Source: Comamonas sp. SCN 65-56 (lineage in GTDB: Bacteria > Pseudomonadota > Gammaproteobacteria > Burkholderiales > Burkholderiaceae_C). From it: DNA of 49,902 nucleotides. The DNA lies in the NCBI RefSeq assembly GCF_001724135.1, contig NZ_MEDS01000015.1, positions 1-49,902 of the forward strand, read 5' to 3'. The translations under genes and the position numbers were made by a program. The number at the start of each line of letters is the position of its first letter. The first letter of the stretch is position 1. The notes under the pieces are model-generated. The model was not told where the DNA came from. It worked only from the letters and a program-made list of their open reading frames with translations, and searched no databases. This document shows, piece after piece, positions 1 to 49,902 of this stretch.

Positions 1-687
1 CCGCTCGGCCGCATAGCGCCCGAGCGCCTCGGGGTCGGCCAGCCGCGCCGGATTGCAGTGCGACGAGTACCAGTCGTCGCGCTGCATCTCGCCGCGTCGC
101 CGTGCGATGGGCGCGCAGGCGATCGAATGGCGGCTGTAGCGATAGCCGCCCGCGAAACCCAGCGTGTTGGCCGCGACGAAGTGCCCGTGGCTCACCGTGA
201 CCGACGCGCCCTCCGAATTGACGATCGCCGGCGAGGTGTCGAACGCCGCGCGCTCGGCGCGCCGTGCGATCTCCACCGCCTCGTCGACCGTGACCGGCCA
301 CTGGTGGAACACCTTCAGGTCGGGCTGCGAGGTGGCCAGCGTATCGACGTCGGGCAGCCCGGCGCACGGATCCTCGGCGGTGAAGCGCGCGATCTGCCAG
401 GCCGCGTTCACCGTCTCGCGCAGCGCCGCCGGCGAGAAATCGGTGGAACTGGCATGCCCCATCCGCTGGCCCGAATACACGGTGATGCCGAGCCCCTTGT
501 CGCGGTTCTGCTCGATCGTCTCGATGCGCCCCTTGCGCACGTTCACCGACAGGCCGCTGTTCTCGGACACGTCGACGGCGGCGCCGCTGGCGCCGAACTC
601 GCGCGCGAAGGCGAGCGCCGCCTCGGCGATCTCGCGCAATCGCGCCTGGTCGTACTCGAACATCGTTTCGCGGGCTTTCGTGGACAT
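1..687 (-). CDS. pmbA: Metalloprotease PmbA (TldE), 3' end cut off by window edge
   Basis: This is the N-terminal part of PmbA/TldE, the partner of TldD in a cytosolic zinc protease that trims modified peptides and degrades CcdA-like antitoxins. I translated the minus strand directly. The start reads MSTKARETMFEYDQARL, followed by GASGAAVDVSENSGLSVNVR, RKGRIETIEQNRDKGLGITV and VYSGQRMGHASSTDFS, which is the characteristic N-terminal domain of the TldD/PmbA family. About 229 residues are present of a usual ~450, and the metal-binding C-terminal half lies outside the window. The ATG at 687 is chosen; a second in-frame ATG at 663 is possible because neither has a strong ribosome-binding site. 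It is divergent from darP/yjgA, the same pairing as in enterobacteria. Confidence 0.93.
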   Translation of the reverse strand, partial: MSTKARETMFEYDQARLREIAEAALAFAREFGASGAAVDVSENSGLSVNVRKGRIETIEQNRDKGLGITVYSGQRMGHASSTDFSPAALRETVNAAWQIARFTAEDPCAGLPDVDTLATSQPDLKVFHQWPVTVDEAVEIARRAERAAFDTSPAIVNSEGASVTVSHGHFVAANTLGFAGGYRYSRHSIACAPIARRRGEMQRDDWYSSHCNPARLADPEALGRYAAER

Positions 688-775
688 GCGGTGCGTGTGT
701 CGGCGAAACCGGCAGCAAGCCGCGCCGGCCATGGGGAGCCGGGTATCATAGCAGCGCCGTTCCGCCTCCCCTGCC

Positions 776-1276
776 ATGCGCGCCCGAGCCCGAGATCCCC
801 AGCGCACCGAAGAGCCCAGCAAGTCGCAGCGCAAGCGTGAGATGCTCGCGCTGCAGGCGCTCGGCGAGAGCCTGCTGGCGCTGGAGGACGAGCGCCTGGA
901 GCGCCTGCCGGTCACTCCCGAGCTGATCGACGCGGTGCGCACCGCGCGCGCGATCCGCGCCCACGAAGGACGGCGACGCCAGCTGCAATACATCGGCCGG
1001 CTGATGCGCGAGATCGACGCCGACGCATTGCGCGATGCACTGTCCGACGAAACACGCGAGCACCGGGTGGCCACCGCGGTGATGCACGCCGCCGAACGAT
1101 GGCGCGAGCGCATTCTCGCCGACGATCAAGCGTTCGACGACTGGCTTGCGAAATACCCCGACACCCGCGAGAGTCTCGAGCCGCTGGTGCCGCGCGCGCG
1201 CGGCGAACTGGCCACCGGCGGCCCCGGGCGCGCGTTTCGCGAGATCTTTCGCAAGATCCGCGACCGGCTCGCCTGA
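776..1276 (+). CDS. darP: Ribosome biogenesis factor DarP/YjgA (DUF615)
   Basis: A small, highly charged protein of 166 residues that matches the YjgA/DarP family, which acts late in assembly of the large ribosomal subunit. The sequence shows the family pattern: an N-terminal KSQRKREMLALQALGESLL helix, LPVTPELIDAV, the RQLQYIGRLMREID segment near residues 62-76, and a C-terminal RAFREIFRKIRD helix. The length is normal. It sits divergently from pmbA (88 bases apart) and 28 bases upstream of mogA, an order common in Burkholderiales. The ATG at 776 leaves a normal N-terminus. Confidence 0.94.
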   Translation: MRARARDPQRTEEPSKSQRKREMLALQALGESLLALEDERLERLPVTPELIDAVRTARAIRAHEGRRRQLQYIGRLMREIDADALRDALSDETREHRVATAVMHAAERWRERILADDQAFDDWLAKYPDTRESLEPLVPRARGELATGGPGRAFREIFRKIRDRLA

Positions 1277-1304
1277 GTCCGCCCTCACGAGGAGAACCAC
1301 CGCA

Positions 1305-1904
1305 ATGACCGACTCCACCCGCCCGACCCGCATCGGACTCGTGTCGATCAGCGACCGGGCCTCGCAAGGCGTCTACCAGGACCAGGGCGTTCCGAGCCTG
1401 CAGGAGTGGCTGGCCAGCGCCCTCACGAGCCCCTGGGAACCGGTGGTGCGGCTGATCCCCGACGAGCGCGCACAGATCGAGCGCACCCTCGTCGAACTGG
1501 TCGACCAGGAAGGCTGCAGCCTCGTGCTCACCACCGGCGGCACCGGCCCCGCCCCGCGCGACGTGACCCCCGACGCGACGCTTGCGGTGGGCGATCGCGA
1601 GATGCCCGGCTTCGGCGAGCAGATGCGGCAGATCAGCCTGAACTTCGTGCCCACCGCGATCCTCTCGCGCCAGGTCGCCGTCGTGCGCAGCCGTGCGCTG
1701 ATCGTCAACCTGCCCGGCCAGCCCAAGTCGATCCGCGAAACCCTCGAAGGCCTGAAGGACGCCGACGGCCGCCAGAAAGTGCACGGCATCTTCGCCGCCA
1801 TTCCCTACTGCCTCGACCTGATCGGCGCCCCGTACCTCGAGACCAACGAAGCCGTCTGCAAGGCGTTCCGCCCCAAGTCCGCCCAGCGCCCCTCCCCCGC
1901 CTGA
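1305..1904 (+). CDS. mogA: Molybdopterin adenylyltransferase MogA
   Basis: MogA adenylates molybdopterin before molybdenum insertion in molybdenum cofactor synthesis, in the cytosol. The 199-residue protein shows the MoaB/Mog fold signatures: RIGLVSISDRAS at the N-terminus, LVLTTGGTGPAPRDVTPDAT (the GGTG and ARDxTPEA-like motifs) near residue 70, and a C-terminal NLPGQPKSIRE segment. The reading frame is open upstream of 1305, but the ATG at 1305 is preceded by a good Shine-Dalgarno (ACGAGGAGAA), so I place the start there. It is probably co-transcribed with darP and runs convergently into relA with an 8-base gap. Confidence 0.94.
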   Translation: MTDSTRPTRIGLVSISDRASQGVYQDQGVPSLQEWLASALTSPWEPVVRLIPDERAQIERTLVELVDQEGCSLVLTTGGTGPAPRDVTPDATLAVGDREMPGFGEQMRQISLNFVPTAILSRQVAVVRSRALIVNLPGQPKSIRETLEGLKDADGRQKVHGIFAAIPYCLDLIGAPYLETNEAVCKAFRPKSAQRPSPA

Positions 1905-1912
1905 AACCGCGC

Positions 1913-4156
1913 TCAGCGCCGCCGCGCCTGGATGACGCCGTTCACTTCGCGGACGGCAGAGAGCGTGCGGGCCAGTTGGCCGGCGTCGGGCACTTCGACG
2001 GTGAAGCGCATGCTGGCCACCTGCTGCCGCGACAAGGTCTGCACCGCCGTCACGTTCAGCCGATCCCGCGCGAACACCTCGGTGATGTCGCGCAGCAGCC
2101 CCGGCCGATCGTTGGCCCGCACCTCGACGTCGGCCGGGAACCGCCGCGGGCGCCCGTCGGTGCCGCCGCGCAGCGCCTCCTCGCCCCACGCGGTCTCGAT
2201 CACCCGCTCGGGAGCACGATCGGCCATCCGCGCGAAGGTCGCGCAGTGCTCGCGGTGCACCGATACGCCGTGACCCTTGGTGACGAAACCCACGATCGCA
2301 TCCGGCGGCACCGGCCTGCAGCATCGCGCCAGCTGCGTCATCAGCGAGTCGATGCCGACCACCAGCACGCCGTCGCCGCGGCCGCCCGCCTCGCGCGCTC
2401 GCCGGCGCGGCGCGACGATCGCGGGCTGCTCGGGCACGGCGGCGGGCGCGGTCCCGGCCGCCGCGGCCGCGGGGCCGCGCACCGCCTCCTCGAGCTGGCG
2501 CACGCCGACCTCGTCTCGCGCCACCGCGACGAACATCGGCCCTGCCGCTTCGAACCCCAGTCGGCGCGCCAGTTCCTCGAACGCCAGCGCGGTGCGCCCC
2601 TCGCGCTGCAGCACCCGCTCGACCCGCTCGCGGCCCGCCGCAGTGTCACGCTCGAGCTCGAGCGCGTTGAACCACTGGCGCACCTTGTTGCGGGTGCGCG
2701 GGCTGCGCACGTAGCCGAGCTGCGGGTTGAGCCAGTCGCGCGACGGCCCCTCGTGCCCGGTCTCCTTCGCGGCGACGATCTCCACCGTCTGGCCGCTCTG
2801 CAGCGCGGTGTTCAGCGGCACCATGTGGCCGTCGACCCGCGCGCCGCGGCAGCGATGCCCGAGGCTGGTGTGCACGTGATAGGCGAAGTCGATCGGCGTG
2901 GCGCCCGCCGGCAGTTCGATCACCCTCGCCTGCGGCGTGAGTACGTAGATGCGCTCCTCGACTGCGGGCTGCGCCGTCGGCTGGCCCGCCTGCGCGCTGC
3001 CCAGCGCCTGCCCGACCTCGCGCTGCCAGGCGAGCAGCTGGCGCATCCAGGCGATCTGCTCGTCGTGCCCCGCCCCGGCGGCCGCACGCCCGCCGCGCGC
3101 CGGCGTGCCCCCGGCGCCCTCCTTGTAGCGCCAGTGCGATGCGACCCCGTACTCGGCGAAGCGGTGCATCTCGCGGGTGCGGATCTGAACCTCCAGAGGC
3201 CGCCCGTCGTCGGCCAGCACCACCGTGTGCAGCGAGCGGTAGCCATTGGGCTTGGGCCGCGCGATGTAGTCGTCGAATTCCTGCGGCACCTGCGTCCAGA
3301 TCGCGTGGACGATGCCCAGCGCGGTGTAGCACTGCGCGACCGTGTCGACGATCACCCGCAGCCCGCGCAGGTCGCTGATCTCGTCGAGCGCGCGCCGCTT
3401 GCTGCGCATCTTGTTGTAGATGCTGTACAGGTGCTTCGGCCGACCGCTCACTTCGGCGCGCAGCCCGGCCGCGGCCAGCTCGGCACGCAGCCGCTGCATC
3501 GCCGCCTCGACGAAGGCCTCGCGCGCGGCGCGGCGCTCCTCGAGCTGGCGCGCGAGCTCGCGATAGGTGTCCGGGTCGAGAAAGCGGAACGCGAGATCTT
3601 CGAGTTCCCACTTGAACTGCCAGAGGCCGAGGCGGTTGGCCAGCGGCGCCAGCACTTCCAGGGTCTCGCGCGCGATCGCCGCATCGGGCGGGCGGCGCTG
3701 CGCCGCGTGATAGCGCAGCGTGTGCAGCCGCGACGCCAGCCGCAGCAGCACCACGCGGATATCGACCGCCATCGCGAGCAGCATCCGGCGCAGCGTCTCC
3801 GCCTGTCCGTTGGCCGCCGCGCCCGGCGCCGAATGCAGTTCGCGGAGTCGCTGGATCTGCCGCATCCCCTCGACCAGCCGCGCGACCTCGTCGCCGAACT
3901 GCGCGCCGATGTCGCGCAGCGGCAGGCGATCGGCCGGGGAGATCAGCGCCGCCGCCTCGAGCACCGCCCCGTCGACGCCCAGTTCGCGCAGGATCTCGAT
4001 GGTCGCCCGGGCATGGTCGACGTAACGCTCGCCGCTGCGCCCGGTCGCATCGCCGGCGCGCTCGTGCATCCACGCGAGCGCCCGCTGCGCCGCATCTTCC
4101 TGCGCGGCGCCTGCCTGCATTTCCGTCCCGCCGACGACGGCCGGTTGCGTGCCCAT
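1913..4156 (-). CDS. relA: GTP pyrophosphokinase RelA, monofunctional (p)ppGpp synthetase
   Basis: RelA makes (p)ppGpp on stalled ribosomes in the stringent response. In order: a degenerate hydrolase domain (the HD metal-binding site expected near residues 65-80 is replaced by AALISPADRLPL), the synthetase domain (KHLYSIYNKMRSKR at 241-254, DLRGLRV, NGYRSLHT), a TGS domain at roughly 395-460, and a C-terminal ACT domain over about the last 75 residues. The synthetase carries EFDD at 293-296, the acidic variant of monofunctional RelA, rather than the RxKD of bifunctional SpoT/Rel. The length (747) is normal for RelA. The ATG at 4156 has a GAGG a few bases upstream. It is divergent from mtfA. 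Confidence 0.95.
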   Translation of the reverse strand: MGTQPAVVGGTEMQAGAAQEDAAQRALAWMHERAGDATGRSGERYVDHARATIEILRELGVDGAVLEAAALISPADRLPLRDIGAQFGDEVARLVEGMRQIQRLRELHSAPGAAANGQAETLRRMLLAMAVDIRVVLLRLASRLHTLRYHAAQRRPPDAAIARETLEVLAPLANRLGLWQFKWELEDLAFRFLDPDTYRELARQLEERRAAREAFVEAAMQRLRAELAAAGLRAEVSGRPKHLYSIYNKMRSKRRALDEISDLRGLRVIVDTVAQCYTALGIVHAIWTQVPQEFDDYIARPKPNGYRSLHTVVLADDGRPLEVQIRTREMHRFAEYGVASHWRYKEGAGGTPARGGRAAAGAGHDEQIAWMRQLLAWQREVGQALGSAQAGQPTAQPAVEERIYVLTPQARVIELPAGATPIDFAYHVHTSLGHRCRGARVDGHMVPLNTALQSGQTVEIVAAKETGHEGPSRDWLNPQLGYVRSPRTRNKVRQWFNALELERDTAAGRERVERVLQREGRTALAFEELARRLGFEAAGPMFVAVARDEVGVRQLEEAVRGPAAAAAGTAPAAVPEQPAIVAPRRRAREAGGRGDGVLVVGIDSLMTQLARCCRPVPPDAIVGFVTKGHGVSVHREHCATFARMADRAPERVIETAWGEEALRGGTDGRPRRFPADVEVRANDRPGLLRDITEVFARDRLNVTAVQTLSRQQVASMRFTVEVPDAGQLARTLSAVREVNGVIQARRR

Positions 4157-4172
4157 TCGTCCAGCCTCGCGC

Positions 4173-4202
4173 TTGATCGATTCGCTGCCCGCAGCCGATT
4201 AT
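4173..4202 (+). promoter_or_regulatory. Possible sigma-70 promoter for mtfA
   Basis: The relA-mtfA divergent gap contains TTGATC (4173-4178), an 18-base spacer and GATTAT (4197-4202), about 40 bases before the mtfA ATG. This is a moderate match to a sigma-70 promoter, and it is the only candidate I see in the gap for the plus strand. Confidence 0.22.
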
Positions 4203-4242
4203 AGGCAGGCGCGCCGCGCCCCCGAAGCTCCCTGGACCCTCG

Positions 4243-5010
4243 ATGCTGCGAAAACTGCTGGGCCTTTCCCGACCCGAGCCGATCGATGCCGCGCAATGGC
4301 AGCGCGTCGCGACCGACCTGCCGTTTCTCGACCATCTCGACGAGGCCGAGCGCGGGCTGCTGAAGAGGCAGTGCGAGGCCTTCCTCGCCGCCAAGCAGTT
4401 CAGCGGCGCCGCCGGCTTCGTGGTCGACGACGACGTGCGCATCGCGATCGCACTGCAGGCCTGCCTGCCTCCCGACCGCTTCGTCGCCCCGCGCAAGCAG
4501 GTCGACGACGCCGGCGTGGTCCACGAGTACGACGACGAACTGGCCGGCGAGGCGATGCAGGGCGGCCCGGTGGTGCTGTCCTGGCCCGACGCCGACCCCA
4601 CCGCCGGCCACGTGGGCTACAACGTGGTGATCCACGAATTCGCCCACAAGCTCGACATGCTCGACGGCTCGCCCGACGGCGCGCCGCCGCTGCCCGGCGC
4701 CATGCGCGAGCGTTGGGCACGCACGATGACCGATGCCTATGAAGATTTCTGCATGAGGGTCGACCGCATCGAGGCGGCGATTCCGCGCCACGTCGACCCC
4801 GAATCCGCGGCCGCCGACGCCTGGTACGAGCGCCTGCCGCTCGACCCCTACGCGGCCACCGACCCCGGCGAGTTCTTCGCAGTGACCGCCGAGACCTTCT
4901 TCACCGCGCCGCAGGCGCTCGCGCATGCCTACCCGGCGCTGTATGCACTGTTTCGCGACTATTTCCGCCAGGACCCCTTGACAAGCGCCCTCGGCTCGCG
5001 GTCGCGCTGA
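4243..5010 (+). CDS. mtfA: Zinc-dependent peptidase MtfA
   Basis: MtfA is a cytosolic zinc aminopeptidase that in E. coli also binds the glucose repressor Mlc (DgsA). The 255-residue protein contains the catalytic HEFAHKLD motif at residues 131-138 (HExxH) and a downstream EFFAVTAETFF segment around 212-222 that should carry the third zinc ligand. The N-terminus MLRKLLGL and the length fit the family. It is divergent from relA with 86 bases between starts. It is a flanking housekeeping gene and is unlikely to be part of the EPS operon, which begins 216 bases further on. Confidence 0.92.
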   Translation: MLRKLLGLSRPEPIDAAQWQRVATDLPFLDHLDEAERGLLKRQCEAFLAAKQFSGAAGFVVDDDVRIAIALQACLPPDRFVAPRKQVDDAGVVHEYDDELAGEAMQGGPVVLSWPDADPTAGHVGYNVVIHEFAHKLDMLDGSPDGAPPLPGAMRERWARTMTDAYEDFCMRVDRIEAAIPRHVDPESAAADAWYERLPLDPYAATDPGEFFAVTAETFFTAPQALAHAYPALYALFRDYFRQDPLTSALGSRSR

Positions 5011-5226
5011 AGCGCAACCTTGCGCGAAATCATGGCGCGTCGATCGGGGGGATGCACGGATTCCCGGACTCGCCTATCCTTGGTGCTCCGGCGGTTCGGA
5101 CGCAGTGCAGCCGCAACAGGCGAGGCACATCGTGCTGAATGTCACGACGGCGCAATCGCCGGCGTGCCAACATGCGAGACAGGCATCAGCTGCCGCCTCC
5201 GGGCGCAACGGTCTCCGAAGCAATAC

Positions 5227-6600
5227 ATGATTCGCATCTTCAATCACTACCTGTCGCTTCGCCTCCTGCTGCTGACGCTGCTCGAGACGATGGTGTTGTT
5301 CCAGGCGATGGTGCTCGGCTTCGAGATCCGTTTCCTGAACCAGTCGGTCCCGCTGCCGTTGCTGCCGGCGGGACTGTTCACCGTCGTCATGCTCTTGATG
5401 ATGGCCGGGCTGGGTCTGTACCAGGCGCAGGCCGAGCCATTCCGGGTCACGATCCAGCGATTGGTCGTCGCATACGGCCTGACGCTGATGCTGTTGAGCG
5501 TCGTCTTCTATCTGTTCCCCGATACCTATGTCGGGCGCGGCGTGTTCGCGTTCACCTCGGTTTTCGCCGTGGCCGGCGTGCTCGTGATCCGGATCATGTT
5601 CTTCCGCGTCACCGATATCGGGTTGCCCAAGCGCCGGGTGCTGGTGCTGGGCAATGGAGACGAGGCCGAAGAAGCGATTCGCTTCATGCACGCAGCGGGG
5701 ATGGGACGCTCAATCCAGTACGCGGGCCTGTATCCGGTGGTCCAGGGGCGAGAGGCACCCGAGAGCGGGCAGCATATCAACCATGAACACCTGCTGCGGA
5801 CCGTGAAAGACCTTCGCGTCTCCGAAATCGTGCTCGCGGTTCGCGAACGTCGCGGCGGGGTACTACCGCTGCGTCAATTGCTCGACTGCAAGCTCAAGGG
5901 CGTGAAGGTGATGGATCTCACCTCGTTCTACGAACGCGAGCTGGGGGTGCTGAAGGTCGACAACCTGCGGGCGAGTTGGCTGATCTTCAGCCAGGGCTTC
6001 GACCAGGGTCTGTTGCGAGACATCATCAAGCGCTCGTTCGACCTCCTGGCCAGCCTCGTGCTGTTTCTGCTGACCTTTCCGATCCTCGCACTCGCGATGC
6101 TGGCGATCCTGCTCGAAAGCGGCCGGCCGATCTTCTATCGCCAGGAGCGTGCCGGACAGGGCGGCGTGCCATTCATGATCCTGAAGCTCCGCACAATGGT
6201 GCAGGACGCCGAAAAGGACGGGCAGCCGCGCTGGGCGGGCCAGAACGACGCGCGCATCACCCCGGTAGGCCGGTTCCTGCGGCGCACGCGAATCGACGAG
6301 CTGCCTCAACTCATCAACGTCTTGCGCGGCGACATGAGTTTCGTCGGCCCGCGCCCCGAGCGCCCGTTCTTCGTGCGCCACCTGATCGAGGACATTCCCT
6401 ACTACGACGTACGCCACAGCGTGAAGCCGGGTGTCACCGGCTGGTCGCAAGTGCGCTATCCGTATGGCGCGTCGGTCGAGGATGCACGCGCCAAGTTGCA
6501 GTACGACCTCTACTACGTCAAGAACCACTCGTTGTTCCTGGATCTCCTCATCCTTCTCGACACGATCCAGGTCGTGCTGCTCGGCAAGGGCGCCAGATAG
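5227..6600 (+). CDS. EPS polyprenyl-phosphate sugar phosphotransferase (EpsB/TIGR03013 type)
   Basis: This bitopic/polytopic inner-membrane enzyme should transfer the first sugar-phosphate onto undecaprenyl phosphate, priming EPS repeat-unit synthesis. The 457 residues hold four hydrophobic segments in the first ~125 residues, a Rossmann-like CoA-binding region (RRVLVLGNGDEAEEA near 137), a further membrane anchor near 275-300 (LLASLVLFLLTFPI), then the catalytic bacterial sugar transferase domain with FYRQERAGQGG, LKLRTM, RRTRIDELPQLINVLRGDMS and SFVGPRPERP. The frame is open upstream, but MIRIFNHY at 5227 is the natural start of this family. In exosortase-A-type EPS loci this enzyme is a marker gene. 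It is convergent with the minus-strand epimerase gene. Confidence 0.92.
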   Translation: MIRIFNHYLSLRLLLLTLLETMVLFQAMVLGFEIRFLNQSVPLPLLPAGLFTVVMLLMMAGLGLYQAQAEPFRVTIQRLVVAYGLTLMLLSVVFYLFPDTYVGRGVFAFTSVFAVAGVLVIRIMFFRVTDIGLPKRRVLVLGNGDEAEEAIRFMHAAGMGRSIQYAGLYPVVQGREAPESGQHINHEHLLRTVKDLRVSEIVLAVRERRGGVLPLRQLLDCKLKGVKVMDLTSFYERELGVLKVDNLRASWLIFSQGFDQGLLRDIIKRSFDLLASLVLFLLTFPILALAMLAILLESGRPIFYRQERAGQGGVPFMILKLRTMVQDAEKDGQPRWAGQNDARITPVGRFLRRTRIDELPQLINVLRGDMSFVGPRPERPFFVRHLIEDIPYYDVRHSVKPGVTGWSQVRYPYGASVEDARAKLQYDLYYVKNHSLFLDLLILLDTIQVVLLGKGAR

Positions 6601-6669
6601 CAGGTCGCACCCGCAAGTCGCGGCACCGGCACCGGTGATCGTCGTTCGCGTGTCGTCGTGGCAACGAGC

Positions 6670-7743
6670 TCAGGCGAGGCTCTTCACATACCAGTCCAGC
6701 GCTTCGTCGAGTCCTGCAGCGACCCGATGCGTGGGCACGTACCCCAGCAGAGCCCGCGCCTTGCTCACATCGGCGAGCGAATGGCGGACGTCGCCTTCAC
6801 GGAAATCCCGGTAGTTCGGACTGACGTCACGCACGCGCGGCGTCGAAGCCGCAAGCCGATCCCGGATCGCAATGAACAATTCGTTCAGCGACAGGCGTTC
6901 GCCGCAGGCAACGTTGAAGACCTCGTGGCTGGGCGTCGAATCCCCCGAAGATTCCGGAAATAGCGCGGCCCGCAGGTTCGCCTGCACCGCATTCGCCACG
7001 TAGCAGAAGTCCCGGCTCGTCTCTCCGTCACCGTTGATGTAGACCGGGTCGCCGCGCAGCATCGCAGCAATCCAGCGCGGAATCACGGCGGCGTAGGCAC
7101 CCGCCGGATCCTGTCGCGGTCCGAACACGTTGAAGTACCGGAGCCCGGCACACCTCATGCCGTAAGTCCTGGCGAACACGTCGGCGTATATCTCGTCGAC
7201 GAGCTTCGTCGCTGCGTAAGGCGAAAGCGGCTTGCCTATGCTCGCCTCGATCTTGGGCAATCCCGGGTGGTCTCCGTAGACCGAGCTCGACGACGCATAG
7301 ACGAATCGCTTCACGCCCGACATTCGCGCTGCGTCCAGCATGTTCACGAAGCCATCGACGTTCGACACGTGGGTCGCAAGCGGCTGGGCGATCGACCGGG
7401 GCACGGAACCGAGTGCCGCCTGATGCAGAACGAAATCGACGCCCGCGCAGGCCTCCTGGCAGCAATGCGAGTCGCGGATGTCGCCTTCGATGAAGCGGTA
7501 GCGCGCCGAATCCGCCTCGCCGACCGCGCTCCGGACATCGTCGACATTGCGTCGGTGGCCGGTCGCGAAGTTGTCGAGCCCGATGACCTGCTGGCCCGAG
7601 CGCAGCAGCGCCTCGACCAGGTTCGAACCGATGAAGCCGGCAGCTCCGGTCACCAACCAGCGATACCGGCCTCCGATCGCCGGCATGCCTCCTTCGGGCG
7701 TCCGGGCCCCCATGTCGCGCGGCGCCATCGACGGGTCACTCAT
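6670..7743 (-). CDS. wbpP: UDP-N-acetylhexosamine(uronate) 4-epimerase, WbpP/TviC type
   Basis: An extended short-chain dehydrogenase/reductase that should interconvert UDP-GlcNAc/UDP-GalNAc or their 6-uronic acids at C4. From memory of P. aeruginosa WbpP and Salmonella TviC the match is close along the whole length: NAD-binding [11 protein letters not shown] from 32, [38 protein letters not shown], catalytic Y176-x3-K180 in [27 protein letters not shown], and [15 protein letters not shown] near the C-terminus. The start at 7743 overlaps the dehydrogenase stop by 4 bases. The N-terminal ~25 residues before RYRWLVTG are extra relative to WbpP, so an internal start (residue 11 or 20) is possible. 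It is translationally coupled to the upstream dehydrogenase. Confidence 0.93.
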
Positions 7744-9020
7744 AGCCGCCACACCCGGTAGCCGCGTCGCTCGAGCGCCATCCGGTCGAACGAGCCCTTG
7801 ACGTCGACGAACACTCCCGAAGCAACCAGTTTTCCAACGAGCCTGTCGAGCGGGAAATCGCGGTAGACCTGGTGCGCCACAGCCGCGACGATGGCGTTGG
7901 CAACCGGCAGGTCGTCCCATTGCGCAAGCTCCACGCCGTATTCGCGCCGCGCCTCGTCGGGATCGGCAACGGGGTCGTGCACCCGCACATCGGCTCCATA
8001 CGAACGCAGTTCGTGGATCACGTCGATGACGCGTGAATTGCGCAGGTCCGGAACGTTCTCCTTGAACGTGAGTCCCAGGACGATGATCGGCGCGCCGTTG
8101 ATCGTGAATCCCTTCCGGATGAGGGCCTTGACCGTCTGCTCGGCGACGAACTTGCCCATGCCGTCGTTGATGCGACGACCGGCGAGGATCACCTGTGGCG
8201 AGTAACCCAGCGTGTCGGCCTTGTAGGTGAGGTAGTACGGATCGACGCCGATGCAGTGCCCGCCGACCAGACCAGGCCGGAACGGCAGGAAGTTCCATTT
8301 GGTGCCGGCGGCCTCCAGCACTTCCAGCGTGTCGATGCCGATCCGCTCGAAAATGATCGAGAGTTCGTTCATCAGGGCAATGTTCAGGTCGCGCTGGGTG
8401 TTCTCGATCACCTTGGCAGCTTCGGCAACCTTGATGGAACTGGCGCGATGGACGCCTGCCGCGACGACCGTCTCGTAGAGCCTTGCGACGCTTTCGAGCG
8501 TCTCCGCATCGTCGCCCGACACCACCTTCGTGATCGTGGCGAGCGTGTGGGCCTTGTCACCGGGATTGATCCGCTCCGGGGAGTATCCGACGTGGAAATC
8601 TTTCTTCCATTTCATCCCCGAATGCGCTTCCAGAACCGGGATGCAGACTTCCTCGGTCGCCCCGGGGTAGACCGTCGACTCGAAGACGACGATCGCGCCC
8701 TTCTTCATGTAGCGCCCGACCGTTTCGCTCGCCCCGATCATCGGACCGAAGTCGGGCATGTGCGCACGATCGATCGGCGTCGGCACGGCTATCACGTGGA
8801 AGTCGGCCTCTGCAATGCCCGCCGGATCGGCGGTCACGACAAGGTGCCGGGCAGCGCGAAACTGCTCCGCAGATACCTCGCCTGTGGCGTCGTGGTGTTT
8901 CTTGATATTCTCGATCTTCTCGGCGGACAGGTCGAAGCCGATGGTCCGATAGTGGCGCCCGAACTCGACTGCCAGTGGCAGTCCGACGTAGCCCAGGCCG
9001 ATTACGGCAACAGTTGTCAT
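7740..9020 (-). CDS. wbpO: UDP-N-acetylhexosamine 6-dehydrogenase, WbpO/TviB type
   Basis: A nucleotide-sugar dehydrogenase that should oxidise UDP-GalNAc or UDP-GlcNAc twice with NAD+ to the 6-uronic acid. The 426 residues show the N-terminal dinucleotide-binding [10 protein letters not shown] (8-17), the central domain with [25 protein letters not shown] and [16 protein letters not shown], and the catalytic cysteine C256 in [13 protein letters not shown]. The C-terminal domain has [15 protein letters not shown]. Residues such as [15 protein letters not shown] place it with the WbpO/TviB group rather than UDP-glucose dehydrogenase. GAGGAAAC precedes the ATG at 9020. With the downstream epimerase it forms a two-gene unit on the strand opposite to the main EPS operon. 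Confidence 0.94.
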
Positions 9021-9083
9021 GTTTCCTCGATTGCAGCGACGAATGCGTCTCGCGAATCCGATCGACGGTTCGCTGTCGATGCA

Positions 9084-9112
9084 AGAATACCCTGCAACGG
9101 ATTCGCTTTCAG
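9084..9112 (-). promoter_or_regulatory. Candidate sigma-70 promoter of the wbpO-wbpP pair
   Basis: Read on the minus strand, CTGAAA (9107-9112) and TATTCT (9084-9089) are separated by exactly 17 bases, four of six matches to each consensus hexamer. The predicted start lies about 55-60 bases before the dehydrogenase ATG. This rests on pattern only. Confidence 0.33.
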
Positions 9113-9195
9113 GAACAAGTTGCGGGTTTTGCGCCCGCAGGCGTCATGCGACAGGGATACGCGCCGCCCGATGCGATCGGGTGGCGCGGACGTGC

Positions 9196-9211
9196 GCTCG
9201 AAGCATCGAGC
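9196..9211. promoter_or_regulatory. Inverted repeat, possible operator
   Basis: GCTCGA-AGCA-TCGAGC is a perfect 6-bp inverted repeat with a 4-base centre, placed between the two divergent starts. It could bind a dimeric regulator or be a chance palindrome in GC-rich DNA. Confidence 0.25.
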
Positions 9212-9368
9212 ATCTCTGCGGATCGTCAATAAATGGTGTCGGAATTCCTGTACATTGACGACCCGATTCGAGACTCTGTCCGCATGCGGTCCGATCCACG
9301 CGCGGCGGTTCCCGTTGTCCGCGAATCGAGGCCTTGACCCTAAACCCGTCTATAGCCGGAGAACAGAC

Positions 9369-9968
9369 TTGAAAGTCCGCATCGGTCTCCTCGCCCTGGT
9401 TGCCTCGCTGTTGGCGGCATGCGCCTCGACCCTGCCCGAGGCCCCCAAGCAGGCTGCCCAGGCCGACTACAAGTACCTGATCGGGCCAGGCGACATTCTG
9501 AATATCAACGTCTGGCGCAATCCCGAGCTCACGGCCAACGTTCCGGTTCGACCCGACGGTCGGATCACCATCCCGCTCGTCGAAGACATGGTGGCCATCG
9601 GCAAGGATCCCACTGCGCTGGCGCGCGAGATCGAGGCCGCGCTGCACAAGTTCATCCAGGATCCAATCGTCACGGTCGTCGTGGCCACAGCTGGCGGAGG
9701 TTCCTCGCAACAGGTTCGCGTCGTAGGCCAGGCGGCCCGCCCGACGACCCTCCCCTATCGCCAGAACATGACTCTGCTCGACGTCATGATCGCGGTCGGC
9801 GGCCTGACCGATTTCGCAGCCGGAAACCGGGCGGTCCTCGTTCGGGGACGCGAAGACAACAAGGCGTACAACGTCAGGCTCGACGACCTGATCAAGCGCG
9901 GCGACGTCGGCGCGAACATCCAGGTCCTGCCCGGGGACGTCATCATCGTCCCGGAAAGCTGGTTCTGA
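9369..9968 (+). CDS. Outer-membrane EPS export lipoprotein (Wza/EpsE-like, TIGR03027 type)
   Basis: An outer-membrane polysaccharide export protein of the Wza family, short form without the C-terminal barrel helix. The start is a TTG at 9369 preceded by GGAGAA at good spacing; it opens MKVRIGLLALVASLLAAC, a lipoprotein signal with lipobox LAAC. The polysaccharide export domain follows (YLIGPGDILNINVWRNPEL, RPDGRITIPLVEDM), then one SLBB-like domain (VRVVGQAARPTTLPYRQNMT, TLLDVMIAVGGLTDFA) and a closing GDVIIVPESWF. At 199 residues it is the size of the exosortase-locus exporters. It is the first gene of the plus-strand export block and pairs with the chain-length protein next to it. Confidence 0.92.
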   Translation: MKVRIGLLALVASLLAACASTLPEAPKQAAQADYKYLIGPGDILNINVWRNPELTANVPVRPDGRITIPLVEDMVAIGKDPTALAREIEAALHKFIQDPIVTVVVATAGGGSSQQVRVVGQAARPTTLPYRQNMTLLDVMIAVGGLTDFAAGNRAVLVRGREDNKAYNVRLDDLIKRGDVGANIQVLPGDVIIVPESWF

Positions 9969-10025
9969 CCCGCCGCGTCGCGCCGCAAGCGCCCACGGCC
10001 TTCCCGGGCGTCCTCTACTCAACGG

Positions 10026-11627
10026 ATGCAGCAGATGAAGTCGCTCGCACTGCCTGAGCAGATCGCACAGGTCAAGACCCTGCTCGATGGCGCCTGGAGA
10101 TTTCGCTGGAGCGCCCTGATCGCCGCCTGCGGCCTCAGTGTCGCTGGCGCAGCGCTCACGGCCCTCATTCCTGATCGCTACGAAGCCTCCGGACGCGTTT
10201 ATGTCGACACGGAGTCCATCCTCAAGCCCCTCATGCAGGGTCTCGCGGTGCAGCCTGACGTGAACACGCAGGTTCAGATGATGGCGCGCACGCTCCTGTC
10301 GAGGCCGAACCTCGAACAGATCATGCGCGCCGCATCGCTCGACGAACTGGCTCGCGACGATCGCGAGCGCGAGAAGGTCATCGACACGCTCTTCAAGCGG
10401 ATCGAGTTGCGCGCTGCGGGAGGGGGGGCCGGCAACAACCTGTACTCGATCGTCTACCGCCACGAGGATCCAGCCAAGGCGCAGACTGTCGTTCAGACCC
10501 TGCTGGACATATTCGTTCAGTCGAGCGTCGGCGGCAAGCGCCGCGACTCCCAGGAGGCTCTCCGGTTCATCGATTCGCAGCTGCGCGAATACGAGAAGCG
10601 CCTGCTTGACTCGGAGGATGCGCTCAAGAGCTTCAAGATCGCCAATCAGGGAATGATGCCCAACCTCGAACAGGGGTACGTCGCGCGGCTCAACCAGCTC
10701 GAGGATCAAGCGCGCCAGGCCAGGCTCGAATTGCGGCAAGCCGAGAATGCACGCACGGCGATCCAGCAGCAGGTCGCCCAGGAACCCCCGATGATCGAGC
10801 GTGCCGATGCTGTCGGGATCATCGCGTTGTCGCCACCCACACCGAACGAGCTGGACCTTCGTATCGAGGCGCAGCGCAAGCGCCTGGACGACTTGCGGCT
10901 CCGTTTCACGGAGCAGCACCCCGATGTCGTGGGCACGCAGCGGGTCCTTGCCCAGCTCGAAGCCCAGCGCAAGGAAGAGCTTCGGGCGAAAGGGAAGGAT
11001 CCCCAGGAGGCCGGCAGCCGGTCGACCCTGGTTCCCAATCCCGTCTATCGCGAACTGCGCCTTTCGCTGACCAATGCCGACGCACAGGTCGCGTCGCTGC
11101 GGACACGCGTGTCCGATCTCGAAGGACGTCTCGCCGAGGCGCGCAAGGTCATGCAGGAGATTCCCAAGGTAGAGGCCGAGTACACCCAGCTCACGCGTGA
11201 CTACAACACGAACAAGCAGGCCTACGAGGATCTCCTGAAGCGCCGGGAGACCGCGCAGATCTCCGGAGAGATGGAGTCGACGGCGCGGGTCGCCGAGTTC
11301 CGGGTCGTCGATCCGCCGCGGGTGACCCGGACGCCCGTTTCGCCGAATCGCCCGTTGATGCTCGCACTCGTTCTGTGTCTGTCGCTGGGCGGTGGCGCCG
11401 CGCTCGCGGTGGCACGGGACCAGATCAACCCGACGTTCATCGACGGGCGGACCTTGCGTCGCATCACGGGAGCACCATTGCTCGGCGGCGTCACGCTGGT
11501 GCGCGACGCGGCCGCAATGGCCCGCGCGAGATTCGAGAACATCATGTTCGCATTCAGCGGTGCAGGTCTCGTGCTCGTCTTCGGCGCGGCCATCGGCTAC
11601 TTCGCATTGCGCCACCTGGTCCAGTAG
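10026..11627 (+). CDS. EPS chain-length determinant, Wzz/GumC family (TIGR03007 type)
   Basis: An inner-membrane polysaccharide co-polymerase that controls chain length and bridges to the exporter. The 533 residues carry a first membrane helix at about 28-48 (WSALIAACGLSVAGAALTAL), a Wzz domain (DRYEASGRVYVDTESILKPL), a long periplasmic coiled coil at roughly 170-390 rich in E, R, Q and L, a TPVSPNRPLMLALVLCLSLG helix near 440 and a last C-terminal helix (GAGLVLVFGAAIGYFAL). It lacks a fused kinase domain; the kinase is the next gene. Two starts are possible, 10026 (MQQMK) and 10035 (MKSL), neither with a strong ribosome-binding site. Confidence 0.92.
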   Translation: MQQMKSLALPEQIAQVKTLLDGAWRFRWSALIAACGLSVAGAALTALIPDRYEASGRVYVDTESILKPLMQGLAVQPDVNTQVQMMARTLLSRPNLEQIMRAASLDELARDDREREKVIDTLFKRIELRAAGGGAGNNLYSIVYRHEDPAKAQTVVQTLLDIFVQSSVGGKRRDSQEALRFIDSQLREYEKRLLDSEDALKSFKIANQGMMPNLEQGYVARLNQLEDQARQARLELRQAENARTAIQQQVAQEPPMIERADAVGIIALSPPTPNELDLRIEAQRKRLDDLRLRFTEQHPDVVGTQRVLAQLEAQRKEELRAKGKDPQEAGSRSTLVPNPVYRELRLSLTNADAQVASLRTRVSDLEGRLAEARKVMQEIPKVEAEYTQLTRDYNTNKQAYEDLLKRRETAQISGEMESTARVAEFRVVDPPRVTRTPVSPNRPLMLALVLCLSLGGGAALAVARDQINPTFIDGRTLRRITGAPLLGGVTLVRDAAAMARARFENIMFAFSGAGLVLVFGAAIGYFALRHLVQ

Positions 11628-11636
11628 GGGCACCGA

Positions 11637-12629
11637 ATGAACCTGATCGAACGTGCCGTCAGCCTGCTCCCCAAGACGCCCGACGAACGCTCCATCGCCG
11701 GAACGCAGGCGCAGACTCGAGCCGGGAGTGCCACCAGCGATGACCCGCGGCCCCCGACGATCGAGCGACTCGTCGAACGTCTGGCAGAGCACACGGCGGG
11801 CTCTCCGGACGGCGGGTTGGCCAACCACGCAACGAACCCGGACACTTCGCTGCGAGCCGCACCCGCAGTACCGGCGCGGATGCCCGAGCCCTTGATCATC
11901 GACATCGAGAGACTGAGTCAGCGCGGCTTCATCACGCCATCGGGGCTTCGGACCCGCACGTGGGACGAGTTCCGGGTCATCAAGCGGCCGCTGCTCGAAA
12001 ACGCGTTCGGCAAGGCCGGGCGCCCGGCCGCGAAGAATGGCCGACGTCTCATGATCACGAGCGCGTATCCCCGTGAGGGCAAGAGCTACTGCGCGATCAA
12101 CCTCGCGATGAGCATCGCGCTCGAGCGCGACCAGAGGGTCCTGCTCATCGACACCGACGTCGCACGACCGTCCCTGCTGGAGGAGTTCGGGATTCCCCCG
12201 ATCGCAGGCGTCATGGACTGGCTGATCGACGGATCGCCCGATCTGGCCGAACTCGTTCGCCCAACCAACGTCGAGCGCCTGTCGTTGTTGCCATCGGGTC
12301 GCCTCGACACACACTCCACCGAGTATCTGGTCGGCGCCTCGATGACCCAGCTGCTCGCCCGGCTCGACGCGACCTTTCCGGATCACATCCTGATCTTCGA
12401 CTCGCCGCCCCTGCTCGTCACGACCGAAGCGCAGGCACTCGCGAGACATATGGGGCAGGTTGCCCTGGTCGTGGAAGCCGGCAAGACACCGCAGTCCGCA
12501 GTCACGGAGGCCTTGCACTTGTTGCAGCCATGCGACATCATTGGCACTGTCCTCAACAAGATTCCCAATGCCAAGTCGAGCGCGCGATCAGGATACGGAT
12601 ATGGGTATAGTCAGGGCGAAGGTCCGTAG
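11637..12629 (+). CDS. EPS-associated tyrosine autokinase (BY-kinase, TIGR03018 type)
   Basis: A cytoplasmic bacterial tyrosine kinase expected to phosphorylate itself and cycle the chain-length protein. The 330 residues have a low-complexity N-terminal ~90 residues, then an activation region (FITPSGLRTRTWDEFRVIK). Walker A is SAYPREGKS at 142-150, Walker A' is LLIDTDVARP at 169-178, and Walker B is ILIFDSPPLL near 245. The tail ends GYGYGYSQGEGP, a short tyrosine cluster like those that are autophosphorylated in this family. It starts 9 bases after the chain-length gene and is probably co-transcribed with it. Confidence 0.92.
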   Translation: MNLIERAVSLLPKTPDERSIAGTQAQTRAGSATSDDPRPPTIERLVERLAEHTAGSPDGGLANHATNPDTSLRAAPAVPARMPEPLIIDIERLSQRGFITPSGLRTRTWDEFRVIKRPLLENAFGKAGRPAAKNGRRLMITSAYPREGKSYCAINLAMSIALERDQRVLLIDTDVARPSLLEEFGIPPIAGVMDWLIDGSPDLAELVRPTNVERLSLLPSGRLDTHSTEYLVGASMTQLLARLDATFPDHILIFDSPPLLVTTEAQALARHMGQVALVVEAGKTPQSAVTEALHLLQPCDIIGTVLNKIPNAKSSARSGYGYGYSQGEGP

Positions 12630-12639
12630 AGTCCCGCCG

Positions 12640-14199
12640 ATGAAAGCCTGCCCCGGTCCGCGAGAGTTCGTAACCGGCGCTCTCGTCCTCATCTTCGGTG
12701 TTCATGGCGCCGCGTCGTTCGCGCAGGGCGCCCAGGGAGTGCAGCCGCCGGGGCCAGCCGCTGCTGCGGAAGCCCGCCCCCAGTTGCCGTCGGGCTTCCA
12801 CCCCGGCGTCCGCACGTTCGTCTCGCTGACGGACAACATCTTCCTCGAACCCGATACCACGAAGAACGGCGGCACCTTCGTCGAGGTTTCACCCTATCTG
12901 TCGGCACGCGGCTATTCCCCGCGTGGCGCCTACAGCCTCGACTACCAGCTCCGGAACTTCTGGTTGCCCACCGAGGGAGAGTCCTCGCTCGCCAGGCACG
13001 AACTCAACGGAGCCGGTCGATTCGCCCTCGTGGGAGACCGCATCTGGCTCGATGCGTTGGCCTATTCGGGCAGTGTGTCGACGTCCGCAACGGGCCCCGT
13101 GGCCATCGATCCCGGGGCAGCGTTCGTCAATCGCGGCTCGTATCGCCGCCTCGAACTGTCTCCCTACCTTCTGACGCGCTCCGATCGAACCACGTACGAA
13201 TTGCGCTACCGCGTCGCAACGACTGGCGGCAGCGCAAGCGAAGCGCTTGCCAGGCTCGACCAACGCGTCTCGGCAAGCGCGGGTACTCTTGCGGACCCGG
13301 GCGGTCTGTGGAACTGGGGAGTCGCGGGCGAGACGCAACGACGCGAATTCAGCCAGGACATCACGCTCGACAGGCAGATCGCCACCGGGACCCTCGGCTA
13401 TCGCGTCGTGCCGAACGTCCGTGTTCTCGGAACGCTCACCTGGGAACGCATCGAAGGTCTTTTCAATTCCCGAGGCGAGGACTCAGGCTTCGGGCCCGGC
13501 GCAGGCATCGAGTGGACACCCAGTGCCAGGTTGCGCGCCACCGCGAGTTACGGCCACCGCTATTACGGCCCGGTGGGGGCGGCCCGGATCACCTATACTG
13601 CCGGCCGCAGCACACTCGGATTCGAGTTTGATCGGGCCATCAACACCGATTCGCGCCTGTCGCTGGGCACGCTGGACGCCGCGTCGCTGACTGGTGCAAG
13701 CCTCACGCTGCCCAATTCGATCGTCAACGCGCTGGCCGCCCAGGGCCTGACTCCGAGCGTGCAGAACGCAATCGCCCAGGGATTCATGACCGATGCGGCG
13801 GTCCTCGGGAAGCGAACCGCACTGTTCTACGGACTGCAGGGCATTCACCATGCCATCACCCTGACTGCCTTCATGCTGGACGAAAGCTCGACCGGGCAGG
13901 CGGCGGCAATTCCCGGCGCCTTCGTGGGCGACCAGGTCATCTATGGTTTCGCTGCTCGCTACCTGCGCAGATTCGGTGCACGCACCACCGTGACGCTCGG
14001 GGGCGATGCTCGCCAGACGCGCTCGGACAGCGGAGGCTACCGAACCGACCTGTACTCCGCGCTGCTGGAGTTCCAGAGCAGCCTCACCCGCACCTCCGCA
14101 GTCGTAGGAGGCCTCAGGTTTACTGCGCAACGCGGCGACGGCGCGACGGTCATCTACGATCAGGCTCTGGCATACGGCGGCCTCGACTTCAGGTTCTGA
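12640..14199 (+). CDS. Outer-membrane beta-barrel protein, PEP-CTERM/EPS-associated (TIGR03016 type)
   Basis: A secreted protein of 519 residues with an N-terminal signal sequence (ALVLIFGVHGAASFAQ) and alternating hydrophobic/polar strands throughout, ending in F (YGGLDFRF), all typical of an outer-membrane barrel. The segment GVRTFVSLTDNIFLEP resembles the start of the TIGR03016 proteins that follow the tyrosine kinase in exosortase-A EPS loci. Its role is unproven; an outer-membrane pore or secretin-like partner for the short export lipoprotein is a reasonable guess. The ATG at 12640 gives a proper signal peptide. An in-frame ATG at 12601 would overlap the kinase gene and add 13 basic residues. 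Confidence 0.82.
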   Translation: MKACPGPREFVTGALVLIFGVHGAASFAQGAQGVQPPGPAAAAEARPQLPSGFHPGVRTFVSLTDNIFLEPDTTKNGGTFVEVSPYLSARGYSPRGAYSLDYQLRNFWLPTEGESSLARHELNGAGRFALVGDRIWLDALAYSGSVSTSATGPVAIDPGAAFVNRGSYRRLELSPYLLTRSDRTTYELRYRVATTGGSASEALARLDQRVSASAGTLADPGGLWNWGVAGETQRREFSQDITLDRQIATGTLGYRVVPNVRVLGTLTWERIEGLFNSRGEDSGFGPGAGIEWTPSARLRATASYGHRYYGPVGAARITYTAGRSTLGFEFDRAINTDSRLSLGTLDAASLTGASLTLPNSIVNALAAQGLTPSVQNAIAQGFMTDAAVLGKRTALFYGLQGIHHAITLTAFMLDESSTGQAAAIPGAFVGDQVIYGFAARYLRRFGARTTVTLGGDARQTRSDSGGYRTDLYSALLEFQSSLTRTSAVVGGLRFTAQRGDGATVIYDQALAYGGLDFRF

Positions 14200-14202
14200 G
14201 GC

Positions 14203-15255
14203 ATGTATGAATCCTTTTTCAAGCTGACTGGCAAACCGTTCCAGCTCAGCCCGGACCCCGATTTCTACTTCGGCAGTCGAGGCCATCGTCGGGCGATGGC
14301 CTATCTGGAGTACGGGCTCCACCAGGGAGAGGGTTTCATCGTGGTCACCGGCGAGATCGGCGCCGGCAAGACGACCCTGGTCAGGAAGCTGCTTCGCACC
14401 CTGCCGGGAGACCGGATCGTTCCGGTCCAGATCGTCACCACCCAGCTCGACGAGGACAATCTGCTCAGGCTGGTCGCAGCGTCTTTCGGGCTGCAGGCCG
14501 ATGCGGACAAGTCTGCCACCCTGATCAGGCTCGAGCAGTTCCTGCAGAAGCTCAACAGCGAAGGCCGCAGGGCGCTTCTCATCGTCGACGAGGCCCAGAA
14601 CCTCGGCCCGCGCGCGGTGGAGGAGCTACGCATGCTCAGCAATTTCCAGATCGGGCCACGTTCGGGTCTCCAGACCTTCCTGATCGGGCAGCCAGAGCTG
14701 CGCGACCTGATGCAACGGCCCGAAATGCGGCAGCTCAAGCAGCGTATCGTTGCCGCCTACCACCTGGGACCGCTCGATGAGCAGGAAACCCGCCGCTACG
14801 TCGAGCACCGTCTGGCGCATGTCGGTTGGTGCGACGACCCGGCCTTCGACGATGCGGTGTTTGCGCGAATTCACGCCCTCACGAGCGGAATCCCCCGGCG
14901 CATCAATCTGCTGGCCGACCGGCTCCTGCTATTGTGCTTTCTCGGCCAATCGCACCGGCTCACCGTCGAGATGGTCGACGAAGTGGCTGACGAACTCGCG
15001 CTGGAAGTCGGCCCACGCGCCGGGTTCATGCGGCACGCCGGCGACGAGCAACGAGCGAACGCGTCTTCCACTTCCCTGGCGCCGGTCGAGGACGCGAGAA
15101 TGCCCTTGGCTGACGCGTCGTTGACCGAGCGTCTGAAGTCCGTCGAAGAGCGCCTTTCGCTGCTGGAGAGTACGATCGCGGTCGCCTATCAGACCCTGAA
15201 GAGGCTGGTCGGAGACCGGGGTGCGACACCTGGCGAAGATTCGACCGGACCCTGA
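14203..15255 (+). CDS. ExeA-like AAA ATPase, XrtA/EPS-associated (TIGR03015 type)
   Basis: A P-loop ATPase of the ExeA/GspA family with the usual opening MYESFFKLTGKPFQLSPDPD. Walker A is GEIGAGKTT at 50-58, Walker B is LLIVDEAQNL near 127-136, and sensor-like segments (LSNFQ, GQPELRDLM, RIVAAYHLGPL) follow. After the AAA part (~270 residues) the tail carries a short predicted coiled coil (SLTERLKSVEERLSLLES). Such ATPases are constant members of exosortase-A loci and may energise export or envelope remodelling, but this is not established. It starts 3 bases after the barrel gene and closes the export block; a 220-base gap follows. Confidence 0.91.
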   Translation: MYESFFKLTGKPFQLSPDPDFYFGSRGHRRAMAYLEYGLHQGEGFIVVTGEIGAGKTTLVRKLLRTLPGDRIVPVQIVTTQLDEDNLLRLVAASFGLQADADKSATLIRLEQFLQKLNSEGRRALLIVDEAQNLGPRAVEELRMLSNFQIGPRSGLQTFLIGQPELRDLMQRPEMRQLKQRIVAAYHLGPLDEQETRRYVEHRLAHVGWCDDPAFDDAVFARIHALTSGIPRRINLLADRLLLLCFLGQSHRLTVEMVDEVADELALEVGPRAGFMRHAGDEQRANASSTSLAPVEDARMPLADASLTERLKSVEERLSLLESTIAVAYQTLKRLVGDRGATPGEDSTGP

Positions 15256-15475
15256 CGCCCAGGGCAAGGTCGAAGGCTTCCCGCTTGCCGGGGATGGCGG
15301 GGTATTACCGGCTGTGGCGTGCCGTTACCATATCGGCGGCAGCGTGCGGCAATACTTCCTGTCCCGGTAGCGCGCTTTGCGCCAGACTTCCGCTCCAGTG
15401 GCGCGTTCGTGCTTGCGTCACGGAGATCTTGTCGTCCAGGCCCATCACTCCGACTGACGCAGGAAGGTCCGATCG

Positions 15476-17449
15476 ATGTGCGGCATCGCCGGAATACTGA
15501 GCAGCATGAACAGGGCGCGCCCGGATCGCGCCGAGCTGCATTCGATGGTTGCAGTGCTTGGCCATCGCGGTCCGGACGGCTCGGGGTTCCATCTGGATGG
15601 CCCCGTGGGCCTCGGCCATGCGCGCCTGAGCATCATCGACATGGAGAGCGGCGACCAGCCGATCCACAACGAAGATCGCACCGTCTGGGTGGTTCTCAAT
15701 GGCGAGATATTCAACTACGTCGAGTTGCGCGACAGCCTCATGTCCGAAGGACACGGCTTCTACACGCAGTCGGACACCGAGGTGATCGTGCACCTCTACG
15801 AGCGTCATGGGGACCGCTTCGTCGACTTCCTGAACGGGCAGTTCGCGATCGCGCTCTGGGACGCCACGAGGAAGCGTCTGATCCTTGCGCGGGATCGCAC
15901 CGGGATGCGGCCGCTCTTCTACGCGCAGTCGGGCGATAGACTGTACTTCGCCTCCGAGGTCAAGGCACTGCTGCTGAACCCGGAGATCCCCCGGCGCCTC
16001 GATCCTGTCGCCTTGGCGCAAACCTTCACGTTCTGGGCACCGCTCGAATCACAGTCAGCGTTCGAGGGCATCCACTCATTGCCGCCCGGGCACACGCTGA
16101 CCGCAGAGGCAGGCCGGACCCGCCTCTGCCGGTACTGGGACTGGACGTTTCCCGATGAAACGCCCGGTCGTGCACGCACGCCGGACGACGCGGCCGAGGA
16201 GCTGCGCGCGATCCTGATCGACGCCGTCCGGCTGCAACTCCGGGCAGACGTACCCGTCGGCGCCTACCTGAGCGGGGGCCTGGACTCGTCGATCATCACG
16301 ACGGTGATCCGGAACTGCACGCAAACCCCGTTGCGGACGTTCTCCGTGACCTTCGAGGATGCGGAGTTCGACGAAGCTCCCTACCAGCGCGCCCTGAGCC
16401 AGCGCCTCGGTACTTCGCATACGGAGGTCATGTGCAGGCGCTCGGACATCGCCGAGATGTTCCCGCGGCTCGTGTGGCACGTCGAGACGCCCATCCTGCG
16501 CACCGCGCCCGCGCCGCTCATGATGCTTTCCGGGCTGGTCCGCGCGAGCGGCTACAAGGTGGTCCTGACCGGCGAAGGCGCCGATGAGGTGTTCGCAGGC
16601 TACGACATCTTCAAGGAAGCGAAGATCCGGCGTTTCTGGGCCAGGCAACCTGCCTCGTCGATCCGTCCCCGGCTGTTCGAGCGGCTCTACCCCTACCTGC
16701 GGCACTCGCCTTCCGCGGGCGGCGCCTTTACGCGGAGCTTCTTCGGGCAGGGGATGGAAGGCGCGGGAGAGCCGTGCTTTGGCCACCGCCCGCGCTGGAC
16801 GACGACCCAGCGCATCCTGCGCTATCTGGCACCCGACATGCGCTCCCGCATCGGGGCCTACGATCCGGTAGCCGCATTCGAACGGACACTGCCCTCGTCG
16901 ATCGGGCGATGGGCCCCGCTCGCCCGCGACCAGTACGTCGAGGCCCACACTCTGCTGTCGGGGTACCTGTTGAGCGCCCAGGGCGACCGAGTCGCGATGG
17001 CCAACTCGATCGAGGCTCGTTACCCGTTTCTCGACCATCGCCTGATCGAGTTCGCAAGCACGCTCCCCCCCGGATTCAAGCTCAGGGGCCTGGCCGAGAA
17101 GGCGATCCTCAAGGACGCGTTCCGCGACATGGTGCCCGAAGCGATCCGGCGCCGCACCAAGCAGCCCTACCGCGCGCCGGACAGCGCCAGCTTCTTCAGC
17201 GACGGCAAGCCGTGCGACTACGTGGCCGACCTGTTCAGCGAAGCGCGCATCCGGGAAGCGGGTTACTTCGCTCCCCGCGCCGTCGCCCAGCTCTTCGAGA
17301 AGTGTCGCAAGGGGAACGCGATCGGCTTCGCGGACAACATGGCTTTCGTCGGTGTCCTGTCGACCATGCTGCTGCACGAATCGCTGGTACGCACCCTGCC
17401 AACCCCCGACAGCGCACCGGCGCGGACTGCGGAAACGCTGGCGCACTGA
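15476..17449 (+). CDS. Asparagine synthase-like class II amidotransferase (exosortase-A-associated type)
   Basis: A glutamine-dependent amidotransferase of the asparagine synthetase B fold. The start MCGIAGIL places the nucleophile Cys2 directly after the initiator, and the glutaminase domain shows LGHRGPDG, ARLSIIDM, VLNGEIFNY, and SDTEVIVHLYE. The synthetase half has the PP-loop SGGLDSS at 266-272, TGEGADEVFAGYD and RYPFLDHRLIE. At 657 residues it is longer than E. coli AsnB (~554) and fits the amidotransferases of exosortase EPS loci. In P. aeruginosa O-antigen loci, WbpS-type relatives amidate a uronic acid; because this locus makes a uronic acid, sugar amidation is a reasonable inference. 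A ribosome-binding AGGAAGG precedes the ATG. Confidence 0.92.
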   Translation: MCGIAGILSSMNRARPDRAELHSMVAVLGHRGPDGSGFHLDGPVGLGHARLSIIDMESGDQPIHNEDRTVWVVLNGEIFNYVELRDSLMSEGHGFYTQSDTEVIVHLYERHGDRFVDFLNGQFAIALWDATRKRLILARDRTGMRPLFYAQSGDRLYFASEVKALLLNPEIPRRLDPVALAQTFTFWAPLESQSAFEGIHSLPPGHTLTAEAGRTRLCRYWDWTFPDETPGRARTPDDAAEELRAILIDAVRLQLRADVPVGAYLSGGLDSSIITTVIRNCTQTPLRTFSVTFEDAEFDEAPYQRALSQRLGTSHTEVMCRRSDIAEMFPRLVWHVETPILRTAPAPLMMLSGLVRASGYKVVLTGEGADEVFAGYDIFKEAKIRRFWARQPASSIRPRLFERLYPYLRHSPSAGGAFTRSFFGQGMEGAGEPCFGHRPRWTTTQRILRYLAPDMRSRIGAYDPVAAFERTLPSSIGRWAPLARDQYVEAHTLLSGYLLSAQGDRVAMANSIEARYPFLDHRLIEFASTLPPGFKLRGLAEKAILKDAFRDMVPEAIRRRTKQPYRAPDSASFFSDGKPCDYVADLFSEARIREAGYFAPRAVAQLFEKCRKGNAIGFADNMAFVGVLSTMLLHESLVRTLPTPDSAPARTAETLAH

Positions 17450-17464
17450 GAAGGGTCGAGTCTC

Positions 17465-18997
17465 ATGCTTGTGCACCAGTTGTTCGACGATGCCCTCGCC
17501 CGAACCCCCGAGAAGTGCGCGCTGGTCTTCGAGGGGCGCCGCCTCAGCTACAGGCAGTTGCACCGTCTCTCCGATGCGCTGGCCGTGCTGCTGCAGCGCA
17601 ACGGGCTGCGCCGCGGAGATCGAGTCGCGGTCATGCTGGAGAACTCGGCCGAGTTCGTGGTCAGCCTGATCGGCATCCTCAAGGCCGGTGGAGTGCTGAT
17701 GCCGGTCAATCCCCTGACCCGGCCGGCGAAGCTCGCCTACCTCCTGCAGGATGCCGAGGCAGTGGCGCTGATCACCCAGCGATCCCTGGCGGAGTGCTTC
17801 GAGCCGGCGCTCGCCCGCAGCGCAGCCTTGCGACTGTGCGTGGTGGTTGGCGGGTCGGAAGGCCTGTCCGCCGCTCCCCTCTATCTCCCGTTCCCGGACG
17901 AAACAGATCCGGAAGGTCGGGCTCCGCTGCCGGCGCACTCGATCGACCAGGACCTGGCGAGCCTCATCTACACGTCCGGATCGACGGGGGAACCCAAGGG
18001 CGTGATGCTCACGCACGCCAACATGGTTGCCGCCGTCCGTTCGGTTCTTGGCTACCTGCCTTTGCAGGAGGCCGACGTCGTCTTCAGCGTCCTGCCGATG
18101 GCGTTCAGCTACGGGCTCTACCAGGCGATCCTGTGCCTCACGGTCGGCTGCCGCCTGGTGCTCGAGCGCTCGTTCGCATTTCCGGCACAGGCGCTCGCCC
18201 TGATGATTGGCGAGCGCGCAACCGTCTTCCCCGGGGTGCCGTCCATCTTCGCGATCCTGACCGGACTGCACTCCCTGCAGGATCATGCGCTGGGGACGGT
18301 TCGCATCCTGACCAGTGCGGCCGCCGCACTCCCCGTGGAGACCATTGCGAGACTGCGGCGCGCGTTTCCCAACGCCAGGATATTCTCGATGTACGGCATG
18401 ACAGAATGCAAACGCATCTCGTTCCTTCCGCCGGAGGACATCGACGTGCGACCTGCGAGCGTCGGAAAGGGGATGCCGAACCAGGACCACTGGCTCGTCG
18501 ACGACCAAGGCTGCCGCCTGGCCGGACCCGCAGTCGGAGAACTGGTCGTGCGCGGCAGCCATGTGATGCTCGGCTACTGGAAGAAGCCGCTCCAGACTGC
18601 GCAGAGGCTCCGGCCCGGCATGCTCCCGGGCCAGTCGGTGCTGCACACGGGCGACCTCTTTCGCCAGGACGCGGACGGCTATCTCTACTTCGTCGCCCGC
18701 AAGGACGACATCATCATGACCCGGGGCGAGAAAGTGAGCCCGCGCGAGGTCGAGGACGCCCTTCACGAGCTCGACGGTGTCCTGGAAGCCGCCGTGATCG
18801 GGGTTCCGGATCCCATCCTCGGCCAGGCCGTGAAGGCCTTCGTCGTTCTGAAACAGGGGTGCGCGTACGAGAAGCGGTCCGTCGTCAGGCACTGCCTCGG
18901 GCGACTGGAAGCCTACATGGTGCCCAAACACGTGGAATTCGTACCCGATCTGCCCAAGACCGACAGCGGCAAGATCAGGAAGATCGACCTTTCGTGA
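17465..18997 (+). CDS. AMP-forming acyl-CoA ligase/acyl-ACP synthetase (exosortase-A-associated type)
   Basis: A member of the acyl-adenylate-forming superfamily. The 510 residues include the P-loop YTSGSTGEPKGVML near 170-183, SMYGMTECKRIS (A5-like motif) near 310, GDLFRQDADGYLYFVARKDD (A7-A8) near 397 and the catalytic lysine region TDSGKIRKIDLS at the C-terminus (A10). It should activate a carboxylic acid with ATP and pass it to CoA or to the acyl carrier protein encoded 41 bases downstream. The substrate cannot be read from sequence. Exosortase-A loci usually carry such a ligase. It begins 15 bases after the amidotransferase, so the pair is likely one transcript. Confidence 0.92.
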   Translation: MLVHQLFDDALARTPEKCALVFEGRRLSYRQLHRLSDALAVLLQRNGLRRGDRVAVMLENSAEFVVSLIGILKAGGVLMPVNPLTRPAKLAYLLQDAEAVALITQRSLAECFEPALARSAALRLCVVVGGSEGLSAAPLYLPFPDETDPEGRAPLPAHSIDQDLASLIYTSGSTGEPKGVMLTHANMVAAVRSVLGYLPLQEADVVFSVLPMAFSYGLYQAILCLTVGCRLVLERSFAFPAQALALMIGERATVFPGVPSIFAILTGLHSLQDHALGTVRILTSAAAALPVETIARLRRAFPNARIFSMYGMTECKRISFLPPEDIDVRPASVGKGMPNQDHWLVDDQGCRLAGPAVGELVVRGSHVMLGYWKKPLQTAQRLRPGMLPGQSVLHTGDLFRQDADGYLYFVARKDDIIMTRGEKVSPREVEDALHELDGVLEAAVIGVPDPILGQAVKAFVVLKQGCAYEKRSVVRHCLGRLEAYMVPKHVEFVPDLPKTDSGKIRKIDLS

Positions 18998-19038
18998 GCA
19001 CGGAGACGAGCCACATTCCGGTCAACAGGAGAAATACA

Positions 19039-19293
19039 TTGAGCGACATCAAACAGCAAATCAGAACCTTCGTGGTCGACAACTTCATGATCGGCGACGA
19101 CCCGGCCTCGCTTTCGGACTCCGACTCGTTCACTCGTTCGCACGTGCTCGATTCCACCGGATTCCTCGAACTGGTGTCGTTCCTCGAAAAGGAGTTCGGC
19201 GTCGAAGTCGGCGACAACGAACTGACACCCGAAAACCTGGACAGCCTCGACAACCTCGCCCGGTTCCTCTCGCGCAAGGGAGTTGTCGCCTGA
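19039..19293 (+). CDS. Acyl carrier protein
   Basis: An 84-residue acidic protein with the carrier-protein pattern: MSDIKQQIRTFVVDNFMIGD, then the phosphopantetheine site with the serine in VLDSTGFLELVSFLEKEF (around residue 39), then a final helix DSLDNLARFL. The TTG at 19039 is preceded by AGGAGAA, which decides this non-ATG start; no closer ATG gives a full carrier fold. It lies directly after the acyl-CoA ligase and before the NAD-synthetase-like gene. A dedicated carrier here implies that a covalently held acyl or aminoacyl intermediate is used in polymer modification. Confidence 0.9.
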   Translation: MSDIKQQIRTFVVDNFMIGDDPASLSDSDSFTRSHVLDSTGFLELVSFLEKEFGVEVGDNELTPENLDSLDNLARFLSRKGVVA

Positions 19294-19322
19294 AGGCGCG
19301 CACCGGATCCGGGAAGACCACC

Positions 19323-20354
19323 ATGACGCGAATCACCGACCTGACGACCGCCCCGACGCCACGCCCGTTCGGCCCGCATGTCCTCGAACTCGACCTGGAC
19401 GCCGAGGTGCGCAGGATCGCGGCCTGGTTTCTCGATGTGGTGGGCAAGCGGCTGCGTCGCCGGGGAGTCGTCGTGGCCATGTCCGGCGGAATCGACAGCT
19501 CGGTGTGCGCCGCGCTCGCGGTCCGTGCCTTCGGTCCGGGACGCGTGCTCGGGCTTCTGCTTCCGGAGCGTGACTCGTCGTCGCTGAGCAGCCAGCTGGG
19601 CAGGCGCCTGGCCGATCATCTCGGGATCGAGGCAGTCTGCCAGGACATCGCGCCCACGCTCGAGGCGATCGGCTGCTACCAGTGGCGCGACGACGCAATC
19701 CGCTCCGTCGTCCCGGAATACGGGCCAGGATGGAAGAACAAGATCGTCATCGCGGGTGGCACTGCGGGGGTGCCGAACCATTTCCGGCTGATCGCCCAGG
19801 ATCCGGCTGGCAGCACACGCGACATCCGGCTCCCGGCCAAGGCATACCTGCAGATCGTCGCGGCAACGAACCACAAGCAGCGAATCCGCAAGACGCTCGA
19901 GTACTTCCATGCCGATCGACTGCACTATGCCGTGGTCGGCACGCCCAACCGGCTCGAATATGACCAGGGCTTCTTCGTCAAGAACGGGGACGGGTCGGCC
20001 GACGTCAAGCCGATCGCGCATCTCTACAAGACGCAGGTCTACGCGCTCGCACGCCACCTCGGGTTGCCGCCCGAGATCTGCGACGCCCGACCGACCACCG
20101 ACACCTACAGCCTGCCGCAGGGCCAGGACGAGTTCTACTTCGGCCTGCCGTACGAGCAGATGGATCTCGCCCTGTGGGCCCGCAATCACGGAGTGTCCGC
20201 CACCGAACTCGCACGCGCACTCGGAACGAGCGAGGAACGAGCAGCCGATGCGTTGCGCGACATCGACAACAAGCGCCGCACGACCGCCTACCTGCATGCG
20301 CGCCCGGTGCTGTGCGAGAGCATTGCCGAACTCGGCGAATTCGGGATCGCCTGA
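19323..20354 (+). CDS. NAD-synthetase-like PP-loop ATP pyrophosphatase
   Basis: A 343-residue N-type ATP pyrophosphatase most like ammonia-dependent NAD synthetase. It shows the PP-loop SGGIDSS at 54-60, NHKQRIRKTLEY (compare the QARIRM helix of NadE), VVGTPNRLEYDQGFFVKNGD, VKPIAHLYKTQVYALARHLG and GQDEFYFGLPYEQMD. It has no glutaminase domain and would need ammonia. It carries an inserted region around residues 120-165 relative to what I recall of NadE. Its place between an acyl carrier protein and EPS-type hydrolases, rather than in a NAD operon, suggests a recruited adenylating/amidating enzyme, but a genuine NAD synthetase cannot be excluded. It overlaps the next gene by one base. Confidence 0.85.
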   Translation: MTRITDLTTAPTPRPFGPHVLELDLDAEVRRIAAWFLDVVGKRLRRRGVVVAMSGGIDSSVCAALAVRAFGPGRVLGLLLPERDSSSLSSQLGRRLADHLGIEAVCQDIAPTLEAIGCYQWRDDAIRSVVPEYGPGWKNKIVIAGGTAGVPNHFRLIAQDPAGSTRDIRLPAKAYLQIVAATNHKQRIRKTLEYFHADRLHYAVVGTPNRLEYDQGFFVKNGDGSADVKPIAHLYKTQVYALARHLGLPPEICDARPTTDTYSLPQGQDEFYFGLPYEQMDLALWARNHGVSATELARALGTSEERAADALRDIDNKRRTTAYLHARPVLCESIAELGEFGIA

Positions 20355-21244
20355 TGCACTTCGCGCCCCCGACGGTCGAACCTGATCCGGTCGAGCGGCG
20401 CCCCGCCGGCGCATTGATCGAGCACCGCGGCTTCCGGCCCAACAAGCGCCGGCAGGCGCTGTTCCATTGCCTGCACGAGGCACCGGGCGCCACGACGGCG
20501 TGGCTGTTCTGCAACCCCATGTTCGAAGACAAGGTGTTCAGTCACAGCGCATACGTCAGGCTCGCGCGCCAGCTTGCGCACGCCGGGCACAGCGTGCTTC
20601 GCTTCGACTACGAGGGCGATGGCGACAGCGAAGGCGACCTGCGCGCCCTCGCAACCGGCGACTGGATCGACGACATCGCCTGCATGGCCGAGCACCTGCT
20701 CGCGAAGACCGGCGCGCAGCGGATCGGGTTGCTGGGCCTGCGCGCGGGCTGCCTGCTCGCTGCGGCGGCCGCGCCCGGACTTCGGGCAAGCCGCCTCGTT
20801 CTCGTGGAACCCGTAGTCGACGGAAAGAGGTATCTGCAGGAGCTGCTGCGGGCGAACGTCACGACGCAACTTGCGGTCTACGGAAAGGTGATCGACGCGC
20901 GCGAACAGCTTCTCGCTCGCCTGCGCGAAGGGGGGACGATCAGCCTCGGAGGCTTCGAAGTCGAACGGGCACTTGCCGACTCGATTGCGTCGCTGCGACT
21001 GGCGGACCTCGTCGGTCGCGCCGGTATCGGTGTCGACATGATCCAGGTCCTTCCCAGGTCTGGCGTGACGCCCCCGGCACTTCCGGCGGACCTGGCCAGC
21101 ATCCCGCGGCTGTCGCTCCATCAATGCGTGGCGCCGCCTTTCTGGGGCGAATCGAGGGAATACGATGCGGCTCCGGCGGCGCTGTTCGACCTGATCACGG
21201 CGCTCGCTCGATCGCATCCGAACGAGGCGGGTTCCATCCGATGA
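20354..21244 (+). CDS. Alpha/beta hydrolase, exosortase-A-associated hydrolase 2-like
   Basis: A 296-residue alpha/beta-hydrolase-fold protein. It shows WLFCNPMFEDKVFSHSAY, ARQLAHAGHSVLRFDYEGDGDS (the typical strand-loop before the nucleophile elbow) and the elbow GLRAG at 128-132. The expected GxSxG serine is therefore arginine, as I recall for the exosortase-A hydrolase 2 group. Loss of the nucleophile suggests a non-hydrolytic or structural role. The ATG at 20354 overlaps the preceding TGA (TGATG) and the stop overlaps the next ATG by 4 bases. A related gene at 47623 also lacks the serine. Confidence 0.82.
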   Translation: MHFAPPTVEPDPVERRPAGALIEHRGFRPNKRRQALFHCLHEAPGATTAWLFCNPMFEDKVFSHSAYVRLARQLAHAGHSVLRFDYEGDGDSEGDLRALATGDWIDDIACMAEHLLAKTGAQRIGLLGLRAGCLLAAAAAPGLRASRLVLVEPVVDGKRYLQELLRANVTTQLAVYGKVIDAREQLLARLREGGTISLGGFEVERALADSIASLRLADLVGRAGIGVDMIQVLPRSGVTPPALPADLASIPRLSLHQCVAPPFWGESREYDAAPAALFDLITALARSHPNEAGSIR

Positions 21245-23382
21245 TCGAGCAGTGCATCGATTTCGCCGGCCCCGATGGACTGGTGCGCCGCGGTATCGTC
21301 TCGAAGCCGACCGACGCTGCGCGTACCGGCGTCGTACTGCTGCCGGCGGGGCTGAAGTATCATGCCGGTCCCCATCGCCTGAACGTCCTTCTGGCACGAC
21401 GACTGGTCGGGATGGGGTACGTGGTCCTGCGGTTCGACCCTGCGGGCATCGGCGAAAGCGACGGTTCGCTGGGTCCGGCGCCAGTCCGGGCGCTCTGGTC
21501 CGGCGTCGAGCACGGACTTTTTTCAGACGACGCTCTGCTGGCCAGTCGGGTGTTGCGCGAACGCTTCGGCGTCTCGTCGATCGTCGCCTGCGGCCTGTGC
21601 GGAGGCGCCATCACGGCACAGATCGCGGCTGCATCCGCCCCCGATTCCATCAACGGCGTGATCTCCATTGCTTCGCCCGTGACCACCTCATCCACCGACC
21701 AGGAATCCCGATCGATCGGCGAGAAACTCGCCCGGCGAATTCTGCACAGCTACCTGAAAAAGCTCGTGTCCCTGGAAGCGTGGTCGCGACTGTTACGCCG
21801 GGAGAGTGACCTGAGAGGCATTGCCGCCACGGTGCGCGTTGCGCTGAGCCCGAGGAAGAACCGGACCGACGGAGCCGACGTCCCCGCGAATTTCAACGCC
21901 CTCTACCTGCAATCGTTCGAATCGATTCGCGCGGCCGGCATCCCGCACCTCATGGTCTTCGGCGCCAGCGATAACCGCTGGGTCGAGTTCGACGAGTACG
22001 TACTCAAGACCCACCTGCGCGCGCGAACGGAGTGCGAAGATTATTCCATCAGGGTGATTCCAGAGGGCAATCACGAGTTGCAGCAGACGCGTTCCCAGGC
22101 GCTGGCGATGTCGCACATCGAACAATGGCTCGCCTCGCGATTTCCCGTGGCAGCCCGGCCTGCGATGATGGAGGACGCGGCGGGACTGACGCCACAGGCG
22201 AGGCGGGCTCCCGGCGTGTCCACCGCGGGCGCTGCCGACCGGCAGCCGCGCGCGGGAGTGACACCGAAGCGGATCCTCCTGGTGGTCGACGGCTTCTATC
22301 CGAGCACCGGAGGCTCCGAGATGCAGGTCGGGCTGCTCGCCCGTGCATTTCGTGCGCACGGACACGAGGTCACGATCCTGGCGCCCCATCTCGACAAGTC
22401 TCTCCCGTTGCGCGACACCGTCGACGACGTGCCGGTCGAGCGGATTCCCTACCCCAGGATCCGCATCCTGGGCGCACTTGTCCTCGACATCCGGTTCATG
22501 GCCAGGCTGATCGCGCGCCGGCGGCGCTACGACGCCATCCACGTTCACATGGCGAAGAACCTCGCTGCTGCGGCCGGGCTCATTCGGCCGCTGCTGCCGT
22601 CCACCCTTGCCGTGAAGATCTCCGGCGCCTGGGAGTTCGACGGCGGCATCCTCGACCCCGAGCGGCGCACCCGACCGCTGTATCGACTGATCAACGCTTG
22701 CGTGAAGCGCGCGGACAACATCCAGTGCGTCAGCGAATACACGCGCCGCCGGCTCCTCGATGCCGGATATCCGGAAGACCGCCTGAGGATGATCCCCAAT
22801 GCGGTCGACCTCGAGCGCTTCGTTCCGACGCCCATCGGGCAGCGCAAGTGCAAGGCGGTCTTCGTCGGCAGACTGGTACCCGTGAAGGCCCTGCCGATTC
22901 TGCTGCAGGCCTGGGCCCGGGCCCGACTGTCTCCCGACGCCATCCTCGAGATCGCGGGCGACGGCCCGGAGCGGGCAAGCCTCCAGGCGCAGTCGCAGGC
23001 CCTGGGCGTCGCCGATCGGGTCCGCTTCCTCGGCGAGGTCTCCGACGTGCCGGGCGTGCTGCGTGAGGCCTCCGTATACGTGCAGCCCTCGTATCAGGAA
23101 GGCATGCCGAACTCGGTGCTCGAGGCAATGGCCTGCGGGCTGCCGATCGTCGCAAGCCGGGTCAGCGGCAACGAGGATCTCGTCGTGCACGAGCACAACG
23201 GCCTGCTCGTGCCGGCCGGCGACCCCGACGCCCTCGCCGCGGCCATCGAGCGTGTGCTCGGCAATCGCGAGCTCGCCCGAAGCATGGGTGAAGCATCGCG
23301 CGACTTCGTCGTCGCTCGCTACTCCGTGCCTGCCGTGGTCGCCGAACTCCTGGAATCATACGAAAAGGTCGCCAGACGATGA
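21241..23382 (+). CDS. Fusion: alpha/beta hydrolase (hydrolase 1-like) + GT4 glycosyltransferase
   Basis: A single 713-residue open frame with two domains. Residues 1-305 are an alpha/beta hydrolase similar to exosortase-A-associated hydrolase 1 (GVVLLPAGLKYHAGPHRLNV, VVLRFDPAGIGESDGS). Its elbow is GLCGG at 118-122, giving a cysteine (C120) instead of serine. A ~37-residue linker rich in Ala, Arg and Pro follows. Residues ~343-713 are a GT4 glycosyltransferase (RILLVVDGFYPSTGGSEMQ, VVFVGRL-like AVFVGRLVPVKALPILLQAW, PSYQEGMPNSVLEAMACGLP with the E-x7-E motif). No stop or good internal ribosome-binding site separates them; an in-frame MMED near residue 308 has none upstream. The start overlaps the previous stop by 4 bases. 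Confidence 0.85.
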   Translation: MIEQCIDFAGPDGLVRRGIVSKPTDAARTGVVLLPAGLKYHAGPHRLNVLLARRLVGMGYVVLRFDPAGIGESDGSLGPAPVRALWSGVEHGLFSDDALLASRVLRERFGVSSIVACGLCGGAITAQIAAASAPDSINGVISIASPVTTSSTDQESRSIGEKLARRILHSYLKKLVSLEAWSRLLRRESDLRGIAATVRVALSPRKNRTDGADVPANFNALYLQSFESIRAAGIPHLMVFGASDNRWVEFDEYVLKTHLRARTECEDYSIRVIPEGNHELQQTRSQALAMSHIEQWLASRFPVAARPAMMEDAAGLTPQARRAPGVSTAGAADRQPRAGVTPKRILLVVDGFYPSTGGSEMQVGLLARAFRAHGHEVTILAPHLDKSLPLRDTVDDVPVERIPYPRIRILGALVLDIRFMARLIARRRRYDAIHVHMAKNLAAAAGLIRPLLPSTLAVKISGAWEFDGGILDPERRTRPLYRLINACVKRADNIQCVSEYTRRRLLDAGYPEDRLRMIPNAVDLERFVPTPIGQRKCKAVFVGRLVPVKALPILLQAWARARLSPDAILEIAGDGPERASLQAQSQALGVADRVRFLGEVSDVPGVLREASVYVQPSYQEGMPNSVLEAMACGLPIVASRVSGNEDLVVHEHNGLLVPAGDPDALAAAIERVLGNRELARSMGEASRDFVVARYSVPAVVAELLESYEKVARR

Positions 23383-24326
23383 TGCGGGATCGCACCGAGC
23401 GCGTACTCTTCCTGATCACGATCGACACCGAATGCGATCACGATCCGGACTGGCGTCGCTCCAGTCCGCTGACGTTTCACTCGATCACGGACGGACTGCC
23501 GAACCGGCTGCAACCGGCCTTCGAGTCGGTCGGGGCGATACCGACCTACCTGCTGACGGTCGAGGTCATGGAGGACCCGGCGTCGGTGGCGGCGCTGCGC
23601 GCGCTCGAAGGCAGCTACGAATTCGGAACCCACCTGCACGCAGCGTTCGTCGAGCCGTCGAAGAAGCACTACGACTACGCAGGCATCGCCAGTCCGGATT
23701 TCCAGTGCCACCTGCCGCCGGAGATCGAGCACGCGAAACTGGCCAACCTGACCGCTCTCTTCGAGCAACGTTTCGGCTACGCGCCAGGAAGCTTCCGGGC
23801 CGGACGCTACGGCGCCGGGCCGAAGACCATCGAGTCGCTGGCACGGCTCGGCTATCTCGTGGATACGAGCGTCACGCCCTACCTCCGCTGGCCGCATCCG
23901 GACGGTGCCGTCGATTACCGGCGCGCGCCGGAACAGCCCTACGTGCCCTGCACCAGCGACCTTGCCCGTCCCGCCACGGACGGAGTCGGGTCGGTGCTGG
24001 AGATTCCCGTCACCATGCAACCGAGGTGGCTGCGTGCGCCGCGATGGCTGCGCCCATGGTTCTCGAGCGCCGACCAGATGAGATCCATCATCGGATACCA
24101 GTTGAGACGCCATGCACGGCAGCGCACGGTCGTGCTCAACATGATGTTTCATTCAATGGAAGTCATCCCCAAGGCCAGCCCCTACCCCCAGTCCGAAGAC
24201 GACGTCCGGCGCTTCATCGACGACATGATGCAGGTGTTGCGATGGTGCCGCGAGCTGGGGATCGAGTTCGCCCGCACTCGCGACGTTCCGGCTCTTCTCG
24301 GACGGCGCCCGTCCACCTCCGGGTGA
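23379..24326 (+). CDS. Polysaccharide deacetylase-family protein (divergent NodB fold)
   Basis: A 315-residue cytoplasmic-looking protein with no signal peptide. The first motif is FLITIDTECDHDPDW (Asp in the NodB motif 1 position, without TFDDG), the second GTHLHAAF replaces the H-x3-H metal site in spirit, and the third region is SFRAGRYGAGPKTIESLARLGYLVDTSVTP, typical of PuuE/EPS-locus deacetylases. It resembles proteins annotated as polysaccharide deacetylases in PEP-CTERM clusters. It should remove N-acetyl or O-acyl groups from a sugar in the repeat unit. It overlaps the fusion gene by 4 bases; a second ATG at 23382 is equally possible. Confidence 0.83.
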   Translation: MMRDRTERVLFLITIDTECDHDPDWRRSSPLTFHSITDGLPNRLQPAFESVGAIPTYLLTVEVMEDPASVAALRALEGSYEFGTHLHAAFVEPSKKHYDYAGIASPDFQCHLPPEIEHAKLANLTALFEQRFGYAPGSFRAGRYGAGPKTIESLARLGYLVDTSVTPYLRWPHPDGAVDYRRAPEQPYVPCTSDLARPATDGVGSVLEIPVTMQPRWLRAPRWLRPWFSSADQMRSIIGYQLRRHARQRTVVLNMMFHSMEVIPKASPYPQSEDDVRRFIDDMMQVLRWCRELGIEFARTRDVPALLGRRPSTSG

Positions 24327-24330
24327 TCGC

Positions 24331-25464
24331 ATGCACGTCGACGTGATCACGAGCGCCGAGGGAATCGAGTCGCTGCGCGAAGCGTGGCAACAGCTCTCCC
24401 GGCGTGCCCTGCGCGCCAGCCCGTTCAACTCCTGGGAGTGGCAATCGCTCTGGTGGAAACACTATGGAGCCGGCCACCCCCTGCGCATCCTCGCAGCGCG
24501 CGACGGAGAAAGGACGATCGGCATCCTGCCCCTGTACGTTCAGCCGCGTCGTGTACTGGGTGCGATCCGCGTACGCATGCTGCGCAACGTTGGAACCGGG
24601 GGTGATACCTCGCCAGACGACCTCGACCCGCTGGTCGATCCCGACTATGCCACCGAGGCGCCGCGTGCGCTGGCGAACGCGGCCCTCGGCCTGAACGACT
24701 GGGACCTCGTGCGGATCTCGGACATGGGCGATTCCCCGGACTTCCTTGCTGCATTGGCGCAGGCGGCCTCGGGTCGCGCGCTGCACCAGCAATGCTCGCC
24801 GGCCGCCCGTATCTCGTACATCGCGCTTCCGGCCACCTGGGACGAGTACCTGACGAGCCTCGGCGGCGATCGCCGGTACACCATTCGCAAGACGCGCCGC
24901 AACTTCGAAGCCCTGCCGGGCGCGCGCTTCTATGTGTGGGAAGACCGCGAACGCCTCGACGAGGCCGTTGACCGCCTCGTTCACCTGCATCGGGCGCGTT
25001 GGCAGAACCGGGGCGAGGCGCACGCCTTCTCGACCGAGCAGTATGTCGCATTCCACCGCGAGGTCATGCACGCGTTCCACGAGCGCAACTGGCTGCGGCT
25101 GCACTGCATGGAGCTCGACGGACAGATCATCGCGATGTACTACTGCTATCGCCATCGAGATGCCGTCTACTATTTCCAGGGTGGATTCGATCCGTCGTTC
25201 TCGAATCTGCGCCCGGGCCTCGTGCTGATGGGCTATGCGATCGAGCACGCCATCGGCGAGGGGGCCACAGTCTTCGACATGCTGCGCGGCGAATACGAGT
25301 ACAAGACCCAATGGGCGAAATCCGCCCGCCAGACCATGCAGTTCGAGGCGCACCGCAACACCCTTGGAGGCCTGGCGCATCGTCTGCGCACCGAGCACCT
25401 GCCTGCGCTCAAGCGCGGTCTTGCCGCGCGATTCGGTGCGCGGCAGGCCATGACGAGCCATTGA
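24331..25464 (+). CDS. CelD/BcsL-like GNAT acyltransferase (FemAB-type fold)
   Basis: A 377-residue member of the Acetyltransf_6/CelD group, built of two GNAT-like halves. It opens SPFNSWEWQSLWWKHYGAGHPLR, a classic sequence for this group, and later shows RYTIRKTRRNFE, HRARWQNRGE, LDGQIIAMYYCYRHRDAVYYFQGGFD, LRPGLVLMGYAIEHAI and FDMLRGEYEYKTQWA. It should transfer an acyl group, from CoA or an acyl carrier protein, to a sugar amine or hydroxyl in the cytoplasm. It starts 4 bases after the deacetylase gene, a pairing that makes a deacetylate-then-acylate step plausible. Two more relatives lie at 37606 and 38817. Confidence 0.88.
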   Translation: MHVDVITSAEGIESLREAWQQLSRRALRASPFNSWEWQSLWWKHYGAGHPLRILAARDGERTIGILPLYVQPRRVLGAIRVRMLRNVGTGGDTSPDDLDPLVDPDYATEAPRALANAALGLNDWDLVRISDMGDSPDFLAALAQAASGRALHQQCSPAARISYIALPATWDEYLTSLGGDRRYTIRKTRRNFEALPGARFYVWEDRERLDEAVDRLVHLHRARWQNRGEAHAFSTEQYVAFHREVMHAFHERNWLRLHCMELDGQIIAMYYCYRHRDAVYYFQGGFDPSFSNLRPGLVLMGYAIEHAIGEGATVFDMLRGEYEYKTQWAKSARQTMQFEAHRNTLGGLAHRLRTEHLPALKRGLAARFGARQAMTSH

Positions 25465-25465
25465 C

Positions 25466-26953
25466 ATGCTGCGTCGCCTGCTCGTACACGCGTCGACCTA
25501 CTCGATCGGAAGCCTGCTCGTCACCCTTGCGGGCCTGATCTCGTTCCCGATCTTCACCCGCATCTTCAGCGTCGCGGAATATGGCGTCCTGAACCTGGTC
25601 TCTTCGACTCTCCTGATCCTGATCGGAGTCGCCAAGCTCGGCCTGCAGCATTCGGTGATCCGCTTCTACGCCGAAGCCGGCGCACCGTCGGGGAACTTCA
25701 CGCCCAGCCAGTATTTCTCCACCGTGGTGCTCGGAATGGGGGCCGCCGGGGCTCTGGTGATGCTGTGCTGGGCGGGCATCAGCCAGCTGATCCCCGCCCA
25801 CTTGTGGGGCGACGAGCGTATTCCGCACCTGCTGTTGCTCACGGCAGTGCTCATACCCGTCCGCGTCCTCGATAGCGGCATGAGCAACATCTTGCGCGCG
25901 ATGGAGCGCAGCGGGTGGCTCACGCTCTACAACGTCCTGAGGAAGTACGGCGGCCTTGGAATCATTCTTGCAACCGTCTTCTACGTGCTGCCCGGTCTCG
26001 ACGGTTTCTACGCCGGCACGATCCTGGCGGAAACCCTCGCGGTCGTTGTCCTGGGCTGGTTGATGCTGCGCCGCCAGCCAATCTCGCGCCGCGAATTTTC
26101 GCCCGAACTGTATCGCGGAATGCTGGTATTCGGCATTCCGATGGTCGCTTACGAGCTGGGAGCCTTGCTGCTCAATTTCGGGGACAGGTACGTGATCCAG
26201 GCAATGCTCGGAGGCACGGCGCTCGGCCACTACTCTGCGAGCTACAACCTTGCGGAATACGTCCAGATGATCATCGTGGCGTCGTTCGGACAGGCCGTGG
26301 TCCCGATGTTCACGAAGCTCTGGGAGGAGAAAGGAGAAGCGGCAACCCGCTCCTTCATCGAGCGGGCACTGCACTTCTATTGCATGATCGGAGTCGCCGT
26401 GGTCTTCGGCCTGGCCGCAGTCGGAGAGGACGTCCTCGTCCTGCTCGCTTCGGAGAAATACCGCGCCGGCGCGGTCGTCATCCCCTGGATCATCGCTGCG
26501 ACGGTCATAGACGGCGGTGCGACGCTCCTGGGCGCCGGCCTGTTCATCCGCAAGCAGACCCGCATACTCATGTTCATCGTCGTTTCCTGCGCGGTTCTCA
26601 ACGTGGTGCTGAACGTCGTCCTGATACCGCACTTCGGCATACTCGGTGCGGCGATCGCGACACTTGCAAGCTATGTCGTGTTGACCGTGGCAATGCTGGT
26701 CATCGGCCGGTCGAGGCTGCGCATCGCCTTTCCGTGGCGCGCGCTGCTGAAATTCCTGGCGCTGGGCCTCGTGATGTTCGTCTCGGTATCGTCGGTGGAC
26801 ACGGGCGAACCCCTGCTCAGCCTGTTCGTCAAGGTCTTGACCGGCGTGGCGGTCTATTCGGCCCTGGTGCTGGCCTTCGACCAACGCGGTCGAGACGCGA
26901 CGCTGGTCGTTGTCGAACGCGTCGGTCGCCTCGCGCGAAACGTCCGCAGCTGA
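25466..26953 (+). CDS. Polysaccharide flippase, Wzx-type (MOP superfamily)
   Basis: A 495-residue protein with about 12-14 hydrophobic segments spread along its length, starting LLVTLAGLISFPIFTRIFSVAEYGVLNLVSS, which is the hallmark opening of Wzx/oligosaccharide flippases. Charged residues cluster in short loops. It should move the undecaprenyl-linked repeat unit across the inner membrane. It begins one base after the acyltransferase stop. It is the only flippase in the window, which together with the O-antigen ligase/polymerase at 30933 supports a Wzx/Wzy-like assembly route. Confidence 0.92.
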   Translation: MLRRLLVHASTYSIGSLLVTLAGLISFPIFTRIFSVAEYGVLNLVSSTLLILIGVAKLGLQHSVIRFYAEAGAPSGNFTPSQYFSTVVLGMGAAGALVMLCWAGISQLIPAHLWGDERIPHLLLLTAVLIPVRVLDSGMSNILRAMERSGWLTLYNVLRKYGGLGIILATVFYVLPGLDGFYAGTILAETLAVVVLGWLMLRRQPISRREFSPELYRGMLVFGIPMVAYELGALLLNFGDRYVIQAMLGGTALGHYSASYNLAEYVQMIIVASFGQAVVPMFTKLWEEKGEAATRSFIERALHFYCMIGVAVVFGLAAVGEDVLVLLASEKYRAGAVVIPWIIAATVIDGGATLLGAGLFIRKQTRILMFIVVSCAVLNVVLNVVLIPHFGILGAAIATLASYVVLTVAMLVIGRSRLRIAFPWRALLKFLALGLVMFVSVSSVDTGEPLLSLFVKVLTGVAVYSALVLAFDQRGRDATLVVVERVGRLARNVRS

Positions 26954-26996
26954 CGGCCATGCGGAATCGACTCGCAAAGGAACCGGGAAGATCTCA

Positions 26997-28052
26997 ATGC
27001 ACTTGAGCGAACCTCTGGTCAGTGTCGTGGTGCCGGCGTTCAACGCCGAAGCCTGGCTCGCCGAAGCGATCGAGAGCGTGCTCGCCCAGTCGTATCCACG
27101 CGTCGAGCTCGTGGTGGTCGACGACGGTTCGACCGACGCGACCGGGAAGATCATTCGGGGGTATGGCGAACGGATTCGCTGCGTCAGCCAGGCGAACGCA
27201 GGACTGGCCAGCGCGCGCAATGCCGGACTCGCAGTGGCCTCGGGCGCGTTCATCGCACTGTTCGACGCAGACGACGTATGCATGCCGGAACGGCTTGCGA
27301 CGCAGGTTGCCTACCTGCTCGAGAACCCCGACGTCGGCTTGTGCAGCAGCGAATTCTCGGCTTTCGACGAATCCGGCGAGATCGCGCCGACCTTTCTTTC
27401 GCAATACTACGGGCGAGTCGAGCGTGACGGAGGAATCGTCGCGATGTACGACCGGGTGGGCGAACTGGACCTGCCCGGGCCCGCAGGCACCCCGATGCCG
27501 ACCAAGGTTCGCACGATGAGCGGCTGGATCCACGACAGGCTGGTCTGGGGAAACTACGTTCACCCGCCTACGATCATGTTTCGCAGCGAACTGCTCGCGC
27601 GTGTCGGCAATTTCTCGCTCGATCTGCGCAATCTTTGCGACTATGAGTGGCTGCTGCGGGTCAGCCGGGTGAGCCGCATCGGATTCATCGATCGGCCGCT
27701 CATTCGCTACCGGGTTTCGCCGGGCCAGATGTCCGGCGACCGCAACACCGCTGCGATCAAGCTCGACACCGTCGACATCATGCAGAGCATCGCGCGCATC
27801 GACCCCGGGTTCTACCGCACCAACGAGGCGGCGCTGCGCCGGCGCGTCGGCGCGGCATACCGGGGTGCGGCCGACGCCCTGGTCGACACCGACAAGCCCG
27901 GGGCGTTGCGCCATCTCGTCCGCAGCCTGCGCGACCAGGCGCCGGACCTCGCCATGATCAAGATCCTCGTCAAGCTGCTGCTGCCGCGGCGCGTGCTCGC
28001 CGCGATCAGGGCTCGACGAGCGAATCGGCAGCAAGGCCCCGGCAATCGATGA
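26997..28052 (+). CDS. Glycosyltransferase family 2
   Basis: A 351-residue GT2 (GT-A fold) enzyme: VSVVVPAFNAEAWLAEAIES, then VVVDDGSTDAT, LASARNAGLA, and the metal-binding ALFDADD near residue 88. It should add one sugar of the repeat unit from a nucleotide sugar on the cytoplasmic face. The C-terminal ~80 residues are basic and include an amphipathic helix that may dock to the membrane. The ATG at 26997 is chosen over an upstream in-frame ATG at 26910 because GGGAAG precedes it and the earlier start would overlap the flippase gene. It overlaps the next gene by 4 bases. Confidence 0.91.
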   Translation: MHLSEPLVSVVVPAFNAEAWLAEAIESVLAQSYPRVELVVVDDGSTDATGKIIRGYGERIRCVSQANAGLASARNAGLAVASGAFIALFDADDVCMPERLATQVAYLLENPDVGLCSSEFSAFDESGEIAPTFLSQYYGRVERDGGIVAMYDRVGELDLPGPAGTPMPTKVRTMSGWIHDRLVWGNYVHPPTIMFRSELLARVGNFSLDLRNLCDYEWLLRVSRVSRIGFIDRPLIRYRVSPGQMSGDRNTAAIKLDTVDIMQSIARIDPGFYRTNEAALRRRVGAAYRGAADALVDTDKPGALRHLVRSLRDQAPDLAMIKILVKLLLPRRVLAAIRARRANRQQGPGNR

Positions 28053-29014
28053 GCAAGCGGTTCATCAAGCAGCTCTGCACCACGACGCCTTTCTGGCGGC
28101 TGTTCGCGGGCGCACTGCGGCCGCAAGGCCTCACGGTGCTGATGTACCATCGCATCGTGGCGCCCGGCGACGCATTCCCGGGTACCCCCGTCGGGCAGTT
28201 CCGCGCCCAGATGCAGTGGCTACGCAGGCACTGCGAGCCGATCGCGCCCGAGCACTTCGAAGAGTCCCTGCTGGTCTCGAGCTGGGCGAAGCCGCCCGTG
28301 CTGGTCACCTTCGACGACGGCTACCGCGACTATCATGACAACGCCTACCCGATCCTGCGCGAACTGGATATCCCGAGCGTAGTGTTCCTGGCGACGTCGT
28401 TCATCGACGACGGCGGCCTGATCTGGACCGACGCGGTCACCTGGGCATTTCGCACCACGGCCTGCACCGAGTTCGTCGTCCCCTGGGAGCCCGACGTGGT
28501 CCTCGCGATCGACGACGCGTCGACGCTCGAGCGGTCGGAGTTGCGCTGCAAGCACTTCCTCAAGGGCGTTCCGGACATCGAGCGCATGCGTTGGGAGCGC
28601 GAGCTCTACACGGCACTCGGCGTGGAACCGCGAGCCAGCGCGCCGGGCAGGCAGATGCTCGACTGGAACGAAGTCCGCAAGACCGCGGACTTGACCCGCT
28701 ACGGCGGCCACACCCACACGCACCCGATTCTGTCCCAGCTGGACAGTCAGCGCATGGAGGACGAGATCCGCCTGTGCCGCGAGCGCATCGAGCGGGAAAC
28801 CGGCGTTGCTCCACGCTACTTCGCCTACCCGAACGGCCGCGCCCAGGATTTCAACGACGAAACGAAGACGCTGCTGCGCAAGCACGGGTTCGAGCTGGGC
28901 TTTTCCACGGTGGAAGGCATCCACCGGCGGGGCATGGATCCGTTGGCGATCGTGCGCCAACCAACCGGCAGCCGAACGCTCGGCGATTTCGCGTTCATCG
29001 TTGCGGGACGCTAG
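28049..29014 (+). CDS. Polysaccharide deacetylase (NodB homology)
   Basis: A 321-residue carbohydrate esterase family 4-like protein. Motif 1 is LVTFDDGYRDYHDNAYP near residues 88-104 (catalytic Asp pair), motif 2 is GGHTHTHPILS near 218 (H-x3-H metal ligands), and a third segment YFAYPNGRAQDFNDET follows. The opening GLTVLMYHRIVAPGD is typical of EPS/lipopolysaccharide-locus members. There is no signal peptide, so it probably acts on lipid-linked precursors or is membrane-associated. The start overlaps the preceding GT2 stop by 4 bases (ATGA). Confidence 0.9.
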   Translation: MSKRFIKQLCTTTPFWRLFAGALRPQGLTVLMYHRIVAPGDAFPGTPVGQFRAQMQWLRRHCEPIAPEHFEESLLVSSWAKPPVLVTFDDGYRDYHDNAYPILRELDIPSVVFLATSFIDDGGLIWTDAVTWAFRTTACTEFVVPWEPDVVLAIDDASTLERSELRCKHFLKGVPDIERMRWERELYTALGVEPRASAPGRQMLDWNEVRKTADLTRYGGHTHTHPILSQLDSQRMEDEIRLCRERIERETGVAPRYFAYPNGRAQDFNDETKTLLRKHGFELGFSTVEGIHRRGMDPLAIVRQPTGSRTLGDFAFIVAGR

Positions 29015-29018
29015 CGGA

Positions 29019-30146
29019 ATGAACGGCGCTACCCTGGCCTTCTGGCTCGCATTCGGCCTCGTCGCGTATACCTACATCGGATACCCGATCGGCATCTGGC
29101 TGGCCGCCCGCACCCGCAAGGAGCAGGCACCCGACGCGGTGGCCGATTGGCCAGCGGTCACCCTCGTGGTGGCAGCGCACAACGAGGCGGCCCGGATCGA
29201 CGCCAAGGTCGCGAACCTGCGCAACCTGGACTACCCGGCTGGTCGTCTGCGCCTGCTTTTCGTCTCCGACGGTTCCACCGACGGTACCGACACCGCACTG
29301 GCATCGATCACCGACGTCGAGTCGATCTGCTACCCGGTTCGTCGCGGCAAGCCGCATGCGCTCAACCTTGCGATGCAGCGGGTCGAGACGCCGATCGTGG
29401 TGTTCAGTGACGTTCGCCAGATGATCGAGCCTCAGGCCATTCGCCACCTGGTCGCCCGGCTCCTGCAGCCAGGGGTCGGAGCGGTGAGCGGCGCACTGGT
29501 TCACGTCGCGCCCGGCACACAGACCGCGGCCCAGATCAGCCTCTACTGGCGCTATGAGAAATGGATCCGGAGGTCCGAGAGCCGCTTCGCATCGACCGTC
29601 GGCGCCACCGGTGCGCTATACGCGATCCGCAGCCGTGATTTCACGCCGTTGCGCGACGACACCCTGCTCGACGACTTCGAGATTCCGATGCAGGTCGTGC
29701 GTCGCGGACTGCGAACGCTGTTCGAGCCGCGCGCAGTGCTCTACGACGAACTCCAGCCGGACATCGCCGGCGAGCGCAAGCGCAAGATACGCACCCTGAC
29801 CGGCAACTTCCAGTCGTTCGCCCGCAATCCCTGGATGTTCGTTCCATGGCGCAATCCGCTGTTCGTGCAATTCGTTTCCCACAAGGTACTTCGCCTGCTC
29901 GTACCCTATGCAATGCTCGCCATGCTGCTTGCCTCGCTCCTGGCCGACGGCGCGTTCTATGCAGCCGCCGCGGTGGCGCAATTCGCGTTCTACGCCACGG
30001 CGCTGCTCGGCGCCAGGGTGCCCGGTTTGCGAAGCAACCGCGTCGTCAGCTTCGTGACCGTGTTCGTCGAACTCAACTGGGCCGCCGTGATGGCCCTGGC
30101 CGGCTTCGTGTCGTCGCGTTCCGATGCGAAATGGGAAAAGACATGA
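29019..30146 (+). CDS. Membrane glycosyltransferase family 2 (processive-type)
   Basis: A 375-residue GT2 with an N-terminal membrane helix (LAFWLAFGLVAYTYIGYP), the GT-A domain (AVTLVVAAHNEAARIDAKV, LFVSDGSTDGTD, GKPHALNLAM, VFSDVRQMIEP) and two or three C-terminal helices (LLVPYAMLAMLLASLLADGA onward). The architecture resembles hyaluronan/poly-GlcNAc synthase-like enzymes, with DDTLLDDFEIPMQVV in place of the EDxxL region, followed by LTGNFQSF where the Q/RxxRW motif is expected; RW itself is not seen. It may add a single sugar rather than polymerise. It starts 4 bases after the deacetylase stop and overlaps the next gene by 4 bases. Confidence 0.88.
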   Translation: MNGATLAFWLAFGLVAYTYIGYPIGIWLAARTRKEQAPDAVADWPAVTLVVAAHNEAARIDAKVANLRNLDYPAGRLRLLFVSDGSTDGTDTALASITDVESICYPVRRGKPHALNLAMQRVETPIVVFSDVRQMIEPQAIRHLVARLLQPGVGAVSGALVHVAPGTQTAAQISLYWRYEKWIRRSESRFASTVGATGALYAIRSRDFTPLRDDTLLDDFEIPMQVVRRGLRTLFEPRAVLYDELQPDIAGERKRKIRTLTGNFQSFARNPWMFVPWRNPLFVQFVSHKVLRLLVPYAMLAMLLASLLADGAFYAAAAVAQFAFYATALLGARVPGLRSNRVVSFVTVFVELNWAAVMALAGFVSSRSDAKWEKT

Positions 30147-30928
30147 AACCGCTGGTGCTCCTGATGTACCACGCGCTCTACGCGGACGAACGCGAGCTCG
30201 CCGACATCGATCCGCCCGACCGCCCGTATGCGGTATCGGTGTCCAACTTCGAGCGTCAACTCGAACTGATCGGGGAAGCAGGCATCCCCGTCATCGACCC
30301 GCGAACGCTCGACCGCGACGCGCCGACCAGCGGCGGTGTCGTCCTGACCTTCGACGACGGGCACGCAAGCAACCGCATCCATGCACTCGACCGACTTGTT
30401 CGGCGCGGGTACCGGGGCGCGTTCTTCGTGACGACCGACTTCGTCGGCCGGCGACCCGGTTTCTCCACCTGGGGGCAACTGGTCGACATGCATCGATGCG
30501 GGATGACGATCGGCGCGCACGGCCGCACGCACCGTTTCTTCGATGATCTCGACGACGCGGCGTCACGCGCCGAGTTCGCCGCGTCGCGCAGTGCGATCGA
30601 GGATGCACTCGGGGCGGAAGTCCGTCAGATGTCGTTTCCAGGCGGACGTTTCCGTCGCCGCCAACTGCGTTTCGGCCAGGAAGCCGGTTTTCGCATCTTT
30701 CACGGCTCGAACGTCGGCGTTCATCGACCGGAACCGGTTGCCGCGGGCACGGTACTGCCGCGGATCGCGGTGAGACAGGCGACCAACGAGCGTCGCTATC
30801 GCGACATGATCTCTGCAGCACCGCTCTGGCTGTTTCGCGCGCGCCTGTCCGCCAATGCGAAGACGCTCGTGCGCCGAACGGCAGGCAACCGGATTTATCA
30901 CGCATTGTATGAAAAGCTCGCCGGCTGA
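30143..30928 (+). CDS. Polysaccharide deacetylase (NodB homology), short form
   Basis: A 261-residue NodB-fold protein: LVLLMYHALYADERE at the start, VVLTFDDGHASNRIHAL (motif 1) near residue 66, GAHGRTHRFFDDL (motif 2, H-x3-H) near 117, and QMSFPGGRFRRRQLRFG near 160. It has no secretion signal. It overlaps the membrane GT2 by 4 bases, which suggests both act on the same intermediate. I chose the ATG at 30143, behind GGGAAAAG; an in-frame ATG at 30131 would add four residues. Confidence 0.88.
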   Translation: MKPLVLLMYHALYADERELADIDPPDRPYAVSVSNFERQLELIGEAGIPVIDPRTLDRDAPTSGGVVLTFDDGHASNRIHALDRLVRRGYRGAFFVTTDFVGRRPGFSTWGQLVDMHRCGMTIGAHGRTHRFFDDLDDAASRAEFAASRSAIEDALGAEVRQMSFPGGRFRRRQLRFGQEAGFRIFHGSNVGVHRPEPVAAGTVLPRIAVRQATNERRYRDMISAAPLWLFRARLSANAKTLVRRTAGNRIYHALYEKLAG

Positions 30929-30932
30929 ACCC

Positions 30933-32399
30933 ATGAATGCCGGGCCTGCACCCGCCGCCTCGGGAGACGCGCCGGCCGCGGTGGCAGCACCCTGGGGTGG
31001 CCCACCACTGCGCTCGACGCTCCGTTTCCTCGCAGTGCCGGCACTCCTGGTCGTGGCGATGAACCTGTTCGGCTGGCGGCTCGAGCCATGGGCACTTCAC
31101 GGGTTCGCGGCGATCTACGGCACGGTGCTGCTGGTGCACAGCCTGCGCGATCCGGAGTGGCTGCTGGCGATCGTCGTGCTGTATCTTCCTCTGAGCCGTG
31201 TCTACGTCGCCAAGGTCGCTCCCGGACTGAACGGCACCAACATCCTGATCGTGCTGCTGCTGATCGCCTGGACCGCACGCGTGATCGCGGAGCGCAGGCC
31301 ATATTTCCGGCAAATGCCGGGGGCGGGCCCGGTGCGCTGGTGGGCCGCCCTCAGCATCCTGTCGATCGTCACCGCCGGATTCACGCTCGGGTTCTTCCGG
31401 ATCGTCGACGGGCTGCAGGAGATCAAGCTCTGGATCGACCAGTTCATCCTGTTCTTTGCCGTGCTCAACCTGATCCGCGACGGTGCCATGGCACGCCGCG
31501 TGATGGTCTACATGATGCTCGGTGCGGTCGTCGTCCTGGCGCTCGGCTTCCAGGAATGGACCGAGAAGCGCTACCTGGAAACCATCGAGCGGGCACGCCT
31601 TCTCGGACCGCAGATGCAGCCCAACGACTTCGGGGCGTTCCTCGTCTATTCCTCTGGAACCGCCATTGCCCTGTTCGCCGGCAACCTCACCCGCCTCAGA
31701 TCCTGGCTGCTCGTCCCGTACTTCCTGCTGCTGGCGCGCATCTTGCTGGCGACCTTCTCGCGCGGCGCCTACATCGGCATGGGCGTCGCCGGCGTGGCCG
31801 CCGCCTTCGTGCGCGGGAAACTGTTTCTCGCCGTCATGGGAGGCATGGCGGTCACCGTCCTGTTCGTGTACCCGGAGCTCCTGCCAGACTCCATGCGCGA
31901 CCGCCTGGGGCTGGCGACCTCCCAACAACTGGCGGTGGAGGAATCGCTCGACACGAGTTCGCAGACGCGGCTCGTCCTGTGGCAAGCCGCGATCGAGATG
32001 ACCAAGGAGAGTCCGCTGTTCGGCAAGGGCTTCAAGACCTTTCCGTTTCTCAAGGCCCGGTACACCGAATACGACGTCGAGGAGTCCGACAATCACAACA
32101 TGTTCCTGTACATCAGCTCGCAGATGGGAATTCCGGCGCTCGTCGCGTTCCTGCTGGTCTTCTATCGAGCGTTCCGGATGGGCACGCACGTCTATCGAAG
32201 CGCGCCCGACGTCTTCGGCCGCTCGATCGGCATGGGCGCCGCAGCGATGGTCGCCGGAGCGATCGCGGTGAACATGTTCGGTTCGCGCATGACCGACATG
32301 GCGACGATGGCCTACGTGTGGTTCCACATCGCGGTCGTCTCGCATCTCTATGCCGAAGCGCAGGCGCCGAAAACGCAGCCGACGGGACCGACTGCATGA
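30933..32399 (+). CDS. O-antigen ligase/polymerase family membrane protein (Wzy_C, TIGR03097-like)
   Basis: A 488-residue inner-membrane protein with about 10-12 hydrophobic segments and a large periplasmic loop (roughly 320-400), ending in the O-antigen ligase signature ESDNHNMFLYISSQMGIPALVAFLL. The LYLPLSRVYVAKVAPGLNGTNI segment resembles the putative O-glycosylation ligases of exosortase-A loci. It should polymerise the flipped repeat units (Wzy role) or attach glycans to an acceptor. It is the only such protein in the window. In-frame ATGs exist at 30909 and 30933; the latter leaves the upstream deacetylase intact and is preferred. Confidence 0.87.
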   Translation: MNAGPAPAASGDAPAAVAAPWGGPPLRSTLRFLAVPALLVVAMNLFGWRLEPWALHGFAAIYGTVLLVHSLRDPEWLLAIVVLYLPLSRVYVAKVAPGLNGTNILIVLLLIAWTARVIAERRPYFRQMPGAGPVRWWAALSILSIVTAGFTLGFFRIVDGLQEIKLWIDQFILFFAVLNLIRDGAMARRVMVYMMLGAVVVLALGFQEWTEKRYLETIERARLLGPQMQPNDFGAFLVYSSGTAIALFAGNLTRLRSWLLVPYFLLLARILLATFSRGAYIGMGVAGVAAAFVRGKLFLAVMGGMAVTVLFVYPELLPDSMRDRLGLATSQQLAVEESLDTSSQTRLVLWQAAIEMTKESPLFGKGFKTFPFLKARYTEYDVEESDNHNMFLYISSQMGIPALVAFLLVFYRAFRMGTHVYRSAPDVFGRSIGMGAAAMVAGAIAVNMFGSRMTDMATMAYVWFHIAVVSHLYAEAQAPKTQPTGPTA

Positions 32400-33562
32400 C
32401 CGCCGGCAGCCGCGACGAGCGTCCACTGGTGGCTCACGTCATCGACGAACTCCCGCCCGACGGCGCCGAGCGGCTGATCGTCGACGTGCTGCGCCGGCGG
32501 TCGGCGCGATTTCGCTACGTGGTGGTGTGCCTCGTGCGCGGAGGGCTCCTCGAGCGCGAGCTGCAGGAGATCGGCGTTCCCGTCGTCGTGCTCGGCAGCC
32601 GGGGCGGGTTCGACTTCGCGCTTCTGTTCAGGCTCGTGCACTGGCTGCGCCGGGAACATGTCGCGGTCGTTCACACGCACCTTTTCGCTGCCGACGCCTA
32701 CGGACGTGTTGCGGCGCGGCTCGCTGGCGTGCGCGCGGTGTTCAGCACCGTTCACAGCGTCAACGCCTGGAAAAGCAGCCTTCACCGCAGCATCGATTCG
32801 CTCCTCGCCCGCATCTCGACGCAGGTCATCGCCTGCACCGACGAGGTAGGCCAGGTGCTGCGGCATCGCGATCACCTGCCCGCGGCGCGCGTGACCGTGG
32901 TGCCCAACGGCATCGATCTCAGGCGTTTCGAGCACGCTTCGGGCAGCGGAGTCCGCGACGAGCTGGGCATCCCGACTGACGTCCTCATATGCGGCGTGAT
33001 CGGGCGCCTGCATCCAGCCAAGGGTCATGCCGATCTGTTCGAGGCCATCGCGCGACTGCGCGCTGCCGACCGAACCAGGTTCGTGTGCCTGCTGGTCGGC
33101 GACGGTGAGTTGCGCGCCGGGCTCGAGGCGGCGGCGCACGAGCTCGGCATCGGGGAGCAGCTGCGATGGCTGGGCCTGCGGGCCGATGTCCCGCGCCTGC
33201 TGGCCGCTCTGGAGTTCGTCGTGATGCCCTCGCGTTGGGAGGGACTGCCAATGGCACTGCTCGAGGCAATGGCCTGCGAGAAGGCCGTGATCGCGACGCG
33301 CGTCGGCGGGATTCCCGACGTCGTGCGCGACCAGGTCGACGGCCTGCTGGTCGATTCGGGCAACATCGATGCGCTGGCGCGGGGCATGGTGCGACTGATG
33401 GATGATCCGACGCTGCGACGCTCGCTCGGCCAGCACGCCAGGCAGTCGGTGCTGGCCCGCTACGACGTCTCGCGCACTACGCAGGCCTACGAGTCGATGT
33501 ACGCGCAGGCCCTCGGGGTCGGCAATGGCGACACGGCCCCGGCAACGGACGCCCAAGGCTAG
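32396..33562 (+). CDS. Glycosyltransferase family 4
   Basis: A 388-residue GT-B fold enzyme. The N-terminal domain opens VAHVIDELPPDGAERLIVDV with VVHTHLFAADAYGR, and the C-terminal domain has ICGVIGRLHPAKGHADLFEA, LLVGDGELRAGL, and PSRWEGLPMALLEAMACEKAVIATRVGGIP with the nucleotide-binding E-x7-E. It resembles exosortase-associated GT4 proteins (TIGR03088-like opening). It should add one sugar to the lipid-linked repeat. The ATG overlaps the previous stop by 4 bases. Confidence 0.9.
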   Translation: MTAGSRDERPLVAHVIDELPPDGAERLIVDVLRRRSARFRYVVVCLVRGGLLERELQEIGVPVVVLGSRGGFDFALLFRLVHWLRREHVAVVHTHLFAADAYGRVAARLAGVRAVFSTVHSVNAWKSSLHRSIDSLLARISTQVIACTDEVGQVLRHRDHLPAARVTVVPNGIDLRRFEHASGSGVRDELGIPTDVLICGVIGRLHPAKGHADLFEAIARLRAADRTRFVCLLVGDGELRAGLEAAAHELGIGEQLRWLGLRADVPRLLAALEFVVMPSRWEGLPMALLEAMACEKAVIATRVGGIPDVVRDQVDGLLVDSGNIDALARGMVRLMDDPTLRRSLGQHARQSVLARYDVSRTTQAYESMYAQALGVGNGDTAPATDAQG

Positions 33563-33573
33563 GAGACGAGCCG

Positions 33574-34422
33574 ATGGGAGCCGCAGTTCGTCGTGCCGTT
33601 GCGCTGTCGTGCCTGCCGGCGACACGACTCGCGTCACGACTGCGCCCCGGCATCCGCATCCTGATGTACCACCGGGTCCGGCCGTCCGCGGGGCACGATC
33701 AGCTCTCGGTCAGCCCCGAGCGCTTCGAGCGGCAGATCGCTCACCTCGCCGGCACGCGGAAGGTTGTGTCCCTGGCCGACGCGGTCGCGGCGCTGACTGC
33801 GGCAAGCGTGCAGCCCGAATCGGTCGCGGTGACGTTCGACGACGGCTACCTCGACAACCTCGTCTACGCGCTGCCCGTCCTGCGCCGGCACGGCATCCCG
33901 GCGACGATCTTCGTGACCACCGAGTTTTGCGACCAGACGCGCTCCCACCCGCGCTATCCGGCGCAATCGGAGCGCTTGCACCTCGACTGGCGCGAGGTGC
34001 GGGCCCTCGCTCGCGAGCCGGGCATCACCATCGGCTCGCACACGATCTCGCATCCGTTCCTGCAGCGCCTGGGCGACGACGAGGCACGGCACGAGATCGC
34101 CGACAGCCGCAGCAGGATCCAGGACGAACTCGGCATCGCGACCGACTTCTTCTGCTATCCGTCGGGAGACGTGACCGCGCGCGAGAGTCGCCTGGCGCGC
34201 GAAGCCGGCTACCGGGCAGCGGTGACCGTCGCCCCCGGCGCGAACCGCCCGGGTTCCGATCTCTGGGCCTTGCGCCGCACCGAAATCACCGATCGCGACG
34301 AGCCGCGCGAGTTGTCGATGAAGCTTGCCGGTGCCTTCGATCCGATCCACGCGGTGCTGCACTGGAAGCGCCGCCGCGCCTTCGCCGCCGCCGCGCGCGA
34401 CCCCAACATGCAACGAGGGTAG
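33574..34422 (+). CDS. Polysaccharide deacetylase (NodB homology)
   Basis: A 282-residue NodB-fold protein with ILMYHRVRPSAGHDQLSVSPERFERQIAHL, motif 1 VAVTFDDGYLDNLVYALP near residue 85, motif 2 GSHTISHPFLQRLGDDEARHE near 151 and motif 3 FFCYPSGDVTARE near 191. All three metal/catalytic elements are intact, making it the most canonical of the four deacetylases here. It has no clear signal peptide. It lies 11 bases after one GT4 and 3 bases before the next. Confidence 0.9.
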   Translation: MGAAVRRAVALSCLPATRLASRLRPGIRILMYHRVRPSAGHDQLSVSPERFERQIAHLAGTRKVVSLADAVAALTAASVQPESVAVTFDDGYLDNLVYALPVLRRHGIPATIFVTTEFCDQTRSHPRYPAQSERLHLDWREVRALAREPGITIGSHTISHPFLQRLGDDEARHEIADSRSRIQDELGIATDFFCYPSGDVTARESRLAREAGYRAAVTVAPGANRPGSDLWALRRTEITDRDEPRELSMKLAGAFDPIHAVLHWKRRRAFAAAARDPNMQRG

Positions 34423-34425
34423 TGA

Positions 34426-35586
34426 ATGCGCCTGCTGTACCTCATGACAGAACCTTTCGGCGTCGGCGGCGTGCAGTCCGACATCCTGACCCTGACCGAG
34501 GACCTCTCTGCGCGCGGACACGTCGTCTTTGTCGCCACGACGTCGGGGGTCCTGCTCCCGGAGCTGACCGGAAAGGGAGCACGGCACCTCGATATCGACT
34601 TCCACTTCCGGCACGCCGGCGGCTTCGCGCGCGCCGCCCGAGCCCTGCGTGCCGCCGTGCGCGAGCACCACATCGAACTCGTCGCGCCGCAGTCGGTGCG
34701 TTCCACGCTGGTCGCCTACGCCAGCCTGCGTCTGGCTCCGTACGGCTATCGGGTCGCCGCGACCGGCAGGCGCGTGCCCATCGTCACGACGATCCACAAC
34801 ATTCACAATCCGCGACATTTCCGCTATGGCGGAAGCATCCTGCAACGATGTGCCGATTTCGTGATCTTCGAATCGCACTACGAACGCGACCGGCTTCTCG
34901 CCAGCGGCCTTGCCGAGGCGAAGTCGACGGTCATCCACAGCGGCATCGACACCCTGCGCTTCGTGCCGAGGGAGCGAGATCCCGAGCTCGCGGCCCGATA
35001 CGGAATCGATCCGGCGCGTCACAAGGTGTTTGGAATCGTGGCGCGCCTGTCCGAGGAAAAGGGGCACCGCTACCTGCTGCAGGCTTTCGCTCGCGTTGCG
35101 GCGCGCATGCCCGACGCGCGCCTGATGATCGTCGGCGAAGGCCCCCTTCTCGCGCCGACGCAGGCCGACGCCGTCAGGCTCGGCATCGCGGATCGGGTCA
35201 TCTTCACTGGTCTGCAACGAGACATTCCCGCTCACCTGGCCCTCATCGACGTCTTCGTTCTCTCGTCGGTCCGCGAGTCGTTTCCACTGGCAGCACGCGA
35301 AGCCATGGCGGCCGGCAAGGCGGTCATCCTGCCGCGAATCGGCGGATGCCCCGAGGTCGTCGAGGAAGGCGTTACCGGGCTGTTGTTCGAAGCGGCCAAC
35401 GTTCCGGAGCTGGCGGAGCGGATGGAACGGATCATCCAGAGCGACACCCATCTGGCATTCGGCCGTGCCGCGCGCGAGCGCGTCGAAAGCTTGTTCTCGC
35501 GCCGTTCCTGGATCGACGGCGACGAGAGAATCTACCTGCAATGGCACGGAACCGGAGCGGGCGCTGATACCGGAGGACATCGATGA
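34426..35586 (+). CDS. Glycosyltransferase family 4
   Basis: A 386-residue GT-B enzyme: LLYLMTEPFGVGGVQSDILTLTEDL at the N-terminus, VTTIHNIHNPRHFRYGG in the acceptor domain, then HSGIDTLRFVP, GIVARLSEEKGHRYLLQAF, LMIVGEGPLLAP and the donor-site segment SSVRESFPLAAREAMAAGKAVILPRIGGCPEVVEEG. It should add one sugar to the EPS repeat or its primer. It ends with a 4-base overlap into the secreted beta-propeller gene, so a cytoplasmic sugar transfer step and a secreted polymer-acting protein are translationally coupled. Confidence 0.9.
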   Translation: MRLLYLMTEPFGVGGVQSDILTLTEDLSARGHVVFVATTSGVLLPELTGKGARHLDIDFHFRHAGGFARAARALRAAVREHHIELVAPQSVRSTLVAYASLRLAPYGYRVAATGRRVPIVTTIHNIHNPRHFRYGGSILQRCADFVIFESHYERDRLLASGLAEAKSTVIHSGIDTLRFVPRERDPELAARYGIDPARHKVFGIVARLSEEKGHRYLLQAFARVAARMPDARLMIVGEGPLLAPTQADAVRLGIADRVIFTGLQRDIPAHLALIDVFVLSSVRESFPLAAREAMAAGKAVILPRIGGCPEVVEEGVTGLLFEAANVPELAERMERIIQSDTHLAFGRAARERVESLFSRRSWIDGDERIYLQWHGTGAGADTGGHR

Positions 35587-36851
35587 CGACAACGCACAGG
35601 TTCTTCGCATGGTCGGCGTGGTTCATCGCCGTGTCCGCGCTGTCGAGCGCCGCGACGCTTGCAGGCGCGCAACCTGTCCTGGAAGGCTTGCTCGACGGAC
35701 ACGCGGTACGTCCTGCCCCGTCCAGTGCGCCTCCGGGACTGCACGAACCGTTCGTCGATCCGACGTTCGGCACGACGGTGATGCGGATCACCGACCCGTC
35801 CCAGGTGCCCGGCAAGCGGCGCATCCGGCACTACTACTCGAAGGCCAACCCGCTCAACGCCAACGACTCGCTCGCAATCTTCTTCGGCGGCGACGGCAGC
35901 CTGATCCTGTACGACGCCGCTACATGGAAGCCAATCAGGGAACTCGACATCGTCAGTTCCGACCCGGAAATCCAGTGGCATCCGAAGGATCCCGGCGTCT
36001 TCTATTTCCTCGACTTCGCGGGCAATTCGCCGAATGTGCGGGCCATGTACCGCTACGACACGAAATCCGGAAAAAAGACGCTGTTGCGTGATTTCAGCGA
36101 GTACGAGACGGTCCGCGGCAAACTCGAGGGCAACCTCGACCGCGAGGGGCGCTATTACGCGATGGTCGGCAAGAAGGGGGCGAACCTCGAAGCGTTCGTC
36201 TACGACCTGCAGAACGACACGATCCGGCGCAGGCTGCCCGTGACCGGTGCAATGGTCGCCGACTGGATCAGCGTCACGCCGAGCGGGCGCCATGTCGTGA
36301 TGATGGGAAAGGACCGTTCGCGCGTCTTCGATCTCGACATGAACCACCTCCGCGACCTGCCCCTCGGCACCTTCGGGCACGCCGACCTGTGCCTGCGGGC
36401 CGACGGCACCGAGGTCATGGTGTTCGACGGCGCAGATCACCAACTCGACAACAACCGGAACATCAACATGGCCGATCTGCAGACCGGCCGCATCAGCGTG
36501 CTGACACGCATCGGCTGGGGCACGACCCCGCACGTGTCGTGCCGCAACCTGGCAATGCCCGGGTGGGCGCTGATTTCGACGCAGGGGCCTGACCGCAAGT
36601 ACCCGAATCACGACTTCGAGATCTTCTGGATCAAGCTGGACGGGTCTGGACAGGTTCGGCGCGTGGCGCATCATCACAGCAGTCGCGAGAAAGGCGGCTA
36701 TTTTTCCGAGCAGCACGCGGTCACGAATGCGACGGGCACACGAATCATCTTTGCCAGCAACTGGAATGGTGCTATCGACCCCAGCAGCTTCCTCGTGACG
36801 CTTCCGCGATCCCGAGGGCAAGGCACCAGTTCCGCCATCAGGAAGCCGTGA
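35583..36851 (+). CDS. Secreted beta-propeller-like protein, EPS-linked (paralogue D)
   Basis: A 422-residue protein with a signal peptide (AWFIAVSALSSAATLAGAQ). The mature part is made of repeated strand patterns of WD40/TolB-like blades (LILYDAATWKPIRELD, MYRYDTKSGKKTLL, FVYDLQNDTIRR, RVFDLDMNHLRDL). It shares with three minus-strand proteins (40668, 44042, 45840) the signature FVDPTFGTTVMRITD, HVSCRNLAMPGWALIS, and VAHHHSS then SEQHAVTNATGTRIIFASNW near residues 362-395. The HHH and EQH sites could bind metal, as in the propeller-fold oligogalacturonate lyases (PL22), but this is inference. It lacks the repeats of the paralogues. It sits inside the plus-strand operon, overlapping both neighbours by 4 bases. 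Confidence 0.72.
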   Translation: MTTTHRFFAWSAWFIAVSALSSAATLAGAQPVLEGLLDGHAVRPAPSSAPPGLHEPFVDPTFGTTVMRITDPSQVPGKRRIRHYYSKANPLNANDSLAIFFGGDGSLILYDAATWKPIRELDIVSSDPEIQWHPKDPGVFYFLDFAGNSPNVRAMYRYDTKSGKKTLLRDFSEYETVRGKLEGNLDREGRYYAMVGKKGANLEAFVYDLQNDTIRRRLPVTGAMVADWISVTPSGRHVVMMGKDRSRVFDLDMNHLRDLPLGTFGHADLCLRADGTEVMVFDGADHQLDNNRNINMADLQTGRISVLTRIGWGTTPHVSCRNLAMPGWALISTQGPDRKYPNHDFEIFWIKLDGSGQVRRVAHHHSSREKGGYFSEQHAVTNATGTRIIFASNWNGAIDPSSFLVTLPRSRGQGTSSAIRKP

Positions 36852-37609
36852 CGACCTGGCTGGAGATCCTGACGGCTCCGGTCGCCCTCACAGGCTGGGC
36901 GCTGTTGCTGCTTTGCGTGCGTTGGGTCGGCCTGCAGGCCGCCGGGCGCACGCGGTGGCTGCTGATGGCGCTGACCGTTGGCTACTTCCTCGTAGCCGCA
37001 CCGTTCGGTGCCAATCTGGCCGTCGCCTGGCTCGAGTCTCGCGCCGCGCCGGCCGCCGACTGCCTCGCCCCGGGGCCTGACGCGGTCTTCATCGTGCTCG
37101 CCGGTGGAATCACCGGCGCGCCGCGCAGCGAACAGGAATTCTGGAGCCTCAAGGAGGCGAGCGCGCGGCGGACCTTCGAGGCGGTCGCGCTCGCCGAGAA
37201 GCATCCTGGATCCACGATCGTCATGTCCGGAGGCGCCGGAGACACCGTGCGCGAGGCGGATCTGATGCGTGCCCTGGCGACCCGGCTTGGCATCGCTCCG
37301 GCCCGGATCGAGGTCGAGCGGAATTCCACGTCAACCCTCGAGAGCGCGGAAATTCTCGCTCGCCGCAGCGAGCTCTGGATCCGCGGGCAGCCTTTCCTCG
37401 TCACCTCCGCCATGCACATGCCGCGGGCCGTGGGCGCATTCCGCGCGGCCGGCATCCAGGTGTGCGCGCATCCCGTCGACTTCAGATGGGTCCGTCCGGC
37501 ACCCCACGAGGCCTTCATCCCCCAGGTGAGCGCACTCGAAAAGAGCACCCGTGCGATTCATGAAATCGCTGGATTGCTCGCGTACTCGCTTGGAGTCTCG
37601 CCTCGATGA
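36848..37609 (+). CDS. DUF218/YdcF-ElyC family membrane protein
   Basis: A 253-residue protein with two N-terminal hydrophobic helices (LTGWALLLLCVRWVGL and WLLMALTVGYFLVAAPFG) and a C-terminal DUF218 domain: DAVFIVLAGGITG near 78-90, STIVMSGGAGDTVREADLM, RNSTSTLESAEILA, and PFLVTSAMHMPRAVGAFRAAGI. ElyC/SanA relatives affect envelope polysaccharide synthesis and undecaprenyl phosphate use in E. coli, which would suit this locus, though the biochemical role is unknown. The start is GTG at 36848, fixed by its 4-base overlap with the previous stop (GTGA). Confidence 0.88.
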   Translation: MTTWLEILTAPVALTGWALLLLCVRWVGLQAAGRTRWLLMALTVGYFLVAAPFGANLAVAWLESRAAPAADCLAPGPDAVFIVLAGGITGAPRSEQEFWSLKEASARRTFEAVALAEKHPGSTIVMSGGAGDTVREADLMRALATRLGIAPARIEVERNSTSTLESAEILARRSELWIRGQPFLVTSAMHMPRAVGAFRAAGIQVCAHPVDFRWVRPAPHEAFIPQVSALEKSTRAIHEIAGLLAYSLGVSPR

Positions 37610-38820
37610 ACCACCCGCAACGACCGGGGATCGAAGTGCGCAGGCTCTCGATGGCGGAGATCGATCAGCCCTTCGTGAGCGAGTGGCTTGCACTGGAAGC
37701 CCGGGCGATCGAGCCGAACGCCTACATGTCGCCGCACTTCGTGCTTCCGGCTCTGAGGCACCTTCGACCCGCCACCTTGCCGATCTTCGTCGCGATCTAC
37801 GGCAATCCAGGCACGGGCACACGCTTGCTCGGTCTCGGGATCTTCACTGCCGAGGGCCCCACCCGCCGTTTCCCGCTTCCGCACCTTCGAAGCTACCGGT
37901 GCGTGCATTCGTACGTCACCGGCCCGCTCATCGATCCCGAGGCCGCCGAATCCGCGGTCGACGCCTTGTTCGATTTCGTCGACAAGCCGGGTTCACCCTG
38001 GCATGGCCTGGTCTTCGACAACCGCAATGCGGAAGGACCGCTTGCCGCAGCACTCGACGCCGCTGCAAGTCGTCGCGGCATCACATGGGTCGGGCTGGAG
38101 ACTTTCTCGCAGGCGATCCTCTATCCGGCACGGATCGACGACCAGTATCTCGATCGCGTCATGAGCCGCAAGCGCCAGAAGAAGCTGCAGCGTGCGTACC
38201 GGCAGCTGGCGGAAACCGGGGCAGTGAGCTGGCACGTGATCGATGGCCGCGAGGTGTCCGCCGAAACAGTCGAGACTTTCCTCGAGCTGGAGAACAGCGG
38301 ATGGAAGAAGGAGAATGGCAGTTCGCTGCGCTGCCGCCCCGCCCACGAGGCGTTCTTCACGGAAATGTGCACCGGGTTTGCACAGGATGGCCGGGCACTG
38401 TTCACGGAGCTTCGCGTGGACGGGCGCGCGATCGCATCGACGAGCAATTTCCTGTCGGGCGCGGCCGCCTTCGCGTTCAAGCTCGGCTGGGATCCGGACT
38501 TCGCGAAGTACGCTCCCGGAGTCCTCAACGAGTACCTGCTCGTTCGACACGCCCGTGAGCGCCTGGGTTCGCTGTCCTACATCGACAGCGGCACGGACGA
38601 AGGCTCGTTCATCGAGATGCTCTGGGCCGACAAGACGCCGATCACTACGGGGTTCTACGCCACGAGCCGGTTGGCGAGGATCCTGATCCCCTTCTGGATG
38701 CGCTTGCGTGGACTATGGCGGCGATTTCGCCGGCGGCCGACCGCCTCCTCGCGCGCTGCCGCATCCGGATCCGACGAAACGGCGCCTGGCGCAGTCGACC
38801 GTGAGGGGCCCGACGCGTGA
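37606..38820 (+). CDS. CelD/FemAB-like GNAT acyltransferase
   Basis: A 404-residue double-GNAT protein related to the one at 24331. It has IEPNAYMSPHFVLPALRHL, RKRQKKLQRAYRQLAETG, LENSGWKKENGSSLRCRP, VDGRAIASTSNFLSGAAAFAFKLGWDPDFAKYAPGVLNEYLL and YIDSGTDEGSFIEMLWADKTPI. It should acylate a sugar or peptide-like amine using CoA or ACP donors. The C-terminal ~60 residues are basic (MRLRGLWRRFRRRP) and may touch the membrane. The start overlaps the DUF218 stop by 4 bases and its stop overlaps the next start, making a three-gene acyltransferase run. Confidence 0.85.
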   Translation: MNHPQRPGIEVRRLSMAEIDQPFVSEWLALEARAIEPNAYMSPHFVLPALRHLRPATLPIFVAIYGNPGTGTRLLGLGIFTAEGPTRRFPLPHLRSYRCVHSYVTGPLIDPEAAESAVDALFDFVDKPGSPWHGLVFDNRNAEGPLAAALDAAASRRGITWVGLETFSQAILYPARIDDQYLDRVMSRKRQKKLQRAYRQLAETGAVSWHVIDGREVSAETVETFLELENSGWKKENGSSLRCRPAHEAFFTEMCTGFAQDGRALFTELRVDGRAIASTSNFLSGAAAFAFKLGWDPDFAKYAPGVLNEYLLVRHARERLGSLSYIDSGTDEGSFIEMLWADKTPITTGFYATSRLARILIPFWMRLRGLWRRFRRRPTASSRAAASGSDETAPGAVDREGPDA

Positions 38821-39983
38821 ACGGCCTGGCGCGCATCGCGCGGCCGCGCGCGAGTCCCCGGCTGCACTGTACGGTGCTCACCACCGTCGACCAGCTCGCG
38901 GCGTTCGCACCCCAGTGGCAGGCGCTCGCGCGGACGGACACGACGCATTGCAGCCTTTTCGCGACCTACGACTACGTCTTGCTCGCGTGGCGGCATCTGC
39001 ACTCAGCCGACGACCGCCTGTTCGTGATCGTGGTATCCGACGGCACCGCGCCGGTCGGCGTCGTGCCCCTCGCGATCTGTCCGTCTCGACGGTGGGGAAT
39101 GAAGGTGCGCGTGATGCGCTTCATCGCGCAGCAGGAAGGCGACCGCCCCGGAATCGTGAGCGCCGGCGAGCCTGCGTCGATCTGGCTCGCTGCGTTCGAG
39201 GCGCTCCTCGCCCACCGGGCGCATTGGGACCTGCTGCAACTGGCCGAACTCGACCAGGACGACTGGCCGGTCACCAACCTGGGCGGATTCGGGCGCGGCA
39301 TCTTCGGGCGCGTCGAAGCCGACACTTCCGTCGCCAGTATCGACCTTCGTAGCGCCTGGGCAGACTACCTCGCATCGCGCTCGCGCAACACGCGAAAGAA
39401 CTACCGGAGAAAGCTGGCCCAACTCGACCGACGGCACCCCGAATGGCGGATCGAGACGGCCACCGAGCCTGCCGCAGTCGAACGCGCCTTGAATCGCTAC
39501 ATCGCGATCGAGCAACAGAGCTGGAAGGCGTCGAGTCCGGTCGGCGTCGCCAAGGATGCCCGGCATGCCTCGTTCTACCGCGACCTGTTGGGCCTGCTGG
39601 CCACCCGGGGAGAGGCACGGATATCGATCCTGACCAGCGGGTCGACCGACATGGCGGGCTCGATCCAGATGATCTGGCGCGACACCGTCCTGGACCGGCA
39701 CATTGCCCACGCCAGGCAGTACGACGCGGACTCGGTCGGCTCGGTACTCGGTGCGGAGGTGATTCGGCAGCATTTCGGATCGGGACGAACCACGCTCGAC
39801 CTGATGGGCCTTGCGGTCGGCCACCCGAAACGCCTGCAAGTGGAGGAATGGTCCACGACGACCCGCATCACCCGTCGGGTCACCCTGTTCAATCTACGAT
39901 CACGCGTCGCACCGATTGCCTGCGCCGTTGCAGCCCGGCGGGCAATCCGCGGCACGCCGTTGGCATGGAGCGGGACCCCATGA
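38817..39983 (+). CDS. CelD/FemAB-like GNAT acyltransferase
   Basis: A 388-residue protein of the same fold as its neighbour: CSLFATYDYVLLAWRHLHS, GVVPLAICPSRRWGMKVRVMRF, LASRSRNTRKNYRRKLAQLDRR, YIAIEQQSWKASSPVGV and a C-terminal DLMGLAVGHPKRLQVEEW. The GTG start at 38817 is set by the GTGA overlap with the upstream stop. The two tandem copies have diverged strongly, so they probably act on different positions or acyl donors. Confidence 0.84.
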   Translation: MNGLARIARPRASPRLHCTVLTTVDQLAAFAPQWQALARTDTTHCSLFATYDYVLLAWRHLHSADDRLFVIVVSDGTAPVGVVPLAICPSRRWGMKVRVMRFIAQQEGDRPGIVSAGEPASIWLAAFEALLAHRAHWDLLQLAELDQDDWPVTNLGGFGRGIFGRVEADTSVASIDLRSAWADYLASRSRNTRKNYRRKLAQLDRRHPEWRIETATEPAAVERALNRYIAIEQQSWKASSPVGVAKDARHASFYRDLLGLLATRGEARISILTSGSTDMAGSIQMIWRDTVLDRHIAHARQYDADSVGSVLGAEVIRQHFGSGRTTLDLMGLAVGHPKRLQVEEWSTTTRITRRVTLFNLRSRVAPIACAVAARRAIRGTPLAWSGTP

Positions 39984-40621
39984 GCCGTTCCGCAGCCCGC
40001 TCCCTGTCGGCACGCATTGCACGGCGCCTCGAGCAGGCAGCGCGCCTGCTCGTCGAGAAGATCGACAACGACCTTTTCGTCCTCGATGGGTTACCGCGCG
40101 ACGTACCGGAACGTTGGGCCGGGCTGCAGGTTCGCCGCATCGTCGACAGCGATCGACCCCGGCTTCGCGAGATGATCCTGAGAGAGAACAGCGACGCCGC
40201 ATCGACCCTGAACCGCCTGGACGACGCCTGGGCAAGGGGATACCTCGGCTATCTGGCGCAGAATCACGAAGACATCCTCGCCTACGGCTGGATCTGCACG
40301 GCGGAGATGCCGCACCCCCAGGTCAGCGTCTTCGACCTGGATCTCGGCTCCGGCGACGTTCTGGCCTTCGACCTCTTCGTGGGACGCTCGTACAGAGGCC
40401 AGAACCTGCCTGTCGCAGTCCTGGTCAAAATGCACGCGGCGTTGCGTACCGAGGGTTACCGGCATATCTATGGGCTGGTCGACATCAACAACCGCCGATC
40501 GGCGCTCGTTCACCTTCGGGCCGGATACCGCAAGCTCGGAAGGCGTCACGCGTGGGCGATCGGCTCGTTGTTGCTGGCCAGCAGCTCAGGCATTCATCGC
40601 TACGACAAGCGCTGGATATGA
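39980..40621 (+). CDS. GNAT-family N-acetyltransferase
   Basis: A 213-residue protein, last gene of the plus-strand EPS run. The GNAT core is in the C-terminal half: VLAFDLFVGRSYRGQNLPVAVLVKMHAAL (CoA pyrophosphate-binding region, Q/RxxGx-like) and IYGLVDINNRRSALVHLRAGYRKLGRR. The N-terminal ~60 residues form amphipathic helices. It overlaps the upstream acyltransferase by 4 bases; an in-frame ATG at 39965 would add five residues. It is convergent with the minus-strand propeller gene 46 bases away. Confidence 0.8.
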   Translation: MSRSAARSLSARIARRLEQAARLLVEKIDNDLFVLDGLPRDVPERWAGLQVRRIVDSDRPRLREMILRENSDAASTLNRLDDAWARGYLGYLAQNHEDILAYGWICTAEMPHPQVSVFDLDLGSGDVLAFDLFVGRSYRGQNLPVAVLVKMHAALRTEGYRHIYGLVDINNRRSALVHLRAGYRKLGRRHAWAIGSLLLASSSGIHRYDKRWI

Positions 40622-40667
40622 GCCTCGACGGCGGGCCCGCTTCTCCGCACGCCGAAGCCCGCATCGT

Positions 40668-42470
40668 TCAAGGCCGGTAGGCAGGCAACTCGACCACGTA
40701 GGCATCCACCGAGCTCCCGCCGCCCCAGTCGCTGCCGAAGAGCAGGCGTGTGCCGCGCGGGCTGATCACCACGTGCGGCTCGGCCCAGTAGCCGCGCGGG
40801 CCCGACTTGCCGAACGAGCGGTGGTGCCCCACCCGGCACGCCTTGCCCCCCGGATTGGTGTTGGCCAGCACGAGTTCCTGGTTCAGCACCGTGCTGCCGG
40901 ACGTATTGCCGACGATCGACAGCGCCACCCATCCGGGGTTCTTCAGAGCCACCGCGGACACGTGCGTGCCGCCAGGCGGGTACGGATAGCCCGTCGCCGG
41001 TCCGACAATGACGCGCGGAGCGCTCGCGCCGGTCATGTCGCTGGTCACCAGCGAGCCGACGTAGCTGCCGTCGAACGATACGGTGTTGTGCGTGTCTGCG
41101 CCACCCGCCAGCCTGCCCAGCGAAGCATGCTCCTCGCCGTTGACCGGCAGGTTACGCAGGAAGTTCAGGTCGGTGTCACGCACCGCCGCGGCGCCGCCGC
41201 CGAGGAAGGCCAGCTTGCCGGTCGGTGACGCGATCGGCGCAAGGTCTCCTGCTTCGCTCACGCGCCGGCTCTCGGCGCCGGTGCTGATCCGGTAGGTGAA
41301 GATCTGCCCGTCGCAGCGCAGGCCGATCAGGTCCGAGTCCCATGATGTGTACATCGGGTCGACGCCACCCGTCACGCTGCCGCTGCACGAGAACGTCTTC
41401 AGGGCAGTCTTGGTTCCGCTGGAAACCTTGTAGCGGATCAGTCGATCGTTCCCGTCCACGTACAGCAGCGAGTCCGGGTCGGTGGCGTGCCAGTAGAACT
41501 GCTCCAGGTCGGGCGGATCGATATCGAGCGCACGGATGTACTGATACGTCTTGCCGTCGTAGAGATGGTGGCCGGCTCCGCCCTTCACGCTGCCGCCGGT
41601 GTGATACAGGACGAGATAGCTCTCGTCGGCGTTCCAGGCGGGCACCGTCGAGTACGCCGGCTTGACCACGTTCGTGCTGCCTGCATCCGAAATGCGGCGG
41701 ATGGTCGTGCCGAACTGGGGATCGACGACGGCCTGCCCGACCGCGGGCTTGGCCAGCGCGCCTTTGGGGCGATTCGCCTTGTCGGTGACGAGCCCCGCGC
41801 AGAGGTCCGTCGACGGAGCAGCGGCCACGGTCTGCGTGAACGTCGCTCCCACCGTCCGGGCCGCTGTCATGCTCAGCGCACAGGTACTGGTGCCGCTGCA
41901 GGCACCGCTCCAGCCCGAGAACTGATAGCCGTCCGCCGGGGTCGCCGACAGCGTCACGCTCGTGCCGGAAGCATACGACTCGCTGCAGTCGCTTCCGCAG
42001 CTGATCCCTGCCGGCGAGGATGAGACGGCCCCGGAACCCGTCCGATTGACCTGCAACAGGTAGGTCACCGGTGCCGGGGCGGGGGCGGGGGCGGGCGCCG
42101 GTGCGGGCGAGGTGGCCGACTTCGCTGGCACGAAGGTTGCGCTCACCATCGCGTCCGAGTTCATCGTGACATTGCAGGTCGTGGCGGTTCCGTAGCAGGC
42201 GCCGCCCCAGCCGGCGAAGACGTGGTCCTGCGCAGCCGTCGCCGAGAGGGTGAGCGTCCTTCCTGCCAGGTAGCGTGCCTTGCAGTCGGTCCCGCAATCG
42301 ATCTTGTTCCCGCTGGTCACCTTGCCGCCGCCGGAGTTCGTCACCGTGAGCCGGTATCGCGTCCCCTTGGTCGTCGCATCGCTGGCGGCATGCGCTCCCG
42401 GGAGCGCAAGCGCCAACGAAACGAAGAAGCCTGCGGCCAATGAGAGCCGGACGAGTCGGTGCTGTGTCAT
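40668..42470 (-). CDS. Secreted beta-propeller protein with two InlB-like repeats (paralogue A)
   Basis: A 600-residue exported protein. Signal peptide 1-29 (LAAGFFVSLALALPGAHA). Two divergent InlB B-repeat-like domains follow, about 38-113 and 136-211, each with GxG(K/A)V(T/S)S, IxCGxDC, Y.(A/S)G and FxGWxGAC motifs and conserved cysteines, joined by an Ala-Pro linker near 121-134. Residues ~222-600 form a propeller shared with three other proteins here: LCAGLVTDK, VVDPQFGTTIRRISDAG, VPAWNADESYLVLYHTGG, TSWDSDLIGLRC, VALKNPGWVALSIVG, then HH at 549-550 and EPH at 564-566. The start at 42470 has AGGATC upstream and is preferred to 42599. It probably binds or cleaves the EPS outside the cell (inference). 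Confidence 0.75.
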   Translation of the reverse strand: MTQHRLVRLSLAAGFFVSLALALPGAHAASDATTKGTRYRLTVTNSGGGKVTSGNKIDCGTDCKARYLAGRTLTLSATAAQDHVFAGWGGACYGTATTCNVTMNSDAMVSATFVPAKSATSPAPAPAPAPAPAPVTYLLQVNRTGSGAVSSSPAGISCGSDCSESYASGTSVTLSATPADGYQFSGWSGACSGTSTCALSMTAARTVGATFTQTVAAAPSTDLCAGLVTDKANRPKGALAKPAVGQAVVDPQFGTTIRRISDAGSTNVVKPAYSTVPAWNADESYLVLYHTGGSVKGGAGHHLYDGKTYQYIRALDIDPPDLEQFYWHATDPDSLLYVDGNDRLIRYKVSSGTKTALKTFSCSGSVTGGVDPMYTSWDSDLIGLRCDGQIFTYRISTGAESRRVSEAGDLAPIASPTGKLAFLGGGAAAVRDTDLNFLRNLPVNGEEHASLGRLAGGADTHNTVSFDGSYVGSLVTSDMTGASAPRVIVGPATGYPYPPGGTHVSAVALKNPGWVALSIVGNTSGSTVLNQELVLANTNPGGKACRVGHHRSFGKSGPRGYWAEPHVVISPRGTRLLFGSDWGGGSSVDAYVVELPAYRP

Positions 42471-42929
42471 GTTCGATCCTCGAAGGGTGGCGGATGAGCA
42501 GCGTCGCTGACGGCCAGCGTCGACTGCCTGGCGGGCAGAGAGAACCAGCAGCTCACCCGCATGTGTTGCCGAGCGTAATGTCGATACCGGGCAGACCACG
42601 GATCGATTCCTGTAGACGGCTTCAGCAACGACTTCCTTGTCGACTTAGTGTTCCTCGACACCCTCGAGCGCGCTCTGGCGGTCGCATGGCGAGGCGAAGG
42701 CACGGTTCGGCGTGCGCTTCAAGCGATTTATCCGCATTCCGTTGTCTTCGGCTGCTGGCCGCAGACCGACGGTCGATCGGGACGATCCAGCGGGACCCGC
42801 CGTGCCTTCGTCCGGTCGCCTCGCAGGCCTGCGCGTCGCCCCTCTTGCCGTATCGCAGGCGCAGGATCGATCGAACGGAGGACTCGCGCGACCTCGGTTC
42901 GGTCAGCGAGGATGCACGCTCTCAGCGGC
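42471..42929. other. Intergenic region, 459 bases, no gene recognised
   Basis: This lies between the start of propeller paralogue A and the end of the methyltransferase gene, both on the minus strand, so it should contain the promoter of the propeller gene. No frame shows a recognisable protein. I see no strong promoter, terminator or repeat. Confidence 0.5.
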
Positions 42930-43868
42930 TTATCCGGCGGCGAGTGGCGCCTGCGCCACGCAGAGGATCAGGTCTCCGAGGCGGTTCACCACCGGCACGC
43001 GCTCGAGGCGACGGGAGAGTTCGACGGTCGGCAGGCCGATCCGTTTCGCGAAAGGTACCCTGATCTGGATGGGCCACGCCCGCACCGACGCGAAGTACGG
43101 TCGCACCTCGTTCACGCACTCGCGCAGCGCGAAGTTGTAGCGGTAGATGTGACCCTGGGCATAGCGGCCGGACTTCGACTCGCCGGAAAGCCACTGCATG
43201 ATGCCCTGGTGATGAGCGCTGAACACGAAGCGACCATCGCTGCGAAGCGCGTCGGCAGCGACTCGGTACATCGCCTGGCGATGCTCCCTGGTGGGCAGGT
43301 TCGAGGTCAGGGTCGAGTAGACGACGTCGAAGCGGCGACTCGGCACGCGCAGTGTCGTCACGTCGGCATGCACGAGTCCGACGTTGCCCGCTCCGCGGAG
43401 TCGGCGATCGAGCACGGCCAGCGATTCCAGCGACAGGTCGATCGCCAGGAGCGATGCGCATCGCGGCGCGAGTCGGGTCGTGTAGCGACCGTCGCCGCAC
43501 CCGAGTTCCAGAATGGCGTCGCCGGGATGGATGTCGAGTGCTGCGAGCGCAGACAGAATCTCCATCAACTGGTACTCGGAGTTCCAGCGGGGGTCGTCTG
43601 CGTCTCCAGTCGTCGAACGGGCTCGCGCGTCACGCAGTTGCTGTTCGTGCCTGCTCTCGTCGTGCAGCGCAAGGTCCCCCTCTCCCGCGCCGGACAGCAC
43701 GATGCCTGCCGACACGTTGGTCGAATCCCCGCACGACGTGCAGCAGAGTCTTCCTCGCCGCACCCCGAGCTCGTTGGCGGTCAACTCGGCGCCCACGGCG
43801 ATAGCGAGCGCGCCGCCGCACTGTCTGCACTGAATGGACGCCACCAGACTGCACGGAAAGGCACCCAT
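42930..43868 (-). CDS. Class I SAM-dependent methyltransferase with N-terminal zinc ribbon
   Basis: A 312-residue protein with two CxxC pairs at the N-terminus (CRQCGG near 14 and CTSCGD near 42), likely a zinc ribbon like those in small-molecule methyltransferases. The Rossmann methyltransferase core follows with motif I AILELGCGDGRYTTRLAP, motif II LLAIDLSLESLAVL and the FDVVYSTLTSNLP region. GGAG precedes the ATG at 43868, which lies inside a longer open frame whose upstream part is only the antisense shadow of the neighbour. It sits between two propeller genes and may methylate an EPS sugar; the substrate is unknown. Confidence 0.85.
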   Translation of the reverse strand: MGAFPCSLVASIQCRQCGGALAIAVGAELTANELGVRRGRLCCTSCGDSTNVSAGIVLSGAGEGDLALHDESRHEQQLRDARARSTTGDADDPRWNSEYQLMEILSALAALDIHPGDAILELGCGDGRYTTRLAPRCASLLAIDLSLESLAVLDRRLRGAGNVGLVHADVTTLRVPSRRFDVVYSTLTSNLPTREHRQAMYRVAADALRSDGRFVFSAHHQGIMQWLSGESKSGRYAQGHIYRYNFALRECVNEVRPYFASVRAWPIQIRVPFAKRIGLPTVELSRRLERVPVVNRLGDLILCVAQAPLAAG

Positions 43869-44041
43869 GGGTCGAACTCCGCGGAGACCGGCCGATGCGC
43901 CTGCGGCCGTCAGAGAGCGGTCGATGTCCCGAAAAATACTCTCGATCGAGGACGTGATCCAGTCAGGGCTGCCGTGGCGGCTCACGCAAACCGCCGGGAC
44001 GGGGGAACGGCCGGAATGCGGCACGCCCCCGGAGTACCGCG

Positions 44042-45763
44042 CTACGGCTGATAGCTCGGCAGTTCGACCACGTAGGCATCGACCGAACTGCCGCCGCCCC
44101 AGTCGCTTCCGAACAGCAGGCGGGTGCCGCTCGGGCTGATCACGACGTGCGGTTCCGCCCAATAGCCGCGCGGCCCTGCCTTGCCATACGACCGATGGTG
44201 CGCAACCCGGCATACCTGCCCGCCGGGGTTGGTGTTCGCCAGCACGATCTCCTGGTTCAGCGTCGCCTTGCCGTCGGTGTTGCCCACGATCGACACCGCG
44301 ACCCAGCCGGGATTCTTCAGCGAAACGGCCGACACGTGCGTGCTGCCCGGCGGGTATGGATACCCGGTCGACGGCCCCACGATCACGCGCGGCGCCGACG
44401 CACCGGTCATGTCGCTGGTCACGAGCGAACCGACGTAGCTCCCGTCGAACGAAACCGTATTGTGGGTGTCGACGCCGCTCGCCAGCCGGCCAAGCGATGC
44501 GTGCTCCTCGCCCACGACCGCCAGCGTGCGCAGGATGTTCAGGTCCAGATCCCTCACCTGGGCATTGGCGGCCGCGTAGAACGCGAGGGTGCCGCTCGGA
44601 GCAGCGATCGGCGCCAGCCCATTGGATTCGCTCACGCGCCGGTACTCGGTGTTGGTGCTCACCCGGTAGGTGAACATCTGGCTCCCGCAGCGCAAGCCGA
44701 TCAGGTCCGAGTCCCATGAGGTGTACATCGGATCGGCGCCGCCGGAGACGCTGCACGAAAAGGTCTTCAACGTCGTCTTTGTGCCGGTGACGACGTTGTA
44801 CTGAACCAGACGAGTGCCCGAATCGATGTACAGCAGCAGGTTCGGGTTGGTCCCGTGCCAGTAGAACTGCTCGAGATCGGGCGGATCGATGTCCAGCGCA
44901 CGGATGTACTGGTAGGTCTTGCCGTTGTACAGGTGGTGCCCGGCGCCGCCCCGCACCGAACCCCCCGTGTGGTACAGGATCAGATAGCTCTCGTCCGCAT
45001 TCCAGGCCGGAATCGTCGAGTAGGCCGGCTTGATCACGTTGGTGCCGCCGGCATCGGTGAGGCGGCGAACCGTCGTCCCGAACGCCGGATCGGTCACCGC
45101 CTGGCCCACGCCCGGCCTGGCCAGCGAGCCCATGGCGTGGCTGACCTTGTCCGTCACCAGACCCTCGCACAGGTTGGCACTGGCACTTGCCTGGTTCGCG
45201 GTGAAGCGCGCACTCACCGAGCGCGCCGCCGTCATGCTCACCGTGCAGCCCGCGGTGCCCGAGCACGCGCCGCTCCATCCGGCAAAGCTGTAACCGCTCG
45301 CCGCCGCAGCCATCAGGCTCACACTGGTGCCCGACGCATAGTTCTCGCTGCAGTCCGCCCCGCAACTGATCCCGAGCGGCGACGACGTCACCGTGCCCGA
45401 ACCCGTCACCCCGACCGACAGCGTGTAGCTTGCGGTCGGCGCGGGTGTGGGTGCCGGTGTGGGTGCGGGTGTGGGTGTGGGTGTGGGTGTGGGTGTGGGT
45501 GTGGGTACGGGTGTGGGTACGGGTGTGGGTGCGGGTGTGGGTGCGGGCGTCGGCTCAGGCGCGGGTGTCGGCGTGGGTTTTGGGGTCACATTCGTGGCTG
45601 GCGCATCCACGGACGCCAGGCTCGGCGCAGCGCTCGAATCGGCGCCGTTGTCGGCGGCATTCCCGCACCCGCTCAGCAACGCGAGACTCACGCAGGCCGA
45701 CACCGCCCAGGCGAATCGTCCAGACCGGGGTTTGTCCTGCAAGACAAGAAGCATGGATTTCAT
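44042..45763 (-). CDS. Secreted beta-propeller lipoprotein with Pro-Thr linker and one InlB-like repeat (paralogue B)
   Basis: A 573-residue protein. The signal peptide ends in lipobox LLSGC (Cys33), so it should be a lipoprotein. Residues ~60-110 are an almost pure Pro-Thr/Ala/Val repeat, followed by one InlB-like repeat at ~112-188 (GSGTVTSSPLGISCGADCSE, FAGWSGAC). The propeller at ~198-573 is close to paralogue A, with VTDPAFGTTVRRLTDAGG, IPAWNADESYLILYHTGG, HH at 522-523 and EPH at 537-539. In-frame starts also occur at 45778, 45823 and 45754; 45763 is chosen because CAGGG precedes it and the signal then aligns with that of paralogue C. It is probably anchored at the outer membrane with the propeller held out on the linker. 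Confidence 0.75.
   Translation of the reverse strand: MKSMLLVLQDKPRSGRFAWAVSACVSLALLSGCGNAADNGADSSAAPSLASVDAPATNVTPKPTPTPAPEPTPAPTPAPTPVPTPVPTPTPTPTPTPTPAPTPAPTPAPTASYTLSVGVTGSGTVTSSPLGISCGADCSENYASGTSVSLMAAAASGYSFAGWSGACSGTAGCTVSMTAARSVSARFTANQASASANLCEGLVTDKVSHAMGSLARPGVGQAVTDPAFGTTVRRLTDAGGTNVIKPAYSTIPAWNADESYLILYHTGGSVRGGAGHHLYNGKTYQYIRALDIDPPDLEQFYWHGTNPNLLLYIDSGTRLVQYNVVTGTKTTLKTFSCSVSGGADPMYTSWDSDLIGLRCGSQMFTYRVSTNTEYRRVSESNGLAPIAAPSGTLAFYAAANAQVRDLDLNILRTLAVVGEEHASLGRLASGVDTHNTVSFDGSYVGSLVTSDMTGASAPRVIVGPSTGYPYPPGSTHVSAVSLKNPGWVAVSIVGNTDGKATLNQEIVLANTNPGGQVCRVAHHRSYGKAGPRGYWAEPHVVISPSGTRLLFGSDWGGGSSVDAYVVELPSYQP
45441..45548. repeat. GGGTGT/GGGTGC hexanucleotide repeat inside propeller gene B
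   Basis: About 108 bases of near-perfect 6-base repeats, GGGTGT with GGGTGC and GGGTAC variants on the plus strand (CCCACA-type on the coding strand), encoding the Pro-Thr/Ala/Val linker. Unit length is a multiple of three, so slippage would change linker length without breaking the frame. The plus strand has many GGG runs spaced by three bases, ideal for G-quadruplex formation. Confidence 0.93.
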
Positions 45764-45839
45764 TGCAGCCCTGCTCATGAAGTTCGTCCGAATATCCGCG
45801 TCGCCCCGTCGGCATGCAGGCAATGGCCTGTCTCACTGC

Positions 45840-47228
45840 CTATGGCCGATAGGCTGGAAGCTCCACCACATAGGTGTCCGCGGTCTTCCCGCCACCCCAG
45901 TCACTCCCGAAGATCATCCGCGTCCCGCTCGGGCTGATGACCACGTGCGGCTCGGCGAAGTAACCGATCGTTCCACAATTGCCGCCGCAGGAACGGTGAT
46001 GCGCCACGCGACACACCGCCCCGCCCGGGTTCGTATCGGCCAGGATGATCTCGCTCTCGAGAACGCCCTGACCCAGCTTCCCTCCGGAGAGATCACCGAT
46101 CACCGACACGGCCACCCAACCCGGATTCTTGTGCGCCACCGCCGAAATGTGCGTCCCGGACGGCGGATACGGATACCCCTGGCTCTGGCCAATGATCACG
46201 CGCCACGATCCGTCCCACATGTCGTGCGCCACCAGCGTCCCGGAGTTGTCCTTTCCAGCCCGCGCGGCAACCGGACCGGAATCGAACTGCACGCTGTAGA
46301 AGATGTCGTGCCCGCTCGCAAGGCGGCCAAGCGACCCGTGCTCGCCCGAGTTGATCACGTCCAGCGTCAGCAACTCGTTCATGTTCGCATCGCGAACAGT
46401 CCCGATCCGATCGCTGTCGTTCAGGAAGTAGCGCGTACCGCTGGGCGCAGCCTGCGGTGCGTTCTGCGCCCCGCCCTCGCCCGTCGTCTTCGTGAGCACG
46501 GTGCCCACGACGCCGGCATCGATGTCGTAGCTGAAGATCTTGCCTCCGCACGTCAGGCCGATCTTGCGACCCTGCCACGACATGTACATCGGATCGGTCC
46601 CGCCGGTCAGGTCGACACCGCTGCCGCATGAGGTCGGAGGCGTCGAAAAATCGCGCAGCATCGTCTTCGCGCGCGTCTCCACGTTGTATCGGTACAGCCG
46701 ACGCTCGACGATGTTCGCGTAATAAAGAACCTGCGGGTCGGTCGTGTCCCAGTAAACCTGCTCGTCATCGGCCGGACTGATGTCATCGAGCGTGCGAAGG
46801 TACTGGTAGGTCTTGCCGTCGTACAGCTCGTGCCAACCCCCCGGTCGAAGCAGAATCAGCCGGGTCTCGTCGGCGTTCCAGGCCTGGATCGTCGAGTACA
46901 TCGGCTTGATGAACTCGAACCCCTTCGCCGCAGCGTCGCTGATGCGCCGAATCGTCGTGCCAAACTGCGGATCCACGAACGAACCACCCACCGCAGGCTT
47001 GGCAACATCCGTCATCGCATGCGCCAACTTGTCCGTCACCAGACCCTCGCACAGGTTGGCACTGGACGAACCGACCGACGCGACGCCTGGTCCACTGGCG
47101 GAATCCACACTGCCGTTGCCGCCTCCGCAGGCACCAAGGACAATCGCCAGAGCGGCGACGAACAGGCCTCGGCGGGGAGGCGACCCGGACCCGACAGCGG
47201 AAACCAGACGGAACGTAGCGCGCTGCAT
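45840..47228 (-). CDS. Secreted beta-propeller lipoprotein (paralogue C)
   Basis: A 462-residue lipoprotein: signal MQRATFRLVSAV through lipobox LGAC (Cys34), then GGGNGSVDSASG as a short linker with no InlB-like repeat. The propeller region starts at NLCEGLVTDKLAHAM and shows FVDPQFGTTIRRISDAA, IQAWNADETRLILLRPGG, MYMSWQGRKIGLTCGG, HISAVAHKNPGWVAVSVIGD, HH at 410-411, EPH at 426-428 and GSDWGGG. Compared with A and B, it lacks the GGAGHH insertion and has an extra loop near residue 415 (CGGNCGTIG). Other starts lie upstream (47285, 47330); 47228 gives the best lipoprotein signal, although its ribosome-binding site is weak. Confidence 0.74.
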   Translation of the reverse strand: MQRATFRLVSAVGSGSPPRRGLFVAALAIVLGACGGGNGSVDSASGPGVASVGSSSANLCEGLVTDKLAHAMTDVAKPAVGGSFVDPQFGTTIRRISDAAAKGFEFIKPMYSTIQAWNADETRLILLRPGGWHELYDGKTYQYLRTLDDISPADDEQVYWDTTDPQVLYYANIVERRLYRYNVETRAKTMLRDFSTPPTSCGSGVDLTGGTDPMYMSWQGRKIGLTCGGKIFSYDIDAGVVGTVLTKTTGEGGAQNAPQAAPSGTRYFLNDSDRIGTVRDANMNELLTLDVINSGEHGSLGRLASGHDIFYSVQFDSGPVAARAGKDNSGTLVAHDMWDGSWRVIIGQSQGYPYPPSGTHISAVAHKNPGWVAVSVIGDLSGGKLGQGVLESEIILADTNPGGAVCRVAHHRSCGGNCGTIGYFAEPHVVISPSGTRMIFGSDWGGGKTADTYVVELPAYRP

Positions 47229-47361
47229 AATGAGAAACACCTTGCGGTCGGTCGATTGAAGGGAAGTCCGATCCGGCATCTCCATTGTCAAGGAATTCTT
47301 CCGGGTCAAGCCATCAGAAAGCATGCGCAATGACGGACGGAGCCTGAGGCGTCACCAGCGG

Positions 47362-47379
47362 TCTGCGCACTTGTGCAGA
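47362..47379. promoter_or_regulatory. Near-perfect palindrome, possible operator
   Basis: TCTGCGCA-CT-TGTGCAGA is an 18-base inverted repeat with eight pairs (one G-T) and a two-base centre. The position, between two divergent transcription units, suits a dimeric regulator. No run of T follows, so a terminator is unlikely. Confidence 0.35.
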
Positions 47380-47455
47380 GCCGCAGAAACCGATGTGGCA
47401 ACAGCAACGAAAGCAGGCACTTGCCGCGTCATCATGTCAATCAGATGTCAGGATC

Positions 47456-47489
47456 CGATGCAGAAGAATCGATGCAGGAATCGATGCAG
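47456..47489. repeat. Short tandem repeat, CGATGCAG x3
   Basis: CGATGCAG occurs at 47456, 47470 and 47482. The last two are part of an exact 12-base tandem GAATCGATGCAG (47466-47489). It lies about 135 bases before the hydrolase gene and could be a regulator-binding array or simple slippage product. Confidence 0.7.
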
Positions 47490-47622
47490 GAAACAACTCG
47501 CCGCGCAGGCTAGCACAACGTGTCGACCGACCTCCTGCCGTCAACCTGACATGCAAGCCGACCGGCGGCGCTCCTCGCACCTGTGTGCCGTCGATAGAAT
47601 CGACAGCGGACTGGACCCTTGA

Positions 47623-48447
47623 ATGGCAGGCGGACTCTCGATGACACTGGATGCGCTGCCGGGGCCAGATGCCGATGTACGCATCGAAGCGACCCTCTGC
47701 GAAGGCTTCGACGCTGGTCACCGGATGGGCATCTGGTGGCTGCCCGCTGGCGAGCCCCGTGGGGCGGTACTTTGCGTGCAGCCGCTGGGCGTGGAGCGTT
47801 CGATGGCGCGGCACGCGATCGCGTCGCAGGCGTGGCGGCTCGCCGCCCGGGGTTGGGCAGTCCTGTTGATCGATCTCTTTGGCCTTGGCGACTCGCCGGG
47901 CGAACCCGCCGAAGCCACACTCGATGGTTGGCGAAGTGACCTGTTGCGTGCCGCGATGCTGGCACGCCGGCGGCACTCGGGATCGAATGTGTTGTGGGGG
48001 GTGCGCAGCGGCGCGTTGCTCGTTGCCGATGTCGCGATGGCGCTGGATCAGTTGATCGACCTGTACGTCTTCTGGCAGGCGCCAGCGAGCGGCGATGCGA
48101 TTGCGACGATCCGCCCGGAGGGCGGCAGCCTGGCGCCATCCCTTCTGGCCGACTTGCGCGAGCTTCGCATGGAACCTCCCGCCATCGCCGAGCACGGCAG
48201 GCCGCCGGCCGCGCTCTTTCTCGAAGTGTCTGGCCTGTCCTCCATGACCGAGGAGGTTTCCGTGCCGACCTGCAATCTCGCGGAAGCCTGGCTCGAGGCA
48301 GGCTATCTGGCCGTGCCGCGATCGTCCGCACAACCGACATTTCAGGCAGCGCACGCCACGACGGACGGAGAGCGGTGGCTGTTGCGCAGCGAATCGCTGA
48401 TGGGTGCCTGTATCGCGACCGAGGAGTTTCTCGAGGACGCACAGTGA
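47623..48447 (+). CDS. Alpha/beta hydrolase-like protein, exosortase-A-associated hydrolase 2-like
   Basis: A 274-residue alpha/beta-hydrolase-fold protein: AVLCVQPLGVERSMARHAIA, AARGWAVLLIDLFGLGDSPGE (strand and loop before the elbow), then the elbow region VLWGVRSGALL. The G-x-S-x-G serine is replaced by Arg (GVRSG), as in the gene at 20354, so ordinary esterase activity is doubtful. Starts at 47623 or 47641 are both possible; each has a GGA at usable distance, and I give the longer. It overlaps the next gene by 4 bases, repeating the hydrolase 2 then hydrolase 1 order seen at 20354-22155. Confidence 0.78.
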   Translation: MAGGLSMTLDALPGPDADVRIEATLCEGFDAGHRMGIWWLPAGEPRGAVLCVQPLGVERSMARHAIASQAWRLAARGWAVLLIDLFGLGDSPGEPAEATLDGWRSDLLRAAMLARRRHSGSNVLWGVRSGALLVADVAMALDQLIDLYVFWQAPASGDAIATIRPEGGSLAPSLLADLRELRMEPPAIAEHGRPPAALFLEVSGLSSMTEEVSVPTCNLAEAWLEAGYLAVPRSSAQPTFQAAHATTDGERWLLRSESLMGACIATEEFLEDAQ

Positions 48448-49244
48448 ACGCCCCCATGTCGGTGATCGAAACGCCAGTCACGATCGTCGGCGCTGACGGC
48501 ATGCGGATCGGCATCGCGACCAACGCCACCCGGATTGCCGACAAGGCGGTATTGATCGTGCCGGCCCCGGGCGAGACGCGCACGGGACCCGATCGGCTCT
48601 ACGTCCGCCTTGCGCGCGAGCTTGCCCGCGCCGGCCTGCCCTCGCTGCGCTTCGACCCGGCCGATGGCGGGGACTCGCGGCCCACGTTGCGCGACGGCAG
48701 CGCCTATAGGGAAGACCTGATCGCGGCGGCACGACAGCTGCTCAGGCTTCATCCCGACTCCTTCGTTGCCGTCCTGGCCGTCGGACGCGCCGCCGGAGTG
48801 ATCGTTCGCGAGTGGCAGGCACTGGTCGATGCCGGCGTGCCGCTGTCGGCTCTGTGCCTGATCGATCCCTCGATCACACCGCAGGCAGTGACCGCTCGGC
48901 CGGCCTGGTGGCGCAGAATGCTCGGAAAGCATGCGCAAGCCGTCGAGCGGTCGGAGCCTGTCCTGGATGGAGGCGAGCGCATCGACCTCCCCGGGGAGGG
49001 CCAATCCTGGCATGCGCTGCCGGATGCCGTGCGCGCCGCACGCGCGAGAATGCTCGTCGTTGCGCGAGGTGACGATTCCTCGAGCGATGCGGTGGTGGCC
49101 TTCGCACAAGGTGATCGACGATGGCGCAAGGCACTGCGCAAGTCGCGCGGATGGCTCCAGATCCACGGCGCCGAGCCCGGCTTCACGCAAGCCGAGCACT
49201 GGCGACCGCTCATCGAATGGCTGGCCAGGCGACTGGCCGACTGA
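48444..49244 (+). CDS. Alpha/beta hydrolase-like protein, exosortase-A-associated hydrolase 1-like
   Basis: A 266-residue hydrolase-fold protein: ADKAVLIVPAPGETRTGPDRLYVRLAREL, GLPSLRFDPADGGDSRPT and elbow AVGRAAGVIV, where the nucleophile position is Ala/Arg and neither Ser nor Cys. The P-G-x-x-x-x-G-P-x-R-x-Y/N opening matches that of the hydrolase half of the fusion at 21241 (PAGLKYHAGPHRLNV). The start is GTG at 48444 by its GTGA overlap; an ATG at 48456 is the alternative. With the preceding gene it forms a second, more degenerate copy of the EPS-type hydrolase pair. Confidence 0.76.
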   Translation: MNAPMSVIETPVTIVGADGMRIGIATNATRIADKAVLIVPAPGETRTGPDRLYVRLARELARAGLPSLRFDPADGGDSRPTLRDGSAYREDLIAAARQLLRLHPDSFVAVLAVGRAAGVIVREWQALVDAGVPLSALCLIDPSITPQAVTARPAWWRRMLGKHAQAVERSEPVLDGGERIDLPGEGQSWHALPDAVRAARARMLVVARGDDSSSDAVVAFAQGDRRWRKALRKSRGWLQIHGAEPGFTQAEHWRPLIEWLARRLAD

Positions 49245-49363
49245 TGCCAGAGGCGGCGACATCTCGCAGTCACATCGAATCAGCGAATGCTCGCCCCATC
49301 GGATGACAACCTCTTGCGCGGACACCTCCGTCGCAGACCGACGCCGGCTCAATTCGATTCCGG

Positions 49364-49902
49364 TCACTCCTGCGTGCACGCGCCTGGAGCCGAAAAGACC
49401 CGCTCGCCACCGATGCGCAGCCACCCGGTCGTCGCGCGATCGAGGGAACCGTCGATCGACGACATCGCCGCGACGGCACCGATGCCGGGCACCAACGCGG
49501 TGCCAGTTGAGCCACGCAGTTCCCCGGGGAAAGCTTCGCCGCGTTCACTGCTGGCAGCCATGCTCGGGGTGTCTGCCCACTGCCCGCCACCGCTGCCCGA
49601 TACCGTGCCGGGCAACGCCCGGGCGCGCGATGGCGTCATCGCACTTTGCCGCGCCGGGCTTTGCATGCGGATCGTCGCGCTCGCGCGCACCGGCCAGCGC
49701 GGCACCGGGTTGCCTGCGGCATCGGGTGCCAGGTAGATCGCGCAGGCCCAGCTGCGCGGCGCGCCGATCGGTGCGGGCGTGCCGAGATCGATCGCGCCGA
49801 GCCGGCGGCGCGACGGCGCCGCGCAGCCGTCCACGATGCGCATCACCCACACCGCGATGCGTCCGACCAGCGGCACGCTCATCGGCACGCCGTAGCGCAG
49901 CT
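49364..49902 (-). CDS. Unidentified protein, C-terminal part, runs off the right edge
   Basis: An open minus-strand frame with no stop up to the window end. Its codons show strong G/C preference at third positions, which supports a real gene over the overlapping plus-strand frame. About 179 C-terminal residues are visible, including VGRIAVWVMRIVDGCAA, SWACAIYLAPDAAGNPVP, a low-complexity Ala/Ser/Gly-rich stretch and DRATTGWLRIGGERVFSAPGAC at the end. I do not recognise the family. It could be an envelope or pilus-related protein, but nothing proves it. It is convergent with the hydrolase pair. Confidence 0.5.
   Translation of the reverse strand, partial: LRYGVPMSVPLVGRIAVWVMRIVDGCAAPSRRRLGAIDLGTPAPIGAPRSWACAIYLAPDAAGNPVPRWPVRASATIRMQSPARQSAMTPSRARALPGTVSGSGGGQWADTPSMAASSERGEAFPGELRGSTGTALVPGIGAVAAMSSIDGSLDRATTGWLRIGGERVFSAPGACTQE

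Follow-up and report, generated by a model that had tools for sequence, protein, structure and literature searches.

The 49,902-nucleotide stretch of Comamonas sp. SCN 65-56 analysed here (the window) encodes four apparently secreted proteins of an unnamed beta-propeller family, kin to the PL22 oligogalacturonate lyases. Since this family is distantly related to a sugar-acid-cleaving enzyme, the four proteins may cut back or remodel the polysaccharide coat of the cell that makes them. The best reading of the sequences and structural models, to which we give about an even chance, is that they are secreted, metal-dependent lyases acting on the cell's own uronic or amino-uronic EPS.

Results

Propeller A (35583..36851, forward strand; 422 aa) lies inside the EPS operon, with its core at 35676-36848 and the site motif GYFSEQH. 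Propellers B (40668..42599; core 40671-41813), C (44042..45823; core 44045-45190) and D (45840..47330; core 45843-47066) are on the reverse strand and measure 643, 593 and 496 aa as ORFs. B has a likely ATG start at 42470; the D frame opens at 47330, and the ATG at 47228, which is the end coordinate of the original prediction, is its likely true start. Core identities in BLASTP were 76% (B/C), 53% (B/D) and 51% (C/D). The A core shares 29-31% identity with those of B, C and D, at E values (1e-36 to 1e-40) well outside what chance would give. The N-terminal motif of the core reads FVDPTFGTTVMRITD in A, VVDPQFGTTIRRISD in B, VTDPAFGTTVRRLTD in C and FVDPQFGTTIRRISD in D, and PGW and HH(R/H)S ... 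E(P/Q)H ... GTRxxFxS(D/N)W are present in all four window proteins. The identities and the motifs, each of which we verified in A, B, C and D, bear out the original prediction of four exported paralogues with one common propeller core. It also held that two of them are lipoproteins, and inspection of the N-termini agrees: A and B appear to carry ordinary signal peptides, and C and D putative lipoboxes (LLSGC and VLGAC, respectively). The N-terminal spacers are unlike one another, as had been proposed. B has two PF18998 (InlB B-repeat-like) domains, C has one together with a Pro/Thr-rich spacer, and A and D have no Pfam domain. A profile search of the host assembly (95% complete) at E<=1 returned the four window cores and, beyond these, only the N-terminal stretch of B.

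The placement of one paralogue inside a biosynthetic operon was confirmed. A overlaps by 4 bases both the upstream GT4-type glycosyltransferase gene (34426..35586, forward) and the downstream ElyC-like gene (36848..37609, forward; match below cut-off), and the two gene pairs that follow also have 4-base overlaps. TIGR03007 and TIGR03015 matched over cut-off in the window, which places the propeller genes in an XrtA-type EPS cluster. Uronate synthesis had been assigned to this locus, and we found a WbpP/WbgU-like UDP-sugar C4-epimerase gene (6673..7659, reverse, start approximate) beside a gene for a UDP-sugar 6-dehydrogenase (7740..9020, reverse) with HexNAc-uronate dehydrogenases among its listed relatives of solved structure. 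This pair is apparently an amino-uronate synthesis module. No match to GH88 or KduI was found in the host genome at E<=0.001. This speaks against unsaturated uronates as a nutrient and is in keeping with a role in processing the cell's own polymer, but the absence would be no less expected of a protein other than a lyase.

Linkage to EPS genes recurs among relatives. It was seen in 9 of the 11 loci that the phylum sample yielded from other propeller-positive genomes, a count that overstates independence because two alphaproteobacterial families contribute about seven of the EPS-linked loci. It was also seen in Nitrospira (L017 and L020) and on Chelatococcus pTAD1, where the propeller (WP_245280503.1, annotated hypothetical) lies in an XrtA-type EPS cluster. 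Poly_export genes directly adjoin the propeller in L073 and L079. The EPS label rests on one FemAB-like neighbour in L019, on a sugar transferase in L078, and in L075 on an edge fragment together with a sequence judged Poly_export-like by visual inspection. Neighbour genes came from a crude gene caller that overlooked the L075 propeller gene and whose start positions may be off. The neighbour set excludes genes shorter than 120 aa, those more than 6 kb away and those of L012, which nearly duplicates L008. Pfam tallies cover 118 of 120 neighbours (51 + 67; the last two of L025 are out) and show the first 25 families. Around L006-L012, L015 and L018, which are close relatives of B, C and D and in several cases lie on short contigs, BLAST matches to the window EPS genes were propellers only. 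A link to exosortase was rejected, as TIGR02602 occurs in 1 of 12 propeller-positive genomes (the window's own) versus 78 of 386 others in the same sample. Added modules were PF18998 in L018, LRR in L006 and L015, SLH in L023 and an fn3-type module in L019.

A phage propeller protein carries an Ig-like module. Neither the phage core nor A2 matched further relatives in viral contigs, and no other phage record was found. Plasmid spread was also rejected, with no plasmid match to D and one for an alphaproteobacterial member.

The original prediction knew of no described family with this signature, and this is true of Pfam and NCBIfam, where profile searches gave no match over cut-off to the four window cores. 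No description of such a propeller family was found in the open-licence literature. For wider comparison we used 42 cores, the remainder of 60 once duplicates were removed; the L025 propeller, split across two ORFs, is outside this set. Against Pfam and NCBIfam the 42 cores gave weak generic propeller and stray matches, with one core matching NF011567 (E 4.1e-6). The PL22 model (PF14583) matched none of the four window proteins at E<=10 and one of the 42 cores (E 0.084). The TolB model (TIGR02800) matched none of the four at E<=1 and 3 of the 42, the best (E 0.0046) being below cut-off.

The predicted fold of the core is a beta-propeller. AF2 models reached a mean pLDDT of 91.3 (pTM 0.92) for the D core and 85.3 for the A core, from alignments that contained 27 and 22 of the 42 cores, as sequences were taken only from the window and related loci. 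With both models, the first three Foldseek ranks among 350,542 chains were 3pe7 and two chains of 3c5m, both PL22 structures, although the superpositions were loose (rmsd 7.3-8.5 for D and 4.9-5.4 for A). The matches listed were all propeller proteins, judged by titles, and PL24, PL25 and PL42 were absent among the 50 listed for the D and A models. When the 42-core profile was searched against PDB sequences, 3pe7_A was again first (E 1.2e-7), with an S-layer propeller not far behind (4.7e-7) and RACK1 propellers also matched; the best-matching stretch was N-terminal rather than the His block. The same search with a 4-row alignment returned noise, and the 42-row profile was needed. In hhalign, the PL22 comparison gave Prob 98.0, E 2.2e-13 and a score of 102.5 over 331 columns, and reversed-profile controls stayed at Prob <=1.6. 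For PL22, 8 of 11 matches were aligned, the other three being a partial one, one under cut-off and one interrupted by an internal stop; for TolB, 9 of 10 loci entered the alignment.

These similarities could be those of any propeller, with no special kinship to PL22. In favor of this, generic and WD40 propellers come within one to two orders of magnitude of PL22 in Foldseek E, the PDB profile reaches S-layer and RACK1 propellers, and TolB, an envelope propeller like the window proteins and encoded on contig C1 as a separate gene of this genome, gave Prob 95.6, E 1.2e-8 and a score of 68.4 in hhalign. However, PL22 ranked first in both Foldseek searches and in the PDB profile search, and its alignment runs end to end, in register, with two His matching, whereas TolB aligned over only 144 columns and out of register. 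We consider a generic resemblance very improbable. Profile searching and structure prediction, the course proposed with the original prediction, thus yielded no Pfam family over cut-off and PL22 at the top for both models, and remote homology of the window propellers to PL22 is borne out.

The alignment with PL22 places a set of residues in correspondence. D His331 (codon 46338..46340, reverse) aligns with PL22 H242, which we take to be the catalytic base, and D His394 (codon 46149..46151, reverse) aligns with H287; each is kept in 40 of the 42 cores, as is Y145, the counterpart of PL22 Y37. The segment Tyr457-Phe-Ala-Glu460-Pro-His462 (45945..45962, reverse) aligns with Q350...H353-P-H355, so that Gln-His-His becomes Tyr-Glu-His. 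E460 is kept in 29 cores, and H462 and the full H/H/Y/E/H set in 28. The PL22 Mn2+ ligands, presumably H287, Q350, H353 and H355, are therefore not fully matched: His stands at H287 and H355, Tyr at Q350 and Glu at H353. In the D model, H331, H394 and H462 each lie at, or no more than two residues before, the start of a short strand.

Two cores, L013_7167 and L014_7599, have lost Y145, H331, H394, W405, Y457, E460 and H462 together and still hold D120, G124, N152, D154, W194, S251 and W478. Both are long branches in a core tree built by a quick method. Clustering of the site residues in the fold is suggested by their alignment with PL22, by where they lie relative to strands and by their joint loss. 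The HH(R/H)S pair, on which the original comparison with PL22 drew, is largely kept in both site-dead copies. The PL22 resemblance stood as remote homology, and this pair fell outside the co-lost site.

Another 11 of the 42 cores keep H331 and H394 and have E460 and H462 replaced. Five of these are in EPS-labelled loci, and so the full site is not needed for EPS linkage. A non-catalytic EPS-binding propeller (a lectin, matrix anchor or export aid), with a PL22-like scaffold whose site holds a sugar or metal without chemistry, would account for these 11 cores and the two without the whole site, whose ORFs are open and some of which lie in EPS loci. The surface-type modules that accompany propellers (PF18998, LRR, SLH, fn3-type and Ig-like) and the adjoining Poly_export genes are also in keeping with binding. 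Conservation of H331 and of the full set at the levels found, however, exceeds the apparent need of generic sugar binding, and we regard this alternative as possible but rather doubtful.

Several residues invariant in 8 of 8 PL22 sequences, among them H192, H207, E208, R217, E243 and R349, are not kept in the cores, so substrate or mechanism may differ. Because the PL22 residues lost are on the substrate side, the chemistry could have changed to that of another carbohydrate- or ester-active enzyme with a different use of the His/Glu site. This is unlikely, as no such family stood above PL22 in Foldseek (D and A) or in the PDB profile search.

Discussion

We conclude that A-D belong beside PL22 and not within it. 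The cores appear to share the propeller fold with PL22 in the same blade register, and H242, H287, H355, Tyr37 and the N-terminal DxxxGxxxxR block of PL22 have counterparts in them. On the other hand, the Pfam model fails, H353 and Q350 are exchanged, R217, H192, H207 and R349 have no conserved counterparts, and the proteins are apparently exported, in contrast to PL22, which is a cytoplasmic enzyme. PL22 serves pectin use, whereas this family is found at EPS loci.

For the lyase reading, we infer that a divalent metal would be held at the opening of the central channel by H394, H462, E460 and perhaps Y457. This metal would grip a uronic-acid residue of the cell's own EPS by its carboxylate. 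With H331 abstracting the C5 proton, the chain would be cleaved by beta-elimination. A, encoded in the EPS operon, might process or clear polymer in the periplasm, and B, C and D, two of them putative lipoproteins, might trim it at the surface.

Epimerisation and beta-elimination have their first chemical step in common. A polymer-level uronate C5-epimerase, in which H331 and a partner would remove and return the C5 proton, would leave the chain unbroken, and the operon would thereby tailor its EPS. The position of A among biosynthetic genes and the lack of GH88 and KduI matches suit such an enzyme. Nevertheless, we know of no propeller-fold epimerase, and lyases were the best matches in the Foldseek and PDB profile searches; we therefore hold an epimerase to be improbable.

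VexL is a lyase that is encoded with its polymer and acts on an N-acetylgalactosaminuronate polymer, and the folds of VexL and AlgL differ from that of the propeller family. Both set a precedent for EPS or capsule loci that encode a lyase, AlgL being encoded with the polymer it cuts (PMC8829089). Propeller lyases are also found in PL24, PL25 and PL42 (PMC8377490; see also PMC10951650). According to PMC8377490, these lyases use His on the anterior face, and the enzyme described there has an Arg neutraliser, a His or Tyr base and a catalytic site without metal. The Arg neutraliser and metal-free site are unlike the metal site proposed for the window family.

The wider picture is more tentative. 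The family may be a widespread, unnamed group of secreted propeller enzymes whose two-His-one-Glu metal site, descended from that of PL22, serves to cut or otherwise tailor the amino-uronic EPS of the producing cell itself. Its genes may have undergone repeated duplication within individual loci, in two cases giving a site-dead partner, and a jumbo phage may have acquired a member that possibly acts as a tail depolymerase.

To our knowledge, how XrtA-type and similar loci trim, clear or release finished EPS is mostly unknown. The recurrent exported PL22-like component described here is a candidate processing enzyme for these steps. The family is also a candidate for a new propeller-lyase lineage with a changed metal site, in which the site-dead copies would serve as natural controls.

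Putatively secreted propeller proteins at the EPS locus

ORFs were found for all four proteins of the original prediction, A at 35583-36851 on the plus strand and B, C and D on the minus strand within 40668-47330. The propeller part common to them (the core) aligns over about 400 residues. Core identity is 76% for B/C, 51% for C/D and 53% for B/D, and the A core shares 29-31% identity with the other three (E 1e-36 to 1e-40). Every motif from which the family had been proposed was located in these cores. The proposed export of all four, two as lipoproteins, agrees with the N-termini, in which inspection indicated putative signal peptides in A and B and putative lipoboxes in C and D. The N-terminal parts differ as described, with two PF18998 domains upstream of the core in B and one in C. 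Protein A does lie in an operon with 4-base overlaps: its gene overlaps an upstream GT4-type gene and a downstream ElyC-like gene by four bases each, and the same overlap is seen in the two gene pairs after the A/ElyC-like pair. A profile search over the assembly, which is 95% complete, yielded no fifth core copy.

The locus belongs to the XrtA-associated type: TIGR03007 and TIGR03015 score over cut-off, and below it there are matches to XrtA tyrosine kinase, amidotransferase, acyl-CoA ligase, hydrolase 2 and O-glycosylation ligase. The single exosortase match of the genome (TIGR02602, G000:C1:30512-31213) is on another contig, distant from this locus. Three FemAB-like acetyltransferase-fold genes (PF13480) are present on the plus strand (24331-25464, 37606-38820 and 38817-39983), the latter two side by side in the operon that holds A. 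A SAM-dependent methyltransferase gene (PF13649, 42930-43742), likewise on the minus strand, separates B from C. Asparagine-synthase-like, AMP-ligase and NadE-like genes (15476-20354, plus strand) recur in EPS loci of relatives, all three in L080 and the ligase and NadE-like genes in L076 and L079.

Relationship to oligogalacturonate lyases

As had been supposed, no described family covers these proteins as far as Pfam and NCBIfam go: the A-D cores had no match in either. The non-duplicate set of 42 cores, from the window and from relatives, gave weak generic propeller matches and strays, and one of the 42 matched PF14583, the oligogalacturonate lyases (PL22), at E 0.084. The suggested likeness to PL22 was borne out, as remote homology, by predicted structure. 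AlphaFold2 models of the D core (pLDDT 91.3, pTM 0.92) and A core (85.3, 0.88) were both confident, and among 350,542 PDB chains Foldseek ranked 3pe7 and two 3c5m chains, all PL22, first to third for each model. For 3pe7, E was 1.8e-12 (D) and 1.9e-13 (A); TM-scores were 0.63-0.68 for 3pe7 and 0.60-0.65 for 3c5m, and superposition on the PL22 structures left a high rmsd (7.3-8.5 with the D model and 4.9-5.4 with the A model). WD40 propellers came next, from E 2.6e-11 and 3.2e-11 (D and A).

Against PDB sequences, the 42-core profile matched 3pe7_A best (E 1.2e-7, the best stretch being profile positions 26-144 in the N-terminal part), then 1l0q (4.7e-7) and 3c5m_A (1.1e-4). With hhalign, the 42 cores and eight PF14583 proteins aligned end to end and in register over 331 columns (Prob 98.0, E 2.2e-13, score 102.5), whereas the control propeller TolB aligned over 144 columns only and out of register (Prob 95.6, score 68.4); reversed profiles gave Prob <=1.6. 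The lead of PL22 over generic propellers is small in every search, yet the ranking repeats. The family is a relative of PL22 and not a member, and its kinship to PL22 is very probably closer than to propellers at large.

The candidate site and its loss

By hhalign, D residues H331, H394, Y457, E460 and H462 pair with PL22 H242, H287, Q350, H353 and H355, and H445, Y145 and R129 with H338, Y37 and R25. Abbott and colleagues reportedly found in 2010 that Mn2+ in PL22 is coordinated by one Gln and three His residues and that a His serves as base; we take the ligands to be H287, Q350, H353 and H355, and the base H242. Manganese is named in the PDB title of 3pe7. Compared with these four ligands, the family keeps two as His, while one is replaced by Glu and one by Tyr. 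The same residue is conserved in family and PL22 at 21 of 335 aligned positions (thresholds 60% and 75%), whereas several residues that are invariant in eight PL22 sequences (H192, H207, E208, R217, E243 and R349 among them) are not conserved in the family. PF14583 itself also shows loss of the ligand set, since its divergent protein L055 carries Ala, Glu and Asn at positions 350, 353 and 355. In the D model, H331 and H462 are placed two residues before a short strand and H394 at a strand start; on our reading these would be inner strands at the channel mouth.

The full set H331, H394, Y457, E460 and H462 is present in 28/42 cores. H331 and H394 are retained with E460 and H462 replaced in 11, and the L018 core has Gln in place of H462. 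Two cores have jointly lost Y145, H331, H394, W405, Y457, E460 and H462 and retain D120, G124, N152, D154, W194, S251 and W478; R129 is additionally gone in the L014 copy, and W405 also differs in three further cores. This co-loss suggests that the lost residues serve one function. The HH pair named in the original prediction falls outside the lost set, since H444 is kept in both joint-loss cores and H445 in one. The two cores may reflect one event because the tree places them together (SH-aLRT 96), both with long branches. Both are first members of tandem pairs in Acidimicrobiales records (L013 7167-10497, L014 7599-10444); the second copies are intact, an arrangement like that of an enzyme with a dead partner.

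The main rival explanation is a role in binding only, which gains plausibility from cores that have naturally lost part of the site and from the fusion of propellers to surface modules; we regard it as rather unlikely.

Distribution and gene neighbours

Relatives were found in 12/398 genomes of the phylum sample, the window's own included, and at 20 loci in the contig database (genome_contigs), under titles including Chloroflexi, Gammaproteobacteria, Myxococcales, Nitrospira, Acidimicrobiales and Blastocatellia. One is on a MAG contig titled Klebsiella pneumoniae (L010, CAMAPQ010000084.1), an unexpected host; that assembly is possibly mislabelled or mixed. The remaining positive genomes contributed 11 loci, of which 9 have EPS-type genes (BLAST against the window at E<=1e-4, or Pfam). 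These include genes for a sugar transferase and an XrtA-type ligase as well as NadE-like and asparagine-synthase-like genes; by the same searches none was found at L070 and L074. A sugar epimerase/dehydratase gene is directly upstream of the propeller in L077, and Poly_export genes directly adjoin it in L073 and L079. Neighbours are GT4 and asnB-like in Nitrospira (L017, L020), FemAB-like in L019 and asnB- and YdcF-like in L025, where the propeller is apparently split (ORFs 7872-8942 and 8988-9272). Glycosyltransferase families came top in the Pfam tally of the second neighbour set (6/67), and none was among the 25 families that the tally of the first set lists.

Plasmid pTAD1 of Chelatococcus daeguensis carries a relative annotated as hypothetical. 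It is flanked on one side by a group that includes sugar transferase, aminotransferase and nucleotidyltransferase genes; to its other side lie a FemAB-XrtA gene and genes for XrtA deacetylase, glycosyltransferase, O-antigen ligase, tyrosine kinase and flippase. BLAST with the window EPS genes revealed no EPS link for close relatives of B, C and D. Exosortase did not track the family (1/12 positive genomes versus 78/386 others). Multiple copies per locus recur, with four cores in genome G154 and two each at L013, L014, L017 and L019. A 1017-residue protein of G154 (L071 9573-12623) has two cores and is flanked by single-core genes in an EPS-type locus.

The jumbo phage LucasX of Xanthomonas has a relative of 1172 residues (L026 4933-8448), with a coiled-coil-like N-terminus (by eye), a propeller at about 340-766 with the full site, and an Ig-like domain. 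One gene separates its gene from a preceding one whose annotation is GTA host-specificity protein. In BFVD the D model has its best match (E 5.1e-26) in an unnamed entry, which is taken as this protein because it has the same length. The excerpted text of the phage paper (PMC9009655) does not discuss it; as a guess, it could be a tail fibre or tail depolymerase.

Possible substrate and function

The four solved relatives listed for the window sugar dehydrogenase include UDP-ManNAcA and NDP-GalNAcA dehydrogenases, and the gene beside it encodes an epimerase nearest WbpP and WbgU. Judged from these nearest structures, the pair would fit UDP-GalNAcA synthesis; GalNAcA is galacturono-configured, as is the PL22 substrate. 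Use of lyase products as food in the usual way is unlikely, because GH88 and KduI had no match in the window's genome at E<=0.001. The role that we favour, with about even confidence, is that of a secreted metal-dependent lyase that would trim the producer's own EPS.
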